Positions 1 to 64,000 of a DNA stretch of 64,000 nt are shown piece after piece (within the stretch, counting starts at the first letter, position 1; each line of letters starts with the position of its first letter). The stretch covers positions 238,002,554 to 238,066,553 of the forward strand of contig OY856186.1 in assembly GCA_963693315.1 (NCBI GenBank). The letters are read 5' to 3'. The position numbers and the translations under genes are program-made. The notes beneath the pieces were generated by a model. The model was not told the DNA's origin, ran no database searches, and worked only from the letters and a program-made list of their open reading frames with translations. This stretch comes from Diogma glabrata. Taxonomy: Eukaryota; Arthropoda; Insecta; Diptera; Cylindrotomidae.

Positions 1-2595
1 TCTTATTTCTTACTCTCATTTTCTTGAATTATAATTTGTTTTTTTTCTATTTTATTTAACTTGATTTTTTTTTCGGTTTAAGTATGGTATAGTAATTAGT
101 AAGTAAAGATTTTCTTGTATTTTTAAGTAAAATAAAAAAAATTGTGTTTATCATATTTGGTTTGTGTGTTTTTCTTTATACTTTTTAAAAAGGAAAACGC
201 AATCGATAGTACGAATAACCTAAGTTTTGTTGAAATTAATGATAATATATTATAAATAATAGTACTCTCATTATCCTGATTCATATTTTGAATTTTTCTG
301 GTTTATTGAATTTGATGTTTTTCTCAGTTAATAACAGTGTGGAAGTGTGGTAAAGTAGGTAAAGGTTTTGTTGTCTTTAGACGATAAAAACACAGCAATT
401 TCACAGTTTTAAGTGTTCACTTCTGTCGACAGTCGCAAAGACTGCTTTTTTTAAGGTATTAAATAAAGCTTTATAAAATAAACTACATTGAAATATTTTT
501 TGCTTATTTAACATGAAATTTTTCAGTTTTTAATTTTTCGAAACATAAAATTTTTAAGGATGTCATAAAAAAAGTGCCCCCTTTTCTCTTCTTTTTTGGT
601 TTTTCAAATATTTAGTTTTTGAATCAAAACATACTCAATTAACAGACCTGCGTTTTGATTCGTTGATTATAAACCCCCATTTTGGTATTCAATAACAAAA
701 AATTAAAAGGGTCTTGATTTTCTCAATGTTTATATTTTGATAATTTAAAATTGAGTTGTTTTTTTGAAATTTTAGTAGTGCTCTTAAAATGATCATCTGA
801 AAACCATATATGTGTGGAATAATCTGTCACAATTTTAGTTCATTTGAAATTACACAATTGAACTCAAATCAGAAAAGTGTAGTCAAGGCTTTATTGGAAG
901 TCAATGTGATTTACGATGTGATTGGAAGAATTGGTTTTATTTATTCAATTTTGAGTTAACCTAATTTTACAACTTGGTGGCTCAACCGAGATTTGCATTT
1001 TTGGTAATAATCAACAACGGATCCTGGAAAGTTAATATAAGCTGGTGAAATTTTAAACATAAATTTTAGATAAAAATACTTTGTACAAAAATTATTCAAA
1101 TGGTTCATTTTAAATTAAGTTGTAATTTAGAAACAGTAAGAAGGTGTATTACTGTAGTGTTTTGTATAATATTTAAAGGTGTATTATTTTATTAATAATA
1201 AATTTGATGAATTAGTCGAACAAAAGTTTTAAGTTTCGATACGATGTCGATGGTGTTTTAATGGTTTAATGTGACTAATCGGTGATTGTGTGAAATGTGT
1301 TTGCGACACAATACAATTAATTAACATCAGTTACTTGTTACTTGTTGAAGGTGAAACAAAAGATATTTTTGTTTGAGAGATTTGGGTGGATATAAAATAA
1401 ATTAAAAGTGAAGTGGTTAAAATTATAACCTGTTGAATATTAAATAAATGACCTTGAACATTGTTTGCCATTTTAAATATTAAGGCTGTTTTCCATTTCA
1501 CTTATCCTAATTATTGAACTATTTTTGCAAAAAAATTAAACGAAAATCATATATGGGTAGTTCTATAAACATAGGCATTTTGGACGGCTCTGCTTATTTC
1601 GTATATTAATATGAAAAAAAAAAATTTTTCAAATGAAATTTGTAAACCTTAACTATTTCTAGCTGGTCACCCAAAATAAACCCATTTCGAAATATATTTC
1701 TTACAAAAAAAATTATTCAAAACGTCAAATTCTCAGTCCCCTGGCGTGTCCCACCTTGAAAGTCATAGCTTGTAAACTAAATAATCAATGATTCTAAGTG
1801 TGTAGAGACAAATTTACACTGTAGTAATAATTTTGAATAATGATGCTTTAATAATGTGTAAATAATCATAACATTACTCTATATTTCATATAAGATATAT
1901 CCTATTAAAGTTTGTCCCACGATTTTTTTATCATTCTCCTGCCCAATCAAAACAAATTGAAAATATCAGAAATTCATATTTCTTACCAAGTACTCGCTCG
2001 TCATAGGAATTAATTAACGTTCAATAAATATATTATTGCAAGTGTTTTAGTTAGTCCGAGGTTTTATCAATCAAAACAGTCATCATTACTAGCAAGATCG
2101 TGTTTTGTCCAGTCAAATTATCAGTCCCCTGTCAAGTATTTTCGTAAAAAGTATTTTAATTACAGGTAATTTTGTAGTTTTATACGTCGTGAATATGTAT
2201 TGCCTTGGCACAGAATCCGTTTATTTTGTTTTAGACGTAATTTTGTCATTTTTAAGCGAAATACTGATAAATTCTCAGTCCCCTGGTTCTCAGTCCTCCG
2301 GAAGATTTAAAATCGGGTACACTTAGATAAATGTTTATTTCGTATTTTGAGATACTATTGAGATAATTTTGAGGTAATTTAAGAGTAAGAAGGATATTTT
2401 TTAATATTGACTCATGTATTTTTTTTTTGTTTTTGTTTTTTTTTTGACTGGCCACATTCAGAAAAGTTAAAAGAACGTCATCAACTTTAACTAAACTAGT
2501 TGCCAGAACTAATACGCAAAAAACAGCTCCATTTTCTTCCTTCGTGTGTAGAAATACCCATATACATGATTTGTTGCGCCATTTGAATTTTTCCC
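1..2595. other. AT-rich spacer, no gene seen
   Basis: No coding frame of recognisable family occurs here. The only local pattern I see is a short motif close to TCTCAGTCCCCTGG that recurs at about 1731, 2120, 2273 and (as CAGTCCTCCGG) 2290. The recurrences are irregularly spaced, so this is not a tandem array. Confidence 0.6.
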
Positions 2596-2599
2596 AGCC

Positions 2600-3115
2600 A
2601 TGATGTATGCAGAATATTGTACGTCTCCACATGAACAATGTGGTATTCCTGCCAAAACTTTCAGAAAAAATGGTTTACAAATCAAATGGAACAAATGTCA
2701 GTTTCTATGCGACAATACGGAGTATTTAGGCTATAAAATTGAAGCTATAGCATCAAACCGTCAACTAGGAAGAAAGAAACAATATTAAAATTTTCTGAAC
2801 CTAATTCAGTTAATTCAATCATTAAAACGTATCATGGCCATGCAATTTTGCTTGGCAAGAAAACAGAGGAGTTGAAACAAAAAGAGTTCTTCATCCCAAA
2901 ATTACGAGAAAAAATTCGTTTTTGCATAAAAAACTGTATTCCATGCATTTTAATGAAGAGGTATATGGAAAACAAAACGGCTGGTTTAATTCTGAAATGC
3001 CCAAAGGCAACACACCATTGCATACGTATCATGTGGACCACTTGGAAAATTAAGTTGGAATCAAACAGCAATACAAACATATTTTTTGTGTGGTTGATGC
3101 AGTCTACAGTCTACA
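2600..3115 (+). pseudogene. Ty3/gypsy-type retrotransposon pol remnant (RT fragment joined to integrase fragment)
   Basis: Two short coding pieces of a gypsy-type pol gene lie side by side. The first (about 2660-2788) has the end of the reverse transcriptase palm, KNGLQIKWNKCQF followed by YLGYKIEA, a pattern typical of Ty3/gypsy RT. The second (about 2815-3115) reads as the integrase HHCC zinc region and start of the catalytic core: a YHGHAILLGKKTEELKQKEF stretch, then IRFCIKNCIPC, then in another frame PLHTYHVDHL containing the first catalytic Asp. The RNase H region expected between them is missing, and frames shift, so this is an internally deleted dead copy. No LTR or primer-binding site was recognised nearby. 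Confidence 0.7.
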
Positions 3116-3154
3116 TTACTGTTCACGGGTTTCAGTTTACTGTTTAGAATAATA

Positions 3155-3459
3155 ATAAAAATGTTACTTAACTATCGTTTTTTTAAGAATCGGGCAGAAA
3201 ACGTGGTTTTTGGAAATTTTTTGACTCAATTTTGTGATTTTGATATCAATCGATCGGGCCTGGCCATCTCCCGAAAACTTTATGAGATTGGGTGGTAGGA
3301 CCCACCCCCACCGCTGTACACCCTCTTTAAGTTTTAGCATATAAAAATCTATATAAAATAAATGGGAAGAGATAAAAAAAATTTTATGGCACCGTTATCT
3401 TTTATTCAGACCGGCGCAACTTTTGAGTCCAAAAGTTGGGTTGCACCCCCACCCCCAAC
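3155..3459 (+). repeat. Large fold-back element, left arm, outer part
   Basis: This segment is the inverted counterpart of about 21190-21499. Shared landmarks are the AACTATCGTTTTTTTAAGAA start, the GATTGGGTGGTAGGACCCAC / GGGTCCTACCACCCCAATCT block and the ACCGTTATCTTTTATTCAGA block. The left arm is interrupted at 3460 by a hAT-like insertion and resumes at 5566. Confidence 0.8.
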
Positions 3460-5557
3460 TAGGGCATGTAAAAACCCAGTTAATTTTAAAAACCGGGTCT
3501 CGGTTTTTAATAAAATGAAAAACCGGGTAATCGGGTTTTAACCGGTTTTTTGGTATTTTTAAAAGATATGTTGAGTAAAACTTTAAATATTACATAAAAA
3601 AAATTGAGAATAACATGATAAAATTCATTATATATAGTATGCAAACAAAAAATAGAAACGAAACTTAACTTATAACTTTTTTTTAAGAAAATAATATTTA
3701 AGAAAAATTAAAGCGCCAACAGGTCAAATTTCAAAGATGGACGTTGTATAGTACAGAAATTACCTGCGATCGAAAAGACTTCTCACTGTCTGTTGAAGTA
3801 AGTTGAATGGATGAAGCCAGAGCATTGACTAAGTTGTTGATTTTTATCGATTTTTCCTTAGTAACGCAAAACATTTTCATTTCTTTTTGGAAGGACGGCT
3901 CAAAATTGCTATGGTTTGCACATTCGTTTGAACCATGCAATACCGCATAAATTGAATGTTGTAGCTGTATGTTGTAATCAAAAACCAGATTCGGACAACA
4001 TTGGTGCGACTTCGCCTTCGTGAATGATCTCTAAAATGTTTATTTGGATTTAGGAGTATGAACTATATTTTTCTAAAAAAATTCATAATTTTTAAGAATT
4101 GTCGATAAACAATAAATTATTATAAGATAATATTGATAATATTTAATTCTGCAGGAAGAGCAGAACAAAGTTATTGGTGCGTTTAGGAAAAAATGTTTTT
4201 CCGAATGAGGTGTGATGATTTGAAATGCACCGGCCACCGAGTACGGAAATATCTGTTTTCTAACAAGTTGCACAGAATTCTTCTTTGGAATTGATTAAAA
4301 CAGTTTCTTAAAGTGAAATTTGATTAACCTTGAATGTTACTAAAAGTTTAAAATCAAGTATTTATTCCTTCATTGAAAATTAAGAAAACAAACGATTAAC
4401 TCCGTCTAATATTCTATTGAAAATAAGTTAATTAAGTTATGGAAAACGAAATAAACATTTTAAGTATAATAAAAACACCAATGGAAACTACAAAAAATCT
4501 AGTACCACAGAAATCAAAACATAAAATTGTAAAAAGTTTTAAAAATTTCTTCCTATGGAAGACTGCAGAGAAAAGTTCAGATGGTTGATAAAAATGTTAT
4601 AGACCGAGAGCCCGCGACGGCCAGACCTTCGTTATTTTATAAAAGCTAAAAGTTTTTCTGCGCATACCTCCTACTCAGGTATGAACAATTAGTGAGATAT
4701 GAAGTTTGGATCATGGTGGCTTTGGCAGGGAGCAGGTAACAGAGGGGCCTCCAAAGTTTCGTGAAAGTATAAAAGGTAATTTTTTTAAATATTCTTCGGG
4801 ATAGTACTAGAAGTCACATCACCCATTGCTAGACACTTACTATCGTGGTAACCCCCTGCCAGACAATCTTAAACTTTAACGAATTGATAATGTTTAAGGG
4901 TGTCTGGGAGGAGGCTACCACGATAGTAAGTGTCTGGCAATGTGTGACGTGACTTCTAATACTATCCCGAAAAATATATAAAAAAAATTACCTTTTATAC
5001 TTTCACGAAACTTTGAAGGCCCCTTTGTTACCTGCTCCCTGCCAAAGCCACCATGATCCAAACTTCATATGTCGCTAATCGTTCCTACCTCAGTAGGGGG
5101 TATGCGCAGAGAAACTTTCAGTTTTTATAAAATAACGAAGTCTGGTCGTCGCGGGCTCTTAGTCTATTATGTTTGAATACTTTATTGAAAAGTTTATACT
5201 AAAGAATTTAAACAACTAATATAAAATTGCGAACGGTAAACCCGCAAGTGAAGACTTTAAAGTATTCCACATTGTATTTGGGTGACGTATTACAACTATA
5301 CTGTAAGTGTAAGTTACGAATATTTCTATGCAAATATGAGATCCATTTCCATACGATTTTTAGTTAATGAATCTATATTCTATTGCATCCAGAATACGAA
5401 AAACTAAATTTACTTTCTAGAAGAAACAATAAAATGAACTTTCGATGTTAACCGAAAAACCCGGTTTTCACGGCAAAGCCCGGTTTTTGACGGTTTTGTT
5501 AAAATGAACAAAAAAAACGGGTAGCCAGTTTTGGTTTTATCCGGTTTACTAGCCCTA
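3460..5557. mobile_element. hAT-like nonautonomous element inserted in the fold-back arm
   Basis: The interruption of the fold-back arm has short inverted ends, TAGGGCATGTAAA at 3460 and the complement of TAGGGCTAGTAAA ending at 5557. It is flanked by 8-bp direct repeats CCCCCAAC (3452-3459) and CCCACAAC (5558-5565), one mismatch. An 8-bp duplication and TAGGG-type ends fit the hAT superfamily. The subterminal regions at both ends are rich in AAAACCGGGT / CCGGTTTT motifs in opposite orientation. I find no transposase frame inside, so it would need a trans-acting transposase. A fold-back MITE is nested at about 4600-5166. Confidence 0.75.
4600..5166. mobile_element. Fold-back MITE, copy 1 (~567 bp, nearly full-length inverted repeat)
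   Basis: The two halves are almost perfect reverse complements, starting AGAC..GAGCCCGCGACG and ending CGTCGCGGGCTCTTAGTCT. Inner landmarks such as CTTCGGGATAGTACTAGAAG and CACGATAGTAAGTGTCTGG occur in both arms around a short centre near 4885. It codes for nothing visible. A close relative lies at 31343-31872, so this is a dispersed family. It is nested inside the hAT-like element, which makes it the youngest of that stack. Confidence 0.85.
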
Positions 5558-5565
5558 CCCACAAC

Positions 5566-6664
5566 CTACCCCGTGGGTGGGGTTGACACATTAATTGAGT
5601 TAAATATGTCATGTGGGGTATCGTTAGAATCAGAATTTCATAACAAATATAATCCTCTATATTACCCCCTGATCATAACCATTTTTTTACTCCCAAGGGG
5701 GTACCCTTATCGTAGACAAAAATATTTTTTTGCATGTCATGTTTGGTGTCGATTTCAATATAATCGGGGATGCTGAGTTCAATGATGTTGATAAAAATGG
5801 AGGCCGGACTCGGGTAGTCCAAAAAGGGGTGGAGGTTGGGGGATCGGTTATAAAAACTATCGAGATTATCGTCATAATAAAAATTGGGGTCGGACTTAAG
5901 GTAGTCCAATAATTGGTGAGGGTTGGTGGGGGGTTGGGCGGTCGGTTATACAAAGTATCGAAATTATTGTCATTACCATCGATTTTTACATAATCGAGGA
6001 TGCTGAGTTCAATGGTGATGGTAAAAAATGTTAACCGGACTCAGGGTAGTTCAATAAGGGATGGGGGATGGGGGTCGGTTATAAAAAATATCGAAATTAT
6101 CGTCATCATTATCAATTTTAACATAATCGAAGATGTTGCGTTTAATTATGATAAGAAAAATTGGGACTGGACTCAGGGTAGTCCAATAATAGGTGGGGGT
6201 TGGGGGGGTCGGTTACACAAAGTATCGAAATTATTGTCATTATTATTGATTTTTACATAGTTGAGAATGCTGAGTTCAATGGTGATGTTAAAAAATGTTG
6301 CCCGGACTCAGGGTAGTTAAATAAGGGGTGAGGGTTGTGGGTCTGGTCATGAATAGCATCAAAATTATCATCATTATTTCATCATCACTGCATTACCACT
6401 TGCATCATCACTGATGATAAAAATGGTGACCGGATTTAGGGTAGTTCAATAAGGGGTGGGGGTTGGGGGTCTGGTCATGAATATTATCAAAATTGTCGTC
6501 ATTAGTGTTGATTTCAACATAATTGAGGACGCTGAATCCAACAGTGATGTTTAAATTGGGATCAAAAACATAAGGGTGTCACTAAAAGGTGGGAGGTGGA
6601 GGCTGAAAGCCGAAAATGTTCACACATATATTATGAGTATTGATTTTGGATGATAAATCAAGGG
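5566..6664 (+). repeat. Large fold-back element, left arm, inner part with ~130-bp tandem units
   Basis: This continues the left arm after the hAT-like insertion and is the inverted counterpart of about 20560-21190. From about 5755 it consists of diverged tandem units of roughly 120-135 bp, each with an AATCGAGGATGCTGAGTTCA-like start, then GGACTCAGGGTAGTTCAATA, a G-rich stretch (GGGGTGGGGGTTGGGGG) and TATCGAAATTATTGTCATTA. Units begin near 5755, 5975, 6110, 6245 and 6505, with broken ones between. The arm is cut at 6670 by the Polinton and resumes at 19764. Confidence 0.8.
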
Positions 6665-6670
6665 CACTGA
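6665..6670 (+). repeat. Polinton target site duplication, left copy (CACTGA)
   Basis: CACTGA immediately precedes the first base of the left TIR and is repeated exactly at 19764-19769 after the right TIR. Six base pairs is the length made by Maverick/Polinton integrases. Confidence 0.93.
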
Positions 6671-7632
6671 AGTAGTGTTATCCCACTTTCGTAAATTTTC
6701 AGGTAATTATCCCACTATCGTAAATTTTCAAGTTTAAATCAATTTTTTTTTTGTTTGATAAGCTACAACAACAATTGCATTGAGAGACTGAGTTAAAAAA
6801 AATGGATTACGTATTGCTAAGATTATTCAATGTACGAAACTGAATATAATTTTTTTACTTCGAATTGCATTGAGAGAATGATCTTGAAAGAAAACTAGCG
6901 AAAACGATTAAAATATTTTTTTTGTTGTATCTTATAAGAAAAAATTAATTTTCTTCGTCACGAAAAAAAGTAAAGAAATGTGGGACTATCCAACAAATGT
7001 TTTAAAATAGATTATTCAATGAGTTGACTGAATCAACTGAGAAAAAACAACAACAATTGCATTCAATTTTTCAGTTGTATCAGTTGCTTCAGTCAAATAT
7101 GAGTTTGTGTTTTAATCTTGCGGTCGAATAAAAAACTTGAAAGAAAAACTAGAGAAAGTGATTTAAATCTTTTTTTGTTGTTGTATCTTATAAGAAAAAA
7201 TTCATTTTCGATCCCACTATCTTTCATGAGTTGAGTTGACTGAATCAACTGAGAAAAAACAACAACAATTGCATTCAATTTTTCAGTTGTATCAGTTGCT
7301 TCAGTCAAATATGAGTTTGTGTTTTAATCTTGCGGTTGAATAAAAAATGGTTGTCTCGATATTATGCCACTTTGTTAATCGAAAGCAAAATATGAAAAAG
7401 CATGTGAATTGAATTTTTTTGTTTCATAACTTTTGTCTCGATATTATGACATTGAATTTTGTTTCATAACTTTTGTCTCGATATTATATCGTAATTGCGT
7501 GCGGCTTTTTTTTTGCGTTAAATGCATAAATAATTTTTTTCATTGGGGCACATGTGTTGTTCTAGTTTTTTTTTTGTTGTTATATAAGATTTTGTTGAAA
7601 AAACTAAAAAATTATAAATAGATGTTCGAAAT
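6671..7632 (+). repeat. Polinton left terminal inverted repeat
   Basis: This is the inverted partner of 18342-19763. It starts with two tandem copies of a 29-bp unit (ATCCCACT[TT/AT]CGTAAATTTT...), whereas the right TIR has three. It holds a ~200-bp internal duplication (about 7035-7130 and 7230-7345, both with GTTGACTGAATCAACTGAGA). The innermost shared stretch (about 7600-7632) includes TATAAATAG and GATGTTCGAAATG, the same sequence that forms the core promoter of the ATPase gene at the other end. Confidence 0.9.
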
Positions 7633-7788
7633 GTGAAAAACTTGCTATAATTTTGGAAAAAACTTATTTAAATAAAAAATGAAATCTTTTTTTTTATTTT
7701 TTTTGTTATAGTTTTGTAAAAACTTTAAACAAAATTTTTATTTTATTAATTAATTTTTTAAAATTTGTTTAAATACATTAAATTTTTA

Positions 7789-8163
7789 TTAAAACAGCTG
7801 ACCATCCATCTCGAATTGAGTTTCGTCTTCAACCAATAACGCCATTGGTTTCACACGAAACTCATATAATGGTGCGTTCATTTTGGAAGCATCTCTACCG
7901 ATGAATTTGATCAGCATATTTGTGATGTTGGCTTCTTGGCCAACAAATAATTTTGTTAGCCTTGGCGGCATGTATAAATTCCCGGTATCTTTGATGACCA
8001 GCACAACCCGGTCCCCAAATTTTGTCTTTACCAGCTTGTAGCTGGTCACCTCGTGTTCAATGTTTAGCCCCAATTCTTCCGGCTTTAGTATTTGGCTTTG
8101 CACAGTCCGTGCTGCACTGTTCAACGATTCAACGAAAGAAGAAGCCTGGAAAATTAAAAACAA
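7789..8163 (-). CDS. Small Polinton protein, probable OB-fold / ssDNA-binding type
   Basis: The frame gives about 118 residues after ASSFVESLN. The core TSYKLVKTKFGDRVVLVIKD followed by LYMPPRLTKLF has the alternating strand pattern (Y-x-L...-T-K-[YF]-G-x-R-[VI]-V...L-P-x-R) seen in small unassigned proteins of arthropod Polintons, and I infer an OB-like fold. The 5' end is unresolved. An ATG at 8209 lies just upstream but out of frame, separated by sequence with a GTAACC donor-like site and a TTTTCCAG acceptor-like site just before GCTTCTTCT (8145); the obvious splice does not keep frame, so either a different intron or a small lesion is present. A TATAAATA lies at 8310-8303. It is the leftmost gene and ends about 155 bp inside the left TIR. 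Confidence 0.65.
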   Translation of the reverse strand: MFLIFQASSFVESLNSAARTVQSQILKPEELGLNIEHEVTSYKLVKTKFGDRVVLVIKDTGNLYMPPRLTKLFVGQEANITNMLIKFIGRDASKMNAPLYEFRVKPMALLVEDETQFEMDGQLF

Positions 8164-8210
8164 TTAAAAATAAATTAATTAATATAGTTTGAGAGGGGTT
8201 ACTTGCCATT

Positions 8211-8585
8211 TCGATTTTTTTTGTTTTGGTTTTAAATTCACAAGTGATGTGTTGTTCGCCTTAGTTTTCTGATTATGATTTGAGATTGATTTTATGCAAT
8301 TGTATTTATACCATTTTTCTTTAGATTATTTTGCATGTTTTTCTGTTCTTTATTTCTGTATTCCCCTGCATGGGGTAATTGAACACATGGGAAAATTTTA
8401 ATTTCAATAAATCGAAAATGTTTTCAGTTATTGAATTCATTCCGACGATTTTACTTTTCTTTTTTTCACATTTTCTTGCATCGGGTTTTTTTGTTTTAAA
8501 GTTTTTATTTGCATTTTAAATTTAGTTTAAATTTGAACTAGCTAAGTGATAGACGCAAATAAAAATACGTGAAAAAAATGAATAA
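8211..8585. other. Noncoding gap where the polymerase N-terminus would be
   Basis: This AT-rich stretch separates the OB-like gene promoter from the first readable polymerase codon. Neither strand shows an Exo I motif or other polymerase N-terminal sequence, which suggests a deletion of that part of the gene. Confidence 0.5.
8303..8310 (-). promoter_or_regulatory. TATA box candidate for the OB-like gene
   Basis: TATAAATA on the minus strand, about 95 bp upstream of the ATG at 8209. Four other minus-strand Polinton genes have a similar TATA-like motif upstream of their start. Confidence 0.45.
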
Positions 8586-11054
8586 TTATTTAAGAGACAA
8601 CATGTTTTTGAAAACGACTCGACTGACAATTGCGTAAAAAAATTTATCGATTTCTGCGAAACATTCCGCAAAAACTCTTCTCAAATATTTTGTATAGCCC
8701 ATAATTTTAAATCGTATGATGGTCAGTTTATAGTTAAAGAGCTGGCGAAACGAGACAAGCCAATTCTTCCTATTTTAGGTGGAATGAAAATTTATAAAAT
8801 AACCTATGATAATCATATTTCTTTCATTGATTCGTTACATTTTCTGCCAATGGCTCTATCTAAATTTCCTGAAACATTTGGTTTGGAAAATTTGTCTAAA
8901 GGTTGGTATCCTCACTTTTTTAATACACCTGAGAATTACAACTATGTAGGTGATCTTCCCGATCGCAAATACTTTGGAATATCTCATATGAGTCAGAAGG
9001 ATGTTAAAAAATTCAACAACTGGTATAGTGAACAGTCACAGCTCAGTTTACCTTACGATAATCGGAAGGAATTAATTAAATATTGTTGCCTAGATGTTGA
9101 AATTCTTCGCAAGGGTTGTATTAAATTTATGAATGATTTCTTAACTACAACAGATGTTAACCCTTTGTTGCAATCATTTACATTAGCTCAGGCAGTAATG
9201 CTAGCTTATCGTAAGAAATTCTTAGCGTAAAAAACTTTGGGGGTAATTCCAACAAATTTGTACAACCATGCCGATAAAAACCAATCTCGTATTGGACTAA
9301 AATGGTTAATTTATGAGAGTAAACAAATTTCAGAAAAAATCTCTTTCGAAGTAAAAATACCAACTACCAATTTTTACGTGGATGGGTTTTGCGCAAGCAG
9401 CAATACTGTCTATGAATTTCTAGGATGCTATTGGCATGGATGTCAAAAATGTTTTGTAGCCAGAAACATTGAGATAAATGGTAGCGATTCGTTCGTTAAC
9501 AAGTACGAACAATCAATGGCTAGATTGCATGTTATAGAGTCGCTAGGGTACAACATTAAAAAAATTTGGGAGTGCAAGTTTAAGAACTTCCTGTCTGAAA
9601 ACCCCGAGCTATCCGCAACTCTAGATAACGACCGTGAATTACAGTATAGTCATCTTGATCCTAGAGATGCCCTGTATGGTGGTCGAACCGAAACATTTCA
9701 GCCTTACCACAAAGTAAAGAATGGTGAAAAAATAAGATATTTTGATTTTACATCACTCTACCCGTATGTAAATAAATATGGTAAAAACCCCATTCATCAT
9801 CCAAAAGTCTTTCGCAGAGAAGAGTGTGAGAACCTCGATATCTTAAGTATTGACGGTCTAATCAAGTGTTTAGTGCTACCCCCTCAAAAACTATTAATTC
9901 CAATTCTTCCAATGAAAATAAATAACAAACTTCTATTTACTTTATGTCGAACGTGCGGAGAAACTGAAAATGTTTGCAACCGTTGTACACATGAGGAATC
10001 TGAACGAATGTTATCAGGTACTTGGGTATTGAACGAAGTCAAACTAGCAATTAATCATGGTTACAAGATTGCAGAAATTTTTGAAGTTTGGCAATACGAG
10101 ATAGCTCAATATAATAGAGAAAAAAAGTGTGGCGGCGTGTTCACTGATTATATGAATTGCTTCCTTAAGTTAAAACAAGAAGCAAGTGATTGGCCTCCAA
10201 ACGTTTCCACTCAAATTGAAAAGGAAAACTACATTAAGGAGTTTTTTGAAGGGATTCATTTGGATCCAAAAGCAATTACAAATAATCCTTCACAAAGAGG
10301 TTGCAGTAAACTTCTTTTAAATGCGCTTTGGGGAAAATTGGGTCAAAGAAATGATAAGAATCAGACGGCCATCATTCATACAGTTTCTGAATTGTACAAA
10401 TTAATCTCATCCCCAGGAGTTGAAATTACCGATGTATTTCCAGTAGAAAATGTTCTATGGGTGAAATGGAAACATCCAAGTAATGATTTTGTTATACCAC
10501 TTAAACACGCTTCCGTAGCTGTGGCCGCATTTACTACGGCTAATGCTCGAATTAAGCTTTACAAAGAGCTAGCGAAAGTTCAAGGAAAACTTCTCTATTG
10601 TGATACCGATTCAATTATTTTTATAGAAGACGTGTCAAATGAAGGAGTGCTTAAAACGGGTAATTTTGTAGGTGATTTAACCGACGAATTATCAGGATAC
10701 GGAAAAAATGCCTATATTACTGAATTTGTTAGTACAGGGCCTAAAAGCTATGGGTTCATTGCGTTCAATCCTGATAAAGAGGAATATCATGAGACGGCAA
10801 AGTGTAAAGGCATAACACTAAATGTTGAATCGCAAAAATCTTTGAATTTTTATACTTTGAAGAGCATTGTAACCAATGTTAGTGATGAAGGCTTTCGTAC
10901 GGTCTGTGACTAAAAAAAAATTAAGAGACGAAAAATATTAGAAGTAGTTTCTCAGCCTGAAATTAAGAAATTTGGGTTTACATATAACAAGCGAATTTGT
11001 CTTGATGACTATAAAACAATCCCATTTGGCTTTATTTTTTTAACCTATTTTTAA
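8586..11054 (+). pseudogene. POLB: Protein-primed family B DNA polymerase, N-truncated with two in-frame stops
   Basis: This replicates the element using a protein primer. Visible motifs in order: Exo II AHNFKSYDGQF (8697-8729), Exo III YCCLDVEIL (9081-9107), EFLGCYWHGCQKC (about 9415-9455), YGG as LYGGR (about 9671-9685), motif A DFTSLYP (9744-9764), a CxxC-type insert CRTCGETENVCNRCTH, motif B SKLLLNALWGKLG (about 10306-10344), motif C DTDS (10602-10613) and a C-terminal FGFTYNKRI region. Catalytic aspartates of the polymerase domain are present. The frame is open from 8586, but the upstream Exo I (DxE) segment is missing and 8211-8585 looks noncoding. Two TAA codons, at 9228-9230 and 10911-10913, interrupt one continuous frame that otherwise runs to 11054. 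About 820 codons remain against roughly 1000-1200 in intact relatives. Confidence 0.95.
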
Positions 11055-11190
11055 AAAATGTTTTGTTTAGTTTTAATTTTTCTCGTTTTTAATAGTAATA
11101 TTGTATTTTAATATGTAATAAAAAGGTTTAAAACAAAAATAAATATAATTATAATAAATACGAAATGTAAATATAGAATAAGTGTTAAAT

Positions 11191-12111
11191 TCAAATAAAA
11201 TTATTTTTATTTATCCAAAAGTTGTGTGTTTTATTGAAACCTAACCATTTTACGAGAAGTTGATTTTTTTTCTTTCGTAAAACTCTTTCTACCAAATATA
11301 TGTCAGGATGTTTTGTCTTTTGTAATTCATGTTCATAAAATCGGCCGAAAATTGGTTGATTTTTAAAATCTTTTAACAAATATGTTACAGGAAATTTATG
11401 TTTTACCTCATCTATTTGAAAAATCTCTGGAGACCAATTTGCAGTATAAGATTTTTCGAAAATTGTTTTATGTTTGCTAACTCAAACATAATCGTCTTTC
11501 TTAAATTTTGCTCTACCCAGTTTTGGTTTGTAATCAAAAACATTTTTTAGAAGATACGATTCATTTTTATTCGATACATCAATGGGGGCCATTTTTATAG
11601 TTCGGTGTCTACTCCGATTGTACACATTAACTATTTCGGTAATTATGTCTATCCATTTATAAGAGCCGCGAAAACTAAACATTCTCCACATTCGTTGTTT
11701 TATAGTTCTATTTAGTCTCTCAACTATACTAGCTTTTAAGAAACTAAATGAAGAATAATGGTTTATATTGTGTTTCTCCATTAAATTTTTGAATTCTCTA
11801 TTATAAAATTCTTTCCCCATGTCCGTTTGAAGATGTTTTGGAAACCTTTGATTTGTTTCCATTATTTGTTGCAGTTCTCCAGAAATTTCTCGACCTGTTT
11901 TAGTTTTAAGGGGTGATACCCAGCAAAATTTAGAGAAAGTATCGATAATCACCAAAAGAAATCGATAATTATTATTATATTTGCTGTATGCAGTTAATTC
12001 AACAAGATCGGCTTGCCATAGATCATCTATCCCTTTTGTTATAACTTTTCTTCTTTCGAAATTTTTTCTTGCTTGTTTATGTAATTCGTTTATCACTTCT
12101 TGGCGCTCCAT
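11191..12111 (-). pseudogene. INT: Polinton integrase (DDE, retroviral type) with C-terminal chromodomain, one in-frame stop
   Basis: This enzyme inserts the element, making the 6-bp duplication. From the start ATG at 12111 (MERQEVINEL) the order is: an ARKNFERRKV entry segment, then the rve catalytic core with Asp in LWQADLVEL (about 12000), Asp in LQTDMGKEF (about 11820) and Glu in IVERLNRTIKQR (about 11725), then a linker, then a chromodomain at the end (YLVERVLRKKKNQLLVKWLG, about 11300-11215). I prefer the ATG at 12111 over an in-frame GTG further up because a TATAAATA sits at 12167-12160. The frame is continuous except for a single TGA at 11484-11482, between core and chromodomain, plausibly a CGA to TGA change. 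Without it the protein would be 306 residues. Confidence 0.95.
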
Positions 12112-12159
12112 TTTGATTGAAGTTATTGGTTGTTTTAATAGCTTCCACACGACGCCGGC

Positions 12160-12167
12160 TATTTATA
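12160..12167 (-). promoter_or_regulatory. TATA box candidate for the integrase
   Basis: TATAAATA on the minus strand, 49 bp upstream of the integrase ATG at 12111, followed by a GC-rich GCCGGCGTCG stretch unusual for this region. The interval 12112-12262 separates the integrase from the plus-strand gene at 12263, so it should hold a divergent promoter pair. Confidence 0.5.
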
Positions 12168-12262
12168 AATGTTCAATGCTGTTGATCAAATAGTAAGTGT
12201 TGTTAAATTCATTTTGATTTTAGTTTATTAAGTTCTTTTCAACTGAGTACTTCACAGTAAAA

Positions 12263-12901
12263 ATGGAGAGGATTGTTAAGGAAAAAGTTAAGAAGTTAGT
12301 AATGCGTAAACCAGATTTATTGCTGTCGTATGTTTATTTTTTAAACGACAATAAATCATGTTTCATTGTAATTGGCTACAATACAGAAATTTTCAAACCA
12401 CAACTGCTGTTGATTAATGATAAAGATTTTATTTGCTTTGCTTGGGATGACTGGAATCTATTTTTCAACCAAATTGGATTAGTTCAACAATATTTTGAGG
12501 GAGATGACATCGAAAAATTCAAACAAATGTTAGCCAGGAAAGACAACAGATACAGATTATCGTACAACAACGGGAAGAAGTATGTAATCTTTTCCGATAA
12601 ATCTTTTAAAATACAATTGAATGGAGAAGAATGGGGCAGATTGCAAGAGTTGGCGCCTTTGATTCACTCAATATTTAGCTGGTATAGGCTAACTTACAAG
12701 GATGTAAGAGCCTATTACAATTTATATATGCAAAAATGTGTTCAACAAAATTGTACAAAGCTGGACTACAAAGACTTTTTCACGCCAACACACGAAAATA
12801 CAAACCAATGCAACTATTCCAGATTATTTAACGAACTACCAATTTTGTCTAAAAACAAACTGATTTGTGACTTGTATAATAATCTTTGTATAAATATTTG
12901 A
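12263..12901 (+). CDS. Unassigned Polinton protein, 212 aa, possibly two PC4-like ssDNA-binding repeats
   Basis: The frame is intact from ATG 12263. I do not recognise a named family. Two segments resemble each other in layout: residues about 28-70 (CFIVIGYNTEIFKPQLLL ... FAWDDWNLFF) and about 95-130 (KYVIFSDKSFKIQLNGEEWG ... LQEL). Each is a run of beta strands closed by an acidic-Trp helix start, which recalls the beta-beta-beta-beta-alpha PC4/coactivator fold; that is inference only. The C-terminal third has four cysteines (KCVQQNC, NQCN, LICD). It is transcribed away from the integrase, and with the polymerase it is one of only two plus-strand genes, so a role in replication or early expression is more likely than one in the virion. 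Confidence 0.75.
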   Translation: MERIVKEKVKKLVMRKPDLLLSYVYFLNDNKSCFIVIGYNTEIFKPQLLLINDKDFICFAWDDWNLFFNQIGLVQQYFEGDDIEKFKQMLARKDNRYRLSYNNGKKYVIFSDKSFKIQLNGEEWGRLQELAPLIHSIFSWYRLTYKDVRAYYNLYMQKCVQQNCTKLDYKDFFTPTHENTNQCNYSRLFNELPILSKNKLICDLYNNLCINI

Positions 12902-12954
12902 GACATATTAAAAAAATAATAAAATTAGTAAAAAATTGTTTCATTTTGTTTTTA

Positions 12955-13085
12955 TTAAATTTTTTTTTTATTAAATTTTTTTTATTAATTTTTTTTTATT
13001 ATTTTTTTTTAGTTTTTTTTTTTTTAAATTTTTTTTTATCTTTTTTTTTTTTTTTCTTAATTTTTTTTTTTGAATTTTTTTCTGC
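12955..13085 (+). repeat. Poly-T low-complexity tract
   Basis: Nearly pure T with scattered A, directly downstream of the gene ending at 12901 and upstream of the converging protease gene. It lies between two convergent genes and may contain their 3' ends. The F-rich frame across it is not a gene. Confidence 0.7.
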
Positions 13086-13204
13086 AGTGGTATTGAAAGT
13101 CTGAAAATAAAAGTTTGTTATTAGTTGATTTAAAAAAAAATTTAATAACACACTTTTACCTACATTGAACAAGTTTGATCATGTTTTTCAAGCTGGACGA
13201 GTTT

Positions 13205-13693
13205 TTATTTGGTTCGTTCACCGTTTTTTCTTTGCCTTTTGTTAAAGTACTTTTTGTAGACAAAATTCACGATGCGATCGTTGTAGTCAGACATATCGGT
13301 TTCAAATCCGTTTAAAAAACTTTTCATTGATTTTCCACTACATCTATGATGGAGGTAGATACAGCAATATTTACCACACATTAAACTGTAGCGATTTTGT
13401 AGTTCTTTTGGATTGTAAATGTATGACTTTGAGTTGTTTAACAAAAAAGCGCGGAATCTACGATCGAATGGTTTTCTACCAAACGAATCAAAAAACTCGG
13501 CACGAGCTCCAGAGGGAAAATGAATTGCAACTCAATGTGTTCCCGGTTTGTGTGATGGATCAGTATTAATAACGTAGCATGCGGGTTTATTTAAGACTGT
13601 TTTAGGCAGTTGATCAATTGCGTACACACCACGAAAATATTTTTTTGTGATAGGATTTTTTTGTAGGGCTAGAGTTAACTCTGTTGTATTCAT
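13205..13693 (-). pseudogene. PRO: Adenovirus-type (C5/ULP1-like) cysteine protease with one in-frame stop
   Basis: In related viruses this protease matures virion proteins. The full frame runs from ATG 13693 to 13205, 162 codons, which is a normal length. The catalytic His is in KPGTH at residue 53, the acidic residue in AEFFDSFG (about 66-69), and the catalytic Cys in SLMCGKYCC (about 103-111), the order expected for the fold. The codon right after His53 is TGA (13534-13532), where the family has Trp; a TGG to TGA change explains it. Downstream the frame is undamaged. A TATAAATA-like box (about 13739-13732) lies next to the end of the capsid gene, whose stop is at 13741. Confidence 0.93.
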
Positions 13694-13731
13694 AATGTCT
13701 TAATGTGTAGTTAAATCTGAAGTTTGTTTAT

Positions 13732-13739
13732 TTATATTT
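13732..13739 (-). promoter_or_regulatory. TATA box candidate for the protease
   Basis: ATATAAATAAAC on the minus strand about 40 bp upstream of the protease ATG (13693), followed by CTTCAGATTTAAC, which resembles an arthropod initiator. The same TTCAGATTT follows a TATA motif upstream of the penton-like gene. Confidence 0.4.
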
Positions 13740-13740
13740 T

Positions 13741-15036
13741 TTACTGATCTAAAATAATGTTTCTATTTTGATCAATCTCCAAGCTAGCATCATACTCCAT
13801 GTAAATTAAACATGTTAAAGTGTTAGAAATCGGTGCATCAAAACGTGCCTCAAAACGTATATTTCCTTGATTGGCTAAAGATGAACAGCCATCGTTGGAT
13901 GCTAAATCCGGTGTGAGATCGTACGCGATCATAAAATAGCCGGATGCATACATTTCTCTTGTAATAAGGTTGCCCTGAGGTGAGTGCAGTATACCCATAG
14001 TAGAAAAGATTGTCGAATATGCACGCGCACACGAATCACCACCGGTAAATGAGGTTGTTATAGATGCACTAGGTGTTGGAACCCCATTTACATACAAAGT
14101 GCACGAAGCCATTTTATTGTGTTTGAAATTGTAAGGATTCTTTTTCTTCGAACCAATGTATGCATCATTATCAACCATAAAAAATATTAAATTTGTTGGC
14201 ATCTGCCCCAACACAATATTATCCAAATTTAAGGAGTTACCGCTTGCAGGTATCGTATATGATTTCACCTCACATCTCTTATAATGATATTTTGCATTTG
14301 TTTGTTCAAGCATCTTATGATGCGCGATCAAAACATTAGGATTAATTGCACATTATTTTACGTAAATTGTTGCCTCAAGTATTTTTATAGATGTGTCATC
14401 GGTTGCCGCATCAGTCATAAGATAAAATTCAGGTTTGTTGAGCGTAAAAGTTAATCTCACATCAACATTGTTCAAAAGTAATAGCGGTTGATTTAACATA
14501 TCTGCATGCACTTTTCCGTACAACTCAACAATGTTACTATTTTTCACTAAACTGTGTCTTTTCAACAATCCTTCTTGAGATGGCGGTAAAGTATCAAGTT
14601 TTTTGGTATCCGGATAAAACCCCGATAACTCCAAATGTGTCCTGCTCGCATCCTCACCAAAATTCAATAATGTTTCAATGTACGCTTTATAACTGTAATT
14701 ACCGTCTGAGGAATTTATGTTTTTTCCATTCAACGAAACATTTACCTGACGAAACAGTGAATGCAACATATTATTTATTACGGTTGGTTGAGATGTATCC
14801 GCATCCGTGTACAATGCACCATTACTTTTGGTTAGACGTAGTTTTACACATAGGTTTATTGAGGATAAATCTAAATACATATCACTATGTTCATGACATA
14901 CGAATTCAATGATCGATTGGTTTTCTAAACTAGTTAAAGGTTTGTAGGCAACTTCTTCGGTTTTCACAATGTTTGTTTGAATGTTACGAGGTGCGAAAAG
15001 ATCCAATTCGGATTTCATACACTCTCGGAAAGACAT
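13741..15036 (-). pseudogene. MCP: Polinton major capsid protein (double jelly-roll), one in-frame stop
   Basis: The frame starts at ATG 15036 (MSFRECMKSELDLF) and continues to 13741, 431 codons. The N-terminal half has IEFVCHEHSDMYLDLSSI and LFRQVNVSLNGKNI, and the C-terminal half KYHYKRCEVKSYTIPASGNS, LGQMPTNLIFFMVDN and FMIAYDLTPDL; these are the conserved blocks of Polinton/adintovirus hexon-like capsid proteins. A TAA at 14355-14353 falls near the boundary between the two jelly rolls, and the frame is otherwise unbroken. The next upstream gene ends only about 20 bp before the start (15056), consistent with a compact late-gene block. I cannot judge from sequence whether a half-capsid would be stable. 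Confidence 0.93.
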
Positions 15037-15055
15037 TTTTGTTTAAGTTTTTAAA

Positions 15056-15565
15056 TTATTTAAATATATCTAAAAAGCGTGGTTTTTTGTTTGGTGTGCG
15101 TTTATTTGATAGATGCTTCTTTACACGAACTGCTAAGATGCTCGATTGTCTTTTTTCAGAAGTTGCTCTCTTATTTATTGGGTTTTTCAAGCTTCGTTTG
15201 AATCTTTTTCTTTTGCGCTTTTCGATGCCTGTTCCAGCCATTGCATTTATTTTATCGATTGTCTTATCTCTTAATTTGTCAACAACTTGCACCGATCGAT
15301 CACGAAGAATATTTTGTATCGGTTTTTGCGCACTAATATTTTTTAAAATGTCGGAACCCGTGTCAATTAACTCGTTCTTTAAAAAATTTGCACCACTTTT
15401 TAGAAGCGGTTGAAGATATTTCCAGAAACTAGCAAATACACTACCAATCCCTCGACCTCGCTGATATACTTTTGGCAATTTTAACACATTTCCAAATTCA
15501 TCGTTGACGGTTGGATTATTTCCACCGTGTTGTTGAACGTAATATTTTAGATAAGCGTTATGCAT
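15056..15565 (-). CDS. Basic virion core-like / minor structural protein
   Basis: The start is placed at ATG 15565 (MHNAYLKYYVQQHGG), because this is the conserved N-terminus in related elements; a longer in-frame extension to 15646 overlaps the penton-like gene and reads as hydrophobic junk. The protein has about 169 residues. It shows the RGRGIGSVFASFWKYLQPLL motif (about residues 36-55), then an amphipathic part, then a highly basic tail (EKRKRKRFKRSLK, RVKKHLSNKR). This layout matches the short basic protein encoded next to the capsid gene in Polintons and adintoviruses, compared by others with adenovirus core or pX-like proteins. DNA condensation or capsid cementing is inferred. The frame is intact. 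Confidence 0.8.
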   Translation of the reverse strand: MHNAYLKYYVQQHGGNNPTVNDEFGNVLKLPKVYQRGRGIGSVFASFWKYLQPLLKSGANFLKNELIDTGSDILKNISAQKPIQNILRDRSVQVVDKLRDKTIDKINAMAGTGIEKRKRKRFKRSLKNPINKRATSEKRQSSILAVRVKKHLSNKRTPNKKPRFLDIFK

Positions 15566-15596
15566 TGTAATAAAATTTAAAAACTGTTTCACCTCT

Positions 15597-16472
15597 TTAT
15601 ATACCTTTACGAAAATGTAAAACAACCATTGTACAAAATGAATCATTTTTAAAATTTATCTGTTCCCCATTTTCATCCGTTAATAGTAGACTGATATCTG
15701 TAATCAGTGTTCTCTCGAGTCGTGCATATTGAATTTTTCCTATTTCACAGTTTTGATAACTCTCAAATTGCCTTTTATATTTTACGGGATGCATTACTAA
15801 CCCTCTAGCCATTATATTACCAAACATTTGAGGTCGCACTATATCACAATAAATACACATATAGTTCGGTACAGCTTCAGATTCTGGGAAGGGCTCCGGT
15901 AAAATTACTTTGACACGTTTCTTTAACATCGTTAGTTTTTGCTCTGATAAAGATTGTGAAGGTTTAATTGCAATCGATTCTTTTAAATTTTTTATAACTT
16001 TGCTCCATTCAGTTTTATCAATTTGTGAAAATAAGTAGTCAAAGAGTAGATTTATTGTGTATTCTTTATTAAATTTCAATTTAAAATTGCGTTTATCAAC
16101 ACCAACTTGAACGAATTCTTTTGAAAAAACGTAAAAAGGCACGTCAGCAGACTCAGAATATCGATCGAAAAAATCTTCATGTTGAACGATTTCAAATAAA
16201 GTTGGATACTGTCTTAATATATCTAATATTTCTACACCAGTATTACCTCGTTCTGCAATAAACGTTATAGTCGGATCTTTTCCGCGTTTCTTCATTATAG
16301 AGGTGCAAGCAAATTTTGATACACCCATATACCATTCTGCGTGATCGTCACCCTTCAAGTTAAGTGAATAAGGAAGTTTAACAGTAAATCTTGATAGTGT
16401 GTTATGCGGATAAAAATCCAGAGAGCTGTTACTTGTTAATGTAATATAAAAAGATTTTTGATCAGCTAGCAT
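15597..16472 (-). CDS. Minor capsid (penton-like, single jelly-roll) protein
   Basis: The frame is intact, 291 residues from ATG 16472. The N-terminus SFYITLTSNSSLDFYPHNTL ... RFTVKLPYSLNLKGDDHAEW and the C-terminal PNYMCIYCDIVRPQMFGN ... RGLVMHPVK are the two conserved blocks of the Polinton penton protein, which forms capsid vertices. The middle (residues about 90-180) is lysine-rich and less conserved. The gene lies between the basic core-like gene (31 bp downstream) and the disordered protein gene (55 bp upstream), the usual neighbourhood. It is one of the undamaged virion genes in this copy. Confidence 0.9.
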   Translation of the reverse strand: MLADQKSFYITLTSNSSLDFYPHNTLSRFTVKLPYSLNLKGDDHAEWYMGVSKFACTSIMKKRGKDPTITFIAERGNTGVEILDILRQYPTLFEIVQHEDFFDRYSESADVPFYVFSKEFVQVGVDKRNFKLKFNKEYTINLLFDYLFSQIDKTEWSKVIKNLKESIAIKPSQSLSEQKLTMLKKRVKVILPEPFPESEAVPNYMCIYCDIVRPQMFGNIMARGLVMHPVKYKRQFESYQNCEIGKIQYARLERTLITDISLLLTDENGEQINFKNDSFCTMVVLHFRKGI

Positions 16473-16527
16473 TGTAGACGTCGTGTGATAACATCAAAAA
16501 TCTGAATGATGATTAACACTTATAAAC

Positions 16528-17361
16528 TTAACTTTTATAGCTTTGCCAGGGAATCGTTTGTTGTTTTGATTTTGTTTTTTGTGTTTTTTTTTTTGGTGTG
16601 CTCGTTTCACTTTTTGTTTTTTTCCGTTTAGGAAAATTTATAACACTTTGCGTTGGATCAACTCTCGACCTTTTTGTTGTAGAACGTGTGAAACGGCGTT
16701 CAACTGGAACGTTCACATTCTCTCCCGTATTCAATTCAAATACCCTGTACTCTTGAGGATTTAGAGAAAGTCTTTCTTTCGATATTCTTACATCGGGCGG
16801 TTGACCTTCTAGAGCTCTTCGTCGCACGCTATCATCCATATCTAATTCTTGAATTTCATCAAAACTACGAAAACTCTGATCGTCATTATTATCCGCATTT
16901 TCAAAACTAGAAAATCTATTAAATGTTTCAAACAGTTCATCAAATGATTTAGGCTCTTGAATTTGTTTCATCATCTTAGTTTGTGTTGCAATATTTCGAC
17001 CTTCAGACGTTTCAGTTTGATTTTTTGCGTTACGCCCTTTTAAAATCTTCGTTTGCGTGTTCCCATCCACCTTTAACTGGTTATTTAAAACATCGCTATC
17101 AGCTTGCGTCTGTTTATTTAATACAACGCTAGAGTTTAAGCCTGGAAAATGATTTATTCCAATTGGTCTTCTTTTCACATTTAACATTTTTAAAAGACTT
17201 TGTCGGTAATAGTTCCATTTATCGATATCGTTTAGTTTATTATTGTACAAAATCTTTTTCATTTCACGATCTAATGCCGATAGTTTATTGTCTTCTAACA
17301 TAATTTTTTTCCACTGCTCAAATGTATCAGGATGAACAACAATCATACGTTGTAAACTCAT
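16528..17361 (-). CDS. Conserved Polinton protein with disordered, basic C-terminus
   Basis: The frame is intact, 277 residues. The N-terminal ~60 residues (RMIVVHPDTFEQWKKI ... LDREMKKILYNNKLNDIDKW) match a block recurrent in Polintons of unknown role. The middle is Q/T/N-rich with three copies of an N/TQT[KE] pattern (QTQAD, NTQTKIL, ATQTKMM). The C-terminus is basic (RRFTRSTTKRSRV, PKRKKTKS, PKKKTQKTKSK) and ends IPWQSYKS. The start codon overlaps the stop of the upstream gene as ATGA. Position and charge suggest a virion-associated or DNA-binding protein; no enzymatic motif is visible. Confidence 0.75.
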   Translation of the reverse strand: MSLQRMIVVHPDTFEQWKKIMLEDNKLSALDREMKKILYNNKLNDIDKWNYYRQSLLKMLNVKRRPIGINHFPGLNSSVVLNKQTQADSDVLNNQLKVDGNTQTKILKGRNAKNQTETSEGRNIATQTKMMKQIQEPKSFDELFETFNRFSSFENADNNDDQSFRSFDEIQELDMDDSVRRRALEGQPPDVRISKERLSLNPQEYRVFELNTGENVNVPVERRFTRSTTKRSRVDPTQSVINFPKRKKTKSETSTPKKKTQKTKSKQQTIPWQSYKS

Positions 17362-17693
17362 TTTGTAACTTCCTCCAATAACTTTCCAATAACCCCAGAT
17401 AAAACAGCTGATAAGATAATAGGCAAAAATCCACCTTTTTGTACTAGCACCTTACGTTTCACCGATAAATTAGATTTGGAATCGACAATTTAACGTAAAG
17501 CACTCTTATGTTTCTTCAAACAAGTTTTACGTTTGTTATCGGTATTGACATTACCATTTAAAACATTTAAACACACTTCATATAAGGCTTTGATTAAATC
17601 TGTTTTACTTTTTTCTAATATAAATTTACGTATACGGGGCTTACAATTTCTTAACATATGTAACGTATGTTTGTGTACCATGAGCCGCTTCAT
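17358..17693 (-). pseudogene. Small Polinton protein with C-terminal membrane segment, one in-frame stop
   Basis: The full frame runs from ATG 17693 to the TGA at 17360-17358, 111 codons. The first part is helical and basic (LHMLRNCKPRIRKFILEK ... LYEVCLNVLNGNV), a pattern common in small Polinton and adintovirus proteins. The last part reads KVLVQKGGFLPIILSAVLSG ... IGKLLEEV, a single hydrophobic helix. A TAA at 17492-17490 interrupts the frame just before the basic linker, so the membrane segment is cut off in the annotated frame. The start overlaps the end of the ATPase gene by 53 nt and the stop overlaps the next start (ATGA). Membrane association is inferred from the hydrophobic helix. 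Confidence 0.8.
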
Positions 17694-18318
17694 TCCTTTT
17701 TAGCTGTGATACTAGTTTAGATGGCGCATAACACTCTTGATAATCTTTATTAAAAATACTCGAGCGGAAGCGAAATAAGTCGTTGCACGATTGTGTCAAA
17801 TCCATAAATAAATAACCGTAAGGCTTTGAAGCTGTCTCCTTATATACTCTTACAAACTCTTTGATATTTTCTGGATAAATTTGTCTAGCAAGCGGGTAGA
17901 TTTGAGATTTATCTCGGGGGTTATTAAACATAACTAAGTATTTGCAGTTTAACGAAATGTCTCTGCAAAATTTTCCTTGATGGAACACATTTTGGGTAAT
18001 TAATATAACAGATATATTTCGATGATGTGAACCCTTGGTAAATAATTCACAAACGTTTTTATTATACGCCTCAGTCATTAAATCATCCAAGATGATTAAT
18101 GTGTTTTCTAGATTATCAAAATTTTCGGGGACGTTGTCTAACATTTCAATATCTTCAAAATCGAAATCTTTTAGATCGACCGAATTAGTTTCACCATTGC
18201 ACCAAACCAGTTTCTTTATACCATGAATATGTGGCAAGAACTTTAATACAAACGTGGTCTTCCCCGAAGAAGAAGGACCAGAAATCTGCATGGTAAAAGG
18301 TTGTTCCACATTAAACAT
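17641..18318 (-). CDS. ATP: FtsK/HerA-type genome-packaging ATPase
   Basis: The frame is intact, 225 residues from ATG 18318. Walker A is GPSSSGKTT (residues 14-22), Walker B is LIILDD (74-79), and a VILITQN sensor-like strand is at 104-110. The family packages DNA into icosahedral capsids with double jelly-roll capsid proteins. It is the first gene of the minus-strand virion block. A TATAAATAG lies at 18364-18357, and this promoter is part of the right TIR: the same sequence occurs at about 7607-7632 in the left TIR. No lesion is visible, in contrast to its neighbour. Confidence 0.95.
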   Translation of the reverse strand: MFNVEQPFTMQISGPSSSGKTTFVLKFLPHIHGIKKLVWCNGETNSVDLKDFDFEDIEMLDNVPENFDNLENTLIILDDLMTEAYNKNVCELFTKGSHHRNISVILITQNVFHQGKFCRDISLNCKYLVMFNNPRDKSQIYPLARQIYPENIKEFVRVYKETASKPYGYLFMDLTQSCNDLFRFRSSIFNKDYQECYAPSKLVSQLKRNEAAHGTQTYVTYVKKL

Positions 18319-18341
18319 ATTTTTTGAAATAAATGATATGG

Positions 18342-19763
18342 TCCATTTCGAACATCTATTTATAATTTTTTAGTTTTTTCAATTAACAACTTATTTCAGG
18401 CATCCGTCTAAAATTCCAAATAAAAAGTTTTTAGGTTTCCAACACATCATAATTTTTTTTCCAACACAATTTGTTCTAATTCTTCTGATCGCTTTACACA
18501 CAAAATCTTATATAACAACGAAAAAAAAAACTAGAACAACACATGTGCCCCAATGAAAAAAAAAATCGAAATCTTACTTAATCATTTAACGCAAAAAAAG
18601 CCGCACGCAATTACGAAACAAAATACAAAATACTACAACAAAAACAATTTTTGTTACCTACAAAAAAATATATCATGAACATCTTCAATTTTTGTTTTGT
18701 CGAGAAAATTAAAATCTTACATAACAAAACAACAAAGTGTCATAATATCGAGACAAGGTTATGATACAAAATTCAATTCACATGCTTTTTCATATTTTGT
18801 TTTCTATCCATTCTGTTTTTTTGTCAATCAATTAACGCATCATGTGAGAAAGTCCCATATTTTTGATTCTTCTGCTCGCTTAACACACAAAATCTTATAT
18901 AACAACAAAAAAAAAACAAGAACAACACATGTGCCCCAATGAAAAAAAAAATCGAAATCATACTTAATCATTTAACGCAAAAAAAAAGCCGCACGCAATT
19001 ACGAAACAAAATACAAAATACTACAACAAAAACAATTTTTGTTACCTTTAACACATCATGTGAGAAAGTCCCATATTTTTGTAATTAATATCGAGACAAA
19101 AGTTATGATACAAAATTCAATTCACATTGAATTCAATTGTTGTTGTTTTTCTCAGTTGATTCAGTCAACTCAACTCATGAAAGATAGTGGGATCGAAAAT
19201 GAATTTTTTCTTATAAGATACAACAACAAAAAAAGATTTAAATCACTTTCTCTAGTTTTTCTTTCAAGTTTTTTATTCGACCGCAAGATTAAAACACAAA
19301 CTCATATTTGACTGAAGCAACTGATACAACTGAAAAATTGAATGCAATTGTTGTTGTTTTTTCTCAGTTGATTCAGTCAACTCATTGAATAATCTATTTT
19401 AAAACATTTGTTGGATAGTCCCACATTTCTTTACTTTTTTTCGTGACGAAGAAAATTAATTTTTTCTTATAAGATACAACAAAAAAAAATATTTTAATCG
19501 TTTTCGCTAGTTTTCTTTCAAGATCATTCTCTCAATGCAATTCGAAGTAAAAAAATTATATTCAGTTTCGTACATTGAATAATCTTAGCAATACGTAATC
19601 CATTTTTTTTAACTCAGTCTCTCAATGCAATTGTTGTTGTAGCTTATCAAACAAAAAAAAAATTGATTTAAACTTGAAAATTTACGATAGTGGGATAATT
19701 ACCTGAAAATTTACGATAGTGGGATAATTACCTGAAAATTTACGAAAGTGGGATAACACTACT
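18342..19763 (-). repeat. Polinton right terminal inverted repeat
   Basis: This is the inverted partner of 6671-7632 but about 460 bp longer. Three differences explain the length: an extra stretch of about 100 bp at 18386-18483 not present on the left; a tandem copy of the AACACATGTGCCCCAATG ... GCCGCACGCAATTACG segment (about 18530-18650 and 18920-19040), single on the left; and three rather than two terminal 29-bp units. Conversely, the inner copy of the GTTGACTGAATCAACT segment is shorter here than on the left. Confidence 0.9.
18357..18364 (-). promoter_or_regulatory. TATA box of the ATPase gene, located within the TIR
   Basis: TATAAATAG on the minus strand, about 39 bp upstream of the ATPase ATG. 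Sequence identity with 7607-7632 shows it is part of the shared inverted repeat, so an equivalent inward-facing promoter exists at the left end, where it faces no plus-strand gene until the polymerase. Confidence 0.5.
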
Positions 19764-19769
19764 CACTGA
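19764..19769 (+). repeat. Polinton target site duplication, right copy (CACTGA)
   Basis: Exact repeat of 6665-6670, immediately after the last TIR base. Confidence 0.93.
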
Positions 19770-20290
19770 GTTCAATGGTGATGCTAAAATTAGTATTTGG
19801 GCTCTAGGGAAGAAACTAGAGGATAAGGGTTGGGGTCTAAAATTGGGGTAATGTTCAAATATACATAATAAATATTGGTTTTTTTATGAATCGAGAATGC
19901 TGAATCCTGAAATGTGAAGTTTATAAAATAAAGAATAAATGACATTAAATATTTTATAAACAGATTTTTTTCCGTCTAGTTTACTCAATATGGTTTAAAG
20001 ACGAAGTTCAATTATTTATACAAGAAAATGATGAGCACTCAAATTGATACAGTCTTATTTTTGTGGCATTTGTTTGTATATTTCAATAATAAAAATATAA
20101 GATATGTAAAGAATTTGCTATTTTAGTTTATTATTTTTCTTATTTAATAATTTTAAAATATTTTTCTACCATGCTTCGACGATACATCAATTTGACGATA
20201 TAATTCAACTAATATTTAAGAATAACCCACTTTTAAGGGGCTCCTCTGCTAAGTTACTCTAGCCTTGGTGTATAATGTATATTTGAACAT
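19770..20290 (+). repeat. Large fold-back element: end of left arm and loop
   Basis: From 19770 to about 19905 the sequence (GTTCAATGGTGATGCTAAAA, AAGAAACTAGAGGATAAG, TATACATAATAAATATTGG) is the inverted counterpart of about 20380-20510, which shows that the Polinton landed within the left arm close to its inner end. About 19906-20290 has no partner and is the loop. Confidence 0.7.
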
Positions 20291-21499
20291 TTTTTTACTC
20301 TCCACCCCATCCTCTAGCTTCTGATTTTGCTCCTATGGTTGCTTGATTGCATATTTGAAGACCACCATTGGATTCAGTATCCTCGATTCATAGAAAAACC
20401 AATATTTATTATGTATATTTGAACATTTCCCTAATTTTAGACAAAAACTCTTATCCTCTAGTTTCTTGCCTAGACCCCAAATACTAATTTCAGCATCACC
20501 ATTGCATTCAGTACCCTCAATTTATCCAAAATCGGTACCCATAATATATTTTCGGCTTTCAGCCCAAACTCCCACCTTTTAGTGACACCCTTATATTTTT
20601 GATCCCAATTTAAACATCACTGTTGGATTCAGCGTCCTCAAATATGTTGAATTCAATAATAATGATAATTTTGATACTATTCATAACTAGACCCCAACCC
20701 CCACCCCTTATTGAACTACCCTGAGTCCGGTCAACATTTTTACCATCACCATTGAACTCAGCATCCTCGATTATGTAAAAATCGATAATAATGACAATAA
20801 TTTCGATACTTTGTATAACCGACCCCCCAACCCCCCACCAACCCCCACTTATGATTGAACTACCCTGAGTCTGACCCCAATTTTTATTATGACGATAATT
20901 TCGATATTTTTTATAACCGACACCCCAACCTCCACCCTTTTTTGGACTACCCCGAGTTCGGTCCAATTTTTATCATCATCATTGAACTCAGCATCCCCGA
21001 TTATATTGAAATTGACCCCAAACAACACATGCAAAAAATTTTTTTTCTACGATAGAGGTACCCCCTTGGGAGTGAAAAATGGTTATGATCAGGGGGCAAT
21101 ATAGAGGATTATATTTGTTATGAAATTCTGATTCTAACGATACCCCACATGACATATTTTACTCATTTAATGTGTCAACCCCACCCACGGGGTTGGTTGG
21201 GGGCGGTGGGGGTGCAAACCAATTTTTGGACTTAAAAGTTGCGCCGGTCTGAATAAAAGATAACGGTGCCATTAAATTTTTTTTATCTCTTCCCATTTTT
21301 TTATATAGATTTTTATAAGCTAAGACTTAAAGAGGGTGTACAGCGGTGGGGGTGGGTCCTACCACCCCAATCTCATAAAGTTTTCGGGAGACGGCCAAGT
21401 CCGATCGATTGATACAAATTTATGAAAAAAAATTTGTTTAATTTCCGCGACTGCCCGATTCTTAAAAAAAACGATAGTTAAGGCAAAGTAACGATTTTT
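20291..21499 (-). repeat. Large fold-back element, right arm
   Basis: This uninterrupted arm is the reverse complement of the left arm pieces (3155-3459, 5566-6664, 19770-19905). It shows what the left arm looked like before the hAT-like and Polinton insertions, and carries the same ~130-bp units (GAACTACCCTGAGTC...CCATTGAACTCAGCATCCTC). It ends near AACGATAGTTAAGGCAAAGT. Confidence 0.8.
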
Positions 21500-21539
21500 G
21501 CATTGGGATCAGATTTTGTTATTAATGTACTTTGTGTTA

Positions 21540-21761
21540 AACCCATAGCAATTGGAAATGTAATTCGTAAGAAAAATAGAATACATCTTTAGATAATAAA
21601 CCTTTTCACAATTCGGTACAAATTTCGTTAAATAAATTTGTAAATTTTAAACATTTTCGTAAATTTAGATTAATCGATTAATAATTTTTTTGTTCGATTA
21701 ATCGAACAATTTGTGAAATGATCAATTAATCGATCATTTGGTTAATCTAACCATGCCCTAC
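21540..21761 (-). repeat. Isolated hAT-like terminal sequence
   Basis: On the minus strand this begins TAGGGCATGGTTAGATTAAC and continues with repeated ATCGATTAAT motifs, a style of terminus seen in some hAT families and similar in its first bases to the element at 3460. I find no matching second end in the window, so it is either a fragment or has its partner outside. Confidence 0.35.
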
Positions 21762-24700
21762 TCACACCCTCACATGGTTACAAATGAAAACTAAAATTGT
21801 CAGTATGTTTTTTTTTGATAAATAGTGTTGTGTAAGGAATTACAACATGTGTCACAACAACACATGGATACCTTTGTAGGTTAGGGTCACTCGTGACTTT
21901 TGAATTCGTTGTTACTAAAAGCACATTATATATGTTATTGCGGCCAGTTAAGAATAGAAATTATGCAAACATAGAATTTGATTTGCCAACAAAACTTAGA
22001 AATTTAATGCGCCCACACATTTTGAGGAAACCACAATCAGATTATATACCACATTGAATGCATTTTTTGATACGACTATATCTTTTAGTTTTATTATTTG
22101 TATTAGCTATTATAGTTATATTATTATTATTAATAAAATGATTGTTGATATTTTTGGTTTATTTTAATAATAAATTGATAATTCAATTGTTGTTGATAAA
22201 TAATAATAACATAAAAAAGTCTGTCGATTTAATAAATAAATGTGGATAGTCATGTATATCCGTTCATTGTTCGATTAAAAATAATATTAGTTTTTTATTG
22301 TTGTTGCAGTATTTGAATAGCATTATGATTCTAGAATATTTTATTCTAAATTGTTTTATTTTTGGCTCAATATTTGAATCGAAGCTTAGAAGGCAAAAGT
22401 GATTCGATCCTCAAATTAATATACTAACTTTCCTTCCATAAACGGTAACAAGTGTGTAATTGTTTTTGATGATTTATTGTTTGTGATTAAAATAAACGAT
22501 AGGTGACCAAACCTTATATTCCATTGTTGTATAAAAATAACCAAAAAACCAATATCATTTCAAAATCGTTACAAAGTGCAATAACATTTAATGGATTAAT
22601 AAACATACCGAAGTTCAACTGTAAATTGAATCTTAAAATATTACGCGAATCAATTTCAAAACATAAAATTTTAAATTTATTTCTTCAAGAATAATAAAAA
22701 ATTATGCAAATTTTTAATAATTTTTTTTTATTTATTTATTTCATATTGAAGGGTCTCTTGTATAACAGAAAAAAAAATATTCAATCATTTTTTCAAACCA
22801 TTTATGTTGTAATATTTCAACATCTTAAACCTATTCGAATTTATGTATTCAACTTTTTTTTATATTTCTACAAAAGGGTGTTCTTACGATTTTTATTATA
22901 ATTCGCGACCCCATTTCACTACGTTTTGTTATAAAAAAATTAAAGTAATGGAATTTGTTTTTCAAAAACTTAGTTTCAAGTATGGGTATTTTCTCCTTGA
23001 CAAACTAAAAATATAAATTATTACAAAAATCGAAGCATATGCAAATTAATCCAAATCAAAAACATAATCGAATTTTTAAAAAATCATAAACACTGAATAG
23101 GATACCATCATAATACCAACAGAACGAAAAGGGTTAAGGATTTTTTTTGTTGTCAGAAAAAAAACCATCCAACTGACTTCTAATTTATTTTGACTTTTCT
23201 TCCTTCATTGTTATTATTGAAATTTTAGAAAAAAAATAAATAAATTAAATCAAAATAATTAATTAATTTGGTTTTGAGAATGAAAACAGGAGAAAGAAAA
23301 AAATTCGTATAAAATGTCAAAGTCAATATAGAAATAAATTGTTTGAAATTCATATGAAAATTTTTCTGTTTGCTGTTGTTTTCGAATGCTTTGGAATTTC
23401 ATTTGAACTTTGATGTTTCATCTGGAATTGGAATGGCAGATCAAAGGTGATCAAAAAAAAATTTTTATTATATCATAAACAAAGGAAATTTAATGAAATT
23501 GAGAAATAAATTGAACAGAATTTTTTTATTAAAGGTAAGTAGATAGGCTGAAAATTCTTTAAAAGGTTAATATTTAACGGTTAATAAATGTCCTACCTCC
23601 TTCAGAAATTTCACGATATAAAAAGAGTCTCGAATTTTGAAGCGGCTTATGCTCATGCTTATATGATACGCCAACAGATTCCCCCTTCTCTTAAAGGTTG
23701 ATGGGCCACATTCTTTGAGCATGACCACTTTGATCTGTGTATCCACACCCAAATATTATTTAGGTATTTTTCAATCTTCAGTGTACTGTGAGAACACATA
23801 ATAGCATTCCTTGTTTGTTAGTTCTCAATCCTGAAAATATTTTTGTTTTTTTTATTGATGATTTCAATTAATTCCTTAGGTTATCGTAGAATCACGGAAT
23901 ATGTTTTTCATTCTTTTACAGATTTGGAATGTGCTCAGTTAAAAAAGAAGTTTTTTTTAGTATCAATAAATTCTCATCACCTGTTTATCTTGGTACATAG
24001 ATTTCCTGAATCACGCATTTATGACGGCGTATCAATTTTTGTGGCAACAATCAGTTCTCAAGAATCACCCGCTTATTTTGGTGCAACGATTTTGAAATTT
24101 ATACAATTGTTTTCCGTTTATTTTGGTGCAACAATAAATTTTCAACACTCGCTTGTTTATTTTGATGCAAAAATTTTCGAATTTATACAATCATTTTTCA
24201 ACAATCACCCATTTATTTTAATGCAACGACCTTGGCATTTACACAACTATTTTTCAACAATCAGCGGTTGATTTTGATGCAATATTTTTTGGTAGTTACA
24301 GTAAATTCTCCACAATCATCTGTTTAATTTTGTTGAAACAATCCTCTTGTTTAAATAATTTCATTCAAAAATCACATAGTTTTAGTGCAACAATTCACTT
24401 ATTTACGTTATTTAATCAACAATCACCTGTTTATTTGGTGCAATAATTTATTTGTTTTTTATAAATTTCATTCAACAGCCACCTGTTTTTGGTGAAACAG
24501 CTCATTTGTTTACATAACTTATTCAATAATCACCGGTAGCAGTGAAATATTTCATTTGTTGATATACATTTAATGCAACAATCACCTGGTTTTGGTGCAA
24601 CAGTTCATTTGTTTACATAATTTAGTCGACAATCACCAGGTTGTGGTCAAAAAAATTCATTTACATTGATAATTAATTCAACGGCATCTTTTTAATTTAG

Positions 24701-25180
24701 GTGCGACTATTTTCATATCTACATAATTGTTCAACAATCACCTGGTTATTTTTGGTGCGACAGATTGGCTACAAAAAAATGTTATTTTATTTGTATAATT
24801 TACAACAGCGGCAACCTTAACAGCAACATCAGTTTAGCATTGACAAAGGATTGATCAAGTAATTTATCGTACTAAAAATTGGAATTTGTTCAACTAGTGT
24901 TTCAATTGACATACCGTAATTTATTTTATAGTATTCATAATTTTAAGAATCTTCATTATTAGTTTTTCCTTATTTTAAAGGAATGCATGAATTATTAGTT
25001 GCTGTGAATCATGTGGCAGGAAGCCATATGATCAGTTAGAGGAGGAGTGATTTAATTTTTGTTTAATTCAAATTTGATCGCCGTAGTTGGTGGTGGGGTG
25101 GAGATACCCGTTGTTCTCCGTTTCATTTTGGGTCGTCAAAGCACACTTTCTTTTTAACCTTTGTTTTAGTTTACTTAATA
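21762..25180. other. Spacer without genes; LINE 3'-tail fragment and degenerate TGCAAC-type tandem repeats
   Basis: No gene is visible. About 21825-21895 holds a copy of a GGAATTACAACATGTGTCAC sequence that elsewhere (28630, 30665, 50250) is the 3' end of a LINE fragment. About 23990-24770 is a strongly diverged tandem array of roughly 60-75 bp units with the recurring pattern CAACAATCACCTGTTTATTT-TGGTGCAAC. The rest is AT-rich without pattern. Confidence 0.6.
23990..24770 (+). repeat. Degenerate tandem repeats, ~60-75 bp units (TTTTGGTGCAACAAT...)
   Basis: More than ten diverged units share TTTATTTTGGTGCAACAATT, then a T-rich stretch with TTTACATAATTT, then TCAACAATCACCTG. A short open frame across the first units reads as repeated YFGATI-like peptides, which is a by-product of the repeat. 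The same family occurs inverted at about 54540-54690 beside the Helitron remnant. Confidence 0.7.
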
Positions 25181-28170
25181 ATTATCGCGTGTATCCAGCA
25201 ATCGTAATGGAACAAAGATAAAGTTTATTGAATCCACGTAGTGAAGCTAGATGGAACAAACTAAAGGTGCCTGTATCCTCTTTACGTCAGAATTTTTTTT
25301 TCTTTTATCTCCATTTAGGAGCATAGGGCGTCTACTAGACTGGACCATCTGACTCTGTTGGACGCAATCGCTTTCAGTTCACCACATGTCTTGCCGATTT
25401 GTTTTGCTTCAGCTAGCACCGTTTTCTTCCATGTCATGGGTGGTCTTCCAACTCTTCTTTTACCTTGTGGATTCCACTCTAGGGACATCCTTGTTATATC
25501 TTCAGCTGATTTCTCAGTTTATGTCCTATCCATTTCCATTTCGTTTGTTTTATCTCGATCTCAACGTCTAACTGCTCTGTCTGCCGTAGAAGTTTCAGGT
25601 TACAGAAGGTGTTCGGCTAGAAGCATTTGATCAGTCTGCTCAAGCATTTGTTCACAAACAGCAAAACTGACTTGACACATGCATCGACACATTCGTAGCT
25701 TTGTCTTTCTTGACAGGACGGGTGCATTGCAAATTTTGTAAGCATATTGAACGTTTTTCTGGCTTTGTTAGTACGCTGACTTATAATTTCTTCAGTCCCG
25801 CTTGTTTTTGCTACAGTACAACCAAGGTACACAAATTTGTCAACTTCATCTACTTGTGTATTATTGATGGTAATTGGTACTATCGTTTTGGTGTTCAATC
25901 TCATAGCCTTTGTTTTTCTGATATTAATGTTGCGACTGACTTCATGTGCAAGGGTTGATAGCTTATGTATTTTCTGCTGCATGTCCGTATGTGTGTGTGT
26001 GAGTAGACAGATGTCTCTGCGTAGTCTAGATCATTGCCGTCTTGTTGTGTTCCATTGGATTCCATTTGGACTTCTCATAATAGTATCTAGTACTATCAGG
26101 AATAGTAGCAGGGATAGTACACAGCCTTGTCTCACTCCTCAGTGGTTGTAGTATTTATCACTTTGCTGACCTTTGTATTGTATTCTGTTTCCAGCATCCC
26201 GATACATTTTTTTGAGTAGATCAACTATTTTCTTCGGGATGCCCATTTCACAAAGTGTCTTCCATATCGCGCTTCTGTTGATTGAGTCGAAGGCGCGTTC
26301 GAAGTCCACGAAGAGGAGATACAATGGTGAATTCCATTCGTTTGATTGCTCTATGATGATACGATTGTGTTGATATGATCGATATAGCTTCTTCCTGGTT
26401 TAAAGCCAGAATGTTCATTTCTTAGTTTCATGTTAATTGATGGAGATATTCTATCGAGAATATTCGTCGCTAGTATTTTCATTGTAGTGTTGAATAGAGA
26501 TTGTAACGAGTTCGAACTTTTACAAAAAACTATATTTTAATTTTATTTTGCCGGATAGCTCAAAAAAAAAACTATAAAAAACTGTATCACTGAAATTTAG
26601 CACACAAACAAATACACTTGGAAACTTCTTATTTTTTTGAATATGAATCACAGAATAATATGATAAAACCTTTTAATTAGCGAACAGGAAAAAATATTTC
26701 AACTCTAAAGAGTAAATCAACAAAAATTATACAAAATAATATATAATAAAAAAGCTTACACGAATTTATTTTTTCAATGTTGTTTCTTCATTAGTTTTAA
26801 CGTTTTTTTACCAGGCAAATTCCAACGTAAGTTATTTCTTCGTATCCTTCGAAATTTTGTAATAAAATTGCAGTCATTGTTACAAAATTACTATCCATGT
26901 TGATATCAAAACCCAAATGTAATTACTCATTTTCCAATAACCACATTGCGAAAAAAATACTTTTGATTTTTGTGCTTTTTCTGTCAACGATTCCAATAAT
27001 CTGAAGTGCATGTAACAGATCATTATAAGCGACACTTAGTTGTATAAAAAATAAATTCGCTAGTTTCATCATTTGGGTAATTACCAATTGAACTATTCTA
27101 TCATATGATTCAACTTTTTTATACTGAATGATTGGTCAACTCTCACCAACACTCACCACATCAAAATAAATAAAACAAATAAGAAAACTTCACATTATAT
27201 CACATTTGTAAAAACAACAATAATTTTATTTTCTTTATAATAAAAAATTATATTTTTCTTTATATTTAATTGTACACGGAACATATAATTTATTCTGAAC
27301 TTTTCGATTTTTAGAGAGTATACTCTATTTAGCTTTTAAAAATTATACCAAGCTTTTCGATTTTAAAATTATACTTAACGAATTTATCATAAAAATTCTC
27401 AATTTTATTTCAAATTTCCTGTTTCTGTTTCCCTTTCCAACAATCACCAATTTCTCCAACGTATAAAAAAAACATTAAATCAAACATGTTTATTGTTGAA
27501 ATTGAGTGACGCAACTAAATCTCAACAGTAGCATACAAAAATGTTGCGACCCTTAAGAAAATTAATGAAATTATAATTGAAAATGAAAATTATTATTTTT
27601 AGAACAAAATTGAAATAGTCCTGGCGTTACAAGATATACCTCTCCAATTTTTTCATTCTCTTAGATCACCTTTCTTTGGAATTATTATGGTTAAACCCTC
27701 TTTCCAGTTGGTTGGTATTTTACTTTTGTTCCATACATCAGCTAATAGTGGTGTTAGAGCTTCTGCTGTTGTGTTTACATCTGCTTTGAGTAGTGCTGCT
27801 GATATATTATCGGTACCAGCAGATTTGTTATTCTTGAGTATCTGTCTTCGAAGTATTTTTTCCATCTATTTAGCTGTTGTTCATGTGTGTGAGGGTTTGA
27901 ACAGATGCGTCCTTTATTGGTGGAGTGTTTGTGTATTTGTTAGAGACCTTTCTCATGCATTTGTGTAGTGTGCGCATATTTCTATTAGCTGCTGCTGTTT
28001 CTGCAGTCTTGATAATGCTTTCTGTATATCTTCATTTCTGTATATCATTCCTTGCCATCTTTTTAACTTGTTGGCTGGAGTGATTCTTTGAAGATGTTAT
28101 TTGTATTTTTGTCACTCAATCTATTGATGTTAAATTCCTCTGACATGACTTGTTGTGTTTTACAGCGGCT
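25180..28170 (-). mobile_element. LINE (non-LTR retrotransposon) RT remnant, split by a solo LTR
   Basis: Minus-strand reverse transcriptase blocks appear in correct order: LKNNKSAGTDNISAALLK ... WKEGLTIIIPKKGDL (27865-27653), then after the LTR insertion KILATNILDR ... SGFKPGRSYIDHI (about 26500-26350), LLFVDFERAFDSINRSAIWK (26324-26139), GVRQGCVLS, and a thumb region VDKFVYLGCTVAK ... KARKTFNML (25982-25617). The YADD box region (about 26030) is damaged by a one-base shift. Several frames and stops are needed, so it is dead. The block order and wording fit the RTE/Jockey-like LINE groups; I cannot place it further. Its 3' part (about 25190-25290) resembles 58100-58215. Confidence 0.85.
26502..27631. 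mobile_element. Solo LTR (1,130 bp) with AGAT target duplication, inside the LINE
   Basis: The sequence starts TGTAACGAG and ends GGCGTTACA, so it has TG...CA termini extended to a 7-bp inverted TGTAACG. It is flanked by AGAT at 26498-26501 and 27632-27635. Removing it rejoins the LINE reading (NWRGI ... to ... MKILATNIL). It holds no coding frame. A 4-bp duplication is usual for gypsy-type insect elements; the LTR origin is inferred from ends and duplication, since no internal region remains. Confidence 0.8.
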
Positions 28171-28619
28171 GGTTTAATTTTGAATGTTGCTGGTTGCTGG
28201 TTGATTTTTCCTGTTTTGGTTTGTTTTTTTTTTGTTTTTTATTTCTAGTATGCGTTTCTTTAATCAATTGAATTTCGGATTCCCTTTCGGATTAACGGGT
28301 GGTTGCTCCATCGAATCCTAGCCAGTTTCCAGGGCTGCTGGATAAGGTATAATGGCATACCGCGGGCGAGATATTTCTGCTTCAGTGTGAAGCAATCATA
28401 TTTCTATATTTTCTGATGAAGTTCCTAAGCGGTCACCCGTTTAAGTTGTAAACCTACACAGTGGTGCTTAACTTCCTTGTAAGTGATGTTGTCGTCTTAA
28501 ACACTTCTCCATCTCATCCACACGTCAGAATTACCTATGGTAATCCCTACCAAAAAGGTCAGGTTTTCTTTTATTACTAAAAAACATTTACCTCTTTTGT
28601 TTATTTTTTTTTTTTAATA
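28171..28619. other. Unassigned segment between two LINE remnants
   Basis: About 28260-28560 is richer in G+C than its surroundings (GGTTGCTCCATCGAATCC, CATACCGCGGGCGAG) and includes CACGTCAGAATTACCTATGG, which resembles sequences at 25285 and 58200 near LINE 3' regions. No frame of known family is visible. Confidence 0.4.
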
Positions 28620-29140
28620 AAAAGTGTTGTGTTATAGGAATTACAATATATGTTACAGCAACACATAGATACCTTTTAAGAGCTAAGACACACAACAACA
28701 TGCCCTCTGAGGTGCTATGAACGCTTTTTTTAAACTGTTGTGGATTGAACGTCCCCAAGACTATTGATTCGGGGAGAGCATTTCATTTATACGATGTACA
28801 AACATCTCTGTGAATTCTAGCATTATGGCAGTGAGCGATCTCAACAGCTTGACTGTTTTTACAAACCAATTGACGTATCAAACGGGGAAAAAAATATGGC
28901 TGAGGCATAAAGTAGTTTTAGGGAATCAAGATTTGATGTCAAATTTCGATCACCCATAATTCGCGTAGCATGCTTTTGAACAGAGTCTTAAGGAACTAGG
29001 ATGAAAACGCCCCAATTTTGACTACAACACTCCATACAGGGACGAATAACGGACTTATATATATATATGGAGTAATTGATACGGAGTAAAAAAGTTGTTC
29101 ATCTATTAAGAAGACTTAGTTTTTCAATGCGCTTTTTGCC
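28620..29140 (-). mobile_element. LINE fragment (RT C-terminus and 3' end)
   Basis: The minus strand reads YKSVIRPCMECCSQNWG, DSVQKHATRIMGDRNLTSNL and, further on, HRDVCTSYK then NALPE and FNPQQFKKSV. These are the C-terminal landmarks of CR1/Jockey-type RT proteins (the MEYCS, LDSVQ and LWNSLP blocks). Stops interrupt it. The final part ending near 28640 is the same tail sequence found in the short fragments at 21825, 30665 and 50250. Confidence 0.75.
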
Positions 29141-31342
29141 ATCGCCATTATATGATCTTTCCAGAGTAGCTCATTGGAAATTATGACAACTGCACAGCTC
29201 ACAGAAGTATGTATGCTGTCTGAGTTGATCTCTTCCGTACCTATTACCTCTGCCAAGATTGAGGGTAATAGTGTCCGTCTTCCTTAGATCTCCCATCGAT
29301 CCCAAGTGTAACAAATTTATCCTAATCCTTCAAAACTACAAGGAACGCGAAATACAATCTGGCAAGCTAATCTTAATTTTCCCATAGTTGTAATGATGAA
29401 AATCAAAACTTATCGACTTATCAACACTACCAATAAAAGTTTGTTTGGCCTGTTGTAAAATTGCTGCATCCTATAGTTTAACCGATGTTGAAGAAACGTT
29501 GATAAATAGTTTCGGCCAGTAAAAATTTGTATCGTTTTTAATCCTTTTGTGTTATACATCTATAGAATAAAAATGAAATATAAACTAATATACCTTTAAA
29601 ATATTCATTTAATCTGCAAAACTTATTGTCACTATACCCTTCCGACATCAAATCTCGAGTCTCGACATCAACATCAAATATCGAGTCACAAACCACCATG
29701 TTTCTCAAAAACACAAAAATTGTCACATATATCACATTATCGGATCAAGAGATACGACTAAAAGAATGCCACATATTCTAGACTCATCATGAATGTGCTA
29801 ATCAAAACACGTGAAAGCATCCAATATCTAGTCACCATGATCCTCAAATACGCAAAAAGTGTTACAAATAAAACATCAGCAGATCAAGAAATACGTTTAA
29901 AAATCAAAAACAAATGCTTCAAAAGATTTTAAGCTTAATTCTGATTCAAATACATATGATGACAATTACAAATATATTAAGCCGCACGCGTGAGTGAAAC
30001 TGTAAAGTATATGTTCATGAAAAGCATTAGATCAAACATTAAGCGCATCTTACTATATTTTCTGCAAATTTTCACAGATCGTTTAATACACTTGTACGTG
30101 CTTTAATTTATTCAATAATGTTTTGTTAAGTACAATCTTGTTCTTGAACTAAAAAAGTATTGTATAGCTTAGGCTTGTTTACTCAAGTAAATATCATAAC
30201 ACTTCATAACACTTTCAGAAAAATTCATGAATAGTTTCAATAACTTTGAAGATTTGGAAAAAAACAAACAAAAAACCAATCGCAGCATCTGAAAAACAGG
30301 AAAGAGCATGTCCCAGCAACAAACAAACGCAACAAAAAATTTCGTAAGCCAACTCACATTAAAGTAAAGTAAAGCAAGTAAAGAAATATCTGCAGTCATT
30401 TACGCCAACAATTGGATTAATTTTGTTGGAACTTCTTCAAACTCGGGATCTTCGTCGTAAATAAATAAATCATTTGAAATTTCACTACACCAGTTACTTC
30501 AAATTTCTGTGGATTCGCGACAAATGGCGTTAATTAATACAAACATCGTTCAGTTCAATTGGTAGATCTTCGCGCACTGTTAGAAATATGTCACGACATA
30601 TGATGTGAAACTCATTATTAAACTTTTGGTTTATTTTTATTTTTCCAAAGTCTATTTTGTTGTAGTAGGAATTACAATATGTGTCACAATCAAAACCTTT
30701 AAATCAATAAATTAAAACCTTTAATGACCCAGTTCCACAACAACATGTTGTTCTAAGGTGTTAATAACCGCAAATTTAAAGTGAAAAAGTGATTCTTCAA
30801 TTATTTATGTACTTACTCCCACTATCTTCACTATTCTTAAAAACCAAATGTTTCTAGCTATAAATTGTCGACTTGGTAAAAAAAACGGTTTGAAAATTCT
30901 GTAAGAAATGTGCCGAGCGTCATTTCCTTTTCTGCAGCAACGTCCAAGATTCATAGTAAAAGTATAGTTTAAAGATAATTTTCCGGTTCTAAGTAATGCC
31001 TTATCCCGAGTTGTAAAAATGAGCTTCGAGGTATAACAGAAACGATCAATTAGCAAGTTGGACCAACCACCTGTTGATTAAGAAACTTGGTTATATAATG
31101 GAGCTGTGAATATTTCATAACACTACCAAATGTAGTAAAACCAATAACGTGTTTTACCACAGCAACATCCCAAAACACCAAAATTCAAAACCAACATTTC
31201 CTCATATCTCAACAATTACTTCAAAATACTTAATCAATTATCAAATATAAATTCAAAATAAATAGAGCAACAAAAACGCAACGCTGAGCAAAATTTTAGT
31301 TTTCTTTCAGTCCAAAATTTCGTCAATTTCACATTGAATAAT
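29141..31342. other. Spacer without recognisable gene
   Basis: AT-rich. The only repeat recognised is a short LINE-tail fragment at about 30660-30770 (GTAGGAATTACAATATGTGT). No frame here matches a family I know. Confidence 0.55.
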
Positions 31343-31872
31343 TAGACTAAAAGCCCGCGACGGCCAGACCTTCGTTATTTTATAAAAGCTGTAAGTTTCT
31401 CTGCGCATACCCACAACTCAGGTAGGAACGATTAGCGACATATGAAGTTTGGATTATAGTGGCTTTGGCAGGGAGCACGTACTACAAAGGCCTCCAAAGT
31501 TTCGTGAAAGTATAAAAGCTAATTTTTTTATATATTCTTCGGGATAGTATTAGAAGTCACGTCACCCATTGCCAGACACTACCCATCGTGGAAACTTTAA
31601 AGTTTAAGGGTGTCTGGCAGGGGTTTTCTGGGTAAGTGTCTGGCAATGGGTGACGTGACTTCTAATACTATCCCGAAGAATATATAAATAAATTAGCTTT
31701 TATACTTTCACGAAACTTTGGAGGCCCTTGTGGTACCTGCTCCTTGCCAAAGCAACTATGATTCAAACTTTATATGTCGCTAATCGTTCCTACCTGAGTA
31801 GGTGGTATGCGCATAGAAACTTAGAGCTTTTATAAAATAACGAAGGTCTGGCCGTCGCGGGCTCTTGTTCTA
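31343..31872. mobile_element. Fold-back MITE, copy 2
   Basis: It starts TAGACTAAAAGCCCGCGACG and ends CGTCGCGGGCTCTTGTTCTA and is the same palindromic family as 4600-5166, with matching blocks such as CTTCGGGATAGTATTAGAAG and AGCTTTTATACTTTCACGAA in both arms. The centre near 31600 is shorter than in copy 1. It codes for nothing. Confidence 0.85.
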
Positions 31873-33465
31873 AATTTTAATTTCATAAAAATGATATTTT
31901 CATTATTTCTTAATAACCCAAATTTTGATTAAAATAATATTGTTGACAATTACAAAAACTAAAGTTTTGGCCAGTGGGTCAATTATTTCAATGATAATTA
32001 ATAATACGTTTTTCATTGAATAATCAATTTTAAATTTTAAAAGTAAATTTTAACCGGTCAATACATGAGTAGCTTTGCGGTAACATTAGCAGCAAGAACC
32101 GGTAATCATAAAACCGTCAATTGGTTGTTGTTACTTGTTACAACTATCAATTGGTACAACTATCAATTAAGCAGTCATTAATGGTCCAAATACATGTGCA
32201 GAATTCTGCATGCAGCGAAATTAGAACATGTGTTATTATATGAGAGCAATTACATGTAAATTCTGCATGCAGAAAAATTCTGCAAGATATCTCTAATTCT
32301 AATTTCGCTGCACAGAGGCAGTGCTACCACAGTAAAAAAACAAAAACTACTTGAAAACTCAGATAAAAATGGATGATTTTGACATTTTGTTTGAAAATGA
32401 ATTATTTTTTTTATAACTCAAATAAAAATGAATGATATTTTGTTGAAAATGAAATTATTTTTGTAATGATTATTTGTTTATAAAGATATTCAAATATTCT
32501 AAATAATCCAAATTATAAAATAATTTAAAGCAATATTGTTAATAAATAAATTTTTGGGAAAGGATTATCGGAAACAGTGGTATATGTAATTTGAGCTTAA
32601 ATTTTAATTTAGACATAAACGTTTTTACAGGCAACGATTCAATTATTTTCTTCTATCTTTTAATTAAAAAGACAGTTTTCTTTAAATTGCGACAACTTTC
32701 ACTTATAACTATTTCATAATACGTAAGAACACGAACTGCCATTGTTACGAAAATTCTGCACGTCAAATATATAAAAATTCTGCACATCTGTTTTAGATGC
32801 AGATATGCATGCAGCACTGCGTGCAGACTTTCTGCACATGTATTTTGGGCATAAGTCTTTTAATCAGTGAAGTTGTTAAGTAAAGTTCTAAATATAAATA
32901 GTTTTAATATAAACCAATGGCAATAAAGTCACAGATATTTAATATCAGTCAATAAATTTAATACATTATTAGTCAATAAAAAAAGGGCAGTTACAACAGT
33001 GCAAATAAAGGTATATTAAAACATTAAAATATATATTTCCAACTAAACAAACAAATGTGTTTATATAAACTTTTCGAAAATAAATGGTTAATAAATAGTA
33101 ATAGTGCCAAAGGCAGAATCAAACCGTATCAAGATAATAAATTAAGCAGTGTCACATTCATTACACTTTAAACTAGTGTATATAAATCAAGCCACACTAC
33201 AAATCATACCTTAAGTAGTGTTCAACAACCAGTTTGCACTACATTTCCGAATCAACAGTAGTGTACAAACAATTATTGCACTACATTTGGCAGTTCCACA
33301 TATCAAAATAAGTAGAGTAATAAATACATCAAACAATTTCAGTACATCATCACAAAGTAGTGTAGAACAATTATTGGCACTACACTGGAAAAATGTGTTG
33401 ATAACTAAACGTGTTAACTAAATATTTCAATTCGTGACTTAATGTCACTATATCTTTTTTTTTAC
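31873..33465. other. Spacer with a TIR element (about 32180-32856) and weak tandem repeats
   Basis: About 32180 reads ATGGTCCAAATACATGTGCA and about 32856 back reads ATGCCCAAAATACATGTGCA, giving a ~677-bp element with inverted ends that continue as TCTGCATGCAG-type motifs. It codes for nothing. At about 33211, 33256 and 33355 a diverged AGTAGTGT ... ATTGCACTACA unit recurs. Confidence 0.5.
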
Positions 33466-33715
33466 ATAGGGTGAAAAACTCGTGAAATCAGCAAAAAACA
33501 TGCAATTTTGGAAATGAGGTTTTAATTTTGTATATATAGGTATTGGAATTCGTTGAAATCAATAAAAAAAAATTCTGCGTTTTCATTTTTTTTTTAACCC
33601 TGTCTTAAGATACAGGGTGTTGAATTATTTAAAGTGGGTGTTGGATTATTTAAATTTCTGATGGCACTGCTTCACAATATAAAAATAAACAGAATTTTCC
33701 ACGACCCTGCATCAT

Positions 33716-34108
33716 TTTAATGACTACAAAATAGCATGTGAGTGGTATTTTCATGCAACATTGCACGGTAAAGGACCTTGTGATGAAATTGGAGGAACAG
33801 TAAAAAGAAAAGCAGCTAGAGCGAGTTTTAAGAAAGAATACGACCAAATTATATCAACACCTCTGGAGTTAAATAACTGGGCAGCAGCTCCAGGCAATTT
33901 TCAAGATAACGTGCATTTTTTCTATGTAACGGAGGCAGGTTACATTGCAAAACGAAATCAACTAGCTGATAGATACGCCAATTTAAAAACAATTCCTGGA
34001 ACACGAGGATATCACCCCTACACTCCTACAAATGATGGATCAATCAAATCAATTAGAGTTAGAATAACGCTAGACGTTATTCTAACTCTACGGAATTTAG
34101 TAATGTAA
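33716..34108 (+). pseudogene. Conserved HGKGPCD...GGTVKR protein fragment of unknown function
   Basis: The readable frame starts within the element (FNDYKIACEWYFHATLHGKG) and no ATG begins it, so it is 5'-incomplete. The motif HGKGPCDEIGGTVKRKAARA is a strongly conserved signature I know from uncharacterised, often multicopy invertebrate proteins; the Cys/Asp spacing and basic tail suggest a nucleic-acid enzyme or transposon protein, but I assign no reaction. It continues with DNVHFFYVTEAGY and ends SIKSIRVRITL..., where the last codons derive from a 16-bp perfect hairpin (34054-34090), an odd way for a protein to end. It is probably a truncated exon captured by the TIR element. Confidence 0.55.
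34054..34090. repeat. Perfect 16-bp hairpin with 5-nt loop
   Basis: TAGAGTTAGAATAACG, loop CTAGA, then the exact reverse complement. It overlaps the 3' end of the HGKGPCD-type frame. Confidence 0.85.
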
Positions 34109-34826
34109 AATTAAATATATGATAGAAAATGCGTAAAATATTTATTTTGAGTTAAAATCAAAAATTTATTATAAAAACATACATATATGTAAATCCAAAA
34201 AAAAACCTCTTAATTTTTTAACTCCACTTTTATGATGAAAAATTTTAAGGCGTGTTGCAATAAAATTAATAAAAAAAACAAAAAATTTTGCCCTCCTGAA
34301 TTTTTTATAAAATATTAGTAACATATGTACCTTTCACATATTAAAAAATCAAAAATTTAAAAAATACGCATTTCTAGAAAATCGAATTTGAATTTTTTAC
34401 CGTTATTTTTATAAAAGAAATGTTCAAGGTCATATAATGTGAATTGCGATTTTGATTAGCCTTGTTCAATAGCTACATTTTGAGCTATATAACATTAAAA
34501 TCAATCCGGTAGTTTTGACTCTAGAGCCATTTCAATGCACCAGGGTCGAGCAATTTCTTTTTCAACACCCTGTATCTTAAGACAGGGTTAAAAAAAAAAC
34601 TAAAATCGCAGAAATTTATTTTTATTGATGTCAACGAATTCCAATACCTAAATATATAAAATTAAAACCTCATTTCCAGACCTTGCTGATTTCACGTGTT
34701 TTTCACCATAGACAAAATTATTATAATTAAAGAACAAATAAAAATAATTTATTGTAAGGTGCAAGTCTTGCAAAAAACTTTAAACCGAATTTCATAAAAT
34801 CTGTTTTTATTGTTTAAATATACACT

Positions 34827-37800
34827 CAGAGAATTTTGTTAGTAAATTTAATAACCGCCCGTTTTAAAAATGTGTAATAAGTTATTTTATCAATCTAATA
34901 ACGATTTTTATTAAAGTAATTGCCACATTTGTTCGATTATTACTTTTTGTTATTATTTTAATAAAAATCTTTATCAAAATAAAAATACGGTCAATATTAT
35001 TTAAAAAATCACAACGGTTGATTAAACTAATAACCAATTCTTATTAAAATTATGAATTCAGACAATCAAATAAAAAATTATGTGATTAACGTAGAGCTAT
35101 TAAAATAAAAACATAAATTATTATTTTTGTAGTTAATTTTAATAACCATTTTATTAGATTAATCATCGACGTTTTTACTTTCAAAACGTAGGTTATTAAA
35201 TTAATAATAGTATACATTAATCTTACTTTAGGTTATTATTTTTAATAACGATTAATAAAATATTGGTAAGAATCACAGTTTATATCCAGACGCTGAATAA
35301 ACAACTTTAAAAAATATTTAAAAGTTTTGTGAAAAACTATAAGTGTTAAGAAAATTGAAAAAGTAAGGTTATTTTATTAAACGATAACGTTTGGTATGTG
35401 AAACTTTGTAAATTTTTGTACTGTCTATGGTGTGGTAAAAATAATTGGTTTTTCAGTTCCTGAAGCAGATTCATCAGACAGAATATGTAGAAATTTTGTT
35501 CGATGAACAGAGTAGTTAGGCTAAAATTGTGTCTGCATGGGACAGGACTAAACAACTGAGACTCAGCGACATTTCAAATTTAAAATCAACTTCGGAAATT
35601 TTAACCAAATGGAAGTAATTTAAATTACCGCTTGGTTATAAACTGGTAATTAATAATTCAATATTAGTATATTTCAATAACATTTTAATTATAATTATAA
35701 TAATATATATATAATAATTATAATTAATTATAATAATATTCCTTTCAAAATTTTCAGATAGACATTTATTTTAAAGCAATGTTTCCGAAAGCCTGCGATT
35801 TTGGTTGTAAATTACCAACCATTTATTCAGAAAACTCAGCCCATTTTTGAAGAACAAATTAAAGATGAAAAGTTAAGAGATGTGGTTGAAAAACTTCGCA
35901 ATACAGAAAATATGACAGAAAGTAAGTTTTTTAAATTTGTTTTTTGGCTCCAAAAACTTGAAAATCACATACAACAGAAGCAGAATTCCATTCAAATTTT
36001 ACAGCAACAGAATTTTTTGCTGTCAAATTTGTATGAAATTCTGTTTCTGTTTCTGATATATTTGAATACCCGGCTATGAGCTAAAACGATGTTTTTGGAC
36101 ATGTCATTTGTAATTTTTTTGAGTGAAAACAATTAATTCTATTCAATGTTAGATTCTGTAATAATATAATATTTTTCTGTTTTATATTATTTAGATGATA
36201 TTCTGCTATCAACTTTGTATTTACTGCACAGGATACTCCGTCAAACCAACAAAACTTTATAGCATAAAATTTATAAGAAATACACTGTTCGATATTCTTA
36301 AAACAGTTTTGCCATTATAGGCGAAACTGTTCAAAATGATGAAGAGATGTTACAAAAGTATTTCGATAAAAAATTACCAATTTAGCCTCTTTTGTTAATT
36401 AGTGGGTCTATAATAAAGCCAACTAGTATGGTTTGATAATGTACGGTATGAAGCTTATACAACATGGAATAGTAGATTCTTGTATGAGCTTAGAATGAAG
36501 GCAATTCTTCACGAGGATGAAGTTTCGAGAATCCTCCGAGTGAAGAATTGCCATCATCCCAAGCGAATACAAGATGCTATTTTATCCACGACTGTAAAAT
36601 ATTTCGTTTAATTTCCAGTTTTCATGCAAAAATTTGTGTCGCCATATTGAAATAAAAACATCAAAGATAGCGAAAAACAAAACAAGTTTGTTGTTTAATT
36701 CGTCAGGGGAATATTTAATAAACTATAGAGCTGTTAAAGAATTTTAATCAAATTCACTAGTTGTGGAATGAATACAATTACAATGGAAGACATACGCATG
36801 GAAAGCATATATTCTTTAGTCGTGGATAAAGTAATTGATGTGTGCTTCAAAATATTTTTTCTATGCAAAAAGTCAATTCACTAGTGAAAAAGAATAACAA
36901 ATTATAGTTGCTATGGTTTTTCATATAATTTTATAAAGTATTTTAAACAACGTAACCATGAAAAAATAGAATATGAATTTTGAATGTTTTGTTGTCGATT
37001 TATAACTTTATAATTTATAGTAAATATCGATTATATATATACTATCATAGAAAAATTTGCATTTCCTACGCGAGATAAAAACGTTTTTCGTTCGTAAACA
37101 TGTCTCACTCGACGCTAGCGCGTCTCGTGAACATATGTTTACTCACGAAAAAACAATGTTTTCATCTCTTGTAGGAAAATATACTATTATTTATTCAACT
37201 TAAAATATCCGCAATCAGCAACCAATTTTAGAATTTTATCCAAAAGTATTTTTATACATTGAAAGGCGATAAAGAAAGATCATATTATTCGGTCAATTTG
37301 TTGATTGATTTGTTAAATTCAAATCAATAATATATATTATTAGTTTAGCTATGTAAATTTATTTTTTAACTAATACAAAATATAGTAAAATATAATAAAT
37401 ATTACTATATTTTTTATTTTATATACGCACATAGACTCCTTTTGTTCTTTTAATTTTTGTCACATATAAATTTAAAAATACTTTAAAGCAAAATTATGAA
37501 TTATTTTAGAATTAAAACTGTGAAATATAAATACTTTAAGATTAAATGAAAATAATTGAAATAAATAAAATCGTTAATAAAAAATGTATGCTCTCTTTTA
37601 TTTAAAAAGTGTAAAATATAAGTTCCATTATTAATTTAATAAGTTTCATTATTAATTTAATAACATCTTATTATTGATTTAATAAGAACCTATTATTAAT
37701 CTAGTTAGATTGTATTATTAATCTGATAACCTAATATTATTTTAAAAACAACTTTATTATTATAATAATATATGTCATTTATCCAAGGGATACCAAATAT

Positions 37801-38050
37801 AAATGTAATCCATTATGTTATTATTTCAATAAGAATTTTTATAAATATAAAAGCTATCGTTTTTAGATTTAAAATTTAATTTTTTTTTGTTAGTAAATAT
37901 TACGAACAAATAATATTAGTTTAATAATGCCTGTTATTACGAAATTAGTGAAAATAATCACAAGTTGTGATTAGCTGTATAATAATCACCCAATTGTTAA
38001 TCTAATGGCTATTTTGATAGTTTTTAATAACAGAATTCTCTGAGTGTATT
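34827..38050. mobile_element. Large TIR element (~3.2 kb) with AT-rich arms
   Basis: The left end reads TACACTCAGAGAATTTTGTT and the right end is the complement of TACACTCAGAGAATTCTGTT. The arms (about 34827-35270 and 37600-38050) are both dense in TTATTAATTTAATAAC-type words in opposite orientation. I saw no clear target duplication. The interior contains no recognised transposase; the frame at 35801-36079 is unassigned and the block at 36838-37195 belongs to a repeat seen again at 60165-60520. Confidence 0.55.
36838..37195 (+). repeat. Dispersed repeat, copy 1 (inverted partner at 60165-60520)
   Basis: The segment includes GAATAACAAATTATAGTTGC, TATGAATTTTGAATGTTTTG, TTTCCTACGCGAGATAAAAA, the CG-containing block CGACGCTAGCGCGTCTCGTG and TTGTAGGAAAATATACTAT. 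The second copy is the reverse complement with about 10-15% differences by eye. No coding frame. Confidence 0.75.
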
Positions 38051-39153
38051 GATCATAACAGATGATTGGCCAATCTCCACAATATGAGCTAAAACTTACA
38101 TGTAGGACATGAAATAGTTCGATTTCGTTAAATCGTGCATATTTTAAACTCTTATCCAAATTCGGACCATGAACAAAAGTTTCATCAAGATTGCTTATTG
38201 CTTGAGTCAATTATGTTGGTTCATCGAGCCGAAAATCAAGGTCTAATGACTTTCTAATTGCATTATTATATGAAATGATTTTTTTCAAATTATAAGCAAG
38301 TCAATCGTTTCGTTTAATTTAATTATTTAATTAAAGATGAAAAAGGTGTTCTAGACAGAGTTGTGAAAACTTGACCATTTTTGATTTTCCTGAAAGTTGG
38401 CATATAAGTAGTATGGACAAAATAAGAAATACAACTTATTTTAAAATATTTTTAAAGTGCATAGTTTGAGCATAGGGGGCACCCCAACAAGCATGAAAAA
38501 AGAAAAGTCTGCCAATCCGATGTAACTTTGAAATTAAATTGCTCAAGAACAGATATACCGATTTCATCAAACTTTTTTTTGTTTGATAGATGATTAATTA
38601 GTCGTTTGAAAAAAAATTAATTTATTGTTTTATAATTAATTTTAAAATAAAAATATTAAAAAAACTTTTTTAAAGATGGCGCTAGGGTCAAAGATCAATA
38701 GGAATTTAATTAATTTTTTTTTTGGAAATAGTTCTATTTTTACTCCAAAATATATCAAATTTACAAAGAGGCTAAAATTTTTGTTTTTGAGATATTTAAT
38801 TTTAAAGATTTTTAGTCATTCTAAAATTCTAATTGTTCATTATTTTTTCGAACAATTTTTATCATCAAAAAATAACATCCACTTTTTAATAATTTAAGAC
38901 TCCAAACATGTCAGAAAAACATGCCCAAACCAAGCAAGAGAAGATCAGAAGTGCGCTCACTACGCACGTTTAACATTTATGTTTTAGTAGTCCGATAATT
39001 CTTCACATTCAGGTAAGGTTTTATTTAATTTTTTCAGGGATGATATTCCTTTACTGATCTAGCCCTTTTTGAAACGGCAAAATACTGTAAACAAATACAT
39101 AAATTAAAATGTGTGCAAAAGAAAATTATAAGACGCCATTAAAAACAGATGCT
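38051..39153. other. Spacer without recognisable gene
   Basis: AT-rich, no repeat or known coding frame seen. Confidence 0.5.
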
Positions 39154-39654
39154 TTCTAGATCAGTGTTTCTCAACTAATTTCATGCTACGGACCAATAAA
39201 TATTTTAAAATTCTATTACGAGCCTTGTGAAATATTTCATATTAGATGAATGAAAGTGCAGGATATAGTGTGCTCGCACTTACATACTAAATGTAATTTA
39301 AACAAGAGTGAACGAAAAAAAGTTCCAAGAAACCAAAAAGAGAAAAGAACAAATTTTCATGGGGAACAAACAAAGTTTAAAACTCTACTTTATATTAATA
39401 TTATTGGGTAAGTGTTTAATGCTATATTTTATTTTTTGAGTCAAAGTTTACATTTGCGAGAGAATAAAATTCATTAAACACGAACCCAGTACAACGTTTT
39501 ATCCTTCCGACAGCGTAACATGTATTAACTTATATGAAAATTTGTTTTAAAATTCGTTGATAAAACAAGTAAAAAGAAAAAAAGACAATAAATTTTATTT
39601 TATTGTACCATTAATTGTAAACAATTAAATAAATTTTATTTAATTTCGATACAT

Positions 39655-40735
39655 ATTTAATTGTTTGATATTTTAAAAATAAAATGACCTACAATGAAAA
39701 ACATCAAAGTTCTAACTACTAAAACTAAAGAGAATTGAGAAACCCAAAAGCAATCATAAAAAATACTAATTTTAGGAAATTTAATTCAATTTAATCATAG
39801 TAGCCTTTGCCTTTTGCAATATTCGAGAGAGGAATATGCGCATTAGTTTTGAATTTATTGTTTTTTGTATAATCAGAGCGAAAATGTTATTTTTGATTAT
39901 TTATTTATAAGATAAATTCCAAAAAATTTATTTCACAGCTCAATACAATCAAATAAATTGTTTATAAATTGTTTCCGACATTTATATATAGGTTTATTTA
40001 TGTTTTTTTACCGTAATTGTGTGAGTTATTAGTCTTAACTTTCACGTGAACAGTATCTACCCGGGTAGATATCACGGTTTTTGTAATTCAATAACTTTAG
40101 ATATTTAGATATTTTTTTTCCTTTTTTCTTATATGAAAATTTTTACTGGTCAATGTGAAAAACAAGTATTTATTTTTAAATATATGCTTTTATTGTTAAA
40201 TATATGCTTTTATTTTATGCTTACACAAAAGTAAAATAAATACACCGTTACGTTTGTTGATATTATGATTTATGTAATATCTACCGGGGCAGATATTGTT
40301 CATATCAGTCGCTAAAAATTTCCGTTCACGTGAAGGTTAATAGAATAAAATAAACAGCTCTTAATTTTATTCTGTTGCATAAATGCTGCGGAACATAATA
40401 AAACAATTTATTTGATTGTAGTGAACTTAGAAATAAATTTTTTTGATTGCATTTTATAAATTATTTTATTTTATTTCATAAAGAAATCAACAAAAATATT
40501 TTCGCTCTGATTATACAAAAAACAATAAATTCAAATAAATGCGTATGCTCCTCTCTCGAATTCAGAAAAACGCAAAAGCTACTATGATTAAATTGAATTG
40601 AATTTAAATTCTGAAAAAAAATATTTTTTTCATGATAATTTTTTGGTTTCTTAGTTCTCATATATATTTGTAGTTAGAACTTTGATTTCTTTCATTGTAG
40701 GTCATTTCATTTTTAAAATACCAAACAATTAAATA
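39655..40735. repeat. Palindrome within the hAT-type element, with a small MITE at its centre
   Basis: The arms pair around a centre near 40195: AAAATGACCTACAATGAAA and AAGTTCTAACTAC at 39680-39720 mirror 40665-40715, and TTGTATAATCAGAGCGAAAA at 39865 mirrors 40490-40510. The centre (about 40034-40340) has its own inverted ends, TTAACTTTCACGTGAAC and GTTCACGTGAAGGTTAA, with TCTACC(C/G)GGG(T/C)AGATAT motifs inside, which looks like a ~300-bp MITE. Confidence 0.65.
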
Positions 40736-41440
40736 AGTATTTGTTTGTTTTCATCGTTTTAGTCCAAAAATATATATAAATTAATCTTTTTGTTCAAATT
40801 TTTCAAAACATTTTATTTACTTATTTGACGACATGTTTCAGCTTTTAACAAAAGCTATCCTCAGATCAGAACAAAAAATAATTAACCAGGGTAAATGATA
40901 CAATAATGGGCACTCGTAAGCAATTTTTTACTTACAACCCAGTCGTGTATAAAAGTTAATCTCCAACTAGAAGAGAAAAGTTTTAAAACTGGGAGAACGT
41001 TTGTTTTACTTTGTTTTAGACTGTCCAATTTTCATTTAAAATTTATGTAGAGTATAAATAAATCGCAAAATATACAATAGTAACTTCCGTAACAATTACA
41101 ATAATTGGCATAGAAAAATTAAATTTAGAATACAATAATTGTCCCTTATGTATAGTTTTTCGACACACCTGTTTTTACAATTCAGGAATAATAAATAAAA
41201 CTATGGGCATTTTATTTCATATATAATATCACAAAATTTTTTTATTTTTCAACTAAAATACTAATTCATTTATCACCTCAAATTTCAAATCACATCAAAT
41301 AAAATTAAATAAATAATAATAAATATAAAATTAAAATAAATAATAATAAACATAAATATAATAACAATAGTAATAGAATATCTATAATTATCTAAACTAT
41401 ACACGACGAACAGTCGTTTTCAGTTAATTTCGTTGAAGTG

Positions 41441-43432
41441 CTATCTGCTAACTGTTCCAGCCAGAGGAATAAATTCATCAAACGTTAGTTTTCTGATGGG
41501 AAGTTTTTTCGGCGGCATTTTTAGTTTAGGGTTCTTATTCTGTTTTTTGTTGGCAATTCTTAACTTTAACTTGTCTTCCTGAATTTTATTTTTATTTTCC
41601 TGAATTTGTTTTTTGTTTTCCTTATTTTGTATTCTTTGCGGTTGCCGTCTTTCTTTTTCTAGCTCTTTTTTCTCTTGTTGTTTGCGTTTTTCTTCTTGAA
41701 TTTTTGCATAGCCTGATGAGATTACAACAAAAGGTAGGCTTTATTTTGCTTTCCCCTGGTTCTTTCGTTCTGGTGTTTTAACCCATCTTAAATATTTGTC
41801 TATGTCCTTTAAGGGCTCAGGAGGGCAATTGGCAGTTTTATTTAGCTTTGGAATACATAATTCATCTTGTATATCAGTTGGGTTTTGGGCATATTCTGTT
41901 TCGTTTCGTTCTACAGATTTAGGTGGATACAGCTCAAATTTGTTAGGTAAGAACACAAAATCATTAATTTCCAGTATGTTAATAGGGTGGTCGTTAATTA
42001 ACGATGGTAAGAGAGCCTTATAAATTTGAAGCAAATATTGAAAGTCATCGTTTTTTTTGTGGCATATGTTCTTCTGTAGCTAGCTCCAGTTCGTGCAATT
42101 CTGGCCCTACAATATTTAAAAATTGTTGAATGTTGATGGCAGGAGATATGAAATGATCAGTTCTTACTATGGGGCCAGGTGATGATTGAATTTTTCGATG
42201 GTTCTTTGAAAATGATTTCCCTAAACATTTCTAACTATGAATAACAAATCTATTAAATGGATAAATACTGCAAGCTATAAACCCATTTGTAATTGAAATT
42301 GGATTTTCTGCTGCTTTAATTTCCTTTTCTAGCAGTGGTGCGAAAGTCTCTTTCGTTAAAATACCGTCTAAGTTTTCACGTTTCCAGTCCCTGACAATTT
42401 GTTGCCAAGCCGATTTCAGAGGTTTAAATGTCGACACATCACATGGCTTTAAAATTCTAGTGGCGTTCGGATACAAAGCGATTAATATTATTTGTAGTTC
42501 TTTGCAACTCAAAGGTGACATGTGTTGAATGTCCATCCACGTACAAAATTCCAGGAAACTGGGTGCCAGGTTTTAGTACATGAGGATAAAATACATTCGA
42601 AATATATTAAACAAATACTTCTTTCGTCATCCAACCGCTGTCACTTCATCCAACACCCCAGTGTTGAGAAACTGAATTTTGAATGCTATCCGGAATCCGC
42701 TTGTAAGGATAGATTTCCATTGGTGGTATCATACTTCCTGAAGCTGAGAAACTGAACATAACTGTTAGGCAACTCGTTGATGAGCCTTCGACCTCATACA
42801 CAATCCTACTTCCAACTTTTGCCAGTACGTTTTTCGTTTTAGGGCAGAGTATAAAATTGGTTTCATCACCATTAAAAATTCTGTCTGGTTCAGATAAAAT
42901 GAAAAACAAACTTTTATCCATTAAATAATTTTCAATTTGAACAAACCAATTATGTATATTGTCGACAGAAACGTTTGAACTAGCCGCCGTTACCTGCAAC
43001 ATACATGTTTTAAGGAAACCGTTCAAAAATTAAAATACAACATAATTAAAGCCAAATTATCTTACCGGTTCCGGTATTCTAGTAGTTATGTTTGGATGTC
43101 TTTTCAAAAACAGATTGTACCAACCTTTACCAGGCCTATTGGTCGATCCAATACCAGGCCTTTACCAGGCCTATTGGTCCGATTCGCGATGGAAAGCCTT
43201 TCCGTGCGTTTTCAACGATCCAGTCAATTATTATAGACTCTTTCTTCGTAGTCAAAGCTTTCATTGTCCCAGGCCGACTTTTTTTAAACTTATCGGACAA
43301 TCTATATTGAACAGTGGAACAAGGAACGTTAAATATTTTTGAAGCAGTCTTTTTGCCAATTTTCCCATTAATGACAGCATCACAAGCCTTTTGGATATTT
43401 TCCTCCAAATAAGATGAATTTCTTTTTGGCAT
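41441..43432 (-). pseudogene. Pogo/Tigger-like DDE transposase, broken
   Basis: From ATG 43432 the N-terminus (YLEENIQKACDAVINGKIGK ... STVQYRL) is a psq/CENP-B-type helix-turn-helix. A 72-bp intron follows (42994-43065, GTAAG...TGCAG). The DDE_1 domain reads RIFNGDETNFILCPK (first Asp), LYVDGHSTH (second Asp) and ATRILKPCDVSTFKPLK (third Asp), then a Lys/Glu-rich tail (KQQEKKELEKERRQ) ending near 41441. Damage: a 35-bp tandem duplication at about 43126-43178 in exon 1, stops at the WGVG and EVFV positions, and a frameshift at about 42540. All three catalytic aspartates survive. The copy is therefore dead but fairly recent. Confidence 0.9.
43126..43195. repeat. 35-bp tandem duplication within the transposase exon
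   Basis: TTTACCAGGCCTATTGGTC starts at 43126 and again at 43161, period 35 bp. Since 35 is not a multiple of three, it shifts the transposase frame. Confidence 0.9.
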
Positions 43433-44954
43433 CTGGAATGTGTGATTTCAAAGTTCTTTATTTATTTTCATTTCATATTTAGTTATGATTTGGAATTTGA
43501 ATAAATATTAAAGATGATATTTACTAGCTATGGGCTTATAATAAACTGCATACAGTTATCAACCCTTTGAAATATTACATTTATCGGCACCATGACCATA
43601 ATTGATTTCCATATATATATTAATGGGCAGCCTATGCCGAATAATTGAAATATATTACACCACAAACATAATTATGGACACATATAAAATTACAGCATTT
43701 TTTAAATTTTTTAATATTTTTAATTAAATTTCACGTAAAATAATATATAATTGTTCAGTTAAATTCCATTTTCAATATAAAATCATAAGAATAATCGATT
43801 AATAAACATAAATTCACTTACCTCTTCTTAGCAAATTCACAACAAATTTTACCAAACTAGATCCGAACTATACCACGTTCACTAAAATACTAAATGAAAC
43901 AGTTCACGGTCTGTTTATGAAAACTGAGATGAATCAATAGTTCTTTTGAAAAAGAAATAAATGGCCATATTTATAAGAATATGTGGCGAACATTTTAATT
44001 AAATTTTAAAAAATTAAAATTGAGTTGGCGATGTTTTTTATGTAACTGATTATTAAAAAGAAAAACAAAAAATTATTCATTCTAATTTTTCCATCAATAA
44101 TAAAACTTCTCGTTTTTCTTAAAATAATAAAAAGTTCTAATTTTTCGGTTTATGAAAAAGGCTTTTACTTTTTTTGTTCTTAATTGCTAAAGTTCCTTTA
44201 TTATATTTTCACTTTTAAATATAAAATACAATTGATAAGTAAAGATTTTAAATGTTTGATAAATGTTGTTAAAGTTTAAAAAATATGAAACTAAAGTTTT
44301 TGTTAAGAAACTTCAATTAACTCACTCCTGTGACTTGTTCTGATATAACTTAAATTTAGAAATTAAATGTTTTTATAATAATAAATGTGTTTATTGAAAA
44401 TTAAAAAGATGAAATCTAACTGTTAAAATAGAAAAATCTTCTCCGAGTAAATAATTTGAATCCAGCTATTAAGAAATCATTTATTAGTTCGCTGGTTACA
44501 TATTACAAGATTGTGGATTGCAAATATTTTAATAACAAGGTCGAACAGCTTTTATCGGTAATAGCGTGAATGACTAGCTATTGCTCCTGGATTAACAACA
44601 ACAATAAAATAGCTGGAATACATCTTACTCAACTCCACAACCAACTCCACACCGGCTCAACCTTACTCTCATCTGCATTATAGCTCTGATAGCTATAAAT
44701 ATACAAGGCGCAATTTGGTTTTAGCACAAAATGCTTACAAAATTAGAGTGCCGAATAAATGTAGCATTTTTTTCTAGTGTCCATTATTGTATCATTTGCC
44801 CTATACGAAACAGAAAATGATAATAATACAAATTAAACAATATCAGCGAAAATCACTTACAAAAATGTATTGTCCAAATAAACAACTTCACTGATTATTA
44901 CCAATCCTATTATTATCAATTTTAATTTTCAAATAAATTAAACAAATTTTCAAG

Positions 44955-46818
44955 TAAATATAAACTAAACTGAAATTTATAAAATATCGTCTTTAAACAA
45001 ACGGATAAAAAATTTTTTTGAAAGATAAAACAAAGATAGACAGACAGTATTTTAAAAATTTTTTAAAATTTAAATAAAAGAAAGGTATACATTATCTAAA
45101 AATATACAGGTGTGCTGTGCGTAGGTTAGTGAGTAGACGTAGTATCTCTACACAGGTATACATTATCTAAACCCATATATGCGTGGAAAAGAAAGTAAAG
45201 GTCCATAAGATTGGTGAACCATAACGTCCTATTGTTTCTTATATTAATTCTCCTTTATATAATCTTTCAAAATTTTATTCTGATATTCTATCAAGAGTTG
45301 TTGGAAAGACTTTTAGCTATGTTAAAAATTCTTATGATTTTATTGATAAAATTAAAGATTTAGTTATTCCTATAGACTATTCTTTGATTTCTTTAGATGT
45401 GACATCCCTTTTCACAAATATTCCAAATTCATTAGTTCTTGAGTGTATAGAAAGTAAATGGGATGAAATTAAAATAGTTATTCAAGAACTTGCTAATCAA
45501 GAATTTATTATTAGTAATATTCGACAACAAAATTCTGTTAATGTTAGAAAAACAAAAAACAATATTCGATATAAAATTTTAGAGAAAGATATTTTCATTG
45601 AAATTGAAGGACTCTTATTAGCATTAAACCATTGTTATTTTTCTTATAATAATGTTTTTTATCAACAAATTTATGGTTCTGTTATGGGATCTCCAGCAAG
45701 TCCAGTGTTAGCTAATTTGGTTATGGAATATGTAGAAATTAAAATTATTGAATCTTTGGACTTTGTGCTTCCATTTTATATGCGTTATGTTGATGATATT
45801 CTGACCGCGGTTCCTAGTATTATAATTGATTCTGTTCTTGTTAAATTTAATGATTACCATCCTCGGCTTAAATTTACTCTTGAAATTGAAAATGAAAACA
45901 AAATTGCTTTTTTAGACACTTTAGTTATAAAAAACAATCTTGGTGAATTAATAACAGATTGGTATCTGAAACCTACTTGGTCTGGTCGTTATTTAAATTT
46001 CAACTCTTCTCTTCCAATTTCGTATAAAAAAAATACTGTATCAATATTGACAGAAAAAATTTTAAAATTATCGAATTCCATTTTTCATCATAAAAATTTC
46101 AAATTATTAAAAACTACTCTTCAAGAAAATTTCTATCCCGTTAAATTTATTGATCATCACATTTACAATACTATCAATAAACATAATAATTTAAATTTTG
46201 ACATTTCTAGAGTTAATAATCAGGACAGCACTTTTAAATTTGTATGTATGTTAAGGTTTTATTTGAGAATTTAAATCGTGTGTTACATAATTATAATATT
46301 AAAGCAGTTGGTAAACCTTGCAATACTCTAAGAAATCGTATTTTCACACCTCTTAAAGATCGTGTTACCAAAGAGTAGATTTCTAATTTAGTTTACAAAA
46401 TTTATTGTGCTGAACTTAATTGTGGCTTAACATATATTGGTGAAACTAAACAATATCTTGTTTCCAAGTTAAAGGACCATAAATATCATATTTCTAGAGG
46501 TAATGGGTCACATAGTGCTTTATGTGATCATGTTATTTCTAGTAATCATAAAATTGATTGGGACAATCCTGAAATTTAAAATTTTGAGTCTAATACGGTT
46601 AAGCGCAAAATTATTGAGTCAATTTATATTAAAAAATTCCATAACAATATGAACATACAATCTGATTGCACATATTTAGATAATGTATACCTTTCTTTTA
46701 TTTATTTATTAAAAAATTTTTAAAATACTGTCTGTCTATCTTTGTTTTATCTTTCAAAAGAATTTTTTATCCGTTTGTTTAAAGACGATATTTTATAAGT
46801 TTCAGTTTAGTTTATGAG
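44955..46818 (+). mobile_element. Penelope-like element flanked by inverted repeats
   Basis: The body encodes a Penelope-type RT and GIY-YIG endonuclease. The flanks 44955-45103 and about 46679-46818 are inverted repeats of about 140 bp: CTTTAAACAAACGGATAAAA, AAAGATAGACAGACAGTATT and AAAGGTATACATTATCT on the left occur reversed on the right. Penelope elements often carry terminal repeats in variable arrangements, including inverted. A second partial copy of GGTATACATTATCTAAA lies at about 45155. It is inserted in the hAT-type element, just right of the pogo element. Confidence 0.85.
45198..46680 (+). pseudogene. Penelope-like reverse transcriptase and GIY-YIG endonuclease, lightly damaged
   Basis: The readable frame opens with KVHKIGEP (45198), so the N-terminus is missing. 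RT landmarks: SLDVTSLFTNIP (about 45390), YQQIYGSVMGSPASPVLANL (about 45660-45720), YMRYVDDIL with the catalytic YVDD (about 45780-45805) and FLDTLVI. The frame then slips near 46250 into another frame that carries VYKIYC ... LTYIGETKQYLVSKLKDHKY (about 46395-46490), a GIY-YIG nuclease with its conserved Arg replaced by Lys at the usual RL position, and a final KRKIIESIYIKK. Lesions are a TAA at 45222-45224, the slip at about 46250 and a TAG near 46376. This is one of the least decayed elements here. Confidence 0.9.
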
Positions 46819-48130
46819 CAATTTCACGAAGATTCAACAACGTTTTGACTTGACCCCTTTTAATTTTGATTATTTTTTGTTTATAGTCTTTCATAAATAA
46901 AAAATACTAGTTCTCTTAGAATTTTTTTTTTCGACCAGGGGTCTCCACAGGGTGCCCCTCAATTTTTTGTTATTTTGTGATGTGAGTGCATTTTGACGAG
47001 CGATTGTAGAAAAACTACAGAATCGATTTTCATAAATGATATGTCGTTGAATAGGTATTAGAACAAAGTTTTTAAAAATGTACACTGTTAATTTTTTGAA
47101 ATAATTTTTAACGGTGTAACATAAGAAAAAACAGTGTAATTGAAAAAAAGATGGCATAGCCATTTTTTTTCTTTTTTTAACTAAATTGAAGCTTATTTTA
47201 TATCTAACCACTTGTGAAAGTTTGGCACTTGCGTTATTTTTTGTTTTAAAGATAAAATTCGTTGTGTTTTCCATTTTCTTTAAAAAATAAATTGTGTACT
47301 TAGATCGGCTCCAATTTCTGAATTCGATCGAAAACTCAAAAATTTATCTATGCTTTTAAATTAGAACTGTTTTTCCTCTTCGTAGAATAGAGCTTGCTTT
47401 AGACATAATGTTATCAGTGTAATGACAATATCAAATTTTTTTGAACTGCGTTGGAAAAATGTAATAATGGAAATGTAGCGTTTTGGTGTGGATCTCCTCA
47501 TTTGTTTTAATAATGAATTTCAAAATAATTTTATTTAATTTAATATATTTTACGCTGTTCGTGTTTAAGGAAATTTTATTCTCTCACAAATTTACAAATT
47601 TGTAAACATTTGCTCGAAAAATAAATACATATAACATTAAACACCAAATAAAATACTAATATTGAGTTCCGCAGCAATAACGCAATAGAATAAAATTGAA
47701 AACTGCTTATATTATTAAGTCTAATAACGCACACACTGATGGTTGAAAAAACAAAAATAAACCTTTACTTGCTGTTGGCAAAAGGATACATTTTTTTTCA
47801 AATACTCACACTTTTAATTTTTACTTCAAATTTGATGCTTTTGTTCGTATTAAAAATAGATTATTTTTCTAAATGGTTTGTCCAATTATGCAAGTATTAT
47901 TATTAAAATAAATAAAATGAATGACGAAAAAGTACTAACTACTTTCTTTTTCTGCATATGGAATGGAAGAAAATAATAAAATTAACACCATAGAAGTAAA
48001 ATAAACATATTCAAATTTTTCTCATAGGAGTGAGAACGGCAAAAATATAAATTTGTAAAATAGTATTCACATTTGAAAAGTGAAAAGAGCACTCGAATAA
48101 AATAAAATTGTAATTGGTAATAAATATAAA
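46819..48130. other. Right interior of the hAT-type element, no gene
   Basis: No transposase-like frame. The stretch 47560-47770 pairs inversely with parts of 39400-40400, consistent with a palindromic nonautonomous element. Confidence 0.5.
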
Positions 48131-48208
48131 AAATTCGCAGACCATTAAATTTTTTCTGCAGACCATCGATGGTCCGCAGACCAACGGTTAAGAAACACTG
48201 AACTAGAT

Positions 48209-50431
48209 GATTTTATAATAAAACGACCGATACGTTACTGTTGATACCGCCAATAGCTCAGTTTTTTAATTCAATATTTTGTACAAACAAATATTTATGG
48301 TTTTTGGAAATATTTCCTCAGAAAAACCTTTGGTGAAACATATGAGTAAGCGAGGGTAAATTATATTTTTGGAAAGAAAAATAAAAAAATTGATTTTCTT
48401 TAGATAGAAAACACCAACAAACGAGCACAAACTATAAATTTAGAACAAATAACACAATATTACCTCTACAAAAATTATTTCTAAACTATATTTCGTTCAA
48501 TCTTCTACAAAAAAAAACTCTCAATATATTATGTGCAAAAAAAAATTAAATTCATTATAAACTTGACCTCATCTACCCGCTGTGGGTGTTACTTATATTA
48601 CTTCATTTTTTTGCTGTTTTATTTTTTTAAACTTTAAAGTGCAAATTTTACAACAACAAAAAGCTCTGTTAAAAATAATTATTTTTCAAGGTATTCTAAA
48701 CTAATAATTTTAAGGTGTATTGAAGTTTTTTTTTGTTATTATGTATAATTTAATGCACTTAACTATAGATTTGACATTATGTTAAGTGATTTTTTTTATT
48801 CTTAGATGATGTTTATTAGGAAACAAAATCGTTATAAACTTGATTATTTGAATTATTTATTTTTTTTTGTTGATAAATTGATTTACACCTTACGGGGTTT
48901 TTATACGATGATCGATGATTTAGTGATCAGATAAGAAATTATTTGTGTTAAACTTAAAGTTGAATATTTGAATAAGTTGGAAGCTGTTGTGTTATAATCA
49001 TAAACTATTCTTTATCTGCATCATTCAACTTTTAAAATTAAATTTCTCAATTTATTTATGGATGTTAACAGTCAGCATTATTTGGAACATCAACCTTTAA
49101 ATCCTATTGAATTCAATTAATTTTATTTTTATATAAAACTAAAATACGATTGTTGTTAAATTGTTTATAACAAAAAAAACTGCCTATAAACGTCGGGGTA
49201 AATCATGAAAAAAATTTAAATTAAACTCAGCCTAACGTTACCATTTTTTTTGTTATTACCTACCATAAAAAATTCTTATAAAAAATTACTTACAAACAAT
49301 CGACATGAACAGGAAAATCCTTTTTCAGATTTTTTTTTGATTATTACAAAAAAAAAATCGTTTACATTTTTTTTACTCAGGATAAAGGATTTTTTTTGTT
49401 GATAAATATTAGTAAATTCAACTGGAATAAAATTAAATTAGTACATTCGTTCACAAACAAATTGATAAAAATATCTAAACTGAGTGAAAGAAAGCTATTT
49501 AAGTTAAAAAAGCTTCTTTTTCGATTTCAAAACTTGTTTTACATAACCATATGCGATATATTGCTACTATTGTCGTTAGAGAGGTTTTCATCATTAAACG
49601 AACGGATATAAGGCCCTAACAATATATATTTTTTTTTAATTTTAAAAATATTGTATATTATGCAAATCAATTTTTTTAACATAAATAATTTAGTATTATT
49701 ATTATTTGATCTCTCATCTCAAATAAAAAAAATATATTTACTATCGGTCTCGCACGGATAAAAAAAATTAACTAAAAAAATAATTTAATTGAAAACTGAT
49801 GCATTTTTTTTTTGTTGAGGGATTTAAAGTTTACGAAACAACTGTCATTTTTTATAAAAGCTTTTTTCTTTTGTTGTTATTAATGGGAAAGTGTGTCCTG
49901 AAATGAATGGTTCAGTTTTTACGAATCACAAGAACCAAAAAAAAGATTTTTTTTCACGTAACTCATTTTTATTTAAAATGATTTAGTTTTGTTTTTTGTT
50001 GATTATTTATTAAAACATAATTTCAGTTCAAATTTATTTCAATGAAAAATTACAATATGAAATATCAAAATTGAAAAATAGATTGATGCTTAAATGTGCA
50101 ATGACTAAAAAGATTTAAATAAAAATTAAGCAAAAACTTTTTAAATTACACGTTTTAATTGGAAATTAAATAAAACAAACAAATAAATTCACAATTCACT
50201 CACTCATCAGATTAGTATATGCCATATAAAATTTGTTTTCATTTAATAGTAGGAATTACAAAAAATATCATAAAAACACATGAAAACCTTTTAAGACCTG
50301 GATCCCCTTTATATAGAAATGATAACTAAACAAAAAATCCCATCACACGTAAAACTAGAAGACCCAGTGAACTTCCTACCACCTACATTTTTAAATAACA
50401 TTTTATCAGCGATTGTCAATCCTACAATCCT
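48209..50431. other. AT-rich spacer with a LINE-tail fragment
   Basis: No gene seen. About 50245-50310 contains GTAGGAATTACA ... AACACATGAAAACC, the degraded LINE-tail sequence also seen at 21825, 28630 and 30665. Confidence 0.5.
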
Positions 50432-52485
50432 AATCAATTTTTTATCCTCTTTCATTCACAAACCATATATTTTAAAAATTCTAACAATCAAATCTACGAT
50501 CTCAAACTATCATACCAAACACACACATTACAAAATTGTCGCTGAAAAAAAAATACAACAATCAATAATCAATTTTTTATCCTCTTTCATTCACAAACAA
50601 TGCATATTAAAAATTCTCACAATCAAATTTACGATCTCAAACTATCATACCAAACACACACATTACAAAATTGTCGCTGAAAAAAAATACAACAATCAAT
50701 AATCAATTTTTTATCCTCTTTCATTCACAAACAATATATATTAAAAATTCTAACAATCAAATTTACGATTTCAAACTATCATACCAAACACACACATTAC
50801 AAAATTGTCGCTGAAAAAAAAATACAACAATCAATAATCAATTTTTTATCCTCTTTCATTCACAAACAATATATATTAAAAATTCTAACAATCAAATCTA
50901 CGATCTCAAACTATCATACCAAACACACACATTTCGAAATTGTCGCTGAAAAAAAATACAACAATCAATAATCAATTTTTTATCCTCTTTCATTCACAAA
51001 CAATATATATTAAAAATTCTAACAATCAAATTTACGATCTCAAACTATCATACCAAACACACACATTACAAAATTGTCGCTGAAAAAAAATACAACAATC
51101 AATAATCAATTTTTTATCCTCTTTCATTCACAAACAATATATATTAAAAATTCTAACAATCAAATCTACGATCTCAAACTATCATACCAAACACACACAT
51201 TTCGAAATTGTCGCTGAAAAAAAATACAACAATCAATAATCAATTTTTTATCTTCTTTCATTCACAAACAATATATATTAAACATTCTAACAATCAAATC
51301 TACGATCTCAAACTATCATACCAAACACACACATTACAAAATTGTCGCTGAAAACAAATACAACAATCAATAGTCAATTTTTTATCCTCTTTCATTCACA
51401 AACAATATATATTAAAAATTCTAACAATCAAATTTACGATTTCAAACTATCATACCAAACACACACATTACAAAATTGTCGCTGAAAAAAAAATACAACA
51501 ATCAATAATCAATTTTTTATCCTCTTTCATTCACAAACAATATATATTAAAAATTCTAACAATCAAATCTACGATCTCAAACTATCATACCAAACACACA
51601 CATTACAAAATTGTCGCTGAAAAAAAATACAACAATCAATAATCAATTTTTTATCCTCTTTCATTCACAAACAATATATATTAAAAATTCTAACAATCAA
51701 ATTTACGATTTCAAACTATCATACCAAACACACACATTACAAAATTGTCGCTGAAAAAAAAATACAACAATCAATAATCAATTTTTTATCCTCTTTCATT
51801 CACAAACAATATATATTAAAAATTCTAACAATCAAATCTACGATCTCAAACTATCATACCAAACACACACATTTCGAAATTGTCGCTGAAAAAAAATACA
51901 ACAATCAATAATCAATTTTTTATCCTCTTTCATTCACAAACAATATATATTAAAAATTCTAACAATCAAATTTACGATCTCAAACTATCATACCAAACAC
52001 ACACATTACAAAATTGTCGCTGAAAAAAAATACAACAATCAATAATCAATTTTTTATCCTCTTTCATTCACAAACAATATATATTAAAAATTCTAACAAT
52101 CAAATCTACGATCTCAAACTATCATACCAAACACACACATTTCGAAATTGTCGCTGAAAAAAAATACAACAATCAATAATCAATTTTTTATCTTCTTTCA
52201 TTCACAAACAATATATATTAAACATTCTAACAATCAAATCTACGATCTCAAACTATCATACCAAACACACACATTACAAAATTGTCGCTGAAAACAAATA
52301 CAACAATCAATAGTCAATTTTTTATCCTCTTTCATTCACAAACAATATATATTAAAAATTCTAACAATCAAATCTACGATCTCAAACTATCATACCAAAC
52401 ACACACATTACAAAATTGTCGCTGAAAAAAAATGCAACAATCAATAATCAATTTTTTATCCTCTTTCATTCACAAACAATATATA
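50432..52485 (+). repeat. 134/135-bp satellite array, about 15 units with higher-order structure
   Basis: Units read TCAATTTTTTATCCTCTTTC ... AACTATCATACCAAACACAC ... TTGTCGCTGAAAA and recur every 134-135 bp (GCTGA at 50541, 50676, 50810, 50945, then regularly to 52424). Diagnostic variants (ATTACAAAATTG versus ATTTCGAAATTG, TTTACGATTT versus TCTACGATCT, TCTTCTTTC with AAACATTC, and AAAACAAATAC) occur in the same order in units ending 50810-51349 and 51750-52289, a period of about 940 bp or seven units. A 127-codon frame in the first units is a repeat by-product. Confidence 0.95.
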
Positions 52486-53229
52486 TCTAACTAAATATTC
52501 AACGTATTAATATATAAGATAAAATAACAAAGAAAAATAACGTCCAAACTCTCCTAGATCAATGCATAAACTGAAAAGAAAATATAAAATACTATAAACA
52601 AAGAAAAGATTTGGACGATTCCATTTGATCCATATGATTTGATTTGAGGGGAGGCAGTTGAATTCAAAAATACATTATAATTCGTCTATAACTTTTTTAT
52701 TTATTATCCGAAAATCCCAAAAATCTATCTGATCTAGGTTACACTAATATCAGTTAGCAGTGAAAATTTGGAATTTGTGAAAATTCGAATAAAAAAGCCT
52801 TAGGCTGTACAAAGTACAAAGTTAGCGTATTAATATGTAAGATAAAAGTGTGGATATTTGTATGTATGTATGTATATTTTTGTTACTGATTTGTACTTAA
52901 GTCAATGATTCACAAATCTAATAATTTATAAATTTATTTGCGTTTAGCACTATGTGCTTTTGCAAATATATGATTTCACTTTTGTTATATTTTAATACCG
53001 GCCTAAAAAAAATAAGAAATGTAAACCATAAATAATTAAAATTCAATAAAAGTAACTATAAAGAAAAAAAAATTCTTTGAGATCAATAATAATGGCTGCA
53101 TCGTATGGATTGAATTTTATTTGATTTTGAAACGAAGTTTTTATTTGTACTCATTCAAAAAAACTATTATTGCTGTTATATATTAGTATTCAGGAACACA
53201 ATTTTTTTAAATTTTATCTTAATGCGATA
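52486..53229. other. Spacer between satellite and Helitron remnant
   Basis: AT-rich, with a short GTATGTATGTATATT run near 52860. No gene. Confidence 0.5.
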
Positions 53230-54440
53230 ATTTTTGTTAATCCCTGAGAGGCATACACCAACAAACTTGATTGTTTTCCAACCCTCGAACACGCAACATA
53301 TAATTTATCATGAAAAAAACACGCGGTTTTTAGATCCAATGTACAAATTTACATTGTTCGGGCTTGTGATTTCATTTCTAATGCCAATCGAATCGAAAAT
53401 TGCAAGCGTTGAAATGGAATGGGCGAGTCTAAAGAGATCATTGAAATTTGTGGTAGAGGAAACATTTTATCTTGAAACTTTCCGTTTCAAACAAATCCTT
53501 CAAGAACATTGTTTATGATTTTTTTAAATTATTAATCGTGAACCATTGCATAGCTCTGGTGCATTCAAATTTGTAAGCGAAATGATTGATGGCAGTCCAG
53601 TTAAATCCAATGAATCTAAGAATTCAACAGGAAAATTGACAACTGTCTCAGGATCGACAATAGTGTTAATCGATTTGAATCACATTTCGTTGCAAGGCAG
53701 TAATTGTTTTATTTTAAAATTAATTGCGACAATATCTATATATTTTGCGGCCCAAATAGCTCGCTCACGTACCACGCATGATAAGTGTAATGAGTTTACC
53801 AATTTGAAAATATCCTTTCCATCAAAGCATTTTTGGTAGCCATCATTTTGCAAAAATTGTCTGGGATGCATTGTGCATCCCAATCGGATGCATTGTGCAT
53901 TTTCATGCACTTGAATTTTTCTGTTGCCAATGTTGAGCAACTGTTCGCCACAGGTGTTAATATTTCAAGCCTACGTTAATTTTATTCGCATATGTAGCAA
54001 TTGGAATGACTGGTAATGTATGTCTGAAATCATCGGTCATCATCAGTAGAGCACCACCAAAGAGTATGATATTATTATTGAGATTTTCCAGCGTTTTATC
54101 GAGAGCTTCAAGTGAATGCTTATATGCCATAAGCCAGATAATTTTGTATTTTTCAAAACTTCAGCCATGCTTGAAAGCTTCGTTATGTTACACATTGCGT
54201 CTAAATTTTGTGTGAATGTTCAATGGTAACTTGAGTTCTGAATGCCCAGTTCAAAAGCCATCAATCAAGGTTGCTGCAATGCCTGATGAAGCAATTGCCA
54301 ACGCAATATAATTTTGTTATCAAATGCGCGCAAGTACCGAATGTCTTGCTATTGCCACCTGGTCCATCCAAAAATAAAAATCCACCTTCGTATGCTACAA
54401 ATGAATTCATATATATTTCTTGCTCAGCAGTGAGCAGTTG
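53230..54440 (-). pseudogene. Helitron Rep/Hel remnant: degenerate Pif1-like helicase
   Basis: On the minus strand the helicase reads in order: GGFLFLDGPGGNSKTFGTCA, a Walker A in which the usual GTGKT has become GNSKT (about 54390-54340); LLNIGNRKIQVHENA (about 53940); ERAIWAAKYIDIVAIN; then SINTIVDPETVVNFPVEFLD and SLDLTGLP, LCNGSRL; and CFFHDKLYVACSRVGKQSS near 53300. These are the C-terminal helicase blocks of Helitrons. Several frames and stops are needed and the Walker B to motif III region is poorly preserved. No Rep HUH part and no Helitron ends (TC...CTRR hairpin) were recognised in this window. Confidence 0.8.
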
Positions 54441-54539
54441 CTCATTCTTAGCAACTTCAATTACTCTTTCATTACTTCTCAGTATTTATTCATTACTTTT
54501 TCAGTAGTTTTTAGCAATTTGTTAATACTTTTTCGATAT

Positions 54540-54690
54540 CCAAAAACCAAAATAAACGAGTGATTGTTGAAAAAAATTGTGTAGATGCAAAAACTGTTGC
54601 ACCAAAATAATCAGGTGATTTTTGAGAATCAATTGTTATTACAAAAATTGTTGCACCAAAATAAATTAGTTGCACCATAAGAATGAGCAG
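54540..54690 (-). repeat. Short array of the TTTTGGTGCAAC-type repeats, inverted relative to 23990-24770
   Basis: The minus strand reads TTTTGGTGCAACA ... CAATCACCTGATTATTTTGG and related units. It lies just upstream of the Helitron helicase in the transcription sense. Confidence 0.65.
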
Positions 54691-55440
54691 TTGCTCATTC
54701 TTAGCAACTTTAAGCAATTGCTCTTTCATTACTTTTTCAGTAGTTTTTAGCACTTTTTAGTACTTTTTTAGTACTTTTTCAGTACTTTTGCATTACTTTT
54801 TAGTACTTTTTCAGTACTTCTTCATTAATGTTTTCGTCCGTTTTCATTACTTCTTCAATACTTTTTTTAGTACTTTTCAGTTCTTTTGCAGTACTTTTTC
54901 ATTGCTTTTCATTACTTTTTTCAGTACTTTTTCATTACTTTTACAGCGCTTTCTTGATACTTATTTAGTACTTTTGGCTTTTCATTATGTTTTTTGACTT
55001 AATCTAGCTTCTCTAACCTCAAACTTATTTTAGTTGACAAATATCAGTTCAGTTGCAATGCAAGTTCAGAACCAATATCAGTTGATTATGAAATTTCTGT
55101 TTCTGACAAAATTTGTATTTTATTTGTATATGATTATAACCGAAATTGATGAATCAATTTTTGTGAAGTTTTTTGATATGATCTAGCTCCTGCCTTTCCT
55201 TCTCATTTCAGTACTATTTTAGTACTTGTTTAGTACTTTTTCATTACTTTTAAGTACTTTTCATTACTTTTTCATTTCTTTTTCAATATTTTTTCATTAT
55301 TTTGTCAGTAATTTTTTGTATTGTTTGGAACTTTTTCAGCTCTTTTTCATTACTTTTTCAGCACTTTTCATTACATTTTTAGTTTATTTTTCATTGCTTT
55401 TTTATTACCTTTTCAGTACTTTTTCATTTTTTTAGAGAAC
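54691..55440. repeat. Low-complexity repeats of TTCATTACTTTTTCAGTAC type
   Basis: Short, diverged units of roughly 10-20 bp (TAGTACTTTTTCAGTACTTT, TTCATTACTTTTTCAG) fill 54691-54970 and 55205-55430 with a non-repetitive gap between. F/S/T-rich frames across it are not genes. Confidence 0.75.
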
Positions 55441-56115
55441 AGAAGCTTCGGACGTAAAACCTGTTGTGAATAATATATCAAATAATGAAGGAATTTGACA
55501 AAAAAAAGAACTCAGTATTGCATCTGCAAATGTTATACTCAATGTTATACCCAATGGTTATCATCTTCCAATAAATTCATTTCGCGACACTTTCGAAGTA
55601 CGTGTTGTGCAATATACCACCGCAAACATTGAAATCTTTACAACACACATAAAACCTTTTGATTCAATAAGAGAAGAAACATTTTTACGGAATTGTCGAA
55701 ACGGATGCTGGAACAAAACTGTAACAAATAATAATTTAATATATTAGCATATTTACTAAGATTAGTTAAAACCATTATCAGAAACTGATGAGAACTGGAG
55801 GCATCGCATATAATGAAATATAAATAAAAAAGATGTTAAATGAACACTTAAAAAAATAAATATTTGATCACCAATACAACAAGATTTATTTTAATATTAA
55901 TTTTCTTTCTTTATTTTCAATTTTCATCTCGAAAATTTGATTTAATCAGATTTTTAAGACTAAGCAAAATAAAACACGCCGACTTTCACCAAACATTTTT
56001 ATACTAAAAGTTTTATTGTCCGCCATCTTGAACAGAATGCAACACGTACTTTTTAAAAAACATTTTCTTATTGGAAATAACGCCCAATTTTACCAAGCAT
56101 TTTCATAAAGTTATT
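55441..56115. other. Spacer without recognisable gene
   Basis: AT-rich, no feature seen before the (ATT)n tract. Confidence 0.5.
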
Positions 56116-56117
56116 TA

Positions 56118-56148
<31 letters not shown>
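56116..56148 (+). repeat. (ATT)n microsatellite, probable LINE tail
   Basis: About ten ATT units; read on the minus strand they are TAA repeats at the 3' side of the LINE remnant. Confidence 0.85.
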
Positions 56149-58080
56149 GTTATTTTCAACTACACCAAACAGCTTGAAACGCTAAGGCTTCATCAAAATT
56201 GCTTACTTTCCCGAACTCACAGATAAATAAATTAGCATTGGTGTCGCTGCCGGTAATTTAGCGTATGCCAGTCTAAGATCCCATCGGGTAGGGAGCTCAT
56301 TAAGCAGGCTTACCTGATCGGGTTCCGGTACTGATAATGGTTCCTTATAGTGGCTCTAAAGCTTCTCATATACCAGAATTTCTTCAACCACAACCACTAT
56401 GAGTTCAAGGGCAATGTAAATCTGTGGCCAACATAAATGCTTTAGCCCATAGTACGCCTCTCCTATTCACCAGTGAGCTGGTTCGGCTGGATCAACCGGT
56501 TAGCTCAGGTACCTCGGGCTTGCGAATCTTCGTGTCATCACCGTGTCCGCGTTTGGAAATCTTCGTAATCAGACCAGTTCTATTCGGACCAGTGACCCCT
56601 GAGCGCTAGGTACCCAAGACACAACTCAATCATCTACAATTTATTCAAGATACAAAACGCAACGCGCCCTCTTTGATGAAGCATTTTCATACCGGAAATT
56701 TATTTTGCACACAGAAAGTTGCACAGAATCGACTTTTCGTTACTACTCATGTTAAATATTGATTGCCAAGTTTATTAGTTTTGGATTTACGACAATATTA
56801 ATGACAGTGATTTATGACAAGAACGAATATTTTACGAATAATTACGACAATATATCTTTCAATACAAAGAGAAAAAGTTTTGTATTTTAATATGTAGATC
56901 ATTAGATTAGAGATGAAATTAAGATAATTTTTGGTGGTGATATGTTGTACTGCTACCAAAACGATCTATTGTACTCCCACATGTCTACACCTAGCTAGAG
57001 CACCTCCCCCAATCTAAGCTTCTTTAGCAACTGCAAGATAAGGAAAAGGTTCAATTTATGCAGGTCATTCCCTTCAAAATATCACCTCCCCAGATAAAAC
57101 CTTCCCATGTAGACCATAGCTCCACAATCTTTGAGAAGATGGACTGGGTCTCTTTTCAAGAGACAAAATCTACAATCGGCTCTATTTTCCACCCTAATAT
57201 TCTTGAGGTGTTTCCTTAATCTAATGTGTCTTAAAAGAATTTTGGTCAATATTCTCAGGTTGTTCGTATTCAACCTCGAGAACATTACTGCTCTCTTTTG
57301 AGCCAATCCTGAACGACGCTATAAACTCTTTGGGCTGCATTAAGCTTGCGGTGCTATTCCAGATTTTGGACCATTTTGTCGGCTTCTCTTTTACCTGTAA
57401 TACCGGCATGACCAGATTTCCAGCAAACTGTTACATTATTACATTTCCAAGCTTGTTTAGCTTAATCATTCAGTCCTCCATTTTGAGTGTGATGGTGTAT
57501 GAGCTTAGTGCCTTAGCTCCTGTTTGAATATCTGATAAGATAACAATTCTTTAATTCTAATAGATTTTTTCTAATCTGAAGTTTACGCATTTTTTGATTG
57601 CATATATCCTGGGAGACGCTGAGATAGGTGTTCAAACGCTCAAAATATAATGTTCTCAAATCAAAGGGCTTCTTCCTTAAAAGACTTTCTCGATGGTCTT
57701 TCCATACAATGCATGTTTAGTTTCAGTATCGTTTTGCTAGCTACGCTGCATTTTCATAGACCCGGTAGGGCATGTTCTCATTACCGCCGTTATGCAGATG
57801 CAAAAAAGCCCTTGCACCTATTTCAAATTTGTTTTACCAGCGTTACACTGGGCTCTTATGTTCCATGCGATTGCTCCATACGCGATGGCATCATCATATA
57901 TACATCTACCATCTTTGTGCCAACCGAATATTTTTTGTCACAATAACCTCAAATTCTGTTGTCTTATCTTCAAAAGACAAAAGAACAGAACAACCGTATG
58001 TGATGTCATCGTGACCGATCATGAAATGGAAGACCTTTGGTTTTTTCGTCTTTCTGGTTCGTCTACCTTATTTGCAATTC
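56116..58080 (-). mobile_element. LINE remnant of I/R1/Jockey-like type with (TAA)n tail
   Basis: The minus strand has an AIAYGAIAWNIRAQCNAG-like RT/RNase H-side block (about 57890-57830) and a C-terminal LLRHIRLRKHLKNIR ... CRFCLLKRDPVHLLKDC zinc-knuckle-like block (about 57230-57130), typical of ORF2 C-termini in the I, R1 and Jockey groups. Downstream (about 56640-56160) is a relatively GC-rich noncoding stretch that would be the 3' UTR, and the element would end in an (ATT)/(TAA) tract at 56116-56148, as in I-type LINEs. The joining of these parts into one element is inference from order and strand. Confidence 0.6.
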
Positions 58081-58099
58081 TTGTTTAAGTACACCTAAT

Positions 58100-58215
58100 A
58101 AATATCGCGTCACGCGTGTATTCAGTATTTGTAAAGCGCCGTAGGTAAGGTTTTTCGAATCCACATACTGAAGCTTAGCAGAACAAACTCAAGTTGTACG
58201 TATCCTTTTGACGTT
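58100..58215 (-). repeat. LINE 3'-region related to 25190-25290
   Basis: Both segments share AAT(A)ATATCGCG, TTCGAATCCAC-like and GAACAAACT...GTATCCTTT landmarks in the same orientation, so they come from the same LINE family tail. Confidence 0.5.
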
Positions 58216-58249
58216 AGGATTTTTTATGGTAATCACGAGTTCTACACCT

Positions 58250-59580
58250 TGTCACTCAAACCGTAAAAAAATGGGCTGCTATTGATGCTCTGGTGCAACG
58301 TGCGAAGCTTGCGGTTCAGGCAAAATCGATTTGATCTCCGCAGACGCCCGTTTGTCCATAATATACTTGTAAAATACTGTCAAATCAGCGACGTCTCTTA
58401 TGCAAGGAATCAAGCTCGTTAGTAAGAGTCGAGTTGTCGATCAATTTAACAGCTCTCCGCGGTATAGAATCAAGATATTTCAAACTACTTATGTAGGCTC
58501 CACCCCATACGTGAGAACAATACTCCATGGAGGGACGAAAAAATGATTTATATATTAAAAGAAGCTGCTCACTATTAAAAAGCTTACGACAACGACCCAA
58601 AAATCCTAATTTTTTACAGCATTCCTTGCTAGACTAAAAATATGAGATTTCCACGTTTCAATCTCAACTCCTAGAAGTCTAACAGATTTTTTCTCTTCAA
58701 GATCATTTGAATCAAACTTTAATAAAAACGGATTAGGTGTTGATAACCTAGAAAAATGACAAACTTGAGTTTTGCTTGTGTTGAGTTAAACACTGTTAGC
58801 AACTCCCCAATCTAAGAAAGTTTTTAAATCAATATTTAATGATATCAAGTTTGATCTAGCGATATTAAGATTTGATGGTGCATATAAATTTGGCATTTCA
58901 TGTGACGGATGAAATGTGCTATCATCAGCAAAACTATGGATTGGATTAACTGTTGAATCTAGCAAGTCATTAATATAGAGAAGAAAACGAGTAGGTGATA
59001 AAGAGAAACCTTGAGGAACACCGGTATTAGTTGAAAAGATATTCGATGAAACACCATCAACATTGACCCGGAATTTTTGTTCAGAAATAAAGCTTTGTAA
59101 CCAAGAAATAAGTTGCTCATCTAAGCCGTAGCATCTCAATTTGCAAATAAATTGTTGTGCCATACATTGTCAAGTGCTTTGGCAACATCAAACGCCATGC
59201 TAAAAGTCTCACCATGGTTTTCAAGCGAGTTGTTTCAGATATGCGTGACAAAAGAAAGTAAATCTCCCATCACTCTTCCTTTACGGAATCCGTATTGTCT
59301 TGCATTAAGTAATTTTGACGACTCTAAGAAGCTCATAATATTAAAATTAACATATTTCTCAAATGCTTTAGAAACAACCGACAAAATTGTTATAGATCTG
59401 TAGTTTCTTGGATTCGTTTTAGAACCTTTCTTTGGAACTGGTTGTACACTAGCCATTTTCCATATATCACGAAAAATCCCTTTCTTATATGACAAATAGC
59501 AAATTTTAGTTACGATTGGTGCTAACTCCTTAGCAAAAGATTTAAGGATAATTGGAGGAATTATTAGTAGGTCGGATTTG
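58250..59580 (-). pseudogene. CR1/Jockey-type LINE reverse transcriptase, broken
   Basis: Minus-strand blocks in order: WKMASVQPVPKKGSKTNPRN then YRSITILSVVSKAFEKYVN (59495-59380), QYGFRKGR, SMAFDVAKALDNVWHNN (about 59200), LRCYGLDEQLISWLQSFISE (about 59130), TNTGVPQGFSLSP and SFADDSTFHP (about 58910, the FADD catalytic box), then LLIYKSFFRPSMEYCSHVWG ... YLDSIPRRAVKLID (58600-58385). Stops and frame changes lie between blocks. Catalytic Asp residues of the FADD box remain. The family matches the fragment at 28620-29140 in type but is a separate copy. Confidence 0.88.
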
Positions 59581-59740
59581 TTTTAGAATCAGTAGGTCCT
59601 AAAACGTCGAGAAATGCCAAAAAGTGGGGGGTAAGAAATTCACTTTTAGCTCATGAATGTAATACTTAGTTAGGTCTTTCAGACCGAAGTAAAAATAAAA
59701 TATGAATTTTGAATGTTATGTTGTCAATTAGTAAATATCG

Positions 59741-60151
<411 letters not shown>

Positions 60152-60164
60152 TATCATTGAAAAA

Positions 60165-60520
60165 TAGTATATTTTCCTACAAGCAATAAAAACGTTGCTT
60201 TTTTGCGAGTGAAAATTTATTCACGAGACGCGTTAGCGTCGAGTGGGGCAATGTCGCGAACGTAAAAAGTTTTTATCTCGCGTAGGAAATGCAATTTTTT
60301 CTATGACAGTTAACATATAAACGATATTTATTAAAAATTATTAAATTAGAAATCGGCAAAATGACATTTAAAATTCATATTCCATTTGCTTTGTTTTAAA
60401 AACTTTGTAAAATTATATGAAGATACCATAGAAACTACAATTTGTTATTCTTTTTGATACAAACAAAAGTTTGTTCTTGAAAAAAACAATGTTCTCATAT
60501 TTTGTAGGAAAATATACTAT
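60165..60520 (-). repeat. Dispersed repeat, copy 2 (inverted partner of 36838-37195)
   Basis: Reverse complement of copy 1, with TTTCCTACAAGCAATAAAAA, CACGAGACGCGTTAGCGTCG and TTATCTCGCGTAGGAAATGC. A third partial piece (TATGAATTTTGAATGTTATG ... AAATATCGATTATATATA) lies in direct orientation on the other side of the microsatellite at 59700-59745. Confidence 0.75.
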
Positions 60521-63500
60521 AAACCAAGGATTTAAGGTCTCTGATTTCAAAGATATATAGGGTAATGTGCTCTCCATCGTCCGGATCAAGACCCCACAAT
60601 AAGACGCGTTCTGAGATGTCGATGAATGCATAATTTTTTTGTTTTTATTTATGTTGTTTTTAGAAAAGTGGAAATTGTTGTACGCCAAGTAGAGATATTT
60701 TTAGAAGTTTGCTGTATGAATCAGAGTTTTGCTTCATTTCATGTTATTATGTTAAATTATAAACTGTTATAATTTCTCAACAACGAACGCATGTTTCGTG
60801 TTAGTTTTTTAATGCATTTCCAAACCAAAATAAAATACCTGTTAAATTTCGGTTCCTTTAAAACAAGTTTTTTTACCATTATATATCTAAGCCCACTCTG
60901 CACATATCGAAATGCAGCCACTTGATATTTTTAGTTTAAGATTTTCTCCTGAAATATTTCCTACTTCAAAAATGAAACTGCCAGCTTTACAATAAAAAAC
61001 GAAACTAACCACAAAAAAATTGATTAATCATAATGCAACACAGATTTTATCGCTAAAATGTCAAAACACCAAAACGAAAATCGCCACACCAAAATCGAAC
61101 AAAAAATTAAAAACAACCTTATAACGTTAATATTTGATTTATTTCTTAATCTTGTTTCTTGTATTTTGTTGTAGCAAAATAACATGTTCGGTGTAAATGT
61201 GTATTTATTTCTAAAATTCGATACAGAAATTCTGTTTTTTTTAAATATACAAAAAAGTATAAAAAATAATTTATTTTATTTCTTTAAAATTATTTAAAAG
61301 CCAAAATGAACAGAAAAAAAAATTGCATACAGATAAGTTGTTTTTTTTAATATTTAATGTTAGTTTTATTGGTGCCTTTAATTGTTTTTATATTTGGCGC
61401 CGATACTGTTTTAAGTAGTATAATAAAAATTATTAACAAAGTTACTTGACTAAACATTTATTTTTATTATAGGTTATAATATAAGACAAATAACCAGTAA
61501 ATTTACATGAATATGTGAGGTTGCACAGTTGAAAAAGTAACTGCAATATTTAAAGCACGTCTTGCAATAGGAGCTATGCGTTGCAGGTTATTATTGAATT
61601 GTAAAGTAAATGTTGCATTAAACCCAATTTCAATGCATTTCTATAAAACTTGAAACAACTCTTGCATCATAATTTATTTCTATAGAACAGCTAGAAGTTT
61701 TAATGCAGCTTGCTAAAATTTAATACATTAATGAAATTTTAAAATTCACTAGAGTATTATCCATTTTAGAAATATATAGTTAAAATCGTTTCATGTTTGT
61801 TTTAGTTATCGCTTCTCAGCTGAAAGTCTATAATAATAGTGATTAGGGTGGTATGTATGTTTTAATTTTTTCCGTTGTAATTTTTTTTATTTTAATTTGA
61901 TTAATTTAGGCAGGTACGTAATAATCAAAGTATCTCGAAATTACGATGTAATTTGCATTAAAATGTCATACAAAAAAAAAATGTTGCGCGTTATTTATTT
62001 AATGCAAATAACAGACATCTTTAAACAACAAGCTTTTTTATTTTACTCCAAGTACTCTGTTAAATATTGATGCAAAGAACATTAGTTTAACTTGATATAT
62101 AGGCTGGGGCCGTTACCTTTTTGAGATGAAAAAATTAGTAGCAGGTAACGGCCGGCTGGAATATATAGTTGAGGTCATAAACAATGAAAAAACAAACTTT
62201 CGAACTTGAGATGAAGGGAAGTAGTGAAATGGGGTGCTGTGTAAGGGGAGAAAACTGTTTTTCGTTATTTGTAACGAAACGAGGCCTCCTAGAGAAAAGT
62301 GTTTCATACAAAAGTTGTAGATAATAAAAAAATCTAAAACTTTAGTGAACACATTTTTCGACATAACCTCAAAGTTTGCGAGAAAATGATGAAAAACCGA
62401 TTTTTCTGTTTTTTATTTTTTTTTCGCGTGAATATTATTTAATTTTAATGAAACTTTGTGAAAGTACGTAATTATTTGCACACAATAAGCATGAATTTTT
62501 TCAATTATGGAAAATAAATAGTTTTCGAGATTTTACCATTTTTCCGAAAAAACACCCCTATCTTCGGCGAACAACTTTATTGATGTTTTTTTAGATTTTG
62601 ATGTTGTACTAGTGCTTATTTTTTTCGTCAAAATGTCTACTCTCAAATGTTTTATTGATTTTAATAATTTATTGTTATTTAGCAGCTTAAAATTGAGAAA
62701 AACCGAAAAAAAAAACTTTCGAATCTCGAACTTGTCGATTTTTTTAATTTTTTTCAATTTTTTAGCATATTCATGTTAATAATTCATAATATTTTAAGGA
62801 AAAAACCTTCTTTGGTATAAAATAAATAAAGTTGAATGAATTTACTTATTGGAAACAACGCTAAAATTGAATAAAACAAAAAGTAAAAAAATGCTGTTAC
62901 GTATTCAAACAAAAAAAAATTTACATAGTTTGAAATTTAACAGCATACTATAGGGTTGCCACGTGTCCTACTTTTGGGAGGACAGTCCTACTTTGGAGCA
63001 AGAATGTCCTACGTCCTCCTTTACTATGAAAATGTCCTACTTTAGGCAAATTATAATACAATATCTTACACTGAAAAAAATAGATTTTTTTTCTACTTAT
63101 TTCTTTCAATAAACGCGCTAGCAAAATAAGTAATTGTTATTGCACCTTTACACCGGAAAAAACGTTGGTAGAATCAACTACAAAGCTTGTTTGATTTTGC
63201 GTCTAATACGAACGTGGTTATTTTAACCAATGTAGCATTGTCAATTTATTTTAAAAAACGTAACAATTTTCATTATTTAAATCAATCACGGCGTGATCAA
63301 TTTTTCTTGTTCATATTTTTCAGTTCAGTTTGTTCATATTTTTGTTTGAAAATTATTGTGTTTGTTTAAATAAAAAACTAGGAGAAAAGAAACTAATAAA
63401 CCATATAAAGAAAAATAATAAACAAAAGAATAGAAAAATAAAAAGTTTTTATATATTTTAGCATGGTTGGTTTTATTTAACATTTTACTTTAGGAAATAA

Positions 63501-64000
63501 TTTAGATGTAATAAATAATTTTCATATTATTTGCATATAAAATTATGTGCGAAAGAAATTTTTCAGTTAATGTTATAACAAAAATATCGTTAATGAAACA
63601 AGCCCTTTCTATAATTAATTTTGGTGATTTAAAATTATTATATTGTAACGACTCTTCCTTGGTTCTTTTCGATTATTGAGCAAACACGACTGTTGTATGC
63701 CTGGTTAAGTGGACTGTATTTTCTGGATGATGGTGAATTAAAAGTTCATACAACAATTCCAGCGAAGTTGATTTAAAATGATTTAAATCTGGATTGAAAA
63801 TTTGATACAGATTCAATAACATATAATAATAAAATTCGGCTTCAATGGTGATAATAGCAGGTGGTTATCAATGTGAGATAACGTAACGCAGTAGTAAGCA
63901 ACCTCAAATAATATATAACAGTTTCCAGCTTCAATGATGATATAACAATAAATTCCCAGCTTCAATATTGATAGTACCATGTGATTACCAATGTCAGGAA
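60521..64000. other. Terminal spacer, no gene seen
   Basis: AT-rich. Small items: a hairpin at about 62109-62150 (GGCCGTTACCT / AGGTAACGGCC); a TAGGGTTGCCACGTGTCCTA sequence at about 62952 that looks like a transposon terminus without partner; a TGTAACGACTC at about 63644 that begins like the solo LTR at 26502; and diverged repeats of CCAGCTTCAATG-TGATA near 63838, 63927 and 63957 running into the window end. Confidence 0.45.

What the first reader, a model, noticed from the sequence alone, without database searches (positions are those of the whole stretch)
6671..19763. Structurally complete Polinton with a near-full virion gene set
Ends, 6-bp duplication, replication, integration, protease, packaging and capsid genes are all recognisable in one 13.1-kb unit. 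The gene set is that of adintovirus-like agents, so this locus is a good specimen for the transposon/virus boundary. Two genes (12263-12901, 7789-8163) have no confident function.
Basis: partly seen in the sequence, partly recalled or inferred. Interest (0 to 1): 0.8.

Follow-up and report, generated by a model that had tools for sequence, protein, structure and literature searches.

The report
Broken copy of a virus-like transposon
This is one damaged copy of a virus-like jumping element (a Polinton) in an animal genome where many near-identical sister copies lack these breaks; it is a known kind of element, and the copy in this window probably cannot move by itself.

Summary
The ends, the 6-bp duplication (CACTGA) and the gene content are real: 6671-19763 is a Polinton/Maverick insertion with (AGT)2 ends, sitting inside an arm of an older palindromic repeat whose other arm gives a paralogous empty site. 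"Structurally complete" is wrong. PolB has lost its N-terminal part by a 2.2-kb deletion at 8590-8592, and six in-frame stops break PolB (two), integrase, protease, major capsid protein and a small virion ORF; 13741-14331 and 14353-15036 are one capsid gene split by a stop. In the host assembly 17 sister copies (about 98-99% identical) were compared: all six stops are private to the window copy, and 0 stops occur in 22,813 sister codons of the frames compared, although three of these sisters have a stop further upstream in PolB. Of the two unassigned genes, 12263-12901 has a predicted PUR/Whirly fold and matches adintovirus proteins, one named MOSUB; single-strand DNA binding is inferred. 7789-8163 is conserved and open in 4 of 4 sister loci, function unknown. 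Capsid, penton and protease names rest on weak profile evidence and recall. Gene-poor elements with the same terminal repeats have multiplied in the same genome. A new, broken member of a known kind.

The parts
6671..7253 (+). left terminal inverted repeat, begins AGTAGT
   Evidence: 0 mismatches to the right arm over 583 aligned bases; the same repeat at many other places in the host assembly
19151..19763 (-). right terminal inverted repeat, one extra 29-bp tandem unit
6665..6670 (.). target-site duplication CACTGA, left copy
19764..19769 (.). target-site duplication CACTGA, right copy
7789..8163 (-). ORF of unknown function; the 119 residues compared are open and 96.6-99.2% identical in 4 of 4 sister loci; possible first exon ATG at about 8207 joined through a GC-AG intron (inference from sequence only)
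   Evidence: no candidate in the protein search; single-sequence model useless, pLDDT 35
8590..8592 (.). junction of a deletion of about 2.2 kb (3-bp overlap of the two homology blocks) that removed the PolB N-terminal part
   Evidence: homology to sisters ends at 8592 and restarts at 8590; 2,198 and 2,162 bases lie between in the two sisters measured
8586..11040 (+). family-B (protein-primed type) DNA polymerase gene, N-terminally truncated, in-frame stops at 9228-9230 and 10911-10913
   Evidence: DNA_pol_B_2 E 5e-20 and 5.4e-27 for the two pieces searched apart
11191..12120 (-). retrovirus-type integrase with C-terminal chromodomain-like part, in-frame stop at 11482-11484 between the two
   Evidence: rve E 4e-12, Chromo E 2.7e-4 (below cut-off); solved integrases, best E 2.7e-7
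12263..12901 (+). predicted PUR/Whirly-fold protein, probably single-strand nucleic-acid binding; open
13205..13690 (-). adenain-like protease (assignment from recalled motif), in-frame stop at 13532-13534; one base fewer at 13237 than 14 of 15 sisters
   Evidence: no Pfam match to either piece
13741..15042 (-). major capsid protein gene (double jelly-roll, probable), split by an in-frame stop at 14353-14355
   Evidence: Capsid_N E 0.016, below cut-off; open at this codon in 15 of 15 readable sisters
15056..15646 (-). basic virion-core-like protein, open (resemblance to the adenovirus pVI/core class is recalled)
   Evidence: 100% identical over 196 residues in the two copies compared
15597..16472 (-). 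minor capsid (penton) protein candidate, open
   Evidence: 15 unnamed homologues over 73-100% of the query, 35-52% identical; name recalled, no profile or solved-structure support
16528..17361 (-). open ORF of unknown function in the virion module
17370..17700 (-). small virion-module ORF, in-frame stop at 17490-17492
17641..18318 (-). A32/FtsK-type packaging ATPase, open
   Evidence: Pox_A32 E 1.2e-8, 35.2 bits against cut-off 22.8
5558..21203 (.). older palindromic host repeat (about 2.5 kb without the insert) that the Polinton entered
   Evidence: inverted arms and their coordinates

Best explanation
A broken copy of a recently active, adintovirus-like Polinton family. Inferred from related elements: an intact family member replicates linear DNA by a protein-primed PolB from short repeated ends (AGTAGT), its displaced single strand may be coated by the PUR-fold protein, its integrase inserts it with a 6-bp staggered cut, and its virion module may package it. 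Shown here: this copy entered an older palindromic repeat, lacks the N-terminal part of PolB through a 2.2-kb deletion with a 3-bp overlap at the junction, and carries six stops that no sister copy examined has at those codons. It should therefore be unable to make full-length PolB, integrase, protease or major capsid protein and could move again only with proteins from sister copies (inference).
For: Ends, TSD and empty site; family profiles; stops; sister copies 97.7-99.3% identical in the PolB/integrase region with the six codons open: 18 of 18 for both PolB sites (one of these, S14, aligns at only 73%), 15 of 15 readable copies for each of the other four; 0 stops in 22,813 codons of 17 sisters against 6 in 1,435 of the window, in the same frames (sum); the 2.2-kb segment present in the two sisters measured; other insertions of the same ends with their own matching duplications, GATACC/GATACC and AACAGT/AACAGT.
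Against: Capsid, penton and protease identities are not proven by profiles here. Sisters are not all intact: one search lists one stop in the first PolB stretch of S8, S9 and S18 (and of S14), upstream of the codons read, and S11, S16 and S18 each have a frame-shifting length difference of their own in the frames compared. The arms without a mismatch suggest a very young insertion, while the interior carries 22 private substitutions in 4,937 sites and 4 in a further 2,968; if all arose after insertion, 3.8 arm mismatches are expected and 0 seen (P about 0.02), so either the arms were homogenised or part of the damage is older than the insertion.
Confidence: 0.9

Rival explanations
1. The copy was already defective when it inserted and was carried by helper proteins of intact sisters (mobilised in trans).
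For: No mismatch between TIR arms despite 26 private interior substitutions counted; gene-poor elements with the same TIRs did multiply, so helper-dependent movement is plausible.
Against: No copy examined shares any of the six stops, so no lineage of such defective copies is seen; arm homogenisation by gene conversion would explain the TIRs equally well.
Confidence: 0.3
2. The stops are assembly or sequencing errors.
For: Such artefacts are reported for endogenous viruses in protist assemblies (PMC10120064, passages read).
Against: Long-read errors mostly change length (recalled); here the six stops are substitutions, while in the frames compared the window differs in length from most sisters at three places only (6 bp at 10247, 1 bp at 11035, 1 bp at 13237), and 17 sisters in the same assembly have no stop in the same frames.
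Confidence: 0.05
3. The stops are recoded or read through and the genes work.
For: Two stops lie at what look like domain borders (between the two MCP halves, between integrase core and chromodomain-like part).
Against: All readable sisters are open at the same codons, and the deleted PolB N-terminal part cannot be read through.
Confidence: 0.02

Closest known systems
Polinton/Maverick elements of animals (PMC8097293, passages read)
   Same: (AGT)2 end motif, 6-bp target duplication, TIR length in the published range (46-1,447 bp), length in the published range of intact vertebrate copies (12,723-24,620 bp), PolB, rve integrase, ATPase and probable capsid-type genes; 96% of vertebrate loci in that study degraded
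   Different: gene order differs from the two-module vertebrate order: ATPase lies with the virion genes on one strand; PolB N-terminal part deleted
Adintoviruses (definition in PMC11071296, passages read; insect examples in PMC8363768, passages read)
   Same: rve integrase with chromodomain-like C-terminus; a gene whose predicted fold best matches two adintovirus proteins, one named MOSUB
   Different: the PolB N-terminal (OTU-like) part that helps define them is absent from this copy; hexon relation not testable here
Gene-poor elements in the same genome (loci L072-L074, L077, L082-L084, L086, L104-L109)
   Same: same termini; in four loci also the first 1.2 kb inward (6671-7887)
   Different: in two copies sampled over about 10 kb each, the window's proteins find only gene fragments

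Membership tests
Polinton/Maverick | terminal inverted repeats with a known end motif | tested here: met
   AGTAGT...ACTACT, 583 aligned bases without mismatch; motif as in PMC8097293
Polinton/Maverick | 6-bp target-site duplication | tested here: met
   CACTGA twice; paralogous empty site with a single copy
Polinton/Maverick | protein-primed type family-B polymerase | tested here: met
   DNA_pol_B_2 E 5e-20 and 5.4e-27 in two pieces; gene broken and N-terminally truncated in this copy
Polinton/Maverick | retrovirus-type integrase | tested here: met
   rve E 4e-12 above cut-off; solved integrases; gene broken by a stop
Polinton/Maverick | A32/FtsK-type packaging ATPase | tested here: met
   Pox_A32 35.2 bits against 22.8
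[quoted passage not shown]
   Capsid_N E 0.016, below cut-off, N-half only; no solved capsid protein matched by either half at E up to 10
[quoted passage not shown]
   15 unnamed homologues; no capsid profile or solved capsid matched
Polinton/Maverick | adenovirus-type (Ulp1-like) protease | tested here: inconclusive
   no protease in Pfam for either piece; motif recalled; in the PDB Dub1 only at E 1.3, ranked below ribosomal-protein matches at 0.2-0.8
Adintovirus | PolB with N-terminal OTU-like domain | tested here: not met
   that part is deleted in this copy; in one sister the first 258 residues of PolB gave no significant Pfam or PDB match, so the domain is not shown for the family either
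Adintovirus | integrase with C-terminal chromodomain | tested here: inconclusive
   Chromo E 2.7e-4, 21.3 bits against cut-off 25.1
Adintovirus | hexon recognisable by reciprocal BLASTP to adintovirus hexons | not testable with these tools
   no reference hexon set at hand
PUR/Whirly-fold single-strand nucleic-acid binding proteins | PUR repeat fold (in a predicted model) | tested here: met
PUR/Whirly-fold single-strand nucleic-acid binding proteins | binds single-stranded DNA or RNA | not testable with these tools
   needs a binding assay

The most novel reading that the evidence does not exclude
The host carries a two-tier Polinton system: a full-length family, most sampled copies of which are open in the frames compared, and a multiplied set of gene-poor elements with the same termini and, in four loci, the same scrambled internal junction at different insertion sites, i.e. 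non-autonomous Polintons moved in trans. The window copy adds an oddity: 6 of 26 private coding substitutions are stops (about 1.2 expected; P about 0.001; the regions were partly chosen because they hold stops), which could mean selection in the host for silenced copies.
Probability: 0.35. Interest if true: 0.55.

Novelty: new member of a known kind. Interest (0 to 1): 0.3.

Why it matters
It corrects the claim that this locus is a complete virus-like genome, gives one unassigned Polinton gene a testable fold-based function (single-strand DNA binding, as strand-displacing replication would need), and points to a genome with many near-identical Polinton copies plus multiplied gene-poor elements, where helper-dependent movement of Polintons could be studied by sequence alone.

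Tried and rejected
Viral contig scans with the ATPase, the minor capsid alignment, the PolB middle piece, ORF 7789, the PUR alignment and the MCP N-half gave nothing useful: one short PolB match (query residues 60-114), otherwise none. The prokaryote genome scan with the minor capsid alignment found none. PHROGs gave no match that helps. Rfam and tRNA scans of the window were empty. The ORF 7789 model was too poor to search.

A first idea, that the six stops were inherited and marked a trans-mobilised defective lineage, was built on TIR identity alone. The sister copies removed that argument, since all six stops are private. A second idea, that the window copy was a chimera with foreign TIRs (note), fell when two PolB sisters were found to share most of the left part up to 8592. 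A reading that there are no frameshifts at all was corrected: 14 of 15 sisters have one more base at 13237, and 16 of 16 sisters that reach it have one less at 11035, by the PolB end. S14 (73% identical) was dropped before the private-change counts; S8 and S10 were readable only in the PolB/integrase region. The frames read start at 9051 in PolB and leave out PolB 8590-9050, integrase beyond 11748, the PUR gene and ORF 7789.

The private changes pooled over sisters other than S18 are 39 nonsynonymous, 16 synonymous, 0 stop, not clearly different from the neutral expectation of 0.715/0.24/0.045; S18 alone shows 20 against 31, i.e. constraint during older divergence. Leave-one-out counts at invariant columns gave 7 private changes of 54 for the PUR protein (other members 0-5) and 0 of 25 for the minor capsid protein; within the closer clades the window has the most private changes in both (22 of 108 and 24 of 119), as an outgroup would, so no decay is concluded for either.

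The sister set is made of the best-scoring PolB places (490 candidates, 73 scored), so it is biased towards good copies. Not found out: the host species (assembly of 1.33 Gb, unnamed), the total copy number, and the content of the Starrett et al. 2021 adintovirus paper (not held). Paper searches: none held both 'mosub' and 'adintovirus' and none held Polinton, PC4 and single-stranded DNA-binding together; among the titles and abstract starts listed (12 of 32 papers; 8 of 8) none is about non-autonomous Polintons, but those full texts were not read for it. These searches cover open-licence PMC papers only.
Full report
What is there. The stretch 6671-19763 (13,093 bases) is a Polinton/Maverick insertion. 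Its arms pair without a mismatch over 583 aligned bases; the right arm has one extra 29-bp tandem unit and there is one 1-bp gap. CACTGA flanks it on both sides. It sits in one arm of an older palindromic repeat of the host (5558-21203 with the insert), and the other arm, rc 20421-20590, aligns across the joined flanks as a paralogous empty site. The ends begin AGTAGT, the published (AGT)2//(ACT)2 motif of vertebrate Mavericks, and length, TIR length and duplication fit the published ranges (PMC8097293, passages read).

Genes. Pfam supports PolB (two pieces searched apart, E 5e-20 and 5.4e-27), the integrase core (rve, E 4e-12) and the packaging ATPase (Pox_A32, E 1.2e-8), all above cut-off. 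The chromodomain-like part (E 2.7e-4) and the capsid N-terminal half (Capsid_N, E 0.016) stay below the curated cut-offs. Protease, minor capsid protein, core-like protein and the small virion ORF are named from gene order and recalled family motifs, not from a test; the minor capsid candidate has 15 metagenomic homologues, all unnamed.

Damage. Six in-frame stops were located: PolB 9228-9230 and 10911-10913, integrase 11482-11484, protease 13532-13534, MCP 14353-14355, small ORF 17490-17492. The MCP stop splits one frame into the ORFs 13741-14331 and 14353-15036. PolB upstream of 8586 is missing: homology with sister copies ends at window 8592 on the left and resumes at 8590 on the right; in the two sisters measured, 2,198 and 2,162 bases lie between, and in two further copies (L075, L076) the match also stops at 8592. 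In sister S11 an ATG opens the PolB frame about 420 codons before that point (with the coordinates), so the missing protein part is about 420 residues. In published work this part holds the terminal-protein and OTU-like domains (PMC11071308, passages read); I could not confirm them in a sister piece of 258 residues.

Sister copies. The host assembly (1.33 Gb, unnamed) rings 156 times for DNA_pol_B_2. Eighteen places were taken as candidate sisters from that list; 17 are 97.7-99.3% identical to the window in the PolB/integrase region and one (S14) is 73% and was dropped from counts. At the six stop codons the sisters are open: 18 of 18 and 18 of 18 for PolB (S14 included), and 15 of 15 readable copies each for integrase, protease, MCP and the small ORF. 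Over the frames compared (PolB from 9051 on), 17 sisters have 0 stops in 22,813 codons and the window 6 in 1,435 (sum). This does not make every sister intact: one search lists one stop in the first PolB stretch of S8, S9 and S18 (and of S14), upstream of 9051 or at codons other than the six, and S11, S16 and S18 each have a frame-shifting length difference of their own. Two further copies with the window's own TIRs, C1:363098104-363110433 and C5:23033192-23045364, are also open at the MCP and small-ORF sites and are 99.6% identical over 3.6 kb. The window lacks 6 bp at 10247 that all 17 close sisters have, and has one base fewer than 14 of 15 sisters at 13237 in the protease. So the damage listed belongs to this copy, not to the family. 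Copies that score worse in PolB were not examined, so the share of open copies in the genome is not known.

Age. The window has 22 private substitutions in 4,937 compared sites, against 1-8 in 16 sisters and 63 in S18, and 4 in a further 2,968 sites compared with two copies. Of these 26, all coding, 6 are stops; about 1.2 are expected (P about 0.001), with the caveats that the first regions were chosen because they hold the stops and that part of the coding sequence was not sampled. If all private changes postdated insertion, 3.8 mismatches between the arms would be expected; 0 were found (P about 0.02). TIRs also differ little between loci (1-3 of about 582 bases for 8 arms compared), so they may be homogenised or constrained and are a poor clock. 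I cannot decide between decay after insertion with homogenised arms and damage that was partly older.

Unexpected neighbours. Searching the assembly with the left TIR gave 115 matches, many as inverted pairs 8-18 kb apart. Three pairs with both outer flanks in hand have matching, different 6-bp duplications: CACTGA, GATACC, AACAGT. Four of the nine other loci fetched by that search carry one scrambled junction (window 7887 joined to inverted 18267) at 99.2-100% identity while the bases outside differ, so that arrangement has multiplied. In two elements with largely 97-98% identical interiors, sampled over about 10 kb each, the window's proteins found only fragments of ATPase, PolB, PUR and protease genes and of ORF 7789, and no integrase or capsid gene; an unassigned ORF of 154-196 residues is also there. 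The simplest reading is non-autonomous elements moved by proteins of the full-length family; that movement is inferred.

Verdict. A real Polinton with an adintovirus-like gene set, but a broken copy; known in kind. It is not filed as an adintovirus, because the PolB N-terminal part is absent from this copy.

Noticed in passing
5558-6670 and 19764-21203: An older palindromic repeat with internal tandem units of about 134 bp, which the Polinton entered; stretch 21202-21298 at its right edge recurs inverted at 3360-3456 (94.8%).
   Followed up: partly
G000 C4:11748672-11756628, C3:228086834-228102339, C251:10161-22546, C1:185872509-185884871, C1:322467584-322480547 and others; loci L072-L074, L077, L082-L084, L086, L104-L109: Gene-poor elements with the same terminal repeats as the window copy, sharing one scrambled internal junction or a largely 97-99% identical interior; probably non-autonomous Polintons.
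   Followed up: partly
window 7020-7347 and 18474-19047: Direct repeats next to the inner ends of the TIRs: a 116-bp copy on the left, copies of about 185 bp on the right; the TIR identity stops near there.
   Followed up: partly
50424-52486: Tandem array of a 134-bp unit, about 15 copies at 96%, with extreme GC skew.
   Followed up: no
45225-46274; 58786-59582; 42234-42572: Remnants of retroelement reverse transcriptases (RVT_1; the first recalled as Penelope-like) and a weak DDE transposase match.
   Followed up: no
59743-60150: TA dinucleotide array of about 204 units.
   Followed up: no
G000:C3:185493830 and C3:185509394: Two PolB sisters 15.6 kb apart in the same orientation, each with one stop in the first PolB stretch; the expected downstream genes were not found at the colinear places of the first, so they may be a partial tandem pair.
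   Followed up: no
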